A stretch of 40,369 bases of DNA from a virus, in IMG/VR virus record IMGVR_UViG_3300025154_000214, positions 1 to 40,369 of that record. The stretch is one strand, 5' to 3'. Below the pieces are notes generated by a model. That model did no database searches. It had not been told where the DNA came from and saw only the letters and a program-made list of their open reading frames with translations. Position 1 is the first letter of the stretch. Each line of letters begins with the position of its first letter. Both the position numbers and the translations under genes were made by a program. Positions 1-40,369 of the stretch are shown one piece after another.

Positions 1-13
1 CTGTAGCACTCTC

Positions 14-58
14 TGTAAGAAGACGACAATCAACTCTCCCCGGGAGTGAAATCAAGAG
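14..58 (+). repeat. Phage right terminus (HU/tail-fibre side), terminal inverted repeat with transposase sites
   Basis: This 45-base segment begins TGTAAG and matches, in inverted orientation and without gaps, the segment 40285-40329 at the other end (28 of 45 identical by my count). Two sites are visible: a strong one at 42-58 (GGGAGTGAAATCAAGAG) and a weaker one exactly 22 bases outside it sharing AATCAA (28-33). Mu-type ends carry adjacent 22-bp transposase sites and finish in 5'-TG, so I infer that the phage DNA begins at base 14. The 13 bases outside would be host or other flanking DNA. Confidence 0.75.
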
Positions 59-74
59 CCAAACAAACTAAAAA

Positions 75-97
75 CGTCTAACCGTTTAGATTAGACG
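75..97. repeat. Inverted repeat near the right terminus
   Basis: CGTCTAA (75-81) pairs with TTAGACG (91-97) across a 9-base spacer. It lies in the AT-rich gene-free strip between the terminal sites and the last gene. It could be a protein-binding dyad or a hairpin; nothing more can be said. Confidence 0.5.
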
Positions 98-122
98 CTA
101 TGCAAATTCTGCGCTATGTCAG

Positions 123-144
123 GCCATAAGTAACCGCTTATGGC
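123..144. terminator. Hairpin at the end of the late operon
   Basis: GCCATAAG (123-130) and CTTATGGC (137-144) form a perfect 8-bp stem with a 6-base loop. The stop codon of the HU-like gene lies inside it. In the leftward direction no U-run follows; in the rightward direction the stem is followed by TTATTATTT. It is a plausible but imperfect terminator at the end of leftward late transcription. Confidence 0.45.
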
Positions 145-416
145 TTATTATTTAGTGTTTGTTTTAGCATACGACTCGGCCTGAACTTCACTCTCCTTTG
201 TTCAACGCCATCCTCTCGCCATGTACTCGCCAGAGCCTCGAAGCTCCCAAACCCTTGCACGCTAACCAGCTCATCCGCTGCCACTCTATTCGCAACCTCC
301 GATAGCACCTCGTACAGAATTTCCCTCACCTGTTCCGCTGTCATCCCCGGCAGACGCTGCGCCGCCGCTCGGCACAGATCCCGCGTCCCGAATCCCTTCC
401 TGCGTCCCTGTCCCAT
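138..416 (-). CDS. HU/IHF-family DNA-binding protein
   Basis: Histone-like dimeric DNA-bending protein of 92 residues, close to the normal HU length of about 90. After a short basic N-terminus the helical half (about residues 9-45) is followed by the HU signature VQGFGSFEA and, near the end, VKFRPSRMLKQTLN, which matches the beta-arm exit and last helix of HU. The ATG at 416 has a good GGAGG six bases upstream. The gene is the last of the late operon and sits next to the phage end. Mu transposition uses host HU and IHF to assemble the transpososome, so a phage-encoded homologue may assist transposition or DNA packaging; that role is inference. The family call is strong. Confidence 0.8.
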   Translation of the reverse strand: MGQGRRKGFGTRDLCRAAAQRLPGMTAEQVREILYEVLSEVANRVAADELVSVQGFGSFEALASTWREDGVEQRRVKFRPSRMLKQTLNNKP

Positions 417-600
417 CTGTAGCCTCCAGCAATCGCCGTAGTGTCCGTATTTCGACCAGCGCTTCCGCGCGTCGGCTGACCACTGCCTCCACTTGCTTCT
501 GCAAATCCATCAGTGTCTGCCGGTGCATCGCCAGTGCGCGATCGTACCCCTTGATCCGTTCCTCGCATTCCGTTATCCGTTGCTCGATCAGCTCTCTCAC
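286..600 (-). CDS. Small coiled-coil protein, end of tail operon
   Basis: Hypothetical protein of 104 residues. The first 60 residues are a charged heptad-like helix (start MRELIEQRITECEERIKG); the last 40 are Gly/Ser/Glu-rich and look disordered. The GTG start at 600 overlaps the TGA of the tail-fibre gene as GTGA, typical of translational coupling. Its 3' third overlaps the HU-like gene by 131 bases in another frame, so the low-complexity tail may be a by-product of that overlap. By position it could be a fibre chaperone or accessory tail protein; no family is recognised. Confidence 0.55.
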   Translation of the reverse strand: MRELIEQRITECEERIKGYDRALAMHRQTLMDLQKQVEAVVSRRAEALVEIRTLRRLLEATDGTGTQEGIRDAGSVPSGGAASAGDDSGTGEGNSVRGAIGGCE

Positions 601-1952
601 GGTCGCGCCTGGATCAGCAGGTTATCATAGATCGTCAGCGTCGTTCCGCCGGCGCACTTGATGTCAATCGTGAATTCTTCCGGGTTCGCAAAACTCTGGT
701 TCAGCGTGATAATATCGGACGTATGCCAGGTGTCCGTCGTCGCACTCACCGTTACCGCCACCGCCGTCCCGCTGGACACGTGCGTGAAGGTCACCGTCGC
801 CGATCCCGCGCTCACCTTCGCGTAGAACCGCAATTGCAGTTCGTAAAACAGATTATCCGTCGGGGCCAGCCAGATCCGCTTGATGATCGCCGCTGTGGTC
901 TGCGCATACACAAAATCGAAATCCGTCAGCGGCAGCGTTTCGTTCGTCGTCACCGTGCCCGGCGTCTCGCTGAAATTCGATTGCCACAGCGTTCGCCACA
1001 CCGTATCCGATCCCGGCCACTGCAGTCCTGCCAATTGCTGAATCCAGCCGTCCATCGCCAGCAGCATGCGTTTCAGCGCGCTCGGGTCCGCCGGATCAAT
1101 TGCATTGCCGCTGAACGTTCCCGCGTAATCGAAGTCTCCCGTGTCCCACCGTGACACCACGTCATAATTTCCATCCGACGTCCGGATCTGCACCGCTCCG
1201 TATAGCCCGGTCCCGCTCGGTGACGTGTTAATCAGAACGTCACCCCCGTCCGTGTTCCCGCTGATCGCCTCCGTGCTGATCTCAATATCACTGCGCGCCC
1301 CGCCCGTCGTCTTGCCCCAGATCGTCGTCAGTTGCAGCGTCTCGTGCGTGTGCAGCGCGTCCGCGTCGCTGGTCGCTCCCGCCGTCAGCGTGTTCAGATT
1401 CGCGGCCGTCACGTTGGCGCTCGCGCCGTCTAACTTATTCAGTTCCGCCGCATTCGCCGTCAGTCCGTTCAGCAGCGACATGATCGTCCCAATTTCCGCC
1501 AGCACCGCTTCCACCGTCACGCCGGTGTAATAAGCGCTCGCATCCTGCACTCCGATCAGCGAGGCCCCTTTCCCGGATGTCTGTGAAGCCAGTTCATCCG
1601 AGGTCGGCATTTCCCCGAGCACGGTCTCCAAATTGCTGCCGGTGAAACGCGTACTCGCGTCCTCGATCCCGATCAACGAGGCCCCCTCGCTGTTGGCCGT
1701 GCTCGCCAGCACTGCGGCCGTCAGCAGGTCATCGGCGACGAAGATGAAGCCCGTCATGCCGGCTATCGCCACGCCGCCGATTTTCAGCGTGCATTTCTCG
1801 GTGATATTGTGCTCCATCCAATACTCGCCGGTGCCCACCTCCGTCAGCGTGTCCAGCAGCGTGTCGTCCGCCGTGCGGTGCAGCGTGATCACCAGCGACG
1901 GAATCCCGTCGCCGTCCGCCTCCTGCACTATGTAGGGTAGTCTTGCGCTCAT
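597..1952 (-). CDS. Tail fibre protein
   Basis: Receptor-binding fibre of 451 residues. Two copies of a fibre-type repeat are visible near residues 88-140 (GASLIGIEDAS and GASLIGVQDAS, each followed by a V/LETVL or VEAVLAE segment), then LTANAAELNKLDG, a phrase common in trimeric phage fibres, and a beta-rich Ser/Thr/Gly C-terminus likely to hold the receptor-binding tip. It follows the baseplate genes, as in other Mu-like siphophages. A repeat-E tract lies just 5' of its ATG. The call rests on the repeats and position; receptor unknown. Confidence 0.75.
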   Translation of the reverse strand: MSARLPYIVQEADGDGIPSLVITLHRTADDTLLDTLTEVGTGEYWMEHNITEKCTLKIGGVAIAGMTGFIFVADDLLTAAVLASTANSEGASLIGIEDASTRFTGSNLETVLGEMPTSDELASQTSGKGASLIGVQDASAYYTGVTVEAVLAEIGTIMSLLNGLTANAAELNKLDGASANVTAANLNTLTAGATSDADALHTHETLQLTTIWGKTTGGARSDIEISTEAISGNTDGGDVLINTSPSGTGLYGAVQIRTSDGNYDVVSRWDTGDFDYAGTFSGNAIDPADPSALKRMLLAMDGWIQQLAGLQWPGSDTVWRTLWQSNFSETPGTVTTNETLPLTDFDFVYAQTTAAIIKRIWLAPTDNLFYELQLRFYAKVSAGSATVTFTHVSSGTAVAVTVSATTDTWHTSDIITLNQSFANPEEFTIDIKCAGGTTLTIYDNLLIQARP

Positions 1953-1962
1953 ATTTCCGTTT

Positions 1963-2000
1963 TCAGTGTGTCAGTGTGTCAGTGTGTCAGTGTGTCAGCT
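1963..2000. repeat. Repeat E (GTGTCA tandem tract)
   Basis: Four near-perfect copies of an 8-base unit, gtcagtgt, fill the gap between two tail genes. Read on the minus strand it supplies the TGA stop of the upstream gene (1995) and ends just before the fibre start. Confidence 0.85.
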
Positions 2001-2486
2001 GTCCTGCCAAACCGTCGTGAGGATCCGTCCCCGGATCATTCTCCCTACGCGGTCCAGACTCGGAATCGGTTCCTCTGGAAACAACTGCGTCCCGATCAAT
2101 TCCAGCACGATCTCTTCTTCGGTCACTCTGCCGCCCCACGGGCGCGCCGCCGGTCCCGTCGCCGTACAGATCGCCCGGATCGAATTATTGTCATCATGCG
2201 GCTGAAATGCAATCTGGCGGCCGTTCCCGCGCCACCGCTTCACTCGCAGCACCTGCGCAATGTCCGCCTGGTTCTGCGCGTGCGACGTGTAGATCAGTTT
2301 CGTGTGATACCGCACCCCTTCGAACCGCGTCACCTCTTGCCCTGTCGCATCCGTTCCTAAATTCGTGTAGACCTCTTCGAAGCCATTGATCTCCCGCCGC
2401 ACCGGACGCGCTAACAGCACCGTCGCGATCCGCGCGCCGTACTGATCTATCAACTTGGCGACGGGTGGTCCCTGCCCATAGATCAC
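1995..2486 (-). CDS. Tail/baseplate protein of unknown function
   Basis: Protein of 163 residues with no recognised family. It lies between the large hub protein and the fibre, so a distal tail or baseplate role is likely. The GTG start at 2486 overlaps the TGA of the preceding gene as GTGA, indicating coupled translation. The stop codon lies in the repeat-E tract, so the last residues could differ in relatives lacking the repeat. Composition is mixed alpha/beta with no signal peptide or membrane segment. Confidence 0.65.
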   Translation of the reverse strand: MIYGQGPPVAKLIDQYGARIATVLLARPVRREINGFEEVYTNLGTDATGQEVTRFEGVRYHTKLIYTSHAQNQADIAQVLRVKRWRGNGRQIAFQPHDDNNSIRAICTATGPAARPWGGRVTEEEIVLELIGTQLFPEEPIPSLDRVGRMIRGRILTTVWQDS

Positions 2487-4699
2487 AGATCAAACTCCAG
2501 CACCAGCTTCGGCCGGCTGCTGCCCTCGCCGCTCGTAAATCCCCGTTGCAGAGTGGACAGATCGGATTCGTCGGCAAATTTCAGCAGGATCCCGAAATTC
2601 TGACCGGCACGCTGCCCTTCGATAATCGTTTTCACGTTCCACTTTCTCCAGCTTCCCCCCCCCGCCAGCATGATCTCCTGCGTGTCACTCGCGTCGCCGT
2701 AGTCCCCGCCCGCGGCCGTCCATGCGTTCGATCCGTCATACGTGTTCCAGGTCGCTCCCGTCTCTGTCCAGTTCTGCAGAACCGGACGCGCCTCCACATA
2801 ACCCTCGGCCCCGGCACTGCCCAGCGTCCTCGCCCAGAGTTCCGCAAGCCTCAGCCGCGCCCGCACCGGCAAACTCGACAAATCAGCCTTCAAGAGTATG
2901 CGACGCAGCTGCGCCAAAATGCCCTGCCGCACGAACAGCGTATTCAGCGTCCCAAAGTTCGACGTCGGAAGGTCCGCCCGCAGATAGGTGTCCAGGGTGA
3001 TCTCGATCTCCAGCCGCTCCGGTGGTGCCGCCGCCGGCGCGCTCTCCGTCTCCAAAAATAGCGTCTCCCCGCGCGGTTCGTAGGCCACGATCCGCCCGCC
3101 TTCCGTCCCGTTCAGCCGCAGCCGCGCTCCCAACGCCGGCACCGTTGGCAAATGAGGTGCGATCAAAATGTCGCGCCGCACCGCCTGGTGCTCTCCCGCC
3201 AGTGCTTTCAACTCCCGGTTCATCAGCCGCGTGTAAATCTCGTTCGTTTCGATCCCCGAAAACGACACGTCTTCCGCTTGCTCCGCGTCCCGTTCCGTCG
3301 GAATATCCGACAGGATAATCCCGTTGATGTTTTCCGTGCGCACCGGTCGGTCCACCCGCTCCACTCGCAGCACGCCTCCCGAATCCACCCACCATTCGGC
3401 CCCGCTCGCGATCGTCAACTCGTGCAGCACGTCGCTTAATTTCCCCCCGCGAAAATCAATCGCGTGCTCCTCCAACAGGATATTCCCGTTCCATTCCACG
3501 ATGCCGTTCGCGTTCACCGCATACCGCCCGTCGCTCCGAAAGGAATCCGTGTGCCGCCGCGCATTCGGAACCGTCGTCAACCGGTAGTCGTTCTGCGCGG
3601 GATCCCATTGCAGATAGGCCGCCGGACCGTCGGCGATATTGCTGTCCCCGTATCGCTCAGTAACCTCATGCACCAGTTCATCCTCAGCCTCCAGCGTGCG
3701 CGGATAACTGAGCGGCACGATCCAGACTTCCGCCCGCGTTTCATAACCAAACTGATGTGCCAGGATGAACAAACGGTAAAACACCGCCTCCGGCCGGCCC
3801 GATACTTCCGGCGAAACCCACATCCCCTCCCAGCTCGGGTCATAAACCACCGGAATCCGCCCCAGCGGCACCGCCCGCGAATGATTGGTCAATTGATACA
3901 GCCGTATTTCCTCGCCGGTCTCAATCCACGCGAACGAATATCGCCTGCCGAAAATCGTCCGCGTCAACAGCCCGCCGGAAAATTGCCGCTGCTCCGGCTC
4001 GTTCCAGATCTGATGCACGAACTGCTCGTCCGGCGTGTGCAGGGGTCGTGTCAACTGATTGCGCACTCCGCTCAGCTGCACGTCAATCCCCATAATCAGC
4101 CCCGGATATAGCGCATTCGCCTGGTCGCGTACCCGCTCCGCAATCTCCGTCAGCGTCAACTCCGTGTGCAAGATCGAACGCCGCGCGATCGCGCTGCTGC
4201 CCTGCCCCAGGTACTCATAACTGTCAAAGAGCCAGTCCCGCGTCAACTGCGTGTAGTACAGCGGATCCGTCGTGAAACTCCCCTCCGTCCGGATCGTGAA
4301 TGGATGCTGTCTCCGCCCGGCAATCGTCCACTCCGTCGAATCGTCGTAATACACGTAGCCGTCCGGATTCGCCTGAAAATTCACCGTCGGCATCCCGGCC
4401 TCTATTTCGCTCAGCCGCGATGCCGGTTCCCGCGTGCCCAGCTGCGTCGCATACCGGAGATCCGTCACCTGCGCGATCACTCCCCGGTACATCCTCAATC
4501 CACCGTGGAATAGATCTACGATCCGGCCCCGCTGACAGTAACTGGGCCGCGCCGGATCCTCCGGATGAAAAACCGTGAAATCCGCGCTCCCCGCCTCGCG
4601 CGAACCTAACGTCGGCCCTCGATACCCCACCCGCACTCCGCTCGGCTTCCCGAACTGCGTCGGCCCCAGCCGCACCCCGTCAATCTCTAATTCCCACAT
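2483..4699 (-). CDS. Tail hub/baseplate protein with C-terminal DNRLRE-like module
   Basis: Large structural protein of 738 residues directly after the tape measure, where Mu-like siphophages encode the distal tail/hub proteins. The N-terminal 550 residues are beta-rich and Trp/Tyr-rich. The last 180 residues look like a DNRLRE domain: DTYLRADLPTSNFGTLN, then ILLKADLSSLP, a W-rich stretch with NWTETGATWNTYDG, and a terminal SRPKLVLEFDL strand. DNRLRE modules occur in secreted and surface proteins, so this region may contact the cell surface. ATG at 4699 has AAGGA five bases upstream, at the edge of a repeat-A copy. Confidence 0.7.
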   Translation of the reverse strand: MWELEIDGVRLGPTQFGKPSGVRVGYRGPTLGSREAGSADFTVFHPEDPARPSYCQRGRIVDLFHGGLRMYRGVIAQVTDLRYATQLGTREPASRLSEIEAGMPTVNFQANPDGYVYYDDSTEWTIAGRRQHPFTIRTEGSFTTDPLYYTQLTRDWLFDSYEYLGQGSSAIARRSILHTELTLTEIAERVRDQANALYPGLIMGIDVQLSGVRNQLTRPLHTPDEQFVHQIWNEPEQRQFSGGLLTRTIFGRRYSFAWIETGEEIRLYQLTNHSRAVPLGRIPVVYDPSWEGMWVSPEVSGRPEAVFYRLFILAHQFGYETRAEVWIVPLSYPRTLEAEDELVHEVTERYGDSNIADGPAAYLQWDPAQNDYRLTTVPNARRHTDSFRSDGRYAVNANGIVEWNGNILLEEHAIDFRGGKLSDVLHELTIASGAEWWVDSGGVLRVERVDRPVRTENINGIILSDIPTERDAEQAEDVSFSGIETNEIYTRLMNRELKALAGEHQAVRRDILIAPHLPTVPALGARLRLNGTEGGRIVAYEPRGETLFLETESAPAAAPPERLEIEITLDTYLRADLPTSNFGTLNTLFVRQGILAQLRRILLKADLSSLPVRARLRLAELWARTLGSAGAEGYVEARPVLQNWTETGATWNTYDGSNAWTAAGGDYGDASDTQEIMLAGGGSWRKWNVKTIIEGQRAGQNFGILLKFADESDLSTLQRGFTSGEGSSRPKLVLEFDL

Positions 4700-4710
4700 C
4701 CTGATCCTTG

Positions 4711-4776
4711 CCCCCTTTCCCTATATCTTATGGGGAAAGGGCCGGGGATAGGGGTCCGAAAAGAGCCGGGGTTAGG
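4711..4776. repeat. Repeat A, hub/tape-measure gap
   Basis: Palindromic CCCTTTCCC...GGGGAAAGGG core with a CCGGGGATAGGGGTC tail, followed by a second degenerate tail. It fills the gap between the two genes. Confidence 0.85.
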
Positions 4777-4778
4777 CT

Positions 4779-6998
4779 TCACAGCTTCCGGTTCCCCGCC
4801 GAACTCTCCGCCCGCTTGTATGAAAAGCGGATGTCGTTCCCCGAGAGCGTGCCCTGACCCGTGATCGCAATTCCTTCCGAGCGCAGCGCGCTGATGTCGG
4901 CCCGCATCTCTTGGATCGCCCGTTCCATTCTGCCGAATCCCCCGAACGAACTCGCTCCCGCCAACTGCGGCACCGGAAAATTCGGCAGCCCGCCGCCCGG
5001 AAATCGTGCCGCATTCCCGCCGCCCGGATTGATCAGGTCCCCCAGCGGTCCGCCGATCAACGATCCGCCGCCCGTTCCCAGGCTGAACGCGCTCACAATG
5101 CTCTTCAGCAGCACCGCCACTAACAGCCGTGCGATAATATCCTCGATCACCGACAGCACCACCTCGCCCCAGTCTTGCGCTTCTTTTTTCCCGCGCGTGA
5201 ACGCCGTCACGAAATTCCTCGTCAGCGATTGCAACGCTTGTTCCCCCGCCTGGCCGATCAATCTTAATTCCGGCGGAATCTGGCTCGCCGCGTCCCGTTC
5301 CTGCTGCAATAAGCCTATCAACTCGTTCAGCGCCGCCTTCTGTCTCTCTGCCGCCGCTTCATCCACCTGCGAAAGTTCGTTGATCCGTTGCGCCCGCAGC
5401 AGGATTTCATTGTTGGTCAGATTTTCTAAGAGCAGCTCCTCGCGCAGATCTTGAATTCGTTGCGCTCGAAATTGCGCTTCGTTCTCCGCGCCCAGCCGCG
5501 ACACGCTGATGCCCACCGCCCGCGCGAATTGTTCCCGCGCTTCCGCTTCCCGCTTTTCCTGTTCGAACTGCTGCGACTTCGCGCGCGATAATTCTAATTC
5601 GCTCTGCGCCCGCTGCTCCACGAAGGCGGTTTGTTTCGCTTCCAATTCCACGATCTGCTTCTTGAGTTCCAGCACCTGGATCTCCGTCTCCTTGTGCCCG
5701 TCCTCCAGAAACGCCCGCAACTGCGCCCGCGCTAAATTCAACTCTTCGATCGGTCCCTGCTCCGCGATCGCGTCCGCGATCTGCGCCACCAATTGCGCGC
5801 GATGCTGCGCCTCGCTCAATTGCTTCTTCTGCTGCTCCGTGATCCGGTCGCCCAGATTCGCATACGCGGACTGAATACTCAGCAGCTCCCGCTCGGTCTG
5901 CAAACGCGCTTCCGTCAGAATAGCTTGCTGCTCCGCCGAATCTTTGGCCTTCTGAAAGCGATCCAGCAGCCCCAGGGACGATAACGCGCGTTCCTTGGAT
6001 TCCGCTTCGCCTTCAACCTTCAACGCCGCTAACTGCGTTTTAAGCGCTTCCTCGCGCAGGCTCACTTCGTCCCGCGCCTGCCCCAACTTCGTCTTCCCCA
6101 GCGCGATCTCCACGTTCAGCCTGTTGATCAGGTCCGCCGACGTTTCCGGACCGGCCAGCGCCGTCACCGCATTGAGATTGTCAATCAGTTCTTCCCGCTG
6201 CCGTATTTCCGTTTGCAAAACCGCGATGATCTGTTCGTGATCGGCAATCTCTTTCGCGTTCGCATTGGTCTGCAACTGGCTGGCCTGCACGTGCCGGTAT
6301 TTCATCTGCACGTCGCTCGCTTCGGCCTGCGTCTTCGCCGCTTGCGCGCGCGTCTCCGCTTCCAATTCCAGGATCCGCTGCCGGTGCAGTTCGATCTCTT
6401 CTTCCAGAGCCGCCGTGCTCGGAGCCGCCGCCGCAATCTCCTGAAACTTTCGCAGCCGGGCTTCCACCTCCGCCGCCTGTTGCCCTAATTTTCCGACCAC
6501 CGCTCCCCCCGCCGCCAGGGCCGCAAACGTCGCGATGATGATCGGATTCGTCGCGCCCAATCCCACCAACAATTTGTTAAGCTTAGGACCCAGCAGCAGC
6601 AGCGCTCCCGCCGTCAGCACCAGCCCGTGCAGGCTTCCGTCCGCATTCGTGAACGCCTGGATCGCCGGGCTCATGCTGCTCGCCAATTTCCCGAACCCCG
6701 CCTGCAGTTCCGTGCCCAGCTTGCCCTGCAGCACGTCCACGTCGCGCGATAATTTCTGCACCGCCGGGCTTTGTTCGGTGGCCGCCAGTCCCATGCGCCG
6801 CAGCAGAAAGGCCGCCGTCCCCAATCGCACCAGCGTGCCCGTCGTGATCACCCGGCCCAGCGTCGCGCCTAATTTCGCCGCCGGCTTCTCGCCCGCTCGC
6901 GACGCGTCCCCCATCGTGCTCTCGACCTGCTTCACGAACGGGCGCCCGTTCTGGTCGAGAATAATCGAGTAACTTAATTCGCGCGATGATTCAGGCAT
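4779..6998 (-). CDS. Tail tape measure protein
   Basis: Protein of 739 residues that sets tail length and enters the channel at injection. It shows the expected plan: a basic N-terminus, Ala/Gly/Leu-rich hydrophobic helices around residues 120-175 (for example LVLTAGALLLLGPKL and IIIATFAALAAGGAVVG), a very long Glu/Gln/Ala/Leu/Arg coiled coil from about 180 to 560, and a Gly-rich end. By the rule of about 0.15 nm per residue the tail would be near 110 nm. There is no sheath gene, so a non-contractile tail is inferred. ATG at 6998 follows a GGAGGGGGA tract provided by a repeat-A variant. Confidence 0.85.
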   Translation of the reverse strand: MPESSRELSYSIILDQNGRPFVKQVESTMGDASRAGEKPAAKLGATLGRVITTGTLVRLGTAAFLLRRMGLAATEQSPAVQKLSRDVDVLQGKLGTELQAGFGKLASSMSPAIQAFTNADGSLHGLVLTAGALLLLGPKLNKLLVGLGATNPIIIATFAALAAGGAVVGKLGQQAAEVEARLRKFQEIAAAAPSTAALEEEIELHRQRILELEAETRAQAAKTQAEASDVQMKYRHVQASQLQTNANAKEIADHEQIIAVLQTEIRQREELIDNLNAVTALAGPETSADLINRLNVEIALGKTKLGQARDEVSLREEALKTQLAALKVEGEAESKERALSSLGLLDRFQKAKDSAEQQAILTEARLQTERELLSIQSAYANLGDRITEQQKKQLSEAQHRAQLVAQIADAIAEQGPIEELNLARAQLRAFLEDGHKETEIQVLELKKQIVELEAKQTAFVEQRAQSELELSRAKSQQFEQEKREAEAREQFARAVGISVSRLGAENEAQFRAQRIQDLREELLLENLTNNEILLRAQRINELSQVDEAAAERQKAALNELIGLLQQERDAASQIPPELRLIGQAGEQALQSLTRNFVTAFTRGKKEAQDWGEVVLSVIEDIIARLLVAVLLKSIVSAFSLGTGGGSLIGGPLGDLINPGGGNAARFPGGGLPNFPVPQLAGASSFGGFGRMERAIQEMRADISALRSEGIAITGQGTLSGNDIRFSYKRAESSAGNRKL

Positions 6999-7009
6999 GC
7001 GTCTGTCCC

Positions 7010-7041
7010 CCTCCGCCTGCGGGGGGGTTAGGGGGGGTCTG
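7010..7041. repeat. Repeat A variant (Gly-tract form)
   Basis: ccccctccgcctgcgggggggtt followed by aggggggg. Related copies are at 10420-10458 and 26182-26218. Its minus-strand end forms the ribosome binding site of the tape-measure gene. Confidence 0.75.
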
Positions 7042-7072
7042 TATCAGGAGCCTTCTTTGCGATGGGATCTGC

Positions 7073-7111
7073 ATGTCAGTGTGTCAGTGTGTCAGCTTGT
7101 CCGCTTGTAGG
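7073..7111. repeat. Repeat E
   Basis: gtcagtgtgtcagtgtgtcag and related cttgtccgcttgt. It contains the stop codon (7092-7094) of the predicted frameshifted tail chaperone, in the same AGCTGACAC context as the stop at 1995. Confidence 0.8.
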
Positions 7112-7244
7112 CTTGGAGCGGCGGACTGCACAGCACAAAATACAGCACGTCCACCGCGCGCATTTTCATCACGACGGCCTGCTTGGTGATGTCGCCTCCG
7201 CTGGCGAGGCTGCTGAGGTGCTCCCAGAAATCTCCGCCTTTCCA
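7092..7244 (-). CDS. Predicted -1 frameshift extension of the tail assembly chaperone
   Basis: In the -1 frame relative to the chaperone gene, an open reading frame with protein-like composition continues through the 3' end of that gene and beyond it to a TGA at 7092. Near codon 127 the sequence is T GGA AAG (7238-7244), close to the lambda G/GT slippery site G GGA AAG. A slip there would give a 176-residue product with a 48-residue C-terminal extension starting GGDFWEHLSSLAS, whereas the zero frame ends in a low-complexity Ser/Ala/Pro tail. Chaperones directly upstream of the tape measure in many long-tailed phages use such a slip. The P-site re-pairing here would be poor (GGA to TGG), so this is a prediction only. 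Confidence 0.45.
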   Translation of the reverse strand, partial: WKGGDFWEHLSSLASGGDITKQAVVMKMRAVDVLYFVLCSPPLQAYKRTS

Positions 7245-7621
7245 TTGAGGCTCGCCGCCGCTCCCGGCAAGTTCAGGGTAGCGATCAGCAAGGTGGTGAA
7301 GAAGGCTGCCAATCTGGGATTCAAAGAAAAAAAATCCTCGTTCAGCTCCATCGCAAAGTCGCAGCTCCAGCGGCGCGTTTCCTCCACCGTCACCGTCACC
7401 GGGCCGCCGGCCTCATCCGTCAGCACGATCGAACAAATCGGAGCCAGCACCTCCGCTGTCAGCATCACGTTCATCGTGTTCTCGCTTTTCGAGGTCACCG
7501 TGATCTGCTGCCACGCTTCGCACCGCTCCAGGTCCTGCCGCTGCTGCAAGGTGAGCGGGCGCATGTACAGCACCCGCCCGCCCACCTCATACGTCGCTAT
7601 TTGCTTCGCTTTGTCAATCAT
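7169..7621 (-). CDS. Tail assembly chaperone
   Basis: Protein of 150 residues between the tail tube and the tape measure, the position of the G-like chaperone of siphophages, which holds the tape measure during tail assembly. The sequence is mixed alpha/beta with a C-terminal Ser/Ala/Pro-rich tail. ATG at 7621 lies downstream of AAAGGGAG provided by a repeat-A copy. A -1 frameshift probably makes a longer form. The functional call relies mainly on position and size. Confidence 0.6.
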   Translation of the reverse strand: MIDKAKQIATYEVGGRVLYMRPLTLQQRQDLERCEAWQQITVTSKSENTMNVMLTAEVLAPICSIVLTDEAGGPVTVTVEETRRWSCDFAMELNEDFFSLNPRLAAFFTTLLIATLNLPGAAASLNGKAEISGSTSAASPAEATSPSRPS

Positions 7622-7630
7622 CTTTCTCTG

Positions 7631-7804
7631 CTACTCCCTTTCCCTATATCCTATGGGGAAAGGGCCGGGGTTAGGGGTCTGAATCAGGAGCCGTGTTGAT
7701 TATGGCTCCGGGGTTAGGGGTCTGTTCTCTTCTACTCCCTTTCTCCACTCTTCCTCCTTCCCCCACGTGGTGGGGGAAGGTTGGGATGGGGGTTGAGGGT
7801 TAGG
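7631..7804. repeat. Repeat A cluster, tail tube/chaperone gap
   Basis: Three repeat-A units in tandem with variant centres (CTATATCCTATGG and CCACGTGGTGG) fill this gap. The minus-strand exit provides the AAAGGGAG upstream of the chaperone start. Confidence 0.85.
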
Positions 7805-7806
7805 AC

Positions 7807-8556
7807 TTATCCCAGATAGATCTGGTACTCGTCGCTCGTGCCATCTTTGAGAACTTCGAACGTCACCGACAACTGCGTGTCCCGGTCCGACGCGAACGGC
7901 GCTTCGATATTCGACACGATCTTCGCGTACTTCGCCACCACGATCTGCTTGCCCAGCGCCCCGTAGTCCACCACATACTTCAGCGCATAAAACAGCCCCC
8001 GCGCCTCCTTGGTCAGAAAATCGAGTTCGAACTTAGTGCTCTGCAGCATCACCGTCACCAGGCCGATGTCCCGGTCGCCGTCGTGCGCCGCCACCTTCTC
8101 CCGCTTCTCGTTAAACGTGTGCTCCGTCGGCGTCGCGTCGCGCAAGGTCGTGCCGCCCAGGTGACCGATGTTCTTCCAGTCCGTGATCGTGTAATCGGCC
8201 GCGTCCAAAAGCTTCACCACCGCTCCCACGCTGCGCCCCGTCGTCAGCGCGGTGATCGTGAAATCGTTCGTGGCCAGGGCGGAAAAGGCTTTGTTTTCCG
8301 CCGCCGCATCCTGCGCGAAAATGTCAATGTCCAGCGTCCCGCTGGATCCGAATTGATTCAGCACGTGCAGGTCGCCCGACGCCACCGCGCGATAACAACT
8401 CAGCGTCGTCGCGGTCGCAATCGCCGCCGTATCCAGCGACGCGTGCGGCTGGTACGGATCCTTCGTCGCGTCGTATTCCACGATCCACACGTTGCCGCCG
8501 CCGCGATGCACGCGCGAACTCACAATCTGCAGATCCGCATCCGCTGCTGGACTCAT
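7807..8556 (-). CDS. Major tail tube protein
   Basis: Beta-rich protein of 249 residues located after the head-tail connector genes and before the chaperone and tape measure, as expected of a siphophage tail tube subunit. It has no signal peptide or membrane segment, and alternates short strands with Thr/Asp/Gly turns. ATG at 8556 has AGGAG ten bases upstream within TTTAGGAGAAAGATC, next to a repeat-F tract. The identification rests on size, beta-rich composition and gene order. Confidence 0.7.
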   Translation of the reverse strand: MSPAADADLQIVSSRVHRGGGNVWIVEYDATKDPYQPHASLDTAAIATATTLSCYRAVASGDLHVLNQFGSSGTLDIDIFAQDAAAENKAFSALATNDFTITALTTGRSVGAVVKLLDAADYTITDWKNIGHLGGTTLRDATPTEHTFNEKREKVAAHDGDRDIGLVTVMLQSTKFELDFLTKEARGLFYALKYVVDYGALGKQIVVAKYAKIVSNIEAPFASDRDTQLSVTFEVLKDGTSDEYQIYLG

Positions 8557-8568
8557 GATCTTTCTCCT

Positions 8569-8588
8569 AAATTTCAGGTTTCAAATTT
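8569..8588. repeat. Repeat F (TTTCAAG/TTTCAGG tract)
   Basis: Short degenerate tract aaatttcaggtttcaaattt between the stop of the DUF1834-like gene and the SD of the tail tube gene. Related copies lie at 11604, 25243 and 28439. Confidence 0.7.
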
Positions 8589-9045
8589 AACGGATAAAGT
8601 CCGTCTTCCACATCTGGCTCCACACCATCGTCCCCGTGCTCTCTTCCGTGGCCACGTGATCCTCGCTCACGAATTCCAGAGGACTGATCCATACCAGTCC
8701 CACCCGGGATCCGGCGAGCCGCACGAACGACGCATCTAAAAGATCCTGCACTCCGCCCGTTTCCACCATCCCGGTCTCATAGCCCCGCAGCCGGTCGTGG
8801 ATAATCCAGACTTCGAACCGCGCTGTCATCCGCGTCACCGCGCCCCGTTCGCTGTTGCTTCCCGGATCCCTTGGCCCGCCGCTGTAAAATACCGCCACAC
8901 TGGGCTTCTGCACTCCCGCGAGCCACCGCGCCAAAACCTCCTCGCTGAACGGCCCCTCGAATCGCTCGATGTAAAATGGCCGCGGAGACATATTCTCCAG
9001 ATCCGCCAGAATCGCGTTCTCCACCTGCAAAGATTTACTCGCCAT
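8587..9045 (-). CDS. Tail terminator-like protein (Mu gp37/DUF1834-like position)
   Basis: Protein of 152 residues from the ATG at 9045, which has GGAG seven bases upstream; an upstream in-frame GTG at 9069 would only add repeat-A-encoded residues. The order gpG-like, this gene, tail tube matches the tail-terminator/neck position of Mu-like phages. Composition (a helical N-terminus, then strands such as RFEVWIIHD) fits that small alpha/beta family. Moderate confidence, based mainly on position. Confidence 0.6.
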   Translation of the reverse strand: MASKSLQVENAILADLENMSPRPFYIERFEGPFSEEVLARWLAGVQKPSVAVFYSGGPRDPGSNSERGAVTRMTARFEVWIIHDRLRGYETGMVETGGVQDLLDASFVRLAGSRVGLVWISPLEFVSEDHVATEESTGTMVWSQMWKTDFIR

Positions 9046-9050
9046 ATTCC

Positions 9051-9102
9051 TACTCCCCCCTTTCTCCACGTGGTGGGGAAAGGGGCTGGGGGTTAGGGGT
9101 TC
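9051..9102. repeat. Repeat A
   Basis: Copy with CCACGTGGTGG centre between the two connector genes. Its edge reads GGGGGAG on the minus strand and serves as SD for the gene at 9045. Confidence 0.85.
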
Positions 9103-9677
9103 ACCTTAGATATATGATCGAGTACTCTCTGATCCATCTTCAAAAGATCCTCTTCCGGCGGCGTCATAAACGGCCGCGCCGGTATCCGCACGCTCTTCAG
9201 CAATATATACAACGGCCGCACTCCGCCGTCACTCAGTCGCTGCATGATCAATGGTGCTTTCCCTTCCCGTTTCAACAAAAACGTATTCTCAAACGTCTTC
9301 GCGCTCCGGTTCTCCGCCGCCGGATCAATCGGAATCGTCAAAGCCCCCGCTTCGCGCGGGAAAATCGTGCCCCCGAATTCGTGGATCCGCGCGCGGATGT
9401 CAGCCGTGAATACCGTCGCCTTGTCTCCCGTGTGCCTGCGCCGGATCGAATTCAACAGCGCCGCCGTATGAATCAGAGTTTTCTGTCCCCGCCCGCTGAT
9501 CACCCGCCGCGATCGCGGCCACGGAATCGGTCTCCCGCCTTCCCGGAAATTCCGGTTCACCGAGCGCTCTAAATCCGCCGCCAGCTTCGTCATCAACGGC
9601 CCGCGATTCTCCACTGGAACCGTCAGCGCATTCACCGCCCGCCCAAACGAACTCTGATTCGCCCGCAGAATAATCAA
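9093..9677 (-). CDS. Virion morphogenesis protein, Mu gpG/tail completion-like
   Basis: Head-tail joining protein of 194 residues resembling the Phage_tail_S (Mu gpG) family: LAADLERSVNRNFREGGRPI near residue 35, a WPRS segment, then TLIHTAALLNSIRRRH, and a late IPARPFM motif typical of this family. I prefer the TTG at 9677, four bases after GGGGGAG from the repeat. The GTG at 9698 would only add residues encoded by repeat A. It is placed between the gp36-like DUF1320 gene and the tail terminator, as in Mu. Confidence 0.75.
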   Translation of the reverse strand: MIILRANQSSFGRAVNALTVPVENRGPLMTKLAADLERSVNRNFREGGRPIPWPRSRRVISGRGQKTLIHTAALLNSIRRRHTGDKATVFTADIRARIHEFGGTIFPREAGALTIPIDPAAENRSAKTFENTFLLKREGKAPLIMQRLSDGGVRPLYILLKSVRIPARPFMTPPEEDLLKMDQRVLDHISKVNP

Positions 9678-9680
9678 CCT

Positions 9681-9773
9681 ACTCCCCCCTTTCTCCACAG
9701 GGTGGGGAAAGGGGCTGGGGGATAGGGGTTACCTTGCCACGCGGTGGGGAAAGGGGCTGGGGGATGGGGGTTA
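9681..9773. repeat. Repeat A, double copy
   Basis: Two consecutive copies (centres CCACAGGGTGG and CCACGCGGTGG) fill the gap between the gpG-like gene and the DUF1320 gene. Confidence 0.85.
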
Positions 9774-9774
9774 C

Positions 9775-10218
9775 TCACAGCAGCCCCTGCATCGTCGTGT
9801 CCGTGAACTTCCGCTCCGTGCTCGTCACTTCAATCGTACGCGTGCTGTTCGCGGTCGGCGGAGGCTCCTGTCCCAGATCCACTTCGCCGCGCGCGCATTC
9901 CTTCAGCCACTTGATCGCCCGATCGTAGTCCTTGTCTATCGCTTCCGGAATCGAACCCCGCCGCTGATAACCGTAGTAGGTAACGATGTCCAGGCAGTAG
10001 CGCTTGATCTCATTCGTCGCCGTGCCCAGCGGCACCGTGTACCGCCGCCGGAAATAGCCGTCCATCAGCAGCGACGCCTGGTTGATCAGCGGCGTCAGAA
10101 TGTTCGTGTCTAACGCCACCGGCTCAGGATCCGTCGGCAGCGTCTTGTCCGCATACAGCCGGATCTGTTCCTTCGTCGAAAGCCGACCTTTTAAATCCGA
10201 ACTGCTGATATACGCCAT
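9775..10218 (-). CDS. Head-tail connector, DUF1320 (Mu gp36-like)
   Basis: Protein of 147 residues with the DUF1320 plan: starts MAYISSSDLKGRLS, then LTPLINQASLLMDGYFRRRY and RYCLDIVTYYGYQRRG followed by a DYDRAIKWLKECARGEVDL helix. In Mu-like phages this family sits just after the head genes and is thought to form part of the head-tail neck. ATG at 10218 has GGAG five bases upstream. The call is firm from motifs and order. Confidence 0.85.
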   Translation of the reverse strand: MAYISSSDLKGRLSTKEQIRLYADKTLPTDPEPVALDTNILTPLINQASLLMDGYFRRRYTVPLGTATNEIKRYCLDIVTYYGYQRRGSIPEAIDKDYDRAIKWLKECARGEVDLGQEPPPTANSTRTIEVTSTERKFTDTTMQGLL

Positions 10219-10229
10219 GCGTTCTCCGC

Positions 10230-10279
10230 TTTCTCCCTTTCCCTATATCTTATGGGGAAAGGGCCGGGGATAGGGGTCC
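10230..10279. repeat. Repeat A
   Basis: Canonical copy with CTATATCTTATGG centre, between the DUF1320 gene and the 162-residue upstream gene. Confidence 0.85.
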
Positions 10280-10764
10280 TACTCCGCCGCCGGAACCTCG
10301 ACCTGCTTCTCAATCAGGTACGCCTGCAAATCGGCGCGGCTCACGCCGTGCACCTTTTCCAGCCCCGCGCTCTTCGCCAGTTCCTGCAGCTGCGCATACG
10401 GCACCTCATCCCATTCTGTCCCCTCCACTTTAGTGGGGGGGATTTTAGGGGGGGTCACCTCAGACGTGCCCACTTCCACCGGCGCCGGCACTGCCACCGG
10501 AGTAACCTCCATCACCGTCGCCAAAACCGGCGAGGGATCCCGGTTGATCTCCACCAGCTCGGACTCGGCAATCTGCCGCGTCCAGTCCACCGTGTGGTAC
10601 TTCGAGATTTCTTCCTTCTGCTCCGGAGTCACTTCCTCACCCGGCAGCAAATAGAACACGCCCTTCCCGCCGGGATGCGACAGCTTCTCGCCGGCCGTCG
10701 TCACTCCCCGGAGGTAGGCATTCCCCAGGCGGTTCGCGCAATAAATAAACTTGATCGGTTTCAT
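10279..10764 (-). CDS. Hypothetical head-region protein with a C-terminal HeH/LEM-like segment
   Basis: Protein of about 161 residues from ATG 10764 (MKPIKFIYCANRLGNAYLRG), corresponding in position to Mu gp35. The last 40 residues, AQLQELAKSAGLEKVHGVSR and on to AYLIEK, resemble the helix-extension-helix (HeH/LEM) modules often found at the C-terminus of phage gp35-like proteins. A Gly-tract form of repeat A (10420-10458) is read in frame as TPPKIPPTKVEG in the Pro/Val-rich linker. The SD is weak. Confidence 0.6.
   Translation of the reverse strand: MKPIKFIYCANRLGNAYLRGVTTAGEKLSHPGGKGVFYLLPGEEVTPEQKEEISKYHTVDWTRQIAESELVEINRDPSPVLATVMEVTPVAVPAPVEVGTSEVTPPKIPPTKVEGTEWDEVPYAQLQELAKSAGLEKVHGVSRADLQAYLIEKQVEVPAAE
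10420..10458. repeat. Repeat A variant inside a gene
   Basis: cccctccactttagtggggggg followed by a second G-tract, translated in frame in the linker of the gp35-like protein. Confidence 0.7.
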
Positions 10765-10795
10765 GTTTCGTTTGTTAGTGATCGTCTGCTCCCTG

Positions 10796-10904
10796 CCCCT
10801 TTCCCTGATCTGCACCTTCCCCCGCCTCTTCCCCCCTTTCCCTATATCCTATGGGGAAAGGGTCGGGGATAGGGGTCTGCGAAAGGGCCGGGGGATAGGG
10901 GTCC
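10796..10904. repeat. Repeat A cluster
   Basis: One full copy plus truncated left and right halves in the gap between the secreted-type protein at 10941 and the gp35-like gene. Confidence 0.85.
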
Positions 10905-10940
10905 GAATCCAGTGTCCCTGCATTGAGCTTCAGGGAGAAC

Positions 10941-11522
10941 TCAGTACGTAATCGTTCCCCGCGGCCCGTACCGATGTAATCGGTAATGCCATTTGATCTT
11001 GCCGCTCGCATCTTTCGTCACCGCCCGGAACTGCGTCTGATACGGCAGGCAGTTGAACGTCGTGAACGGATTCAGGTATTGGAAATAATGCACCGTCGGC
11101 GAGCCGAAGCCGGCTGCCAGCACCACCGTATCCACCGTCGCCCAGGCACTGAAGCTGAGGGTCGTATCGGAACTGCAACGGTGTCGCTCCTGCCAGAACG
11201 TCGTATCCACTACCCCGAACGACGCCACCGAATCCCCCCAGGTCTCCAATGTCCAACCTTCGCTCGCCCAGTATTGCGTCCAGTGGTTGCGGATATACGC
11301 GGCCGACGTCGTGTCATTGTTCACCAGCGTCTCGCTCTCCAGCACGCCGTCCTGGTATTTGTGGATCCACTCCGTCGCCGCCTGCGATTGCCCCACCGCG
11401 ACCTCGGGCGCGGCGAACAAAAACGTGATCACCAGCACAACCATCACCAGCAACGCTTGTAGTGCCGCACGGCTGTGCGCTCGGCTACCGCGCCGCCAAT
11501 CTATCCGATGCAATAGGCTCAT
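10941..11522 (-). CDS. Predicted exported or membrane-anchored protein inside the capsid operon
   Basis: Protein of 193 residues from ATG 11522 (MSLLHRIDWRRG). A basic N-terminus precedes a strong hydrophobic segment (LLVMVVLVITFLFAA) and a possible signal-peptidase site near VAVGQSQA; the rest is Trp/Thr/Tyr-rich and beta-like, with four cysteines. It resembles the Sec-exported proteins encoded at 22332-25192 in composition. An exported protein between the major head gene and the connector genes is unusual. It could be a superinfection-exclusion or surface protein picked up from the host; no family recognised. Confidence 0.6.
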   Translation of the reverse strand: MSLLHRIDWRRGSRAHSRAALQALLVMVVLVITFLFAAPEVAVGQSQAATEWIHKYQDGVLESETLVNNDTTSAAYIRNHWTQYWASEGWTLETWGDSVASFGVVDTTFWQERHRCSSDTTLSFSAWATVDTVVLAAGFGSPTVHYFQYLNPFTTFNCLPYQTQFRAVTKDASGKIKWHYRLHRYGPRGTITY

Positions 11523-11603
11523 CTTTCGTTTCCCGGTTAAACCCGGATGGAGGAGATGAATGCCGTGCAAGGAACACTCATCTCCCCCTCTTCGGGTCTG
11601 TTT

Positions 11604-11634
11604 TCAGGTTTCAAGTTTCACGTTTCAAGTTTTC
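11604..11634. repeat. Repeat F
   Basis: caggtttcaagtttcacgtttcaagtttt directly after the stop codon of the major head gene (minus strand). Confidence 0.8.
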
Positions 11635-11636
11635 GA

Positions 11637-12593
11637 CTACGCCACGCTACCGTCGCTGCCGTACTCCAGCGCCCAGAACGTGAACGTCGCCGCGCCGCGC
11701 TGCCGCGATCCGATCAGCACGTCGCCGCTGTTGAACATCTGGTAATCCTCGGAAGGAATTCCCAGGTCGTTCCCGCCGCTCTGGTTGATCATGGTCGTCG
11801 CCAACTCCGGCTGCAGGCGCTGTTGCACCACGATCGGGCCGAGGTTCGTTCCCCGGAAGCGCGCCAGCACCGTCCAGTAGGCCGCGTACGCGCCCACGAA
11901 CTTCGGGTTGATCCGCGGCTTGTACCGGCCCTTCAGCTCGTTGTCTTCGCCCGCGCCGCCCGGCTTCGATGACTTTTCGTACAAGGCCAGCGCCTTCCAG
12001 TAATTCGACGGCCCGACGTGCACCTCGTACGGCTCCAGATCCAGCACTTCGCCGGACGGTCCCGTGATCGACCAGAAGGTCTCCACGGCCTCTTTCAGCG
12101 CCACGCCTTGATCGTCGAACGCCGCCGTGCCGTGATTCGAAACCGTCGTGCCGTCGTCCGTCAGCGCCGGATGGTCCGTGTCAATAAAAAACTGGCCGTC
12201 GTAGCACGCCTTGCTGAATCCGTCGAGTTCGGCCTGAAAGGCCAGACTCTCCCAGTGGTTCTGCGCCACGCCGTAGAGATTCTGTGCCTGCGGAGCGAGC
12301 AGCCCCAAGTTGTCGTCCTCCAGGTCTGTGCGGCGGATCCCGTACGTGCCTTCGTACTCCTCGTTCTCCACCGTCCATTTCTGGGCGCGCAAATTCCCGA
12401 TCACGCGCGGGCCGATCTTCTTCCGGATCTGCACCAGCAGCTCTACCCAGTGGTAGTTGTTGGCGCTCGTCGTGGACGGGATCACCGTCACCCACTCGGC
12501 CAGCGTCGTCTTCACCGAAGTCATGGCGCCGTTCCAGGCGGTCAGCACGGCCACCATCGCTTCTTTTAGTTTTTCCTGCAGATTGACAATCAC
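11637..12593 (-). CDS. Major head (capsid) protein, Mu gpT-like
   Basis: HK97-fold major capsid subunit of 318 residues, the usual size for Mu gpT. Family features include VTVIPSTTSANNYHWVELL near residue 35, GPRVIGNLRAQKWTVENEEY, the GIRRTDLEDDNLGLLAPQ segment and a C-terminal NDLGIPSEDYQMFNSGDVLI. The GTG at 12593 has GGAG nine bases upstream. It follows the decoration protein and the I/Z gene in the standard Mu order. High confidence. Confidence 0.92.
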   Translation of the reverse strand: MIVNLQEKLKEAMVAVLTAWNGAMTSVKTTLAEWVTVIPSTTSANNYHWVELLVQIRKKIGPRVIGNLRAQKWTVENEEYEGTYGIRRTDLEDDNLGLLAPQAQNLYGVAQNHWESLAFQAELDGFSKACYDGQFFIDTDHPALTDDGTTVSNHGTAAFDDQGVALKEAVETFWSITGPSGEVLDLEPYEVHVGPSNYWKALALYEKSSKPGGAGEDNELKGRYKPRINPKFVGAYAAYWTVLARFRGTNLGPIVVQQRLQPELATTMINQSGGNDLGIPSEDYQMFNSGDVLIGSRQRGAATFTFWALEYGSDGSVA

Positions 12594-12628
12594 GGTCTAT
12601 GTCTCCGGTTTAATTTGTTGTGTTTTAT

Positions 12629-12705
12629 CCCCTCTTCTCTCCTTCCCCATAACCTATGGGGAAGGCCGGGATGGGGTCGGGGAAAGGGCCGGGGATAGGG
12701 GTCTG
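12629..12705. repeat. Repeat A, double copy
   Basis: A full copy with ATAACCTATGG centre plus a second half-copy between the decoration protein and the major head gene. Confidence 0.85.
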
Positions 12706-12733
12706 AATCGAAAACGCTGTCCGTTACGCCGCG

Positions 12734-13153
12734 TTAGAACGCGTAGCCGTCGATGCGGAACCACACCCCGTCGCTGTCCACATCAATGCACGGGCCGATC
12801 GCCACGTCGTTCGTGGTCGTGCCCACTTTGGCCACCGTCTGGTCATCGGATATGTAGCCCACCGTGCCCACGTCGGCGATCGTCCAGGTGTCGCCGTTGA
12901 CGAATTTGAACTCGCCCTGCGTCCAGCACTGCGCGTACGTGTCGCCCGCCGCGCCGGGATTGTTGTCGGCCTGGTCTTTCGCTACGCCGGCGAACTGGCA
13001 GCTCGCCGTGTCCGCGCCCGGAATCGCATTCCCCGCCGCATTCCGCATCACCAGGCTGCCGCCGTAAATCACCGTCGTCGCCGCCACCGGATGGCTGAGC
13101 GAATTTCCCACATTCCGCGACTTGGTATTCCGATCCGCTGCTAATGCTGCCAC
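12734..13153 (-). CDS. Capsid decoration/cement protein, DUF2190-like
   Basis: Beta-rich protein of 139 residues immediately upstream of the major head gene. It resembles DUF2190-type capsid cement proteins: an early VAATTVIYGGSLVMRNAAGN strand pair, then FAGVAKDQADN, and Gly/Thr/Asp turns throughout. Such trimers stabilise the capsid exterior. The GTG at 13153 has a strong AAAGGAG eight bases upstream. A repeat-B copy lies directly 5' of it. Confidence 0.75.
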   Translation of the reverse strand: MAALAADRNTKSRNVGNSLSHPVAATTVIYGGSLVMRNAAGNAIPGADTASCQFAGVAKDQADNNPGAAGDTYAQCWTQGEFKFVNGDTWTIADVGTVGYISDDQTVAKVGTTTNDVAIGPCIDVDSDGVWFRIDGYAF

Positions 13154-13175
13154 GATCTATTCTCCTTTTCCTTAT

Positions 13176-13235
13176 TTGTCATCCTGAACGCAGTGAAGGA
13201 TCTCCACCCCCCTGCTTAGCTTAGAATGTGTTTTC
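13176..13235. repeat. Repeat B (GTCATCCTGA...GAAGGATCTC)
   Basis: Imperfect palindrome gtcatcctgaacgcagtgaa then ggatctc and a conserved tail gcttagaatgtgtttt. It lies in the gap 5' of the decoration gene. Confidence 0.85.
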
Positions 13236-13340
13236 TCCCTTTCTCCACTCTGCTCCTTCCACATTCTTCCTCCCTTTCCCCATTTCCTATGGGGAAAGGG
13301 TCGGGGATAGGGGTCTGCGGAAGGCTGGGATGGGGTCTGG
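13234..13340. repeat. Repeat A cluster
   Basis: Half-copies and a full copy (centre CATTTCCTATGG), immediately 3' of the protease gene stop... read leftward it lies between the I/Z gene and the decoration gene. Confidence 0.8.
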
Positions 13341-13898
13341 TTACGCCGCCGCTGTCTCCAGCTGCACGCGCGTCGCCGCCAGATCTTCCGCCTTCAGACC
13401 CGTCTTCGCGGACAGATCGCGGTCAGCCTTGGTCACCGTCGCCTTGCCGTTCGCATCCAATAGCGGCGGACTCACCGGTCCCTTCGGCGGCATCACCGCC
13501 GGTGCGCCCGCGCACCAGGTCTTGAAGCCCTCGGGATCCCGCGTCGCGAATTCGTCCGCCCACTTGCGCGTGCTGGCCACAATTTTGCCATCGGCCTGCG
13601 CCGCGTCCACCAATGACTTCCCCGCGCCCGCGGCCACCGTGGTTTCCAGAGTTTTCACGCGGGCCGCCAGCGTGTTCTTGTCTGTTTCCACAGCCGTGAA
13701 CTTCGCCAGAATCTCCGCCTGCGTCGCCGTCGTCGGCAGTTGCAATTCGTGCCGCACGCCCGCCAGAATCGCGCTGTCGGCTTCTCGGCTTGTCGCTTTG
13801 TCGGCATTTTCCTTGTGCGTCTTCGCACTGGTCATGATCTGCTCTTCGGTCGCGGTCTCGGGAAGACCCAACAGTGCCGCGAGTTTCTTGATGTCCAT
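13341..13898 (-). CDS. Scaffold protein Z from an internal start of the protease gene
   Basis: In Mu the scaffold Z is made from an in-frame internal start in gene I. Here an ATG at 13898 (MDIKKLAALLGLPET) has a perfect AGGAGG seven bases upstream, inside the protease reading frame, giving a 185-residue product. Its Ala/Lys/Glu-rich helical content fits a scaffold. This is the strongest ribosome binding site I noted inside any gene of the window, so internal initiation is well supported by sequence. Confidence 0.75.
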   Translation of the reverse strand: MDIKKLAALLGLPETATEEQIMTSAKTHKENADKATSREADSAILAGVRHELQLPTTATQAEILAKFTAVETDKNTLAARVKTLETTVAAGAGKSLVDAAQADGKIVASTRKWADEFATRDPEGFKTWCAGAPAVMPPKGPVSPPLLDANGKATVTKADRDLSAKTGLKAEDLAATRVQLETAAA

Positions 13899-14429
13899 TT
13901 CCTGTCCTCCTCTTGCCGCTAATAGTTCTTGTTCGAGTGTTTCGATGAAATAGGGATCGTTCGTCAGTGCCACGCTCAACAGCCGCGCGCCCACGTTGTT
14001 GCCGCTTTTCCGGTCCGTGAAATTGTTCGACCAGGCAGCTGACAGATAACGGTACGCTTCGCTCTGAATATCCGCTAACCCCATCTCCGTCCAGCGCACC
14101 TTGCCGTACAACCCGCCATTCTCCACTTTCAGTTCGCTGATCCAGCCGGCCGCCCGCGTGCTGCCCCACAAGCTCTCGTGTTCCCAGTCGAACAACACGT
14201 CCGTCTGATAACGCGCGAAATTCGCCAGCATCTGATCGAACGTCTGATCCGTGATTACCGGCGCGCCGCCCATCATCGGCGGCAAAGCCCACTCGCCGAT
14301 CTGCAGGAGATGCACCCATTCCTTCGGCTGCTCCTTGCCGCTCGCATCCGGCGCGGTCTCCATCGGAGCCGCGCATACATGCGCATTCAGCGCCTGGAAC
14401 TTCTCGAATATCTGCTTGCGATCTTGCAT
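13341..14429 (-). CDS. Prohead protease/scaffold, Mu I-like
   Basis: Protein of 362 residues. The first 175 are the Mu I protease domain: VHLLQIGEWALPP, DVLFDWEHES (matching the D-x-E-H motif of the family), AAGWISELKVENGGLYGKVRW, RYLSAAWSNNF and LLSVALTNDPYF. The remainder is the scaffold part (Z). The protease processes scaffold and head proteins during capsid maturation. ATG at 14429 has AAGGA upstream (AAGGATAGAGCATTC). Adjacent to major head and portal genes as in Mu. Confidence 0.88.
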   Translation of the reverse strand: MQDRKQIFEKFQALNAHVCAAPMETAPDASGKEQPKEWVHLLQIGEWALPPMMGGAPVITDQTFDQMLANFARYQTDVLFDWEHESLWGSTRAAGWISELKVENGGLYGKVRWTEMGLADIQSEAYRYLSAAWSNNFTDRKSGNNVGARLLSVALTNDPYFIETLEQELLAARGGQEMDIKKLAALLGLPETATEEQIMTSAKTHKENADKATSREADSAILAGVRHELQLPTTATQAEILAKFTAVETDKNTLAARVKTLETTVAAGAGKSLVDAAQADGKIVASTRKWADEFATRDPEGFKTWCAGAPAVMPPKGPVSPPLLDANGKATVTKADRDLSAKTGLKAEDLAATRVQLETAAA

Positions 14430-14448
14430 GAATGCTCTATCCTTGAAT

Positions 14449-14540
14449 TGTCATCCTGAACCGCAAGCCTGCGGTGAAGGATCTCTTTTGTTCCTCCTCC
14501 CTTTCTCCACGTGGTGGGGAAAGGGCCGGGGATAGGGGTT
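14449..14540. repeat. Repeat B followed by repeat A
   Basis: A short repeat B (gtcatcctgaaccgcaagcc, gcggtgaaggatctc) abuts a repeat A copy with CCACGTGGTGG centre. Together they occupy the whole gap between the head morphogenesis and protease genes. Confidence 0.85.
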
Positions 14541-15924
14541 AATTCTTCCGGTACAGCAGCACCCCTCTGCGGTAGCTATCCGCATTCCCGCTCACGATCT
14601 TCACGTCCTTCACGTCGCCCATCACCTTCACAATCACACTCCGCACGCCGTCATCGGTATCGAACGTCTGCACAAAAGCGTAATCGCCGCCCGGCTGTGT
14701 CCAGATTTCTGCCGGTCCTTTGATCGTCGCCTCGATAAATTCCGCCGCCGCTTTATGTCCCGCCTGCTGCAAAGATGTGATCACCGTTTCCGGCACCGCC
14801 CGCATCTGTCCCTGCACATCTCGTATCTCTCCGAGACTCCCTTTCCCTACATCCTGTGGGGAAAGGGCCGGGGATAGGGGCCCGAGTCCATAGTCTTTCG
14901 GGAACCGTTCAATGAACTTTTCGCGCTTCGCCCATGCGGCCAGGCTCTCGATCAGCGCGGCATTCTGTCCAAACCCGATGTCAATTCCGCCCGGAATCGT
15001 GCCACCAGTTTCCGCCGCGCGCCGTTCCTGTTTCAAAGAAAAATCATCCCATTCCACCACACTGCACCGGCAGTTGAAGCCGTTCGGCGGAAACCACACC
15101 GTCCACACCGGATCATCCTTGCGGTAAATCTTGCCTTCCATTTCCGCGTGCGCCGGCCGGACGCGATCATCGCCCACGGTCACATATTCCCAGTACGGCA
15201 GTTCTTCGATCGCATCCATGCCTTCGTAGAACTTGCCCGCATTCAAGGCCGTCTGAATATTCGTGCGGTACACCATCTCCAGGTGCACCGGGCTCGGATT
15301 GCTCAGCAGCTCATAAGCTCTGTCCTGAAAATCCGTGAACGTCCCGCCGCCACTTAGCACCTTTGCCAGCTCTTCCTTCAGCTCGTCTAAGATACTCTGC
15401 TGGTCCACGTGCGCCATCACGAACGCCCGCTGCCGGAAGAAATCCAGTTCCCAGTTCCGTCCCAGATACTCTTCCACAATCGCATCACTCGCCGCCACCA
15501 CCATTGCATTTGTCATCCTGAACCGCGTCTTCGCGGTGAAGGATCTCTGCCCCCGTGCGCTGCTTAGAATGTGTTTTCGCCGCCTGCGAACACTCAGAAT
15601 CCCCGCATTCGCCGCCAGCGCCATCGCACCAAACACGCCATTCCCCACGCCACCGAGATACCCGCGCGGCAGCGTCGCTTCGCGCAATAGTCTTGCGAAA
15701 GCCTCCGCGCTGTCGGCTTGCCGCACCGTCCTCTGCAATTCCTTCGCATAGTCCGTGTATGCATCGGCACCTTGTTCTAACGATTCTTCAAAGAGCGACT
15801 CGGCAACTTGCTGATCTTTTGGCAGACTGCTCGCCGCGGTTCCCTTTCTCCACGTGGTGGGGAAAGGGGCAGGGATAGGGGTCGCCCGCTGCTGATCGTT
15901 CGGCAGACGTGTTCCTTTCCCCAC
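14539..15924 (-). CDS. Head morphogenesis protein, Mu F / SPP1 gp7-like
   Basis: Minor head protein of up to 461 residues. The family core lies near residues 210-310: VYRTNIQTALNAGKFYEGM, YWEYVTVGDDRVRPAH, then WFPPNGFNCRCSV. The gene carries three in-frame repeats: repeat A at the N-terminus (TPIPAPFPTTWRKG), repeat B near residue 115-140 (KHILSSARGQRSFTAK and on to FRMTN) and repeat A near residue 340 (PLSPALSPQDVGKG). The N-terminal region is a tandem duplication, LPNDQQ...KG and LPKDQQ. The real start is uncertain; 15924 is a GTG within a repeat. Confidence 0.82.
   Translation of the reverse strand: MGKGTRLPNDQQRATPIPAPFPTTWRKGTAASSLPKDQQVAESLFEESLEQGADAYTDYAKELQRTVRQADSAEAFARLLREATLPRGYLGGVGNGVFGAMALAANAGILSVRRRRKHILSSARGQRSFTAKTRFRMTNAMVVAASDAIVEEYLGRNWELDFFRQRAFVMAHVDQQSILDELKEELAKVLSGGGTFTDFQDRAYELLSNPSPVHLEMVYRTNIQTALNAGKFYEGMDAIEELPYWEYVTVGDDRVRPAHAEMEGKIYRKDDPVWTVWFPPNGFNCRCSVVEWDDFSLKQERRAAETGGTIPGGIDIGFGQNAALIESLAAWAKREKFIERFPKDYGLGPLSPALSPQDVGKGSLGEIRDVQGQMRAVPETVITSLQQAGHKAAAEFIEATIKGPAEIWTQPGGDYAFVQTFDTDDGVRSVIVKVMGDVKDVKIVSGNADSYRRGVLLYRKN
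14837..14883. repeat. Repeat A inside the head morphogenesis gene
   Basis: Copy with CTACATCCTGTGG centre, read in frame as PLSPALSPQDVGKG between the core and the C-terminal domain. Confidence 0.9.
15513..15580. repeat. Repeat B inside the head morphogenesis gene
   Basis: Complete copy including the gcttagaatgtgtttt tail. On the minus strand it encodes KHILSSARGQRSFTAK followed by TRFRMTN without a stop. Confidence 0.9.
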
Positions 15925-15955
15925 AACCTGTGGGGAAAGGTTAGGATAGGGGTCT
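15840..15955. repeat. Two repeat A copies with a duplicated spacer
   Basis: Repeat A at 15840-15883 and again at 15914-15955. Each is followed on the minus strand by a related CTGCCNAANGATCAGCA segment, so the repeat plus about 17 bases of flank was duplicated in tandem. Confidence 0.8.
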
Positions 15956-15959
15956 GAAC

Positions 15960-17369
15960 TCAGAGTTTTTTTTTAAACGCTTCCCGGATCTTCGCCCGCG
16001 CCGCTTGACTCTGCGGATTCGGAACGCCCGCCGGGGCGTTCACCGGAGTCGGTTCCAAATCATATAACGGCGCCACGTCCGGGTTCAAATTGTACGGATA
16101 GAATCCGCCCGGCGTCACCGGCACCAGCACATCGTCTTCATCCTGATTCGGCGCCAGCGGAATTCTTAGCCGCTGCGATACCGTCCCCGCCGTCAAACCC
16201 AGGCCCATCTGCTGCGCACCCTGCAAAAGCGTCAGCTCACCACTCACATCCGCTTCCGGCTTCGCCTGCAACTCGAACCGCGGATACACTTCCTGCTCGC
16301 CGTAATTGAAAATCACATAGGGCTTGATCAGTTGATCGTTGATGATCTCGCTGCAATCGGCCGCGTCCATTTCGATGAGCTGGTCTTCCACTTCCTTGTG
16401 GACTTGCCCTAATGCCAACGATCCGCTGCCCTGGTCGCTGCCCGAACTCGTCAGCACATTCCCCACAATTGCAATCGCCGCGTCCCGGTCCAGCTTATCC
16501 ACAAATGGCGAAAATACATCTCGCCCGGAATTCTTGATCCCTTCCTTGATCTCGAATTCCATATCATCCTGGATCACCGCCGCCGCATCCGGGCCGATAT
16601 ATTGCAAAGCCGTTTTCAGCGCGCGAATGCTCTCGTCACTCGTTCCCTGCGGATACTTCCCGATCAGCACCGGCCGCCCGTCGCGCTCCAGCCATTGCAT
16701 CCACTGCTGCAACGCAAATATTTTTAACAGCCATCTTCCGCCTAAACTTCTTGCCAACCCACCCTCCGCCATCAATCGCGAGCCGGTCTCCGTCGATCGG
16801 CGCACCACAAACTGCAGCGGATTGATCGGCTGGCCCTTCGTATCTCCGGCCTGCGTGATCAGCCGCAGCTGCTCGCCGGTGGTCGCGTAGTCGAAATTGA
16901 ACTCCGTGCCGAGGCGCTTCTCCAGCGCCACGATGCTCGTCTGGTTGCCTTCGTTTCGCCACACAATTTCCAGCACCGCAAAGGGCTTGAAAATCGCCTC
17001 CTGCAGGTGCGCCAGCGCGTGCCGCAGCTTCAAGCCCGCCACCATCGCCCGCACGTCGTCCACGATCTTCGTGTCCGTGCTCTGCGAATCTCCGGGCTGC
17101 ACCTCCCACGGCAGGCGCGTCAGCGCCAGTCTGCGTTTCCGCAGCAGTCCGCCCCAGTGCGGATCATTCTCGATCTCCTGCGCCAACTGCATCAGCGTGC
17201 GCACGTCGCCGCTGCGCGCCGCATTCCACGCCGCCTTGATCGAAGCCGGCGTCGTAAACTGCGTACTTGTGGACAAAGAGCGCTGGTGCAAAGGCACGGC
17301 CCCCGCCCGTTCCGTCGGCACCTTCAACTGCTTTACTTCATGCCCAAGATAATCGTATAAAACCGCCAT
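15960..17369 (-). CDS. Portal protein, DUF935 (Mu gp29-like)
   Basis: Portal of 469 residues, the normal size for DUF935. Characteristic parts are ENDPHWGGLLRKRRLALTRL near residue 65, FAVLEIVWRNEGN, QPINPLQFVVRR, GNVLTSSGSDQGSGSLALGQ and VHKEVEDQLIEMDAADCSEI, then KPYVIFNYG. It forms the dodecameric ring through which DNA is packaged and ejected. It lies between TerL and the F-like head gene, as in Mu. The 3' end includes a run of nine A, giving KKKL before the stop. Confidence 0.9.
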   Translation of the reverse strand: MAVLYDYLGHEVKQLKVPTERAGAVPLHQRSLSTSTQFTTPASIKAAWNAARSGDVRTLMQLAQEIENDPHWGGLLRKRRLALTRLPWEVQPGDSQSTDTKIVDDVRAMVAGLKLRHALAHLQEAIFKPFAVLEIVWRNEGNQTSIVALEKRLGTEFNFDYATTGEQLRLITQAGDTKGQPINPLQFVVRRSTETGSRLMAEGGLARSLGGRWLLKIFALQQWMQWLERDGRPVLIGKYPQGTSDESIRALKTALQYIGPDAAAVIQDDMEFEIKEGIKNSGRDVFSPFVDKLDRDAAIAIVGNVLTSSGSDQGSGSLALGQVHKEVEDQLIEMDAADCSEIINDQLIKPYVIFNYGEQEVYPRFELQAKPEADVSGELTLLQGAQQMGLGLTAGTVSQRLRIPLAPNQDEDDVLVPVTPGGFYPYNLNPDVAPLYDLEPTPVNAPAGVPNPQSQAARAKIREAFKKKL

Positions 17370-17430
17370 GCGATTATTCGGCGGCTCCGCCCGCCGTCTT
17401 CCCTTTCAAAAAGTTCAATGATTTTCAGGG

Positions 17431-17450
17431 GTGCGATAGAAATGTCGCAC
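17431..17450. repeat. Hairpin between TerL and portal genes
   Basis: GTGCGA and TCGCAC form a 6-bp stem around an 8-base loop. The surrounding 127-base gap also holds a repeat-D tract; no gene is seen in it apart from a 17-codon ORF I do not trust. Confidence 0.5.
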
Positions 17451-17463
17451 TTCCTTTTTCTGC

Positions 17464-17497
17464 TTCATCCTTCATCCCTCATCCTTCATCCCTTCTT
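17464..17497. repeat. Repeat D (CATCCTTCATCC tract)
   Basis: catccttcatccctcatcc and continuing. On the minus strand it follows the TerL stop and consists of GGATGAAGGATGAGG, carrying SD-like AAGG and ATG in alternation. Confidence 0.85.
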
Positions 17498-19023
17498 CAC
17501 AACGCCCCCACAAAACTCTCCTTCTTCTCGCCCACCCGTTCCGCCGGCCGCGCTTTCACCGCCGCGCGCATCGGCTCCAGATGAGTCAGCGCCATGTCCA
17601 GCGCGTCCGGTCCGTCGTCCGCCATGCCCGGACTCGGGTAATAACAGAGCTGCTCAATCAGCAGATTCTGATCACTGTGCCCCGGCATAAAGTAAATCCG
17701 TCCCGCTTCCGCGATCGGCTCAATTCTCCGGATCCGGATTTCCTTCGGCAGTCCCTGCTGGTCAATATATTTCATCGGCGGCCGGAAGCCGAATCGCGGC
17801 CACAGCTGATTGATCAGATCCTTGTACAAGAGCGCAAAGCTGATCGCTTCCAGCAGCCAAAGGAACGGTTTTAACAACCCGTGCAGCGCAAACATTTTTT
17901 TCAGGAGACTCAGCGCGCTGTCGTGGCGGATCCAGGCGTGCCGGAGATAATAGTTCTGCGTCGGCAAATGCTTCGAGACCACGAGCAGCGCCTTGTAATC
18001 CGTCGTCTCTTTGCTCTTCACCGAGGGATCAATCGCCCCCACCGTCACCAAGCCCTCCCGCGGTAATTCAGACTCCGTATAGGGCTGAAACCACTCCCGC
18101 CGGAACATTCCGCCCGCCATCTCGGCCTTATGCAGGTACTCCTGATTGTAGGCCGTGCTGCCGATCTTCGCCCGTTGCGCCGCTAACCGCTCATCCGGCC
18201 ACACTTCCGGCCACACACTCCCACCATCGGGATTTTCTGCCGGATAACTTCGCCGCACGCATTGCGGCGGTTCCTGCCCGGTTTCGTAAGCCCACTCCGG
18301 ATCCAGCAGCATGTCCAGCGCGCTCTTCTGGTGCAGGCTCGTTCCCAGCCAGATCGCTTTACCGCCCGCCGCCATCGTATTCAAAACCGCCTGCAGCCAC
18401 CATTTCAAAAGCTGCCGCACGCGCTTCGGATTGCGCACCAACTCTTCGTCTTCTAAGTCATCCGCAATCACCAGGTCCGGACGGTGCGCGCCTTTCTTCC
18501 GGCCACGAATCACTCCTCCCCGTCCCACCGGCAGCATCCACATTCCGGTCTTCAACCGGTAGCCGCGATCGTCGCTCCAGTCGGCCGTCTTCAGCTCGCC
18601 GAAGTCCTGAATGATTCTCTCGTTGACTTCGAACTCGACCGCAATCGCCTGCACCGTTTCCGCCGCCGTCTCGTCGCTCTTGCCAATGAACAGCGCGAAA
18701 TGCTTCTGCTTGAACACTCCGCACCAGGCCACAAATATCTGTGCCAAAGTCGTCTTTGCAAATCCGCGCGGCAGGCGGTCCACTTCCACCTCGTCCCACG
18801 CCTGCCAGCTCGCGACCAGTTCGTAGTGCATCGCCGCCGGCGCGGCGCTCATGTAGTGCGGGAAATAGGTTTTGCCAAAGAACCAGAAATCCTTTTCCGC
18901 GCGCCCCACCCGCTGCTCGCGCTCCGCTTCCGGCAGCCGCGTCGCACTCCGCCGGATCCGCGCCGCTAATTGCTCAATCCGCGCCAGCGCCTGTCGATCA
19001 GTGAGCTTCTTCGGAATCTTCAT
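17497..19023 (-). CDS. Terminase large subunit (TerL)
   Basis: DNA-packaging motor and nuclease of 508 residues from ATG 19023. The ATPase half shows an atypical Walker A PRGFAKTT (residues 85-92) and Walker B VIADDLED (185-192). The nuclease half has VGAIDPSVK, the first acidic residue of the RNase H-like site. KWWLQAVLNTMAAGGKAIWL is typical of Mu-like TerL. A GTG at 19086 overlapping the TerS stop would start a longer form that reads through a repeat-A copy as TPIPGPFPTTWRKG; I prefer 19023, which has GGGAGAAGAG upstream. In Mu the enzyme packages by headful from the phage end. Confidence 0.88.
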   Translation of the reverse strand: MKIPKKLTDRQALARIEQLAARIRRSATRLPEAEREQRVGRAEKDFWFFGKTYFPHYMSAAPAAMHYELVASWQAWDEVEVDRLPRGFAKTTLAQIFVAWCGVFKQKHFALFIGKSDETAAETVQAIAVEFEVNERIIQDFGELKTADWSDDRGYRLKTGMWMLPVGRGGVIRGRKKGAHRPDLVIADDLEDEELVRNPKRVRQLLKWWLQAVLNTMAAGGKAIWLGTSLHQKSALDMLLDPEWAYETGQEPPQCVRRSYPAENPDGGSVWPEVWPDERLAAQRAKIGSTAYNQEYLHKAEMAGGMFRREWFQPYTESELPREGLVTVGAIDPSVKSKETTDYKALLVVSKHLPTQNYYLRHAWIRHDSALSLLKKMFALHGLLKPFLWLLEAISFALLYKDLINQLWPRFGFRPPMKYIDQQGLPKEIRIRRIEPIAEAGRIYFMPGHSDQNLLIEQLCYYPSPGMADDGPDALDMALTHLEPMRAAVKARPAERVGEKKESFVGAL

Positions 19024-19026
19024 CTC

Positions 19027-19072
19027 TTCTCCCTTTCTCCACGTGGTGGGGAAAGGGCCGGGGATAGGGGTT
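19027..19072. repeat. Repeat A, TerS/TerL junction
   Basis: Copy with CCACGTGGTGG centre. Its minus-strand exit gives GGGAGAAGAG just before the TerL ATG, while the reading frame from the coupled GTG stays open through it. Confidence 0.85.
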
Positions 19073-19082
19073 GAATCTTCAA

Positions 19083-19721
19083 TCACTTTCCCGCATTCAT
19101 CGCATACACCGTGAACGGACTCAGAATCTCGCTGAACTGGTCCAGCAGATCTTTCTTCCCCGTCGTCTCCAGGAATGACTTGAACAGCTCCAGCACCCGC
19201 ACCAGGTGCGAATTGAAAAACGAATCGCCGCGCAGCAGTTCAATGGCTTTCGCGCCTTTCGCCACGTCGTCAAAGAAATTCGCCGGCAGTTTCTTGCTCT
19301 GCCGCGCATATGCCTTCGCATTCTCTATCAGCTGCGCCAGCATCAGCGCCACGTCTTCCACGTGCCCCTGCGGACTGCTGCGCAGCATTTCCCTCTGCTG
19401 TACCCACCGCCCGTCGCGGCACCATTTCTCCAGCGCCGCGAGCGAAACCGGGAGCAGCTTGCCGATCTCCGACAACGGTTTGTGCTGTTCGACAAAGATC
19501 AATCTCGCCTGGTCATTGAACTGGTGCCACTTCGGCGAATGCCGCGCCACAATCCGAACGTCCGCTCCCTTCTCCACATGGTGGGGAAGGGCCGGGGTAG
19601 GGGTAGTCACCTTGCGAGGCACCGGCCCCGGCTTCCGCGGCGGCCGCCAGCCCGCTTTCAATACCGGCCGCTTCGGCTCCCGGGATGGGCGTTTACGTTT
19701 GGCGGTTGACTTTTTTTTCAT
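19083..19721 (-). CDS. Terminase small subunit-like protein
   Basis: Protein of 212 residues directly before TerL. After a basic N-terminus it has a helix-turn-helix-like segment (FVEQHKPLSEIGKLLPVSLA then LEKWCRDGRW) typical of small terminases that recognise the packaging start, and a helical C-terminal half. A repeat-A copy is translated in frame as TPTPALPHHVEKG at about residues 41-53, between the basic tail and the HTH. ATG at 19721 has GGGAG six bases upstream. Confidence 0.78.
   Translation of the reverse strand: MKKKSTAKRKRPSREPKRPVLKAGWRPPRKPGPVPRKVTTPTPALPHHVEKGADVRIVARHSPKWHQFNDQARLIFVEQHKPLSEIGKLLPVSLAALEKWCRDGRWVQQREMLRSSPQGHVEDVALMLAQLIENAKAYARQSKKLPANFFDDVAKGAKAIELLRGDSFFNSHLVRVLELFKSFLETTGKKDLLDQFSEILSPFTVYAMNAGK
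19567..19608. repeat. Repeat A inside the small terminase gene
   Basis: Copy with CCACATGGTGG centre, translated without a stop between the basic N-terminus and the HTH of TerS. Confidence 0.9.
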
Positions 19722-19726
19722 CTCTT

Positions 19727-19858
19727 TCTCCCTTTCTCCCCTCTTCCTCCCTTTCCCTATATCCTATGGGGAAAGGGTCGGGGATAGGGGTCCGGGAAAG
19801 GGCTGAAGATAGGTCGGGAAGGCTGGCATAGGGGTCAGCAAAGCGGCCTGAGATTAGG
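19727..19858. repeat. Repeat A cluster
   Basis: One full copy and at least three degenerate half-copies fill the whole gap between the papain-like peptidase gene and TerS. Confidence 0.85.
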
Positions 19859-19860
19859 GA

Positions 19861-20472
19861 TCAATACGTGCAGTCTCCAATAATCTTCAGAGTCTCCGGC
19901 CGGTTGCAGAAATGCGCCGGCGTGATGTCTTTTAGAATCAGCGTGCCCCAGACCGACGGCGCCTGCGCCGCATCCGTCATCCGCTCGATGATGTGCGCCA
20001 CCGCGGTCGAACACACCGTGCCTTTCTCCGCATCTATGCGCAACCGAATCCCCGTCACCTCCGCAAAACGATTGAGCAGAAACTGCGGCAATTCGAGCAC
20101 ATCGTATGCCTGCCCGATCATCCAATCCGCTTCCTCTTCTCCGCCGCGCCACGCTTCCGGAGTCAGCAGCGTCCGGATCTCGTCCGCGATCTCCAGGTAC
20201 ACAATTCGCTGACCTTTCTTCGGCTTCAGCGGCCGCTCGACCCCGCCGCGCTCCTCCATCGAAAACCAGTCGTTCAATCCTTCCCCACGTCGCTTCCACA
20301 TCACGTGACTCGCGCCGCGATACTTGGCCAACAGCTTCCCGTCCTCATTCCGCGCCAAATTCCGCTGATAGACTGCAATCAAAAACCCCAGCACCCGGCT
20401 CAATACTCCGCCGCCCGGAAAACTCACCGCAATCGTGCTCTGCCGCAAAACCGCCGGATCAAGCTTCGCCAT
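19861..20472 (-). CDS. Permuted papain-like (YiiX/NlpC-P60-type) peptidase, possible lysin
   Basis: Protein of 203 residues. The order of motifs fits the circularly permuted papain-like fold: an early RGASHVMWK (candidate His), then acidic and Trp-rich middle, then KGTVCSTAVAHIIERM (candidate nucleophile Cys) followed by TPAHFCN. Such enzymes cleave amide bonds in peptidoglycan or related substrates. It overlaps the membrane-protein gene upstream by 14 bases and sits in an apparent lysis cassette. Without a profile search the family is a motif-based guess. Confidence 0.5.
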   Translation of the reverse strand: MAKLDPAVLRQSTIAVSFPGGGVLSRVLGFLIAVYQRNLARNEDGKLLAKYRGASHVMWKRRGEGLNDWFSMEERGGVERPLKPKKGQRIVYLEIADEIRTLLTPEAWRGGEEEADWMIGQAYDVLELPQFLLNRFAEVTGIRLRIDAEKGTVCSTAVAHIIERMTDAAQAPSVWGTLILKDITPAHFCNRPETLKIIGDCTY

Positions 20473-20668
20473 TCTTTCCCTTCTCCTTCTCCTGCGCCGC
20501 CTGGTGAAACCACATGCCCAAAGCCATGCTCATCGCCGCCGTCAGAGTAGTAATCAACGGCTCGATCACGTTGTCCAGTCGCAGGTACAGCGCGTAGCCC
20601 AGCACCGCGAAAAATCCCAGCACCAGCAAAGACGTCAGCCGGAAACGCTGATACGATTTGTTTTTCAC
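20459..20668 (-). CDS. Two-TM membrane protein, holin-like
   Basis: Protein of 69 residues with a basic N-terminus, two hydrophobic segments (LTSLLVLGFFAVLGYALYL and VIEPLITTLTAAMSMALGMW) and a Lys/Glu-rich C-terminal tail, the layout of a class II holin. The GTG at 20668 overlaps the TGA of the upstream gene (GTGA) and has AGGAAG nearby. Its neighbours are a one-TM coiled-coil protein and a peptidase, so a lysis role is likely. Confidence 0.6.
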   Translation of the reverse strand: MKNKSYQRFRLTSLLVLGFFAVLGYALYLRLDNVIEPLITTLTAAMSMALGMWFHQAAQEKEKGKNGEA

Positions 20669-20910
20669 GCTTGCTTCCTGAGTTCGTTTATCTCGTGCCA
20701 GATCTGATCCAGCACCTTCTCCACCCGGCCCCACTGCTGAGCGGAGACTTTCTCGCGTTCGATAATCACGGTCTCCACCTCCGTCAGCCGCTTGTCGTGA
20801 TCCTTGAGAACCTGAAACACCGTCCGCAGGACCCAGCCCAGCGCGCCCGCCAACACGGTGATCAGAATCACTGCGAGCCAGATCGGAATCGTTACCATAT
20901 TTTCTGTCAT
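20665..20910 (-). CDS. One-TM coiled-coil membrane protein
   Basis: Protein of 81 residues: a single N-terminal membrane helix (IPIWLAVILITVLAGALGWV) followed by a charged coiled coil to the end. This is the plan of inner-membrane spanins and of several Mu-family lysis accessory proteins. The ATG at 20910 lies at the end of a repeat-E tract. Function inferred from topology and context only. Confidence 0.55.
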   Translation of the reverse strand: MTENMVTIPIWLAVILITVLAGALGWVLRTVFQVLKDHDKRLTEVETVIIEREKVSAQQWGRVEKVLDQIWHEINELRKQA

Positions 20911-20938
20911 TTCAGCGTTTCTGCGTTTCAGCGTTCAC
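20910..20938. repeat. Repeat E variant
   Basis: cagcgtttctgcgtttcagcg. On the minus strand it runs from just after the TGA stop at 20941 to the ATG of the membrane-protein gene, which it touches. Confidence 0.75.
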
Positions 20939-20940
20939 TC

Positions 20941-22263
20941 TCAGTACCGCTCCCAATACGTCCGCATCCGCTTCTCCGTAAACCGCCCCGGATCCCAGCC
21001 GAATAAACAGATCCCCGACAACTGCGACGTGAACGGCTCGTAATAATCCGCCGGCTGGTCCACGTCCACGTCAAAACATCCGATCACCGACCGACCCCGC
21101 AGCAGCTCCATGTCCGCCGCCACTCGCGCGCGCGCTTCCGCCGTATCCTTCATCTCATTCCAATACAGAAGATCAATCGGCGCTTCCACGGGAATATATT
21201 TCAGCGCATCTGCGAAGCCGCCGTTGCGCGGATTACAGGTACGGGAGTATTCGTTCCCGTTATGACCGGGCACAAACATGTCGGCATCCGCTAACAGATT
21301 TCTGCCCGTCAGAGCAAATTGGTGGCACGCGAATTCTACTAAATCTTTAGCCAGTGCGGCCCCGCTGCTGACTTCCTGCCGCAAAAACGTAGCTTCCCAC
21401 CCGACATTGGCGGCTTCGTCCAGATTCGCACGGAAATAATCACAGGAGGGAAAGGCTTCCTTAATACGGTCAGTAATCTGATATTGCTTACGTCTCGCAT
21501 CACGGTTTTCCAACCGCGGCGAACGACAGTGAAGAAATTCCGTACCCGTTCCCGGAACGATGGTGCCCGCCTCGTCCCGGTCAGCCGGCCGCCCGATGAA
21601 ATTCACCCACCCGGATAAAGGTTGCGAATCGCTTCTCAGTTCAATCGGTAGCGGGACCCGCTCGCGTATGATAGCTAAATCCACTTCCGAATCTTCACTG
21701 GCCGCCAACCGCAGTCCCCACACGCGCCGATCTAAGGAATGCACGGTGAGGCGGTAGATGACGGGTCGGGCGGTTAATCCGGCGTAAAATAACGCTTTCC
21801 GTTCCTGTTCATGCCACATCCAATCCAGACGCACGTGGCCGCGCCGCACGTATAACCAGACCTCGTAGAGGCGAAAATCTTCCGGCAGTTCTACACCTTG
21901 AGTATAAACTTGTCCCCGGGATAAGATGACCTTTTGCCGCAGAGATACGATCCCGCCTTTATAAGTTCGCGTCGGGATGGCGGTGACATCGCCGTAAGGA
22001 TTCTTCGTGAAGTTCTGCGCCGCAAAGCCCACCTCACCACCGGCCTCCTGAATCCGATCTACCTGTGTCTGTATGCGGGTGCGCAAGGCGATTTCGTATG
22101 GATGCAGTGGATCTTCCGGCCGACCGAAAAACGGAATCCCGTTGGCGTACTGTTCCAGCACAAACGAGTCTGCCCCGGCCTCCAGGCCCTGACCAATAAT
22201 GGTCTCCAACTGGAAATCAGGATCGAGATTAAACCGCAATGGAAGATTGAGAATTTTGCGCAT
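20941..22263 (-). CDS. Unknown 440-residue protein of the late operon
   Basis: No family recognised. It is Tyr/Trp/Asp-rich, for example VWLYVRRGHVRLDWMWHEQE, with a late LLYWNEMKDTAEARARVAA helix and IGCFDVDVDQPADYYEPF. I chose ATG 22263 (MRKILNLPLRFNLDPDF); a GTG at 22305 would add 14 residues. Just upstream, ATG 22327 opens a 20-codon peptide (MHKTLLLPWRTALTVISRLD) ending at the start region, a possible leader or remnant of a signal peptide after a frameshift. It follows the two exported proteins and precedes the lysis cassette. Confidence 0.6.
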   Translation of the reverse strand: MRKILNLPLRFNLDPDFQLETIIGQGLEAGADSFVLEQYANGIPFFGRPEDPLHPYEIALRTRIQTQVDRIQEAGGEVGFAAQNFTKNPYGDVTAIPTRTYKGGIVSLRQKVILSRGQVYTQGVELPEDFRLYEVWLYVRRGHVRLDWMWHEQERKALFYAGLTARPVIYRLTVHSLDRRVWGLRLAASEDSEVDLAIIRERVPLPIELRSDSQPLSGWVNFIGRPADRDEAGTIVPGTGTEFLHCRSPRLENRDARRKQYQITDRIKEAFPSCDYFRANLDEAANVGWEATFLRQEVSSGAALAKDLVEFACHQFALTGRNLLADADMFVPGHNGNEYSRTCNPRNGGFADALKYIPVEAPIDLLYWNEMKDTAEARARVAADMELLRGRSVIGCFDVDVDQPADYYEPFTSQLSGICLFGWDPGRFTEKRMRTYWERY

Positions 22264-22331
22264 CCCTAATCCAGCCTCGAAATCACGGTCAACGCCGTCC
22301 GCCACGGCAATAATAACGTCTTATGCATCGC

Positions 22332-23885
22332 TCACTTTCTCCACGCCCCCCACCGCTCAGACAGCACCGCATTAGCCATACTCCGGTTCGTCGCAAACAA
22401 TCCGGGCGGCAAGGGCACCGGCTCTGGCGGCGGCTGCGGCTCTTCCGGGGCCGGAGTCACCCGCCAGGGCAACAGCGGAAATCCCAGTCGTACCGTCGCC
22501 CCAAAATTCGCCGTCGCGCTCAGGGCCGCCTCCGCAAACGTCGCGTCCGCATAGCGCATCGTTCCCGGAAAATGCCAGAACCACGGTGATCCGGAAGAGT
22601 GTGACTCGTAACACGCTCCAATAGCTGCGCCAAATCCGTTCGTAATCGCTTCGATAATCATTGGCTGATCGTCGCCGCGCGCCAGCGTATCTAACAGCGA
22701 CGGGCAGCCGAAACTCGCCCATTGAATATACACCGCATTGCTCTTCACCGGGAAGGTTAGATGATACAGCACGTCTGTCGTCTGCGGGGGAGTGTTGTAG
22801 CTATGTAGATGATGGTAGTAGAGCGCGCTGTCCGGCGTCGTCAGCGTCTGCGCGGCTCCGATCCCTAACTGCTGCTCAATCGCATCCGGGTTCTGCCCTA
22901 CCGTGCCCGTGATCGTATCGCGGAGGATTTTACTCCAGCCGAATAAATCCACCATCGCCGTCCGAAAGCTGTCCGTGCGGAAATCCGCTCCGCCCGGATA
23001 AAGAGGACGACTGTAAATCAGGCTGGGTGCCGTACTCGCCGAATCCCCGTCAATCACTGCCCAGCCGTTCGCAATCCAGGATGTCCCATTCCAGGTCATC
23101 GCCGTATCTTCCGAGGCCGCACGCTCAATCATCAGATCAATCAGCCCCTGCGTCGGTGCATTCAAACGACAGGTAATGAATCTCGGCTGGCACGTCCCCC
23201 CGCTCGGCGTGCCGCAATTCCCGCTCGTATAGACGCGGTAACTGGTTTTGATGCCGGGATCGAAACTGATTCCACTGTTCCACCAGGGATTCGTCCAGAT
23301 CCCGGTATTATGCCGGCGAATGCCTTTGGCCAGGATATGCCCGTCATCCTCGACTCCCATCTCCAGGTAAACAATAATTGCATCATCTACGCTCTTCACC
23401 TTACCTTGACCCGCGTTCGTCAACCCGCAATTCCCATCCCCGGTCAACTGTAAGGCAATCCCCGGCCCGATAATCCACACTGTAATCGTATCCCACCATC
23501 CATTATCATCCAGCCAGGTCGCCATATCTTGCAACAGATAGCGGTATCCACCCGCCGTATCTACATCGCTGTCCGATCCCATCACGCTGTCGGTATCGAA
23601 ATCTCGGTGCATTAAATCCCAGTACATCATCTCGTTCCCGGCCCAGTCCAGCGAGACGTTAGCGGTGGCAATATTCTTCGTATAAACCGAACAAACCTTC
23701 ATGGTGTCCCACGCCGGATACTCGGTAGAGATCTTCAGCCACGTCTCTCGCGCGTCCGTAATCCCGTCGCTGTCCTGGTCACGCGTCGAACGCACGTTGA
23801 ACAGGTAACCGAGGTGCTGCTCCGTGATCTCCGCCTGCGCACTGAGCCCAAAGCACAGCAATCCCACCATCACCAGCTTTCCCAT
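22332..23885 (-). CDS. Exported protein with Ca-binding-type motif; weak C25/caspase-like resemblance
   Basis: Protein of 517 residues. ATG 23885 overlaps the stop of the upstream gene as TAATG and is followed by a clear Sec signal peptide (MGKLVMVGLLCFGLSAQA). Right after it, RDQDSDGITDARETW is a thrombospondin-3-like Asp-rich loop. The C-terminal half (AVYIQWASFGCPSLLD, then GFGAAIGACYESHSSG and TFAEAAL) is arranged like a C25/caspase-fold peptidase, but the usual GHG is replaced by YYHHLHS, so this is only a suggestion. A Pro-rich stretch (PEEPQPPPEPVPLPPG) precedes the end. Phage cargo of unknown role, probably periplasmic or surface-located. Confidence 0.6.
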   Translation of the reverse strand: MGKLVMVGLLCFGLSAQAEITEQHLGYLFNVRSTRDQDSDGITDARETWLKISTEYPAWDTMKVCSVYTKNIATANVSLDWAGNEMMYWDLMHRDFDTDSVMGSDSDVDTAGGYRYLLQDMATWLDDNGWWDTITVWIIGPGIALQLTGDGNCGLTNAGQGKVKSVDDAIIVYLEMGVEDDGHILAKGIRRHNTGIWTNPWWNSGISFDPGIKTSYRVYTSGNCGTPSGGTCQPRFITCRLNAPTQGLIDLMIERAASEDTAMTWNGTSWIANGWAVIDGDSASTAPSLIYSRPLYPGGADFRTDSFRTAMVDLFGWSKILRDTITGTVGQNPDAIEQQLGIGAAQTLTTPDSALYYHHLHSYNTPPQTTDVLYHLTFPVKSNAVYIQWASFGCPSLLDTLARGDDQPMIIEAITNGFGAAIGACYESHSSGSPWFWHFPGTMRYADATFAEAALSATANFGATVRLGFPLLPWRVTPAPEEPQPPPEPVPLPPGLFATNRSMANAVLSERWGAWRK

Positions 23886-25192
23886 TACTGCCGCCTCGGC
23901 ACGAAAAACGGCGTCACCCACTTCCGGCTGCTCCCGAATGTCCCCCGGAAATAAAAGTCCCACCAATAACTCGCTAACGGGTCGAAGCGCTCGATATACG
24001 TCGCGCTGCCCAAATTCGCCGTCGGAACGTCGCTCACATAATACCCGTGCGCGCCGGCCGCCACGCTCACCACGGTATCCACTCCGCCGGTGCCCGACCG
24101 CCACGATACCACGTACGGCGCCGAACCCATCGTCACCGTGTCAAATTTCACGTCGTACGTCGCGCTCTGCAACGCGCCCGTCTCATCGTAGAGCGGCGAT
24201 TTCGCCGTCCGCTGCGGCCAGGGCAAATACGCCGCACTCAAACTGTCCGTGTCTCCCCACTCCGTTCGCACCAGCATCACCAGCGAATGCCCGGCTAATC
24301 TCAACTCGGCCGGAATGTGCACGATCAGCCGCCACACCCCGTCCCCGTCCACCGGAAACGTCAAATTCGTCGCCGGCGTCATGGTCGCAAAATTGAGCAC
24401 CGTCGTTACCGTGTCCGGAGTGCTCAAGTCCGACCAGTAAACCTCCGCCGCAAGATATTGCAACTGAAAATATTGCAGCGTATCATCTGAATCCGACGAG
24501 TCCGCCTCAAAGTCATAGCCGCAAACCGTCTGCGCAATCAAGGGCAGGAAAGTCACTAAGCGCAATATCGAATCTGCATAGGCGAGCGCATCCGATCCCT
24601 CTGCAAACCGAATAACAACCGTGTCGCCATCTCCCAAACCCGTATAATTGAACGACCCTTGCGCCGACGCTCCGTTGATCGTGGCTGGCCCGGCAAAGGT
24701 ACGGGTACAGTCTTTCCGGGCAGGAACTTGTGAGGCTAAGCCTGAAATTGCGCTATGCGATGTAGCCCCAAACGTGGTTGCATTCCACGCATTGGTGATT
24801 GGCTGAAACAAAATCACATGGCCAGTACTGTCCTGCGCCGAGCCTCCGTCCGGGTCATTGATATTTGAAATAATCGCTCGCAGAACAATAGAATCCATGC
24901 GCGACGTATCTACTGAGAGCCACACATACTGACTAATTGAATCCGCGCGCGTCCCCCAGCGCGTAGCCGCGCGGGCGATACTGTCAGATGTCTCGTGTAT
25001 ATATCCGATCCAGTCCGCTTCACCTCCGCCCCCCGATGTTCGTACCCAGGTGGCCAAACTGGTGTGACCGTAATTCGTGCCGGTGCGGAAACCGGACGTA
25101 TCCAGATCCACCGGAAGCGTAGTGGCGACGCGCGGGTCATGCCGCTGCTGCCCCCACGCCAAAACGCTCAAACACAAAAACAGAATCAACAT
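23885..25192 (-). CDS. Exported protein of unknown function, first gene of the late operon
   Basis: Protein of 435 residues beginning with a short Sec signal (MLILFLCLSVLAWGQQ). The mature part is rich in Asp, Ser and Thr with many short beta strands (for example GDGDTVVIRFAEGSDALAYA), and looks like an extracellular beta-sandwich protein. No family recognised. ATG 25192 is preceded by AGGGAG from a repeat-A copy; an ORF start at 25249 would only add repeat-encoded residues. Stop and next start overlap as TAATG, so it is translated together with the following exported protein. Confidence 0.6.
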   Translation of the reverse strand: MLILFLCLSVLAWGQQRHDPRVATTLPVDLDTSGFRTGTNYGHTSLATWVRTSGGGGEADWIGYIHETSDSIARAATRWGTRADSISQYVWLSVDTSRMDSIVLRAIISNINDPDGGSAQDSTGHVILFQPITNAWNATTFGATSHSAISGLASQVPARKDCTRTFAGPATINGASAQGSFNYTGLGDGDTVVIRFAEGSDALAYADSILRLVTFLPLIAQTVCGYDFEADSSDSDDTLQYFQLQYLAAEVYWSDLSTPDTVTTVLNFATMTPATNLTFPVDGDGVWRLIVHIPAELRLAGHSLVMLVRTEWGDTDSLSAAYLPWPQRTAKSPLYDETGALQSATYDVKFDTVTMGSAPYVVSWRSGTGGVDTVVSVAAGAHGYYVSDVPTANLGSATYIERFDPLASYWWDFYFRGTFGSSRKWVTPFFVPRRQ

Positions 25193-25195
25193 CGC

Positions 25196-25268
25196 TCCCT
25201 TTCTCCATACGATGGGGAAAGGGCCTGGGATAGGAGTCTTATTTTTCATTTTTCATTTTTCGTTTTCC
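25196..25268. repeat. Repeat A and repeat F
   Basis: A repeat A copy (centre CCATACGATGG) at 25196-25238 followed by tttcatttttcatttttcg (25243 on). These form the 5' leader of the first late gene. Confidence 0.85.
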
Positions 25269-25321
25269 CTGAAAGCACCGCCCCGCCGCCGCGCGAGCTG
25301 GGTGCCACGGCGGCAGAACGG

Positions 25322-25341
25322 TTGAGGGTGTACGTCCTCAC
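25322..25341. promoter_or_regulatory. Dyad upstream of the late operon
   Basis: TGAGG and CCTCA are arranged as an inverted repeat around an 8-base spacer, just downstream (minus strand) of the early-block terminator and about 130 bases before the first late start. It is a candidate activator site for late transcription. No convincing -10/-35 pair was seen. The remaining part of 25193-25537 holds repeats A and F, this dyad and the terminator, and no gene. Confidence 0.35.
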
Positions 25342-25348
25342 TTTACAC

Positions 25349-25377
25349 AAAAAAAATCTCCCGCGCGCGCGAAAGAT
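25349..25377 (-). terminator. Intrinsic terminator of the early/middle block
   Basis: On the minus strand, ATCTTTCGC pairs with GCGGGAGAT (two G-U pairs) around a 4-base loop and is followed by eight T. This is a textbook Rho-independent terminator for leftward transcription, located after GemA and before the late genes. Confidence 0.85.
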
Positions 25378-25443
25378 CGTCTCAATCCTGCATACTTACC
25401 GCCTAACCTCGTCTAATCCCGACATCTTGAATTTTCATGCCTC

Positions 25444-25589
25444 CTCCCCGGCCTTTCCCCATAACTTATGGGGAAAGGTGGCGAAGCCGGATAGGAGTCT
25501 GTCACTCCCTTTCCCTACTCTGCTCCTTCCCCATAACCTATGGGGAAGGCTGGGATGGGGTCTGGAAAGGGCCGGGGATAGGGGTCTGA
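25444..25589. repeat. Repeat A cluster, 3' of and into GemA
   Basis: Two copies with ATAACTTATGG and ATAACCTATGG centres plus half-copies. The second is partly translated as the C-terminus of GemA (TPIPGPFQTPSQPSP). Confidence 0.85.
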
Positions 25590-26281
25590 GCTTCAGCCTT
25601 CCGTCTCCGCACATTCACCGCACTCCCCGGATCCCGCGCCGCCCGGATAATCATCTGCTTCACCGCTTCCGTCACTTCCCAGTGCAGTCTCCTCGGAAAC
25701 CGCTCGCTGTCCCACGGAATCACAAACCGTCCGCTCTTTGGGTCTTTGGGTCTTTGGGTCTTTGGGTCTTGCTCGTCCCCTCCCCCGGACACTTCCCACG
25801 CTTCTTTCGGCGGCGGCTTCGGCATCATCCGCGAAATCAACTTGCCGAGCTTTTCCTGCCACTCCTCCGGCCCCCACAATACCGTCGCCTGGATCCGGAG
25901 CCAGTGCCGCGCCCGCTCGCTCGCATACTCGCTCCCGTCATCCTCCACCCGCCGGTGCTTCTTCAGCCGTTCGACCCGCTGCTCGTCTGTTTTTAGCTTT
26001 TCAGCCTGTCGGCTTTTCAGCTTTTCGCGGCTGAGCACTTCCAGCATCCGCCATAGCTCAACTGCGCTCATTCCCTGCATGCTCTCGCGCTTGTCTGCCC
26101 GGCAACTCCCGGCCACCAGCCGCCGCGTCTCGTCCGTGTACCCCAACTCCTTGCACAATATGAAAATCCGAGCCCGCAATCTCCCCTCCGCGCCCGCGGG
26201 GGGGACGGGGGGGGTCTGAACCGAGGACCCACTTCGCGATGTTTTCCGCCCCGTCGGCACTCTCCTCGCCGCCCCGATCAT
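25538..26281 (-). CDS. gemA: GemA/gp16-like regulatory protein
   Basis: Protein of 247 residues belonging to the Mu GemA (DUF1018) family: ARIFILCKELGYTDETRRLV, then MQGMSAVELWRMLEVLSREK near residue 75, and a C-terminal RWLRIQA/VLWGPEEWQEKLGKL-type region. In Mu, GemA modulates host gene expression. ATG 26281 overlaps the upstream stop as ATGA. Four repeat-derived stretches are in frame: VQTPPVPPAGAEG, KLKSRQAEKLK, DPKTQRPKDPK and the C-terminal TPIPGPFQTP. The first 18 residues are repeat-free but unlike other GemA proteins. Confidence 0.78.
   Translation of the reverse strand: MIGAARRVPTGRKTSRSGSSVQTPPVPPAGAEGRLRARIFILCKELGYTDETRRLVAGSCRADKRESMQGMSAVELWRMLEVLSREKLKSRQAEKLKTDEQRVERLKKHRRVEDDGSEYASERARHWLRIQATVLWGPEEWQEKLGKLISRMMPKPPPKEAWEVSGGGDEQDPKTQRPKDPKSGRFVIPWDSERFPRRLHWEVTEAVKQMIIRAARDPGSAVNVRRRKAEAQTPIPGPFQTPSQPSP
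25735..25772. repeat. Repeat G (TTTGGGTC tandem) inside GemA
   Basis: Four copies of tttgggtc in tandem, translated on the minus strand as DPKTQRPKDPK. A related tract lies at 27389-27436. Confidence 0.85.
25990..26032. repeat. Repeat E-like tract inside GemA
   Basis: ttttcagcctgtcggctttt and on to cagcttttcgcgg, an AGCYTKTCRGC-type tract encoding REKLKSRQAEKLK in a helical linker. Confidence 0.6.
26182..26218. repeat. Repeat A variant (Gly-tract) inside GemA
   Basis: cccctccgcgcccgcggggggg then a second G8 tract. Translated as TPPVPPAGAEG; the long G runs would be prone to slippage or sequencing indels. Confidence 0.7.
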
Positions 26282-26439
26282 TGGCCGCGCGCCACCTTCT
26301 GGCCGTTATTAACCCCATAGTTCAATTCTTGTAGGCTTGTCAGATCGCGCACGACCCCGATTCCATCCTCTCCTGTTCCGCGCAGACATCCGATCTCGAT
26401 GAGGCGGTTCCAAGTTCGCAGCGGAATGATCGGTATCAT
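26278..26439 (-). CDS. Small protein of 53 residues upstream of gemA
   Basis: MIPIIPLRTWNRLIEIGCLR begins a 53-residue protein. Its ATG overlaps the upstream stop as ATGA and its own TGA overlaps the gemA start as ATGA, so it is locked between two coupled genes, which strongly supports translation. The first 25 residues look like a helix-turn-helix or excisionase-type start (WNRLIEIGCLRGTGEDGIG); function unknown. Confidence 0.65.
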   Translation of the reverse strand: MIPIIPLRTWNRLIEIGCLRGTGEDGIGVVRDLTSLQELNYGVNNGQKVARGQ

Positions 26440-26648
26440 TTCACCCTCCGCCAACCATCCGCCCGCACTTCATACCGGGTGCCGTCGCGCATCGTCACCA
26501 CGTCACCCACATTCTGCGGACCGTACACCGTCGTCTGCTTGATTCCCGGTTGACCTTCCAGCTTCCGCATCGCAGCCTCGGCTTCTTCCCGCGTGGCAAA
26601 CGTTTGCAGTTCTTTCTCGCCATTTTCGTATTCGATGTAACCGCCCAT
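26436..26648 (-). CDS. Small hypothetical protein
   Basis: Protein of 70 residues, MGGYIEYENGEKELQTFATR followed by a helix and beta strands ending RYEVRADGWRRVK. ATG 26648 lies two bases after the upstream TGA. Likely a small alpha/beta early protein; no family recognised. The longer ORF opening at 26792 overlaps the upstream gene in another frame and is not used. Confidence 0.65.
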   Translation of the reverse strand: MGGYIEYENGEKELQTFATREEAEAAMRKLEGQPGIKQTTVYGPQNVGDVVTMRDGTRYEVRADGWRRVK

Positions 26649-26649
26649 A

Positions 26650-26952
26650 TCACTCTCCCCCCGGCAGCGGCATCCGCAGTTCAAAGGCGACCTGCCGCAT
26701 GGGTTCCCGGATCCCGGATTGCTCCAGCGTCCCTTTCGACATGTGCCGCGACGTAAACGAGCCCTTGATCTTGCCCTCATACTTGAATCCACAGATCTTC
26801 ACCGACACCGGATGATTCCGCTCAAACCGCTGATAGAGATCAATATACTCCGCGTCCGTCACCAGGGCCGTGACGTGGATATATTGCGTCTTCGGCTCAA
26901 GCTTCGGATTATGCGGACTGCTCTTTTGCGACCAATGTTCCGTGACAATCAT
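26650..26952 (-). CDS. Hypothetical protein
   Basis: Protein of 100 residues with no recognised family. The middle (YIDLYQRFERNHPVSVKICG) and the Lys/Gly-rich following strands suggest a compact alpha/beta fold. ATG 26952 has the leader AGGAGCTGGGGAAG, the same AGGAGCTGGG ribosome-binding context used by three other genes in the window. Confidence 0.65.
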   Translation of the reverse strand: MIVTEHWSQKSSPHNPKLEPKTQYIHVTALVTDAEYIDLYQRFERNHPVSVKICGFKYEGKIKGSFTSRHMSKGTLEQSGIREPMRQVAFELRMPLPGGE

Positions 26953-26964
26953 CTTCCCCAGCTC

Positions 26965-27555
26965 CTATTTCGTTTTGTCCACCTTGGTTAAATGCCTTTT
27001 GAGCGCCGCGCTGAGCTGCCGCAAACTGCTTTCGTGTTCCTCGCACCCGCCCTTCAGCATGATCGCCGCGAGGGTCTGATCGCATTGGATGTATCGTCCC
27101 TGCGCCCCATCCACCAGCAAATCCTTGGCCTTGATATACTCCCACACTTTCACCGTCGCGTCCGACATCCTGAGCGGCTTCGGCCCCACGATCGCGGCCA
27201 GTTCCGCACTCGGCACCAGCTTCGGCATCACTGGCCGGTTCATCTCCGTCGCATTCCCATATCGCGGATCCGCTTCCACATACCCGCGCTTCAAAATCTT
27301 CACCATCATCTCGGTGTCCCAATTCTCCACGTTCGCGCGCGTAATCTCCATCCGCGCTGCCTCTCGTCTCAAGCAGTACCGATCTAAGCTCTTTGGGTCT
27401 CCCGGTCTCTGGCTCTCCCGGTCTCGATCTCTCTCCCACCCGTACATCCCGCACAGCCCCGCAAATTCCACGTACTTCTGCTCCCTTCCCCCATAACCTA
27501 TGGGGGAAGGGCCGGGGTTAGGGGTCTGCAAAGGGCCGGGGATAGGGGTCTTCAC
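26965..27555 (-). CDS. SWIB/MDM2-domain-like protein
   Basis: Protein of up to 196 residues. The last 75 residues resemble a SWIB/MDM2 domain: MSDATVKVWEYIKAKDLLVD, then GRYIQCDQTLAAIML and LRQLSAALKRHL. SWIB domains occur in chromatin factors, in chlamydiae and in some phages; a nucleic-acid or protein-binding role is inferred. The GTG at 27555 overlaps the upstream TGA as GTGA but the next 60 residues are mostly repeats A and G (TPIPGPLQTPNPGPSPIGYG and SQRPGDPKS). The repeat-free start would be ATG 27351 (MEITRANVENWDTEMM). Confidence 0.6.
   Translation of the reverse strand: MKTPIPGPLQTPNPGPSPIGYGGREQKYVEFAGLCGMYGWERDRDRESQRPGDPKSLDRYCLRREAARMEITRANVENWDTEMMVKILKRGYVEADPRYGNATEMNRPVMPKLVPSAELAAIVGPKPLRMSDATVKVWEYIKAKDLLVDGAQGRYIQCDQTLAAIMLKGGCEEHESSLRQLSAALKRHLTKVDKTK
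27389..27436. repeat. Repeat G variant
   Basis: ctttgggtctcccggtctct followed by ggctctcccggtctcg, read in frame in the SWIB-like gene as Arg/Asp/Glu-rich sequence. Confidence 0.7.
27481..27552. repeat. Repeat A, double copy at the start of the SWIB-like gene
   Basis: Copy with ATAACCTATGG centre plus a half-copy. It begins immediately after the coupled GTG and stays open in that frame. Confidence 0.85.
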
Positions 27556-27887
27556 GCCACCTCCAGATAGCGAATAGGCTTTCCCTTCCGTTGGGCATAT
27601 TCGATTTCGCTGCGGGTGCTCTCGCCGATGTAGCCGCCGATATTCAGCACCAGGACCTCATCGCAGAGATCAATCTTCCGCTTGTGCAGTTCATCCATCA
27701 TCTCTTTGACGCCCTCCCGATCAGCGACATGCGTTTTGTCGTTCTGTCCGAAGTAGGAATCCGGCAAGGCGCACCAGGACAAAATGATAAACCCCTGCTT
27801 GCTCAGTTCCCATTCCTTGATCAGCATCTGATCGGTAAAGCGTGTAGATCCGCAAAGGCAGATGATCTTCGGAAAAGGGAAAGCCAT
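27552..27887 (-). CDS. Nucleoside 2-deoxyribosyltransferase-like / nucleotide-binding protein
   Basis: Protein of 111 residues with a Rossmann-like plan: IICLCGSTRF at the N-terminus, and HKRKIDLCDEVLVLNIGGYI then GESTRSEIEYAQRKGKPIRY at the C-terminus, matching small phage and bacterial proteins of the deoxyribosyltransferase/DUF4406-like group. These may act on nucleosides or nucleotide signals; the substrate is unknown. ATG 27887 overlaps the upstream stop as TAATG and the gene ends in GTGA with the next. Confidence 0.75.
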   Translation of the reverse strand: MAFPFPKIICLCGSTRFTDQMLIKEWELSKQGFIILSWCALPDSYFGQNDKTHVADREGVKEMMDELHKRKIDLCDEVLVLNIGGYIGESTRSEIEYAQRKGKPIRYLEVA

Positions 27888-28276
27888 TACTCGCACCTCG
27901 TGCACAGCCGATGCTCTTTATCCGCCCACGAGCAGCCTCCCTTACACGCGAACCGCTCCGTGCACCCGCACTTTTTGCAAATCCCCGCCGGAAGATATTT
28001 CCCCGGCCGCACCAGGAATCTCTGCTCTCCCACTCTCCCGATGTCCCGCACGATCTTCTTCTCCCGCAGATCCTCGATGAGCTTGCAAATCCATGACTCC
28101 AGATTCTTGCCGGTCAGACCCGGACGTAAGCGCTGCATGAAGGCAATGATCTGCTCATCCGTCGGCACGTTCTCCCGCAGGATGAACCCCGCCAGATCCA
28201 GATGATGCTCTCCCAGCACGAAGTTCTTCCTGGTTGACTCGGATTTCGGATTTGCTGGCTTACTTCCTTTCTTCAT
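27887..28276 (-). CDS. Zinc-ribbon protein
   Basis: Protein of 129 residues. The C-terminus has a Cys-rich module CKKCGCTERFACKGGCSWAD then LCTRC, suited to bind one or two zinc ions and found at the C-terminus of various phage early proteins. The middle (LRPGLTGKNLESWICKLIED) looks like a winged-helix or helical region, so it may be a DNA-binding regulator. ATG 28276 overlaps the upstream stop as TGATG; the stop overlaps the next start as TAATG. Confidence 0.65.
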   Translation of the reverse strand: MKKGSKPANPKSESTRKNFVLGEHHLDLAGFILRENVPTDEQIIAFMQRLRPGLTGKNLESWICKLIEDLREKKIVRDIGRVGEQRFLVRPGKYLPAGICKKCGCTERFACKGGCSWADKEHRLCTRCE

Positions 28277-28434
28277 CAGCCACCCGCTCTCTCGATCAGT
28301 TCGTTGTACAAATAATTGGCCGCGTCCTCCCCCGGCAGATCGTCAATACCCGGATTCTCCTCGATCTCCAGCAGAATCCGCAACTGCTCATCGGTCAAGG
28401 AGGCCAAAAAATTGTCTATGACTTCGGCTTTCAT
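28276..28434 (-). CDS. Small acidic protein of 52 residues
   Basis: MKAEVIDNFLASLTDEQLRI begins a 52-residue helical acidic protein with no recognised family. Its TGA overlaps the next ATG as TGATG. ATG 28434 is preceded by GCGGGAAG and a repeat-F tract. Coupling to the zinc-ribbon gene and protein-like composition support it. Confidence 0.65.
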   Translation of the reverse strand: MKAEVIDNFLASLTDEQLRILLEIEENPGIDDLPGEDAANYLYNELIERAGG

Positions 28435-28438
28435 CTTC

Positions 28439-28472
28439 CCGCTTTCAAGTTTCAAATTTCAAATTTCACGTT
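28439..28472. repeat. Repeat F
   Basis: ctttcaagtttcaaatttca and onward. It encodes the last residues of the methyltransferase (NVKFEI) and provides its TGA stop. Confidence 0.8.
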
Positions 28473-29234
28473 TTCCGTGTAGATCCCCATCCGCTTCCGG
28501 CACAATTCCGCCGCCGCTTTATTCGATTCGATCAGGATCACCTTCCGGCCTTCGCTCAGCGCCGCCGCGCCGGTGGATCCCGATCCCGCAAAACAATCCA
28601 GCACCACGTCCCCTTCGTCACTCGACCACTTGATCATCTCCGCCAGCGCCACGAGATCCTTCTGCGCCGGATAAATTTGGTGCGTCTTCACCGTTCGCCC
28701 CACCCAGATCGCATCCGACGGATGACCCTTCAGCCGTTGTCTCTCCCTTCCCCCATAACCTATGGGGGAAGGGCCGGGGTTAGGGGTCGGGGAAAGGGCC
28801 GGGGATAAGGGTCTGAGGAAGAGGATCTTTTCCCAGCCGGACCGGAACCCGTTATGGCTGCCGGTGCCGACCCCTTTCACATAGGCAATCTCCCGCTCGC
28901 AGCGGAACGGCCCCGTGCCACCCCAGATACTCAGCATCATTCCCTGATCTTGTGCATTGCAAAATACATAGGCATGGCCGTCATCACGGAGCACTCTTCT
29001 GCATTCGCGCGCGATTTGGTACATCAGATTCGTCCACGCCACTTTGTCCAAATTATCATTGTGAATCTTCGGCAGCTTCCGGCCGTTCTGGCGGCGGTTA
29101 CTCTGATACGCCATGTTGTACGGCGGATCCGTGATCACCAGATCAATTGCCCCATCGGGAATCTGCTTCAGCCACTCCCGGCAATCCCCCTCCAGAATCG
29201 TGCACGCGGGTAGCGATTCCTTAAACGCTGTCAT
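28452..29234 (-). CDS. DNA methyltransferase, beta class (N6-adenine or N4-cytosine)
   Basis: Protein of 260 residues from ATG 29234. Motif IV DPPY is at residues 36-39 and motif I FAGSGSTG at 215-222, so the order is that of the beta group; DPPY favours adenine-N6 but does not exclude cytosine-N4. No restriction partner is present, so it probably protects phage DNA or alters host regulation (Mu instead uses Mom). A repeat-A copy is translated in frame between the catalytic and target parts (PLSPALSPTPNPGPSPIGYG), in the variable region. The ATG lies in the end of a repeat-C copy and the stop in repeat F. Confidence 0.85.
   Translation of the reverse strand: MTAFKESLPACTILEGDCREWLKQIPDGAIDLVITDPPYNMAYQSNRRQNGRKLPKIHNDNLDKVAWTNLMYQIARECRRVLRDDGHAYVFCNAQDQGMMLSIWGGTGPFRCEREIAYVKGVGTGSHNGFRSGWEKILFLRPLSPALSPTPNPGPSPIGYGGRERQRLKGHPSDAIWVGRTVKTHQIYPAQKDLVALAEMIKWSSDEGDVVLDCFAGSGSTGAAALSEGRKVILIESNKAAAELCRKRMGIYTENVKFEI
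28742..28816. repeat. Repeat A inside the methyltransferase gene
   Basis: Full copy plus half-copy, open in frame, inserted between the catalytic region and the FAGSG region of the enzyme. Confidence 0.9.
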
Positions 29235-29571
29235 TCTGGACACCGCGTCTGCGCGGGCGTCCAGAACCTCTCGGGTTTTCATCTTGGGGGCACCTGCCCG
29301 ACGTGCCCAGATAGAAGACATGCCACACGAATTTCCCTTCATCTGACAACACCGAGCCGATAGGACAATCTGTGGGGAAAGTCAGTTCGTGCCCCGTGCC
29401 GACTATCCGGAAATGGTGCCTTAAAGCTGGCCGATCCGTATCTACTTCCGCCCAGAGATAAAGCTGATTGCGTTGGACATTGACCAGCAGTATGCGTCTG
29501 ATCGGAGCCTCGATGATAATCTCATCCCCTATCACCGGCAATGGCAATGGATACTTGTAAATCGTCCGCAT
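29221..29571 (-). CDS. DUF7352-like protein with a repeat-derived C-terminus
   Basis: Protein of 116 residues. Residues 1-90 match the small phage family beginning MRTIYKYPLPLPVIGDEIII, with QRNQLYLWAEVDTD, VGTGHELTFP and a terminal KFVWHVFYLG strand, where family members usually end. The last 25 residues are Arg/Gly/Pro-rich and come from a repeat-C copy, which also moves the stop 14 bases into the methyltransferase gene. Function of the family unknown. Confidence 0.7.
   Translation of the reverse strand: MRTIYKYPLPLPVIGDEIIIEAPIRRILLVNVQRNQLYLWAEVDTDRPALRHHFRIVGTGHELTFPTDCPIGSVLSDEGKFVWHVFYLGTSGRCPQDENPRGSGRPRRRGVQNDSV
29231..29279. repeat. Repeat C (GTCATTCTGGACACCG...GTCCAGAACCTCTCGGG)
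   Basis: Inverted repeat with outer arms cattctggac and gtccagaacctctcggg around a GC-rich hairpin. Copies also at 35272 and 36733. Its end contains the methyltransferase ATG. Confidence 0.85.
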
Positions 29572-29577
29572 GCTTGT

Positions 29578-29664
29578 TCATCGTCTCTTCAGCAGCGGAT
29601 GCACCATCACCGTCAATCCCGCCGCGATCACCACCACCAGCGGCCAGAACCATAGATTATCCAT
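29578..29664 (-). CDS. 28-residue single-TM peptide
   Basis: MDNLWFWPLVVVIAAGLTVM followed by VHPLLKRR: one membrane helix with a basic tail. The ATG lies inside the end of the upstream membrane-protein gene (8-base overlap) and the stop is six bases before the next ATG, so it fits the tightly packed operon. It may assist lysis or be a small membrane regulator. Confidence 0.5.
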   Translation of the reverse strand: MDNLWFWPLVVVIAAGLTVMVHPLLKRR

Positions 29665-29845
29665 GACGCACCTCGGACGTAGGGCCACAATTCATTGTGG
29701 CCGAGCGCAGTTTCGTAAAATCAAAATCTTCCGCCAGCCCCGCGCGATGATCCGTACCGTGAAAATACTCCCGCGCCTTCCATCCGGCCAGAACGCACAG
29801 TGCACTCCACAGCATGATCGTTCCGCCAATCACCAAACCATTCAT
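29657..29845 (-). CDS. Small membrane-anchored protein
   Basis: Protein of 62 residues with an N-terminal membrane helix (GLVIGGTIMLWSALCVLAGW) and a polar tail. It follows the M15 peptidase gene and may be a holin/spanin-type lysis helper. ATG 29845 uses the AGGAGCTGGG leader. Near its 3' end the coding sequence includes a near-perfect palindrome (29683-29702), probably a further inserted repeat. Confidence 0.55.
   Translation of the reverse strand: MNGLVIGGTIMLWSALCVLAGWKAREYFHGTDHRAGLAEDFDFTKLRSATMNCGPTSEVRHG
29683..29702. repeat. Palindrome H inside a gene
   Basis: GGCCACAAT and ATTGTGGCC flank a 2-base centre. It sits in frame in the C-terminus of the membrane protein; possibly one copy of another repeat family. 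Confidence 0.6.
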
Positions 29846-29866
29846 TCCCCAGCTCCTTTCCCTGAC

Positions 29867-29962
29867 TTGTCATCCTGAGCGCAGCGAAGGATCTCAGCCC
29901 CCGTGCCGCGCTTAGAATGTGTTTTATCCTTTCCGCCTTCCGCCTTCATCCTTCATCCTTTG
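29867..29962. repeat. Repeat B followed by repeat D
   Basis: Complete repeat B (gtcatcctgagcgcagcgaa...gcttagaatgtgtttt) abutting a repeat D tract (ccgccttcatccttcatcc). The latter encodes the end and TGA stop of the M15 peptidase gene. Confidence 0.85.
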
Positions 29963-30495
29963 AGGCGTCGCCTCATCTCCCCCACCGTCACCGCCCGATC
30001 CTTGCCATTCACTCGCTCCAGCAATTCCCCCATCCGGCCCGCTCTCCGCCAGCCCACGTGCACTCTCCCCTGATATAGAATCACTTCGTCGAATAACGGC
30101 ACGGGCGTGCCCTTCAAGCCCCAATCGGCGATGCACAGCCATAACCGCACGTTATCGTCGGGATCGTTGCCCTGCGGCCTTATATCCGCCGCACAGCCCT
30201 TCTGGCACAGGTGCAGGGACGTGGCCACGCCGTCGGCCAGATCGTTCACTTCCGGATCCCGAAACCCGCTCGTCACCACCAGCGGTTTTCCCCACGCCCG
30301 CCGGACCGGATCCAGACACTCCACACAGAACTCTTCGATCAGCTTCAGCTCGTCCGCCGTCGGCAGATTATCCTTGCCGTTCACGTCCGCGTTGCTCGAA
30401 TAGCACAACGCCGCCGCCGTGAAATGCTCGCCGCGCCAGTATTTTGTCAGCAGAAAAAACCTCTGCACCGTCAACGGAGTCCTATCGTCTGGCAT
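29953..30495 (-). CDS. M15-type peptidase (endolysin)
   Basis: Zinc D-Ala-D-Ala or L-Ala-D-Glu peptidase of 180 residues acting on peptidoglycan. Seen: VTSGFRDPEVND (residues 74-85), SLHLCQKGCAADIRP with His95 and Asp104 as metal ligands (two residues longer than the usual HxxGxAxD spacing), FDEVI (136-140) with the catalytic acidic residue, and RVHVGW with His146. There is no signal peptide, so export would need a holin. ATG 30495 has GGAA six bases upstream. Located in the middle region, as is Mu lys. Confidence 0.82.
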   Translation of the reverse strand: MPDDRTPLTVQRFFLLTKYWRGEHFTAAALCYSSNADVNGKDNLPTADELKLIEEFCVECLDPVRRAWGKPLVVTSGFRDPEVNDLADGVATSLHLCQKGCAADIRPQGNDPDDNVRLWLCIADWGLKGTPVPLFDEVILYQGRVHVGWRRAGRMGELLERVNGKDRAVTVGEMRRRLKG

Positions 30496-30516
30496 TTGTC
30501 TTTCCGATTAAAATCT

Positions 30517-30632
30517 CTCCTTCCTCCACGTGGTGGGGGAAGGTCGGGATGGGGGTTGAGCTTCCTCCCTTTCCCTATATCTTATGGGGAAAGGGCCGGG
30601 GATAGGGGTCTGAAAAGGGCCGGGGATAGAGG
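30517..30632. repeat. Repeat A cluster
   Basis: Copies with CCACGTGGTGG and CTATATCTTATGG centres and a half-copy, filling the gap between the M15 peptidase gene and the 231-residue gene. Confidence 0.85.
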
Positions 30633-30634
30633 TC

Positions 30635-31330
30635 TCAAAACCCATGCTGCGCAAACTGCTGCTTGATCTTCTCAATATAGCCCTCATACATCCGCCGGTC
30701 CGCCGCGCTCAAACTCTCCTGCGTCAGTATCCCTTCGTAAATCACGATCTGCTGCTCGCAGCTGATTACCCATTCCGGCTTCACCTTATTCACCGGCAGA
30801 TCCATGTCCCCGAAGAATTCCTGCGCCTCGAGCCGCTCGCGCGACTTTTCTTCCTGCCATTTCGCTTCCCGGTGGTCGCATAATTTCATGTCCCACCGGC
30901 TGGCGCGCTGTCCCTTTTCCGCGGTGAGATAATACAGCAGGTTCCGCTTGTCCCGCGCCGTCGCGTTCAGATCCTCGATGGCGAACTTCAACGGCCAGCT
31001 ATGCAGAATCCCGCCCAGCACTCCCCGCCAATGGATAAGTTCCGACGGCTGAAAATCCGTAGGCCACGCGTCCCGGCCCGTCAACCTCGCAAACACTTCC
31101 TCTATCCGCCGGATCTGATTCGCATGGCTGTGCTGCATCAAATAATCTTCCCCGGCCACGAACTCTTTCAGCTTCGCCAGCGCCACCCGGATCTCACCGT
31201 TCACCAGCATCTCTACCACGTGCCACAGCGCCGGATCAGCAAGCGAGCGGGACGAAGGACGAGACTTGCGGCTGGCCTCATCCTTCATCCTTCCGCCTTC
31301 ATCCTTTCGGTCGGCCTCACCTTTCCGCAT
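30635..31330 (-). CDS. Hypothetical early protein
   Basis: Protein of up to 231 residues, helical and charged, with no recognised family. It is placed after Gam in the early operon. The N-terminus (RKDEGGRMKDEASRKSR) is repeat D, so the ancestral start is unclear: ATG 31330 overlaps the Gam stop by 14 bases, but the repeat itself offers further AAGG-ATG pairs. The folded part probably starts near ADPALWHVVEMLVNGEIRVA. Confidence 0.6.
   Translation of the reverse strand: MRKGEADRKDEGGRMKDEASRKSRPSSRSLADPALWHVVEMLVNGEIRVALAKLKEFVAGEDYLMQHSHANQIRRIEEVFARLTGRDAWPTDFQPSELIHWRGVLGGILHSWPLKFAIEDLNATARDKRNLLYYLTAEKGQRASRWDMKLCDHREAKWQEEKSRERLEAQEFFGDMDLPVNKVKPEWVISCEQQIVIYEGILTQESLSAADRRMYEGYIEKIKQQFAQHGF
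31276..31313. repeat. Repeat D at a gene start
   Basis: tcatccttcatccttccgcc then ttcatcc. On the minus strand it is AAGGATGAAGGCGGAAGGATG, with SD-like AAGG followed at about seven bases by ATG, inside the start of the 30635 gene. Confidence 0.85.
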
Positions 31331-31868
31331 TCGGCTTCCAACTGAACTGCTCCCGCGACGCCAGCTTCACGCCTAACCGCTCCAGCGTCTCTTCGTCGAG
31401 CTTCTTCAGCTCGCTGAGCCGCAGCTTCGGCTTGCGCTCGATGCACGCTTCGATCTTCTCGCGCAACTTCCCCGACCGCGTGGAAAGCTCCAGGGTGATC
31501 ACCGCGTCCAGCAGCGATTCTGTGTCCACTTCCTCGCCCTTCGTCGTCAACAGAATCGGCGGGCCGCTCTTCCAAGACACCGTCACCGGTCCCACGATCC
31601 CCGATTTCTTCTCCCCGCAAATCTGATCGCGATGCGCTTCGCAGAGGGCTTCCGCCTGCGGCTCGAATTCCTCCAGTACATCCTTGTGCGGTTTGGCCGC
31701 CGTCTCAAATGCCTGATCGGCCTCGGTCTTCCGCTGGTTCCGGATCTTCTCGAATTCCTCGATCTTGATCCGCGCCGTCGCCAGTCTTTCAAAGAGCTTA
31801 ATTAATTTGCTAAAACCACTCTGTCGGCCTGTCGGTTTGTCGGACTGTCCGCTTCTTCCCTTTGCCAC
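31317..31868 (-). CDS. gam: Host-nuclease inhibitor, Mu Gam-like
   Basis: DNA-end-binding protein of 183 residues related to bacterial Ku that shields phage DNA from exonucleases. Features: a long coiled coil (residues 22-85) starting ERLATARIKIEEFEKIRNQR, a central strand pair (VTVSWKSGPPILLTTKGEEV), and the C-terminal LERLGVKLASREQFSWKP typical of Phage_Mu_Gam. The N-terminal GRSGQSDKPTGRQSG is encoded by a repeat-E-like tract. GTG 31868 has AGGA six bases upstream. Confidence 0.78.
   Translation of the reverse strand: MAKGRSGQSDKPTGRQSGFSKLIKLFERLATARIKIEEFEKIRNQRKTEADQAFETAAKPHKDVLEEFEPQAEALCEAHRDQICGEKKSGIVGPVTVSWKSGPPILLTTKGEEVDTESLLDAVITLELSTRSGKLREKIEACIERKPKLRLSELKKLDEETLERLGVKLASREQFSWKPNAER
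31820..31856. repeat. Repeat E-like tract at the start of gam
   Basis: tgtcggcctgtcggtttgtc followed by ggactgtccg, units of about 8 bases, translated as the hydrophilic N-terminus of Gam. Confidence 0.7.
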
Positions 31869-31917
31869 CTCACTTCCTGTCTCCCAGCTCGCTTTTTGTT
31901 TCTCCCACGCTCACCCT

Positions 31918-32009
31918 TTCCCCACTCTGCTCCTTCCCCATTCTTCCTCCCTTTCCCCATTTCCTATGGGGAAAGGGTCGGGGATAGGGGTCTGCGGATA
32001 GGGGTCTTT
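31918..32009. repeat. Repeat A cluster
   Basis: Half-copies plus a full copy with CATTTCCTATGG centre, nearly identical to the cluster at 13234-13340, between the winged-helix gene and gam. Confidence 0.85.
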
Positions 32010-32303
32010 TCACGCCGCCGCACCCTCATGCGACGACCGTGTAAATCTTATCCGCAAGGCTCGCCCGCCCCCCCGCCGCCGCGGTTTATATTCTTCCAGA
32101 TACCCCGTCTCCACCAGCCGCCGCACGGCATCCGTCAGACTGCTCCTGCTCGCCCGCGCATGCACTTCCAGATCTTTCAGGCTGCTGATCTCCTGCTTCT
32201 GCACCAGCAAATAAACAAAACAGCACACCGGCCCCATCGTCAGCATCCGCGCCGGAATCAGCAGCATCGCGTCCGTCTCCCGTCGGGATTCTGTCATCGG
32301 CAT
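32010..32303 (-). CDS. Winged-helix DNA-binding protein
   Basis: Protein of 97 residues. Hydrophobic helix GPVCCFVYLLVQKQEISSLK is followed by a recognition-helix-like ARASRSSLTDAVRRLVETGY and a basic wing (LEEYKPRRRGGGRALRIRFT). This is the MarR/phage replisome-type winged helix. It follows the ATPase gene and could regulate middle transcription. ATG 32303 is created at the end of a repeat-E unit. Confidence 0.65.
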   Translation of the reverse strand: MPMTESRRETDAMLLIPARMLTMGPVCCFVYLLVQKQEISSLKDLEVHARASRSSLTDAVRRLVETGYLEEYKPRRRGGGRALRIRFTRSSHEGAAA

Positions 32304-32320
32304 GTCAGCGTTTCAGAGTG
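32303..32320. repeat. Repeat E unit joining two genes
   Basis: gtcagcgtttcagagtgt. On the minus strand it encodes the last residues and TGA stop of one gene (32305) and the ATG of the next (32303). Confidence 0.7.
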
Positions 32321-32574
32321 TTCTCTTTCCGCCAGTCCCCGATCGGATGCACCCGCTCCAGCCACTCCCCGATATTCAACCGGCCGCTGTTCCCCAGCAG
32401 CTTTAGTTCCGACAGCGGCACGTCCAGCCGCAAGTGAATCTCCACCATCCGCGTGTCCGGGTTGGCGACGATATACATCCGCCCGCCCGGCAGCATAATC
32501 GCTTTCCCGAACGGCGAGTCCACCACCGTCGCCTTCACCTCCTCCGCCCATTCTAATAATTGCTCAATCTGCAT
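32305..32574 (-). CDS. Small hypothetical early protein
   Basis: Protein of 89 residues, MQIEQLLEWAEEVKATVVDS then beta strands (GGRMYIVANPDTRMVEIHLR) and a C-terminal helix. No family recognised. It lies between the ATPase and the winged-helix gene; its stop is provided by a repeat-E unit. Confidence 0.6.
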   Translation of the reverse strand: MQIEQLLEWAEEVKATVVDSPFGKAIMLPGGRMYIVANPDTRMVEIHLRLDVPLSELKLLGNSGRLNIGEWLERVHPIGDWRKENTLKR

Positions 32575-32593
32575 TGCTTTCTTCTTCTGATCT

Positions 32594-32669
32594 CCCCCTT
32601 TGCCTATATCCTATGGGGAAAGGGGGCCAGGGGGTTAGGGGTCTGAAAAGGGCCGGGGTTAGGGGTCTT
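32594..32669. repeat. Repeat A, double copy
   Basis: Copy with CTATATCCTATGG centre and a half-copy between the ATPase gene and the 89-residue gene. Confidence 0.85.
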
Positions 32670-33937
32670 CACGCCACCTTCCGCACCCGCTTCAATTCCG
32701 TGTGCAGCTTCTTCACTTCCCGGTGAATCGCCGATAATTCCAGATCCGTCGGATCCGACGCGGTGATCAAAATCTGATGCACCCGCGAGGGCCGCAATTC
32801 CGTCGCTTCCGCCAGCCCGGCCCAGTCTAAATCATAGTTGAAATCCGCCAGCATCAGCAGGATCTTGTCCATCGTCACCTGCTGGGTCTTCGTCAACCGC
32901 GTGCGCGTCTCGTCAAACAACGCCGCCTGCCCGGCCGCAAACGGCAGGAGGAATTCCTTCACCGCTTCCTTCAAGCCCGCCACTCTCGGATCCTGCCCGG
33001 CCAGCAATCTCCGCAGCACGTACTTGTCCACCTTGATCTGCTTCTCGCCCTTGAGCCACGATAAGATTTCCGGTATCGTTTTCCCGGCCAGCAGCCGCAA
33101 CGATCCGAGACTGCTCATCTGCCCGCAGTGCTTCAACGCCAGTTCCTTCGAAACCGGCAATTCGCCGATCTCCACCGCCGCGCGTAATAATTCCGTCAGC
33201 ACGCGGTTTACGTCCTGCGGCCAGCGCACTGCGCCTGCGATCACGTTCAGCGCGTCCTTCGTCACCAGCTTGTTGATGTCCGCTCCGGCCCGCGCGCATT
33301 TAAAGGCCACATACTCCCGCACTTCCTCGCTCGACAAGCCGTGCATCCGCACGATTTCCGTCCGCAGCTTCACCTCGCGCGCTTCCAATAACTCCGCGTC
33401 TATCTGCGGATGCGCTAACACGATCACCGAGAGCAACCGCTCGTGCATCGCAAATCGGAGTTCCCGCAATCGTTTCAGATTCACTAAGAGCTGCCCCGGC
33501 AGCACGTGCCCGTCTTCCAATACCAGCACCACCTCGTGGCTCTTCGCATACTCGCCTAACAGCCGCTGCAACTGGTAATAGCGGCCATTCGCCGAACGCT
33601 TCACGTGCTCGCTGGAGCCCGAGGCTTTCAAGATCGCCTGGATCAAGGCTTCCACGATGTGCCCGATGCGCAGCTTTTCATAGGTCAAAGTAAAATCCCG
33701 CACCAGCAGCAGTTGCTTGCCTTGCCGGTGCGCTTCGTCGGCCAACAGATCATAGACCGTCGTCGTCTTGCCGCCGCCCGCCGGCGCGACGATCAAGAGC
33801 AGCTGCCGCTCGTTCACGCACTCGATCACGCTCTCCTGCACGTGCAACAGGTCGGAGGATTCAAACACGTCCTCCGCGCTGTTGATCGCCGTGTCGAAGG
33901 GATTGTATTTCAATCCCGCTTCTCTCTGCCAACTCAC
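32669..33937 (-). CDS. MuB-like AAA+ ATPase, transposition target selector
   Basis: Protein of 422 residues. An ExeA/MuB-type AAA+ domain has Walker A APAGGGKTT (residues 51-59) and Walker B around VVLVLEDGH, with a likely sensor segment LLSVIVLAHPQ. The N-terminus GLKYNPFDTAINSAEDVFES is typical of ExeA-like proteins. MuB binds target DNA and activates the transposase. GTG 33937 overlaps the transposase TGA and has AAGGAG seven bases upstream (leader AGGAGCTGGG); the ORF portion upstream of it is the transposase gene in another frame. The C-terminal third is longer than needed for the AAA core. Confidence 0.85.
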   Translation of the reverse strand: MSWQREAGLKYNPFDTAINSAEDVFESSDLLHVQESVIECVNERQLLLIVAPAGGGKTTTVYDLLADEAHRQGKQLLLVRDFTLTYEKLRIGHIVEALIQAILKASGSSEHVKRSANGRYYQLQRLLGEYAKSHEVVLVLEDGHVLPGQLLVNLKRLRELRFAMHERLLSVIVLAHPQIDAELLEAREVKLRTEIVRMHGLSSEEVREYVAFKCARAGADINKLVTKDALNVIAGAVRWPQDVNRVLTELLRAAVEIGELPVSKELALKHCGQMSSLGSLRLLAGKTIPEILSWLKGEKQIKVDKYVLRRLLAGQDPRVAGLKEAVKEFLLPFAAGQAALFDETRTRLTKTQQVTMDKILLMLADFNYDLDWAGLAEATELRPSRVHQILITASDPTDLELSAIHREVKKLHTELKRVRKVA

Positions 33938-35685
33938 CACCCAGCTCCTTGCTCTGCGGCGAGATCTTCGCCGCCGTAAATCTGTTCCCGCGCGCCCTCT
34001 ATCCACGCGGCTATCTCCTCCCGGTTTAACGTCCGGCCCAATAACTGATTCAGCTGTTCGCGTAGCGTCGGATATTTTTCGTTCAGCGCCAACAGCCCGA
34101 TGCCCAATTCCCGCGCCACCCACTTCTTCGCGTCAATCGGGTCCGCAAACCGCGCCGCTTCCGTAAACGGGCTCTCTTTCGATTCTTCCTTGTCCGCCGC
34201 GATGAACGGCACGACCTTCATCCTTCCGCCTTCATCCTTCATCCTTTCAGAATACGGATGCTGTGTGCGTCCCCACTCCCCGGCTTCGCGTGACTTCGCC
34301 GTGCGCTCGATCTCGGTCTCGCTCGCTCCCCGGAATTCCCCGAACTTATGCGCCCCCTGCCAGACCTCTGCTTCCACTCTCTGTCCCGTGATCTGCGATT
34401 CGATCACCACTGCTCCCCCCGCATTCCGATAGACAATTACCGTCTGGCTGCGGAACTCCAGCGGCACTTCGTAGATCACATTGTCCAGCGTCAGCAAACC
34501 ACTCCCATCCACCCGCCGCTTGAAGATCTTGTGGGCCGTCGCCAGGGCGTCATCCGCCGGAATCCGGGCCGGACTCCGGAACCCGGCCTGGTACACCGTC
34601 GCCCGCGATTCTGATGCGTAACGGTGCCCGTGCCTGGCCAACTCGATACAGCACTGGACGGCCATCCGGTTCACGTCCGACAATTTCCACTCGGGTTTTG
34701 AATCCGACAGAAACGCCGTTTCAAAATTCGATTTCACCGTGCGCCACTGCCGCTCGATCTTGCCCTTGGCGCGCGCATTATACGGCAGCGCCGTCTGTAA
34801 CTCGACGCCGACACCCATCTCTTGTGAGAGATAGGGAATGTTCTCGCTGTTCTTCGCGAAACTGCCGTTATCCACATAGAGAATATCCGGCAGTCCCCTT
34901 AGACAGAACTCCGGATCTAACCCCCTCCACATCTGGTCCAACAGCATCCGCAAACTCGCGCTGTCTTCTCCCGCCGCCACGAAATACTGAAAACCGAAGA
35001 CGCCGCTGTAATCGTCCACTAACCCGCCCATCCACAGCCGCCACCCGGCTTTCCTCTGGACTTTCGATAACCTCTCCCGCGGCGGCCGGCGCATCAATAA
35101 AAAATCGCCGTCGTCCAATTCCTGCACCACCTGCAAACTGGTCGCACCTGACACGTCGAACTGGTGCACCTGGTTCGAGTATTCCGCCTGGAAACGGTGA
35201 AACCCGCGCGGCACTTTCAACCTGAGCTTCTTCACCCACTGATTGTAATTCCGCACACTCAAAACCGGTCTGTCATTCTGAACACGATCATTCTGATGAT
35301 CGGCGTCCAGAACCTCTCGGGCTTCATCCTTCATCCTTCCGCCTTCATCCTTCAACCGAATCAGCCCGCACCTCGCCGCTTCCGTCAGCGCCGTCTCCGC
35401 ACTCGTCCATCGCCCGGCTTCGAAATCGCTCATCCGCGTCTGAATCGCGAACACCTGCTCGATCACCGGCTGCCAGTGATCGCTCTTTCGCATCTGTCCG
35501 GCATCGCTCCGCCGGGTTCCCCCGCGCGTGCGCGTAAACTTATAGTAGCTCCCCGGCCGCACGCCGAACTTCGCATACTCCGCAAACAGCCGGCGGCGGC
35601 CTCCTTTCAGATCCCGCGCCGGCAATTGCGCCAGCTTCGTCCGCAGCTCCGCATACAACAGCGTCAGATCATGTCGTTCAGACAT
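33934..35685 (-). CDS. MuA-like DDE transposase
   Basis: Integrase/replicative transposase of 583 residues. N-terminal helix-turn-helix region to about 105; catalytic core with candidate DDE residues Asp177 (QFDVSG), Asp272 (LYVDNGS) and Glu311 (AKGKIERQW), spacing 95 and 39; a beta-barrel region near 385-460; and a C-terminal helical tail that would contact MuB. Two repeat inserts are in frame: repeats D and C between HTH and core (residues 111-142, LKDEGGRMKDEAREVL onward) and repeat D near 479-491 (SERMKDEGGRMK). ATG 35685 follows CGGGATGACAA, the end of repeat B. It acts on the terminal sites at 14-58 and 40285-40329. Confidence 0.9.
   Translation of the reverse strand: MSERHDLTLLYAELRTKLAQLPARDLKGGRRRLFAEYAKFGVRPGSYYKFTRTRGGTRRSDAGQMRKSDHWQPVIEQVFAIQTRMSDFEAGRWTSAETALTEAARCGLIRLKDEGGRMKDEAREVLDADHQNDRVQNDRPVLSVRNYNQWVKKLRLKVPRGFHRFQAEYSNQVHQFDVSGATSLQVVQELDDGDFLLMRRPPRERLSKVQRKAGWRLWMGGLVDDYSGVFGFQYFVAAGEDSASLRMLLDQMWRGLDPEFCLRGLPDILYVDNGSFAKNSENIPYLSQEMGVGVELQTALPYNARAKGKIERQWRTVKSNFETAFLSDSKPEWKLSDVNRMAVQCCIELARHGHRYASESRATVYQAGFRSPARIPADDALATAHKIFKRRVDGSGLLTLDNVIYEVPLEFRSQTVIVYRNAGGAVVIESQITGQRVEAEVWQGAHKFGEFRGASETEIERTAKSREAGEWGRTQHPYSERMKDEGGRMKVVPFIAADKEESKESPFTEAARFADPIDAKKWVARELGIGLLALNEKYPTLREQLNQLLGRTLNREEIAAWIEGAREQIYGGEDLAAEQGAGW
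34217..34248. repeat. Repeat D inside the transposase gene (C-terminal)
   Basis: catccttccgccttcatcct tcatc, translated as RMKDEGGRMK in the linker before the MuB-contacting tail. Confidence 0.9.
35272..35360. repeat. Repeats C and D inside the transposase gene (N-terminal)
   Basis: Repeat C (gtccagaacctctcggg at its end) directly abuts repeat D (catccttccgccttcatcct). Together they encode about 30 in-frame residues between the DNA-binding and catalytic parts. Confidence 0.9.
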
Positions 35686-35813
35686 TTGTCATCCCGAAGC
35701 CTGTCTCTCTTTCATTTGTCATCCTGAAGCCATTCTTATGGCTGAAGGATCTCAGCTTCGTGGCTATGACCGGATATTCTGATGTCAGCATTTCAGCGTG
35801 TCCGCGTGTCAGT
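35686..35813. repeat. Repeat B (one and a half copies) and repeat E
   Basis: tttgtcatcccgaagcctgt and tttgtcatcctgaagccatt...ggctgaaggatctcag, then a repeat E tract (gtcagcatttcagcgtgtcc). They fill the leader of the transposase gene; the upstream gene stop lies in repeat E. Confidence 0.85.
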
Positions 35814-36147
35814 TGTTCCGCCCCTTCAGCATCATCTCCGGTGTCAATTTGCTCCGGCACAGTCCGATCAAATGACCCCGGCAGGCGGTCAGCTCCGCGT
35901 CGAGCCGCGCGCGGCCCCGTGTAAGGATCACAATTCTGTGAATTAAGCGACTCACCGTGTCGCCTTCCGCCCGCCGCAGATCACTGTCATCAAGTTCTCC
36001 TTCCTCCACGTGGTGGGGGAAGGCGGGATGGGGGTCAATACTCAGCCCGAGACTCTCCCAGTATTGCGACTTCCCGCACTCCTGCAAATCGTCATAGATG
36101 CGCGCCAGCCGGAGCGCCCGTTCCCGATAGTCACTCATGCGCGTCAT
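35809..36147 (-). CDS. Small early protein, paralogue of the 36428 gene
   Basis: Protein of 112 residues, helical and charged. Its first 40 residues (DYRERALRLARIYDDLQECG then SQYWESLGLS) align with those of the gene at 36428, including Tyr, Arg-Ala, Leu, Tyr, Lys and Trp positions, so the two appear to be duplicates. A repeat-A copy is in frame at about residues 38-50 (DPHPAFPHHVEEGE). ATG 36147 has GGGAG five bases upstream. Function unknown. Confidence 0.6.
   Translation of the reverse strand: MTRMSDYRERALRLARIYDDLQECGKSQYWESLGLSIDPHPAFPHHVEEGELDDSDLRRAEGDTVSRLIHRIVILTRGRARLDAELTACRGHLIGLCRSKLTPEMMLKGRNN
35999..36038. repeat. Repeat A inside the 35809 gene
   Basis: Copy with CCACGTGGTGG centre, read in frame as DPHPAFPHHVEEGE. 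Confidence 0.9.
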
Positions 36148-36149
36148 GT

Positions 36150-36431
36150 TCACTCCCTTCCCCTATAACTTATGGGGGAAGGGCCGGGGATAGGGGTCGG
36201 GAAGGCTGGGATGGGGTCGGGGAAAGGCCCGGGGATAGGGGTCTGCATCCGGCAGATATGACATCTGCAAAACCGGTTCTCGCCCCGGATGTTATTCCCG
36301 GTCTGCGCCACGACGTGCCCGCAGGTCAGCCGCACCTTTCTCCGGTACACCCGGCCGGTGCCCTTGTGCGACCAGTCCGACAGCACCTCGGTCACGATCT
36401 GCAACCGCCCGTGCTTGTGCCCGTAGCTCAC
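36150..36431 (-). CDS. Small zinc-finger-like protein
   Basis: Protein of 93 residues from GTG 36431, which overlaps the upstream TGA as GTGA. RKVRLTCGHVVAQTG followed by RFCRCHICRM gives a C-G-H plus C-x-C-x2-C pattern able to bind zinc. The remaining 30 residues (starting TPIPGPFPDPIPAFPTPIPG) are read-through of two repeat-A copies; without them the protein would end near residue 65. The longer ORF opening at 36653 overlaps the 36428 gene and is not used. Confidence 0.6.
   Translation of the reverse strand: MSYGHKHGRLQIVTEVLSDWSHKGTGRVYRRKVRLTCGHVVAQTGNNIRGENRFCRCHICRMQTPIPGPFPDPIPAFPTPIPGPSPISYRGRE
36154..36244. repeat. Repeat A, triple
   Basis: Full copy with ATAACTTATGG centre and two half-copies, translated as the C-terminus of the zinc-finger-like protein. 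Confidence 0.85.
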
Positions 36432-36706
36432 AACTGAATTCCCAACATCCCGCCCGCCTTCGTATGCCGCAGTTGCTCCGCCGAACTCATCTGAGAGAAT
36501 TCTTTCCGCAGATCCCGCAGCACCGCTTTTAATTCCGTTTCCGTTTCTTCGACTCTGCGCGCAATCGCCGCCGGCACGTCCACGTCCGGCGGTAACATAC
36601 TCAGACAGCTCATCCCGCTCCAGAATTCCGCCTTGTGCCATTCTTCTAAACATCCGTACGCCATTGACAGTTCACACGCCCGCCGCTGATACTCTTCCGT
36701 CTTCAT
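36428..36706 (-). CDS. Small early protein, paralogue of the 35809 gene
   Basis: Protein of 92 residues, MKTEEYQRRACELSMAYGCL then EEWHKAEFWSGMSCLSM and a long charged helix. Similar to the 35809 protein over its first 40 residues. ATG 36706 has AGGAG seven bases upstream in the AGGAGCTGGG leader shared with three other genes. Function unknown; probably an early regulatory or host-takeover protein. Confidence 0.6.
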   Translation of the reverse strand: MKTEEYQRRACELSMAYGCLEEWHKAEFWSGMSCLSMLPPDVDVPAAIARRVEETETELKAVLRDLRKEFSQMSSAEQLRHTKAGGMLGIQL

Positions 36707-36732
36707 GTCCCAGCTCCTGTAAAAAAACAACT

Positions 36733-36883
36733 GTCATTCTGGACACCGCGTCTTCGCGGGAGTCCAGAACCTCTCGGGCTCTGACTTGGATTTTGGCTTT
36801 CCCCCTTCCCCTATCTGCTCCTTCCCCCTCTGCTCTTTCTCCCTTCCCCTATAACTTATGGGGGAAGGGCCGGGGTTAGGGGT
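36733..36883. repeat. Repeat C followed by repeat A cluster
   Basis: Repeat C (36733-36780, with cgcgtcttcgcggg hairpin) and then two half and one full repeat-A copies. Apart from a trailing repeat-C fragment (gtccagaacctc near 36890) the 199-base gap holds nothing else. Confidence 0.85.
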
Positions 36884-36905
36884 CAGGAGTCCAGAACCTC
36901 GGCAT

Positions 36906-37103
36906 TCATTCCCACTTCTGCTTAGTATGGCCAGTCAGCAACAAATCCCACGGCCATACCAACAGCTTTCGCAACCGCCAGGTTCCACCCGGATAATCAT
37001 GCTGCCTCCGGATGAGAGTCCATTCCAAATGATAGCCGTCCCGCAAATAGCCCGGTCTCTCGTCCGACGGCGCCAACTCCGCTCTTATCTCTTCCCGCGT
37101 CAT
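36906..37103 (-). CDS. Small basic protein of 65 residues
   Basis: MTREEIRAELAPSDERPGYL, then a Trp/Arg-rich region (LRKLLVWPWDLLLTGHTKQK). No family recognised. ATG 37103 touches a repeat-B copy whose end CAGGATGACAAG provides an AGGA seven bases upstream. Lies just downstream of the tRNA gene in the early transcript. Confidence 0.5.
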   Translation of the reverse strand: MTREEIRAELAPSDERPGYLRDGYHLEWTLIRRQHDYPGGTWRLRKLLVWPWDLLLTGHTKQKWE

Positions 37104-37172
37104 CTTGTCATCCTGAAGCTCGTCTTCGAGCTGAAGGATCTCAGCCCCATTTCGCGCTTAGAATGTGTTTTC
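37103..37172. repeat. Repeat B between tRNA and the 36906 gene
   Basis: Complete copy (gtcatcctgaagctcgtctt, gagctgaaggatctcag, gcttagaatgtgtttt) about 40 bases after the tRNA 3' end. Confidence 0.85.
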
Positions 37173-37209
37173 CGTCTGACTTGGATTTCCCTACTTGCTT
37201 CCTTCTTCG

Positions 37210-37281
37210 TAGCGGGAGGAGGACTCGAACCTCCGACCTCGGGGTTATGGGCCCCGCGAGCTGCCGCTGCTCTACCCCGCA
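37210..37281 (-). tRNA. tRNA-Met(CAU), initiator type
   Basis: A 72-base cloverleaf: acceptor pairs 2-7 with 66-71, a U1-U72 mismatch, A11-U24 in the D stem, anticodon stem CGGGG/CCCCG with three consecutive G-C pairs (29-31 with 39-41), anticodon CAU (37247-37249), perfect 5-bp T stem with UUCGAGU loop, and discriminator A73. The unpaired 1-72, A11-U24 and GGG/CCC features are the bacterial initiator marks. Position 33 is C, not the nearly universal U. CCA is not encoded. It lies in the early operon between small phage genes. Whether it is functional or a captured, decaying host gene cannot be told. Confidence 0.9.
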
Positions 37282-37339
37282 TAACCAGATCTCCTGACCG
37301 TCCCCGGTGCCGAAGATCACCCGGGAGCCACCCGGACTC

Positions 37340-37792
37340 TTAGCCAAACAACGATTGAAACTCCGTCGCCGGCACAAACCCCTTCGACCGAATGAAGATC
37401 GTACCGTGCTCGCGATGAAGCCTGCTTATCACTGCGGCACGTGTGGCCTGCAGCGTGGTTTCAAGCATCTCCTTTTTGAATGCGTCCATGTCCTTTACAT
37501 TCTCTCTCCCATCGGCCACCTCCAGCAGGCGTAGTGCATCTCGCTTATTCCCGGCTTGCAGCAAAATCACAGCCTGACTGATCACCTGTTCACGCCTATT
37601 CGCCACCGCTCGCCAGTGCATCAAGATCAGCTCGATCTTGATTTTTCTGACCAATTGCCGAGGCCGGAGTTTTCGAAATTTGTCCGCTTCGCCAGCCCGC
37701 TCTTCGCACTCCGACGCTGAATCTTCGTCTCCAAAACGACGAAATTCCCGTGCCAGATCTCCGTACTCTTTCTTCCATTCCTTCCACTTCAT
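37340..37792 (-). CDS. Hypothetical early protein
   Basis: Helical, basic and charged protein of 150 residues (start MKWKEWKKEYGDLAREFRRF) with no recognised family; the middle (QAVILLQAGNKRDALRLLEV) looks TPR-like. ATG 37792 has GGAG eight bases upstream and begins two bases after the upstream stop, so the two genes are co-translated. Confidence 0.65.
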   Translation of the reverse strand: MKWKEWKKEYGDLAREFRRFGDEDSASECEERAGEADKFRKLRPRQLVRKIKIELILMHWRAVANRREQVISQAVILLQAGNKRDALRLLEVADGRENVKDMDAFKKEMLETTLQATRAAVISRLHREHGTIFIRSKGFVPATEFQSLFG

Positions 37793-37794
37793 CG

Positions 37795-38745
37795 TTATAT
37801 CTCCGATTCCGGCACCGCCGCCGCAAACAAGTGACTGTGATAGCGCGCCAGGTTCAAAAACTTAGGCCCGAATTCGTGACAGATCGCCGCCGCGCTGTGC
37901 ATGATTGGGTCGTCTCCCCGCGCCTCGAATTCCTTTTCCGTGCGCGGAATCAACCCGTCCAACACCCGGTAAATCTCCGCCAGTTCCTTGCGCAATTGCT
38001 CGATCCGTTCCTTCGACCGGTGCGCCTGCGCGTCCTTCTCCTTCACCGCTCTCAGTTCTTCCTCGAGCTTCTTTTTCTCCACCGTCAGACTGCCGATGAT
38101 TGCTTCTTGCCCGGCATTCATGTCCGACTCCAATCGGGCAATCATCTTCTGCTGCTCGTCCACTACCTCCGCCGCGTCTCTCTTCTCCTTCTTCAATCGC
38201 TTGTTCTCAGACATCAGATCCACCGCCAACTCGTTCACCACTTCCGACGGGGCCAGTTCTCTCCCGTCCGGCGCCACCCATGTTTGCTCGTCGAGCGCGG
38301 TGGAAAAATCATCCGGCGTCATCCGGTAAATCGCCGCCCGCACATGGACATTCAGATTCGCCACCGCATTCATCACCGCCTCGCCGTCGTGCCCGTTCGC
38401 CTGCGCGCTCTGCTGCAGGAGCAGTCGCTTCTCAGCTCGGCTCACCATCAGAAAAGCAGTGCGGGCGGGTAAATTGAATTCCGCCTTCGCATAATCCTCG
38501 AACCGCGTATACCCGCCCACCAAAAATGCCCGGGATTTCAGGATGAAGTAGAGCGCCTGCGCGCGCACATGCTCCGCGAGCACGAAATCATTCTGACATC
38601 GGATAAAAATGTCGATCATGTCCTGCGTGATCGTCCGGTGTTCCTGCGCGACCGCATCCCATACTTTTTCATCTATCGCCGCCATCGGCTTCGCGTTCGC
38701 CATCATCACCGCCTGCGGCTCCGTCTTCATTGGTTCATTCGCCAT
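37795..38745 (-). CDS. Early protein with DNA-binding-like N-terminus and long coiled coil
   Basis: Protein of 316 residues. Residues 30-125 are helical and contain YFILKSRAFLVGGYTRFEDY then AKAEFNLPARTAFLMVSRAE, similar in feel to ParB/DUF3102-type regions in phage replication proteins; 170-260 form a strong coiled coil (MSENKRLKKEKRDAAEVVDE). It is the second gene of the early operon. ATG 38745 has AGGAGA six bases upstream. The role is unknown; partition, replication or host-takeover are possible. Confidence 0.6.
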   Translation of the reverse strand: MANEPMKTEPQAVMMANAKPMAAIDEKVWDAVAQEHRTITQDMIDIFIRCQNDFVLAEHVRAQALYFILKSRAFLVGGYTRFEDYAKAEFNLPARTAFLMVSRAEKRLLLQQSAQANGHDGEAVMNAVANLNVHVRAAIYRMTPDDFSTALDEQTWVAPDGRELAPSEVVNELAVDLMSENKRLKKEKRDAAEVVDEQQKMIARLESDMNAGQEAIIGSLTVEKKKLEEELRAVKEKDAQAHRSKERIEQLRKELAEIYRVLDGLIPRTEKEFEARGDDPIMHSAAAICHEFGPKFLNLARYHSHLFAAAVPESEI

Positions 38746-38771
38746 CAGATTCTCCTAAGTTCAGTATCTTG

Positions 38772-38801
38772 CGACTGCGAAGTTTGCAGTCGTGTGGATA
38801 A
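38772..38801. promoter_or_regulatory. Hairpin with adjacent DnaA-box-like 9-mer
   Basis: CGACTGC and GCAGTCG form a 7-bp stem with a 7-base loop, followed directly by TGTGGATAA (consensus DnaA box on the minus strand). It lies in the 142-base leader between the Ner-like gene and the next early gene. It could be an attenuator or operator; the 9-mer may be chance. Confidence 0.35.
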
Positions 38802-38887
38802 CTCTCGTAAGTCTAATATTTGCGCTGTTCTTGTTTCTCCAACCCCGCCTCAGACTTGCTTTATCGCTTTTCTGATAGTATATTTTT

Positions 38888-39109
38888 TCACGCCGCGATT
38901 TTCGTGTGGTCGCCCCAGAAATCACCATACCGCACCCGCAGCCTCCTCGCGATCCGGCGCCGCACCTTCACCGTCTTCCGCTTCTCGTGGATCGCCAGAC
39001 TGATCACCGTCGGGCAACCGAAATCAGCGTAAGTCTTTCCGGCATTACGAATTAAAGCCTTCCGTCTCGCGATTCGCAGGTGTAATCTGTCTTCTTCTGT
39101 CAGCTTCAT
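38888..39109 (-). CDS. Ner/Cro-like small HTH protein
   Basis: Basic protein of 73 residues, first gene of the leftward early operon and divergent from the repressor, the position of Mu ner. The pattern GKTYADFGCPTVISLAIHEK, then VRRRIARRLRVRYGDFWG, resembles a lambda-repressor-type HTH ending in the VPxxxLWG-like motif of Ner and SfsB-type regulators. It probably represses the repressor and early promoters. ATG 39109 has no strong SD. Confidence 0.65.
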   Translation of the reverse strand: MKLTEEDRLHLRIARRKALIRNAGKTYADFGCPTVISLAIHEKRKTVKVRRRIARRLRVRYGDFWGDHTKIAA

Positions 39110-39200
39110 CTTTGACTATCTTGATAACTTTTTTCTCGACGCTGTTAAGTTAATACCATTTTCGATTGATGTCAATAGCAAAACAGATTACTCCTGATAG
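39110..39200. promoter_or_regulatory. Divergent early/repressor control region
   Basis: AT-rich 91-base gap between the divergent repressor and Ner-like genes. On the minus strand a consensus -35 TTGACA (39170-39175) is followed at 17 bases by TAACTT, a weak -10, giving a candidate early promoter. On the plus strand TTGACT (39112-39117) has no good -10 partner. TTAAGTTAA and related short dyads may be operators. Confidence 0.5.
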
Positions 39201-39806
39201 ATGTCCACCAATCCCGGCCTCAGGAGCCGTATCTCATTATTGATAGAAAAGTTAAGTATTAGTCAAACGCGCTTTGCACGTGAGGCTGGCGTCCCGCAGT
39301 CTCTTATTAATGATATAATAAATGGTAAGGCAACTGTAAGTCTGAAAACAATTAACGCAATTTGCAACCGCTATAAAGTCAACCCCACTTGGTTGGCGTG
39401 GGGCATGGGCGATATGTTCCTGACCGAAGAGGCACGGCAGCAAATCTCGCGAGCGGTTGCCTCCACCCTCGATGGCATTCAGCAACTCGGCAAAGAGATG
39501 GATCAGATGACCGTCGAACAGTACCTCGAATGGAGCGTCAGCCCCGAAAATTTCGACCGCCGCTACCCCGGCCTGGCCCCGCCCGGCTTGCAGCACCTGC
39601 TCTCTAATAAGGATGTCATGGCCCGCGCCTCACCCACCTCCGGCGAGTTGCACCTGGTCGCCGATATGATCAAGGCGCATCCGCAACTCTATCGGCACGC
39701 TTCCCCGGAAATGTTCCTCGAACTGATTGCCTCTTTCCGCCGGCAGCGCGCCGACGACATCACCCACCTGCTCACGGAAATAAGAAAAAATACGAGCCCC
39801 CTCTAA
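39201..39806 (+). CDS. Phage repressor, XRE/CI-type HTH
   Basis: Protein of 201 residues. The HTH covers about residues 10-60: SQTRFAREAGVPQSLINDII, then GKATVSLKTINAICNRYKVN and PTWLAWGMGDMF, the typical end of CI-like DNA-binding domains. The C-terminal half is helical and has no S24 peptidase motifs, so RecA-mediated self-cleavage is not expected. It runs opposite to the early genes, as does Mu c. The first 160 bases are much more AT-rich than the rest of the window. No clear SD precedes ATG 39201. Confidence 0.82.
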   Translation: MSTNPGLRSRISLLIEKLSISQTRFAREAGVPQSLINDIINGKATVSLKTINAICNRYKVNPTWLAWGMGDMFLTEEARQQISRAVASTLDGIQQLGKEMDQMTVEQYLEWSVSPENFDRRYPGLAPPGLQHLLSNKDVMARASPTSGELHLVADMIKAHPQLYRHASPEMFLELIASFRRQRADDITHLLTEIRKNTSPL

Positions 39807-39823
39807 GGAAGGAGATCATTCAG

Positions 39824-40168
39824 ATGACGTCTTACGGTTATGGTTTTTTGAGTTCCGTTTTTTTTGTCCTTGCTGGATGGCTGCTCTTGTTCTATTGGCC
39901 TCACAGCATTCAGGAACGAAAGAAGAGAGACAAGGAGGCGAAGGCCCAGGCCGACCGCGACGCCCTGCTGGCCGAGGTGAAAGCCCTGCGCCATCAGATC
40001 GCCGGTGAATATGCCCCGGAGCAGAGGGATCTTCAACCGGCAGCCCCGGCCGTTTTCACTCCCGAACCTCCTTCGGAAATTTCCGGCGCCAGCATCTTTA
40101 CCATCCTGCTTGTCTTCGGCCTCGTCATCGTCTTCATCGCAATCATGGTAGGACTCGCCACCGGCTGA
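39824..40168 (+). CDS. Two-TM membrane protein co-transcribed with the repressor
   Basis: Protein of 114 residues: N-terminal membrane helix (FLSSVFFVLAGWLLLFYWP), a charged coiled coil (residues 30-62), a Pro-rich linker and a C-terminal membrane helix (IFTILLVFGLVIVFIAIMVG). It starts 17 bases after the repressor stop with AAGGAG about ten bases upstream, so it is likely expressed in lysogens. Membrane proteins in this position often serve superinfection exclusion or phage defence; this is inference. Confidence 0.65.
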   Translation: MTSYGYGFLSSVFFVLAGWLLLFYWPHSIQERKKRDKEAKAQADRDALLAEVKALRHQIAGEYAPEQRDLQPAAPAVFTPEPPSEISGASIFTILLVFGLVIVFIAIMVGLATG

Positions 40169-40195
40169 TCTCTCACCTCTGTCGCAAAAATCAAA

Positions 40196-40243
40196 CGGCG
40201 GCTGATCGGGACTTTTGCACCCGCTCGCCGCCGCTCCTTTTCC
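40196..40243 (+). terminator. Possible terminator of the repressor operon
   Basis: CGGCGG (40196-40201) pairs with CCGCCG (40228-40233) and, inside, CGGG with CCCG, followed by CTCCTTTTCC. A moderately convincing rightward terminator after the membrane-protein gene. Confidence 0.45.
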
Positions 40244-40284
40244 TACCACGCAATTATTGCACAATCCCGCCAGTTCCTACCCCT

Positions 40285-40329
40285 CTCTTGGTTTCATTCC
40301 CGAACCTCCTTGATTTCATTCCCCCCACA
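40285..40329 (-). repeat. Phage left terminus (repressor side), terminal inverted repeat with two transposase sites
   Basis: Read inward on the minus strand from 40329 the end starts TGTGGGGGG. Two well-matched sites follow, GGGAATGAAATCAAGGA (40307-40323) and GGGAATGAAACCAAGAG (40285-40301), exactly 22 bases apart. They match the site at 42-58 on the other end. This is the arrangement of Mu-type ends, so the phage DNA most likely ends at 40329. Confidence 0.8.
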
Positions 40330-40369
40330 CCTATGCGGAGTTTTTGGCTGCCTATTACTTAGATCGGAA
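40330..40369. other. Flanking DNA and likely adapter remnant
   Basis: Bases 40330-40360 lie outside the inferred phage end and are probably host or other flanking DNA. The final nine, AGATCGGAA, equal the start of the common Illumina adapter and are probably not biological. Confidence 0.65.

Follow-up and report, generated by a model that had tools for sequence, protein, structure and literature searches.

The question raised by this locus is what a phage would do with a tRNA that carries the marks of a bacterial initiator and yet has C at position 33, where U is usual. The window, meaning the whole 40,369-nt stretch of DNA that was analyzed, is a Mu-like transposable phage. The reading favored here, with a probability of roughly 0.7, is that the gene is a functional early initiator tRNA of the tRNA-fMet type, which would allow this temperate phage to top up or replace the initiator pool of its host.

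ARAGORN places a tRNA-Met(cat) at 37209-37281 on the minus strand as the sole tRNA in the window, and Infernal matches 37281-37210 to RF00005 at full length (1-71) with 54.7 bits (gathering 29, E 3e-9). RF00005 is the only Rfam family matched in the window, and its score together with the full-length match excludes a chance cloverleaf. In RNAfold the complete cloverleaf of 37210-37281 is both the MFE and the centroid structure, with 1-72 unpaired; the fold z-score of -0.66 is uninformative because the tRNA sequence is rich in G+C. By parts, the 72-nt tRNA (37210..37281, minus strand) reads UGCGGGG UA GAGC AGCGGCA GCUC G CGGGG CCCAUAA CCCCG AGGUC GGAGG UUCGAGU CCUCC UCCCGCU A. The discriminator A73 is followed in the DNA directly by CGA, and so CCA is not encoded.

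Bacterial initiators are determined by a 1-72 mismatch, G2:C71, C3:G70, A11:U24, and the 3GC pairs (PMC7949028), all of which are present in the window tRNA and shared, along with the CAU anticodon, by Escherichia coli tRNA-fMet (partly PMC7949028). Here, the acceptor stem has a U1xU72 mismatch followed by the pairs G2-C71, C3-G70, and G4-C69, the D-stem contains A11-U24, and the anticodon stem has G29-C41, G30-C40, and G31-C39 in addition to C27-G43 and G28-C42. The gene is therefore confirmed as an intact initiator-type tRNA-Met(CAU), and the marks recognized at first pass (an unpaired 1-72, A11-U24, three G-C pairs in the anticodon stem, and CAU) are borne out by the sequence and supported by RNAfold. 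The departure lies in the anticodon loop, CCCAUAA, in which C32 and C33 (37250, minus strand) precede the CAU anticodon (positions 34-36; 37247..37249, minus strand) and A37, as read directly and by Infernal; C33, too, had been read correctly before. U33 is usual for tRNA-fMet without defining it. The E. coli tRNA, which has U33, C1xA72, an encoded CCA, and a longer D-loop, differs from the window tRNA in these respects.

The surroundings of the gene are those of a phage. A Mu-like gene set is present (transposase, MuB, Gam, methyltransferase, terminase, portal, MuF, protease, capsid, neck, tape measure, endolysin, and repressor), with MuA, MuB, and Gam accompanied by the Mu-type order of terminase, portal, MuF, protease, and capsid. 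On the minus strand lie the terminase large subunit (17497..19086; phrog_38, 3.5e-81), a Mu Gam-like end protection protein (31317..31868; PF07352, 1.3e-12), a MuB-like transposition ATPase (32669..34123; phrog_296, 7.7e-11, and AAA_22), and a MuA-like transposase (33934..35685; phrog_310, 6.8e-21). No terminal repeat was found in the 40,369-nt record. The tRNA sits on the early-gene strand between MuA and the divergent repressor side, a flanking that upholds its earlier description as phage-encoded and that, judged from gene order, would place it in the early region of a Mu-type genome. Upstream of it on the same strand, an ORF of 150 aa with no assigned function (37340..37792) ends at a distance of 58 bp. 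Farther upstream, also on the minus strand, are a 316-aa ORF with weak coiled-coil matches and no assigned function (37795..38745) and a 73-aa ORF (38888..39109) without a family match, whose position suggests a Cro/Ner-type regulator. The HTH repressor (39201..39806, plus strand; HTH_3, 1.1e-10; phrog_8, 1.7e-13) diverges from this early region.

This arrangement makes it highly improbable that the contig is a chimera in which a tRNA in host DNA was joined to a phage. The last 3.2 kb (37172-40369) is indeed free of the main dispersed repeats that are listed elsewhere in the window, as such a junction would predict, but other gaps between repeats are longer than this one, and the repeat families reach to about 39 bp from the tRNA, where a copy of families D9/D16 (37105..37171, plus strand) ends on its 3′ side. 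Moreover, a phage-type divergent repressor is found beyond the tRNA, as in the gene order of Mu, and for this reason host DNA at the end of a phage was likewise rejected as the source of the tRNA.

A MuA-based search for phage relatives gave no match in viral contigs, and a portal-based search gave a single 16-kb contig, identical over the compared stretch, that covers head and tail genes but not the tRNA. Among the window proteins tested, none had a strong match in the tRNA-bearing loci fetched, this contig aside. The MuA and portal searches brought up no related phage that has the tRNA locus, and no host genome carrying it was found either, so that neither of the outcomes named at first pass as refuting was seen. 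A single locus with no relatives found is what would be expected of a passenger, that is, a captured tRNA gene without function in the phage, and an unused gene of this kind would look identical to a functional one until it decayed. The lack of a same-locus relative, as well as of a promoter-like site directly before the tRNA, thus also counts against the functional reading. We nevertheless regard a passenger as unlikely, since no stem or initiator determinant is damaged and unrelated phages repeatedly carry a lone initiator tRNA.

The extent of this recurrence was not anticipated by the first-pass annotation, which had called initiator tRNAs rare cargo for phages. A complete scan finds the C33 initiator-type pattern in 77 other IMG/VR viral contigs, while its U33 version occurs in at least 120 viral stretches. 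In about 71% of the fetched viral stretches, C33 and U33 alike, the tRNA is the only one, and lone initiator tRNAs are thus frequent phage cargo. In several of the C33 contigs checked, the tRNA has typical phage neighbors, among them genes for terminase, portal, recombination, and integrase. The U-U mismatch at 1-72, remarked upon as a replacement of the usual C-A, is real, but UU, UA, and CA are all common in cleanly parsing viral initiators, which makes U1xU72 ordinary for phages.

Among isolated phages, C33 is found in Pseudomonas D3 and FBPa47 (Detrevirus) and in Janthinobacterium Donnerlittchen, the hosts of which presumably have U33 initiators. Three more D3 relatives, which are not counted among the C33 phages here, match the D3 tRNA at 98.8%. 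Like the window gene, the tRNA-Met of D3, FBPa47, and Donnerlittchen is of the CAU initiator type with 3GC, A11, and the loop CCCAUAA, although these phages differ in type from the Mu-like phage studied here. The D3 tRNA also differs in having C1xU72 and an encoded CCA, and D3 encodes further tRNAs, whereas the 3′ half of the Donnerlittchen acceptor parses uncleanly. Variovorax VBv52 and Stenotrophomonas QDWS359 likewise carry an initiator-type tRNA, but with U33 and C1xA72. Sinorhizobium phiLM21-like prophages carry tRNA-fMet as well (PMC12429752), and in these and similar phages the initiator tRNA is sometimes alone, as it is in the window.

The stem class C27-Y28/R42-G43 comprises 39 C33 and 97 U33 viral contigs (39/136 with C33), whereas the matches ending RGAGGTC in the sampled Actinomycetota comprise, by our count, 57 with U33 and, apart from the seed, 0 with C33; this comparison mixes unlike samples, the viral contigs being partly redundant and the cells belonging to one phylum, and its Fisher p, which lies at about 1e-7 to 1e-6 when the cell number is entered as 55 or 50, is to be taken as an indication and not as a rate. 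The overall share of C33 among viral initiators can be put at roughly 12%, a figure scaled from the fraction of one stem class among the U33 matches listed. The C33 of the window is therefore real but not unique, and on these matches it appears not to be unusual among phage initiators.

C33 is also uncommon but real in cells. A pattern for C33 initiator-type anticodon arms, scanned over a species-level genome collection, matched at least 117 cellular stretches, and the carriers among the listed matches include Weissella/Leuconostoc relatives, Erysipelotrichaceae, Phycisphaerae, Patescibacteria, and DPANN archaea. These initiators share C33 and 3GC with the window tRNA but are chromosomal and mostly C1xA72. 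C33 has been noted in eukaryotic initiators (PMC9023262), and the first-pass annotation had described it as otherwise known from some of these, a restriction that is contradicted by the cellular stretches, the viral contigs, and the isolated phages. In the sampled Actinomycetota and Bacteroidota, C33 matches are confined to two seed genomes that were themselves picked for C33. A hidden phage might account for a C33 outlier in a cellular genome, but this is unsupported for the Bacteroidota locus L238, whose neighbors are cellular genes.

Among 30 C33 genomes searched whole, C33 is by our reading the single GGGNNCATAACCC match in 17, and in 2 more the only matches are two C33 copies, with the proviso that the GGGNNCATAACCC pattern would miss initiators with an altered stem. 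The C33-only state is clearest among the lactic acid bacteria in this set. Bacteria in which C33 is the sole GGGNNCATAACCC match probably initiate with the C33 tRNA. Several bacterial genomes, for example those of Weissella/Leuconostoc relatives, have no canonical initiator match other than C33, which seems to be the norm in a few bacterial groups, and so bacterial initiation would be able to use it.

Several planctomycete C33 initiators have U72 and no CCA, and one (L253) even has U1-U72. This lends some weight to a host-derived copy, in which the phage would have inherited both C33 and U72 from a host that itself has C33, a Phycisphaerae-like planctomycete for instance. On a small FastTree built from 263 distinct tRNAs after masking of position 33, however, the window tRNA has phage tRNAs of both kinds, C33 and U33, as its nearest relatives. 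In addition, none of the 11 planctomycete C33 genomes searched yielded the portal gene, and a palindrome core from the repeats of this phage has no match in 246 Planctomycetota genomes, which makes such an origin quite unlikely. Across 28 C33 genomes, the portal gene gave one weak match only, at 25% identity in a MAG, and the repeat-derived pattern was absent from 251 Chloroflexota genomes as well as from the Planctomycetota; in other viral contigs nothing exact was found. The same tree gives 43 changes of base 33 among phage tips against a mean of 49.6 with shuffled labels, a count that fits many separate gains of C33 in phages, with the caution that trees of short tRNAs are weak and 72-nt sequences resolve poorly.

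In the functional reading preferred here, the tRNA would be read as part of the phage early region; its place 58 bp after an early ORF, on the same strand and between the repressor side and MuA, fits early read-through. Host RNase P and 3′ nucleases would then process the transcript, which would receive CCA from the host, be charged by host MetRS and formylated by host MTF, and enter the ribosomal P site. In lytic growth or on induction of the prophage, it would thereby top up or replace the initiator pool of the host. The gene, its determinants, its place in a phage, and the recurrence of C33 in phage initiators are established here; each step from expression through charging and formylation to initiation is inferred, and so is the benefit. 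C33 seems compatible with these steps, as C33-only cells suggest that P-site initiation tolerates the loss of U33. A dedicated initiator had also been suggested to favor phage genes with GTG or overlapping starts, for which we find no support: one CAU initiator serves AUG, GUG, and UUG starts alike, and start codons were left out as evidence because the ORF starts are mechanical. Cells attacked by an initiator-cleaving VapC are partly rescued when they have additional initiator tRNA copies (PMC8522696), which shows that topping up the pool can be of benefit.

The same toxins, which cleave initiator tRNA in the anticodon stem-loop (PMC5408214), bring in the possibility that C33 itself is protective. 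Phage tRNAs have been proposed to evade anticodon nucleases via loop mutations (PMC10264068), and host tRNases that destroy initiator tRNA in the course of infection, VapC among them, might be inefficient on a C33 loop. As an explanation of the window gene, such an anti-nuclease variant is possible but tentative. The rescue by extra initiator tRNA, the enrichment of C33 in one stem class of phage initiators, and its seeming recurrence on the tree all agree with it, as do further loop changes in the initiators of other isolated phages (UUCAUUC in L318; position 38 in PaMx74 and DSS3_MAL1). On the other hand, U33 is retained in most phage initiators, C33 extends over whole bacterial groups in which phage pressure is not evident, and the host of this phage may itself carry C33. 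The phages of enterobacteria examined also generally avoid tRNA-fMet (PMC10264068).

The broader proposal, that phages repeatedly switch their own initiator from U33 to C33 under selection, keeping P-site function while escaping initiator-cutting host enzymes, and that the window gene is one instance, is doubtful. Between neutral tolerance of C33 and selection for resistance to initiator-cleaving nucleases, the former is a little likelier. In the literature found, phage loop mutations are described in general, but C33 in phage or bacterial initiators is not. U33 is treated as near-universal in tRNA. The repeated occurrence of C33 in phage initiators, together with bacteria that seem to be C33-only, makes two matters testable: to what extent initiation at the P site needs U33, and whether alterations of the anticodon loop help phages to survive nucleases directed at initiation.

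Several minor observations accompany these results. Dispersed palindromic repeats of the type CTCCCTTTCCCTATATCCTATGGGGAAAGGGCCGGGGATAGGGGTC occur between 4711 and 36898 of the window (for example, at 7634-7693, 10233-10292, 36153-36212, and 36839-36898). Their core, GG(G)[A/T]TAGGGG, has 29 copies, all on the plus strand, with none on a reverse-strand scan; the copies lie mostly outside the main genes and are unusual for a 40-kb phage. Another repeat, TTGTCATCCTGAAC...GTGAAGGATCTC, is found at 13167-13217, 14448-14498, 15510-15560, 29858-29908, 35716-35766, and 37105-37155, the last being the copy near the tRNA, and is followed by CTTAGAATGTGTTTT in four of the six copies. Short 8-bp tandem repeats of the TCAGTGTG and GTCTTTGG types are present at 1955-2016 and 7060-7113, and also at 25725-25799.

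Outside the window, L318 (MT838750.1), a record with a Mu-type terminase match, has its lone initiator-like tRNA-Met with the loop UUCAUUC and a weakened anticodon stem at 3460-3534. On an Azospirillum plasmid (NZ_CP032328.1; L419), an initiator-like tRNA-Met with U1xU72 at 1501-1575 is separated by about 513 bp from the nearby Qat anti-phage system. Lastly, Mesorhizobium phage vB_MseS-P1 (L422) has an unannotated initiator-like tRNA among repressor genes at 1500-1574, where it overlaps a CDS annotated as 'transcriptional repressor'.
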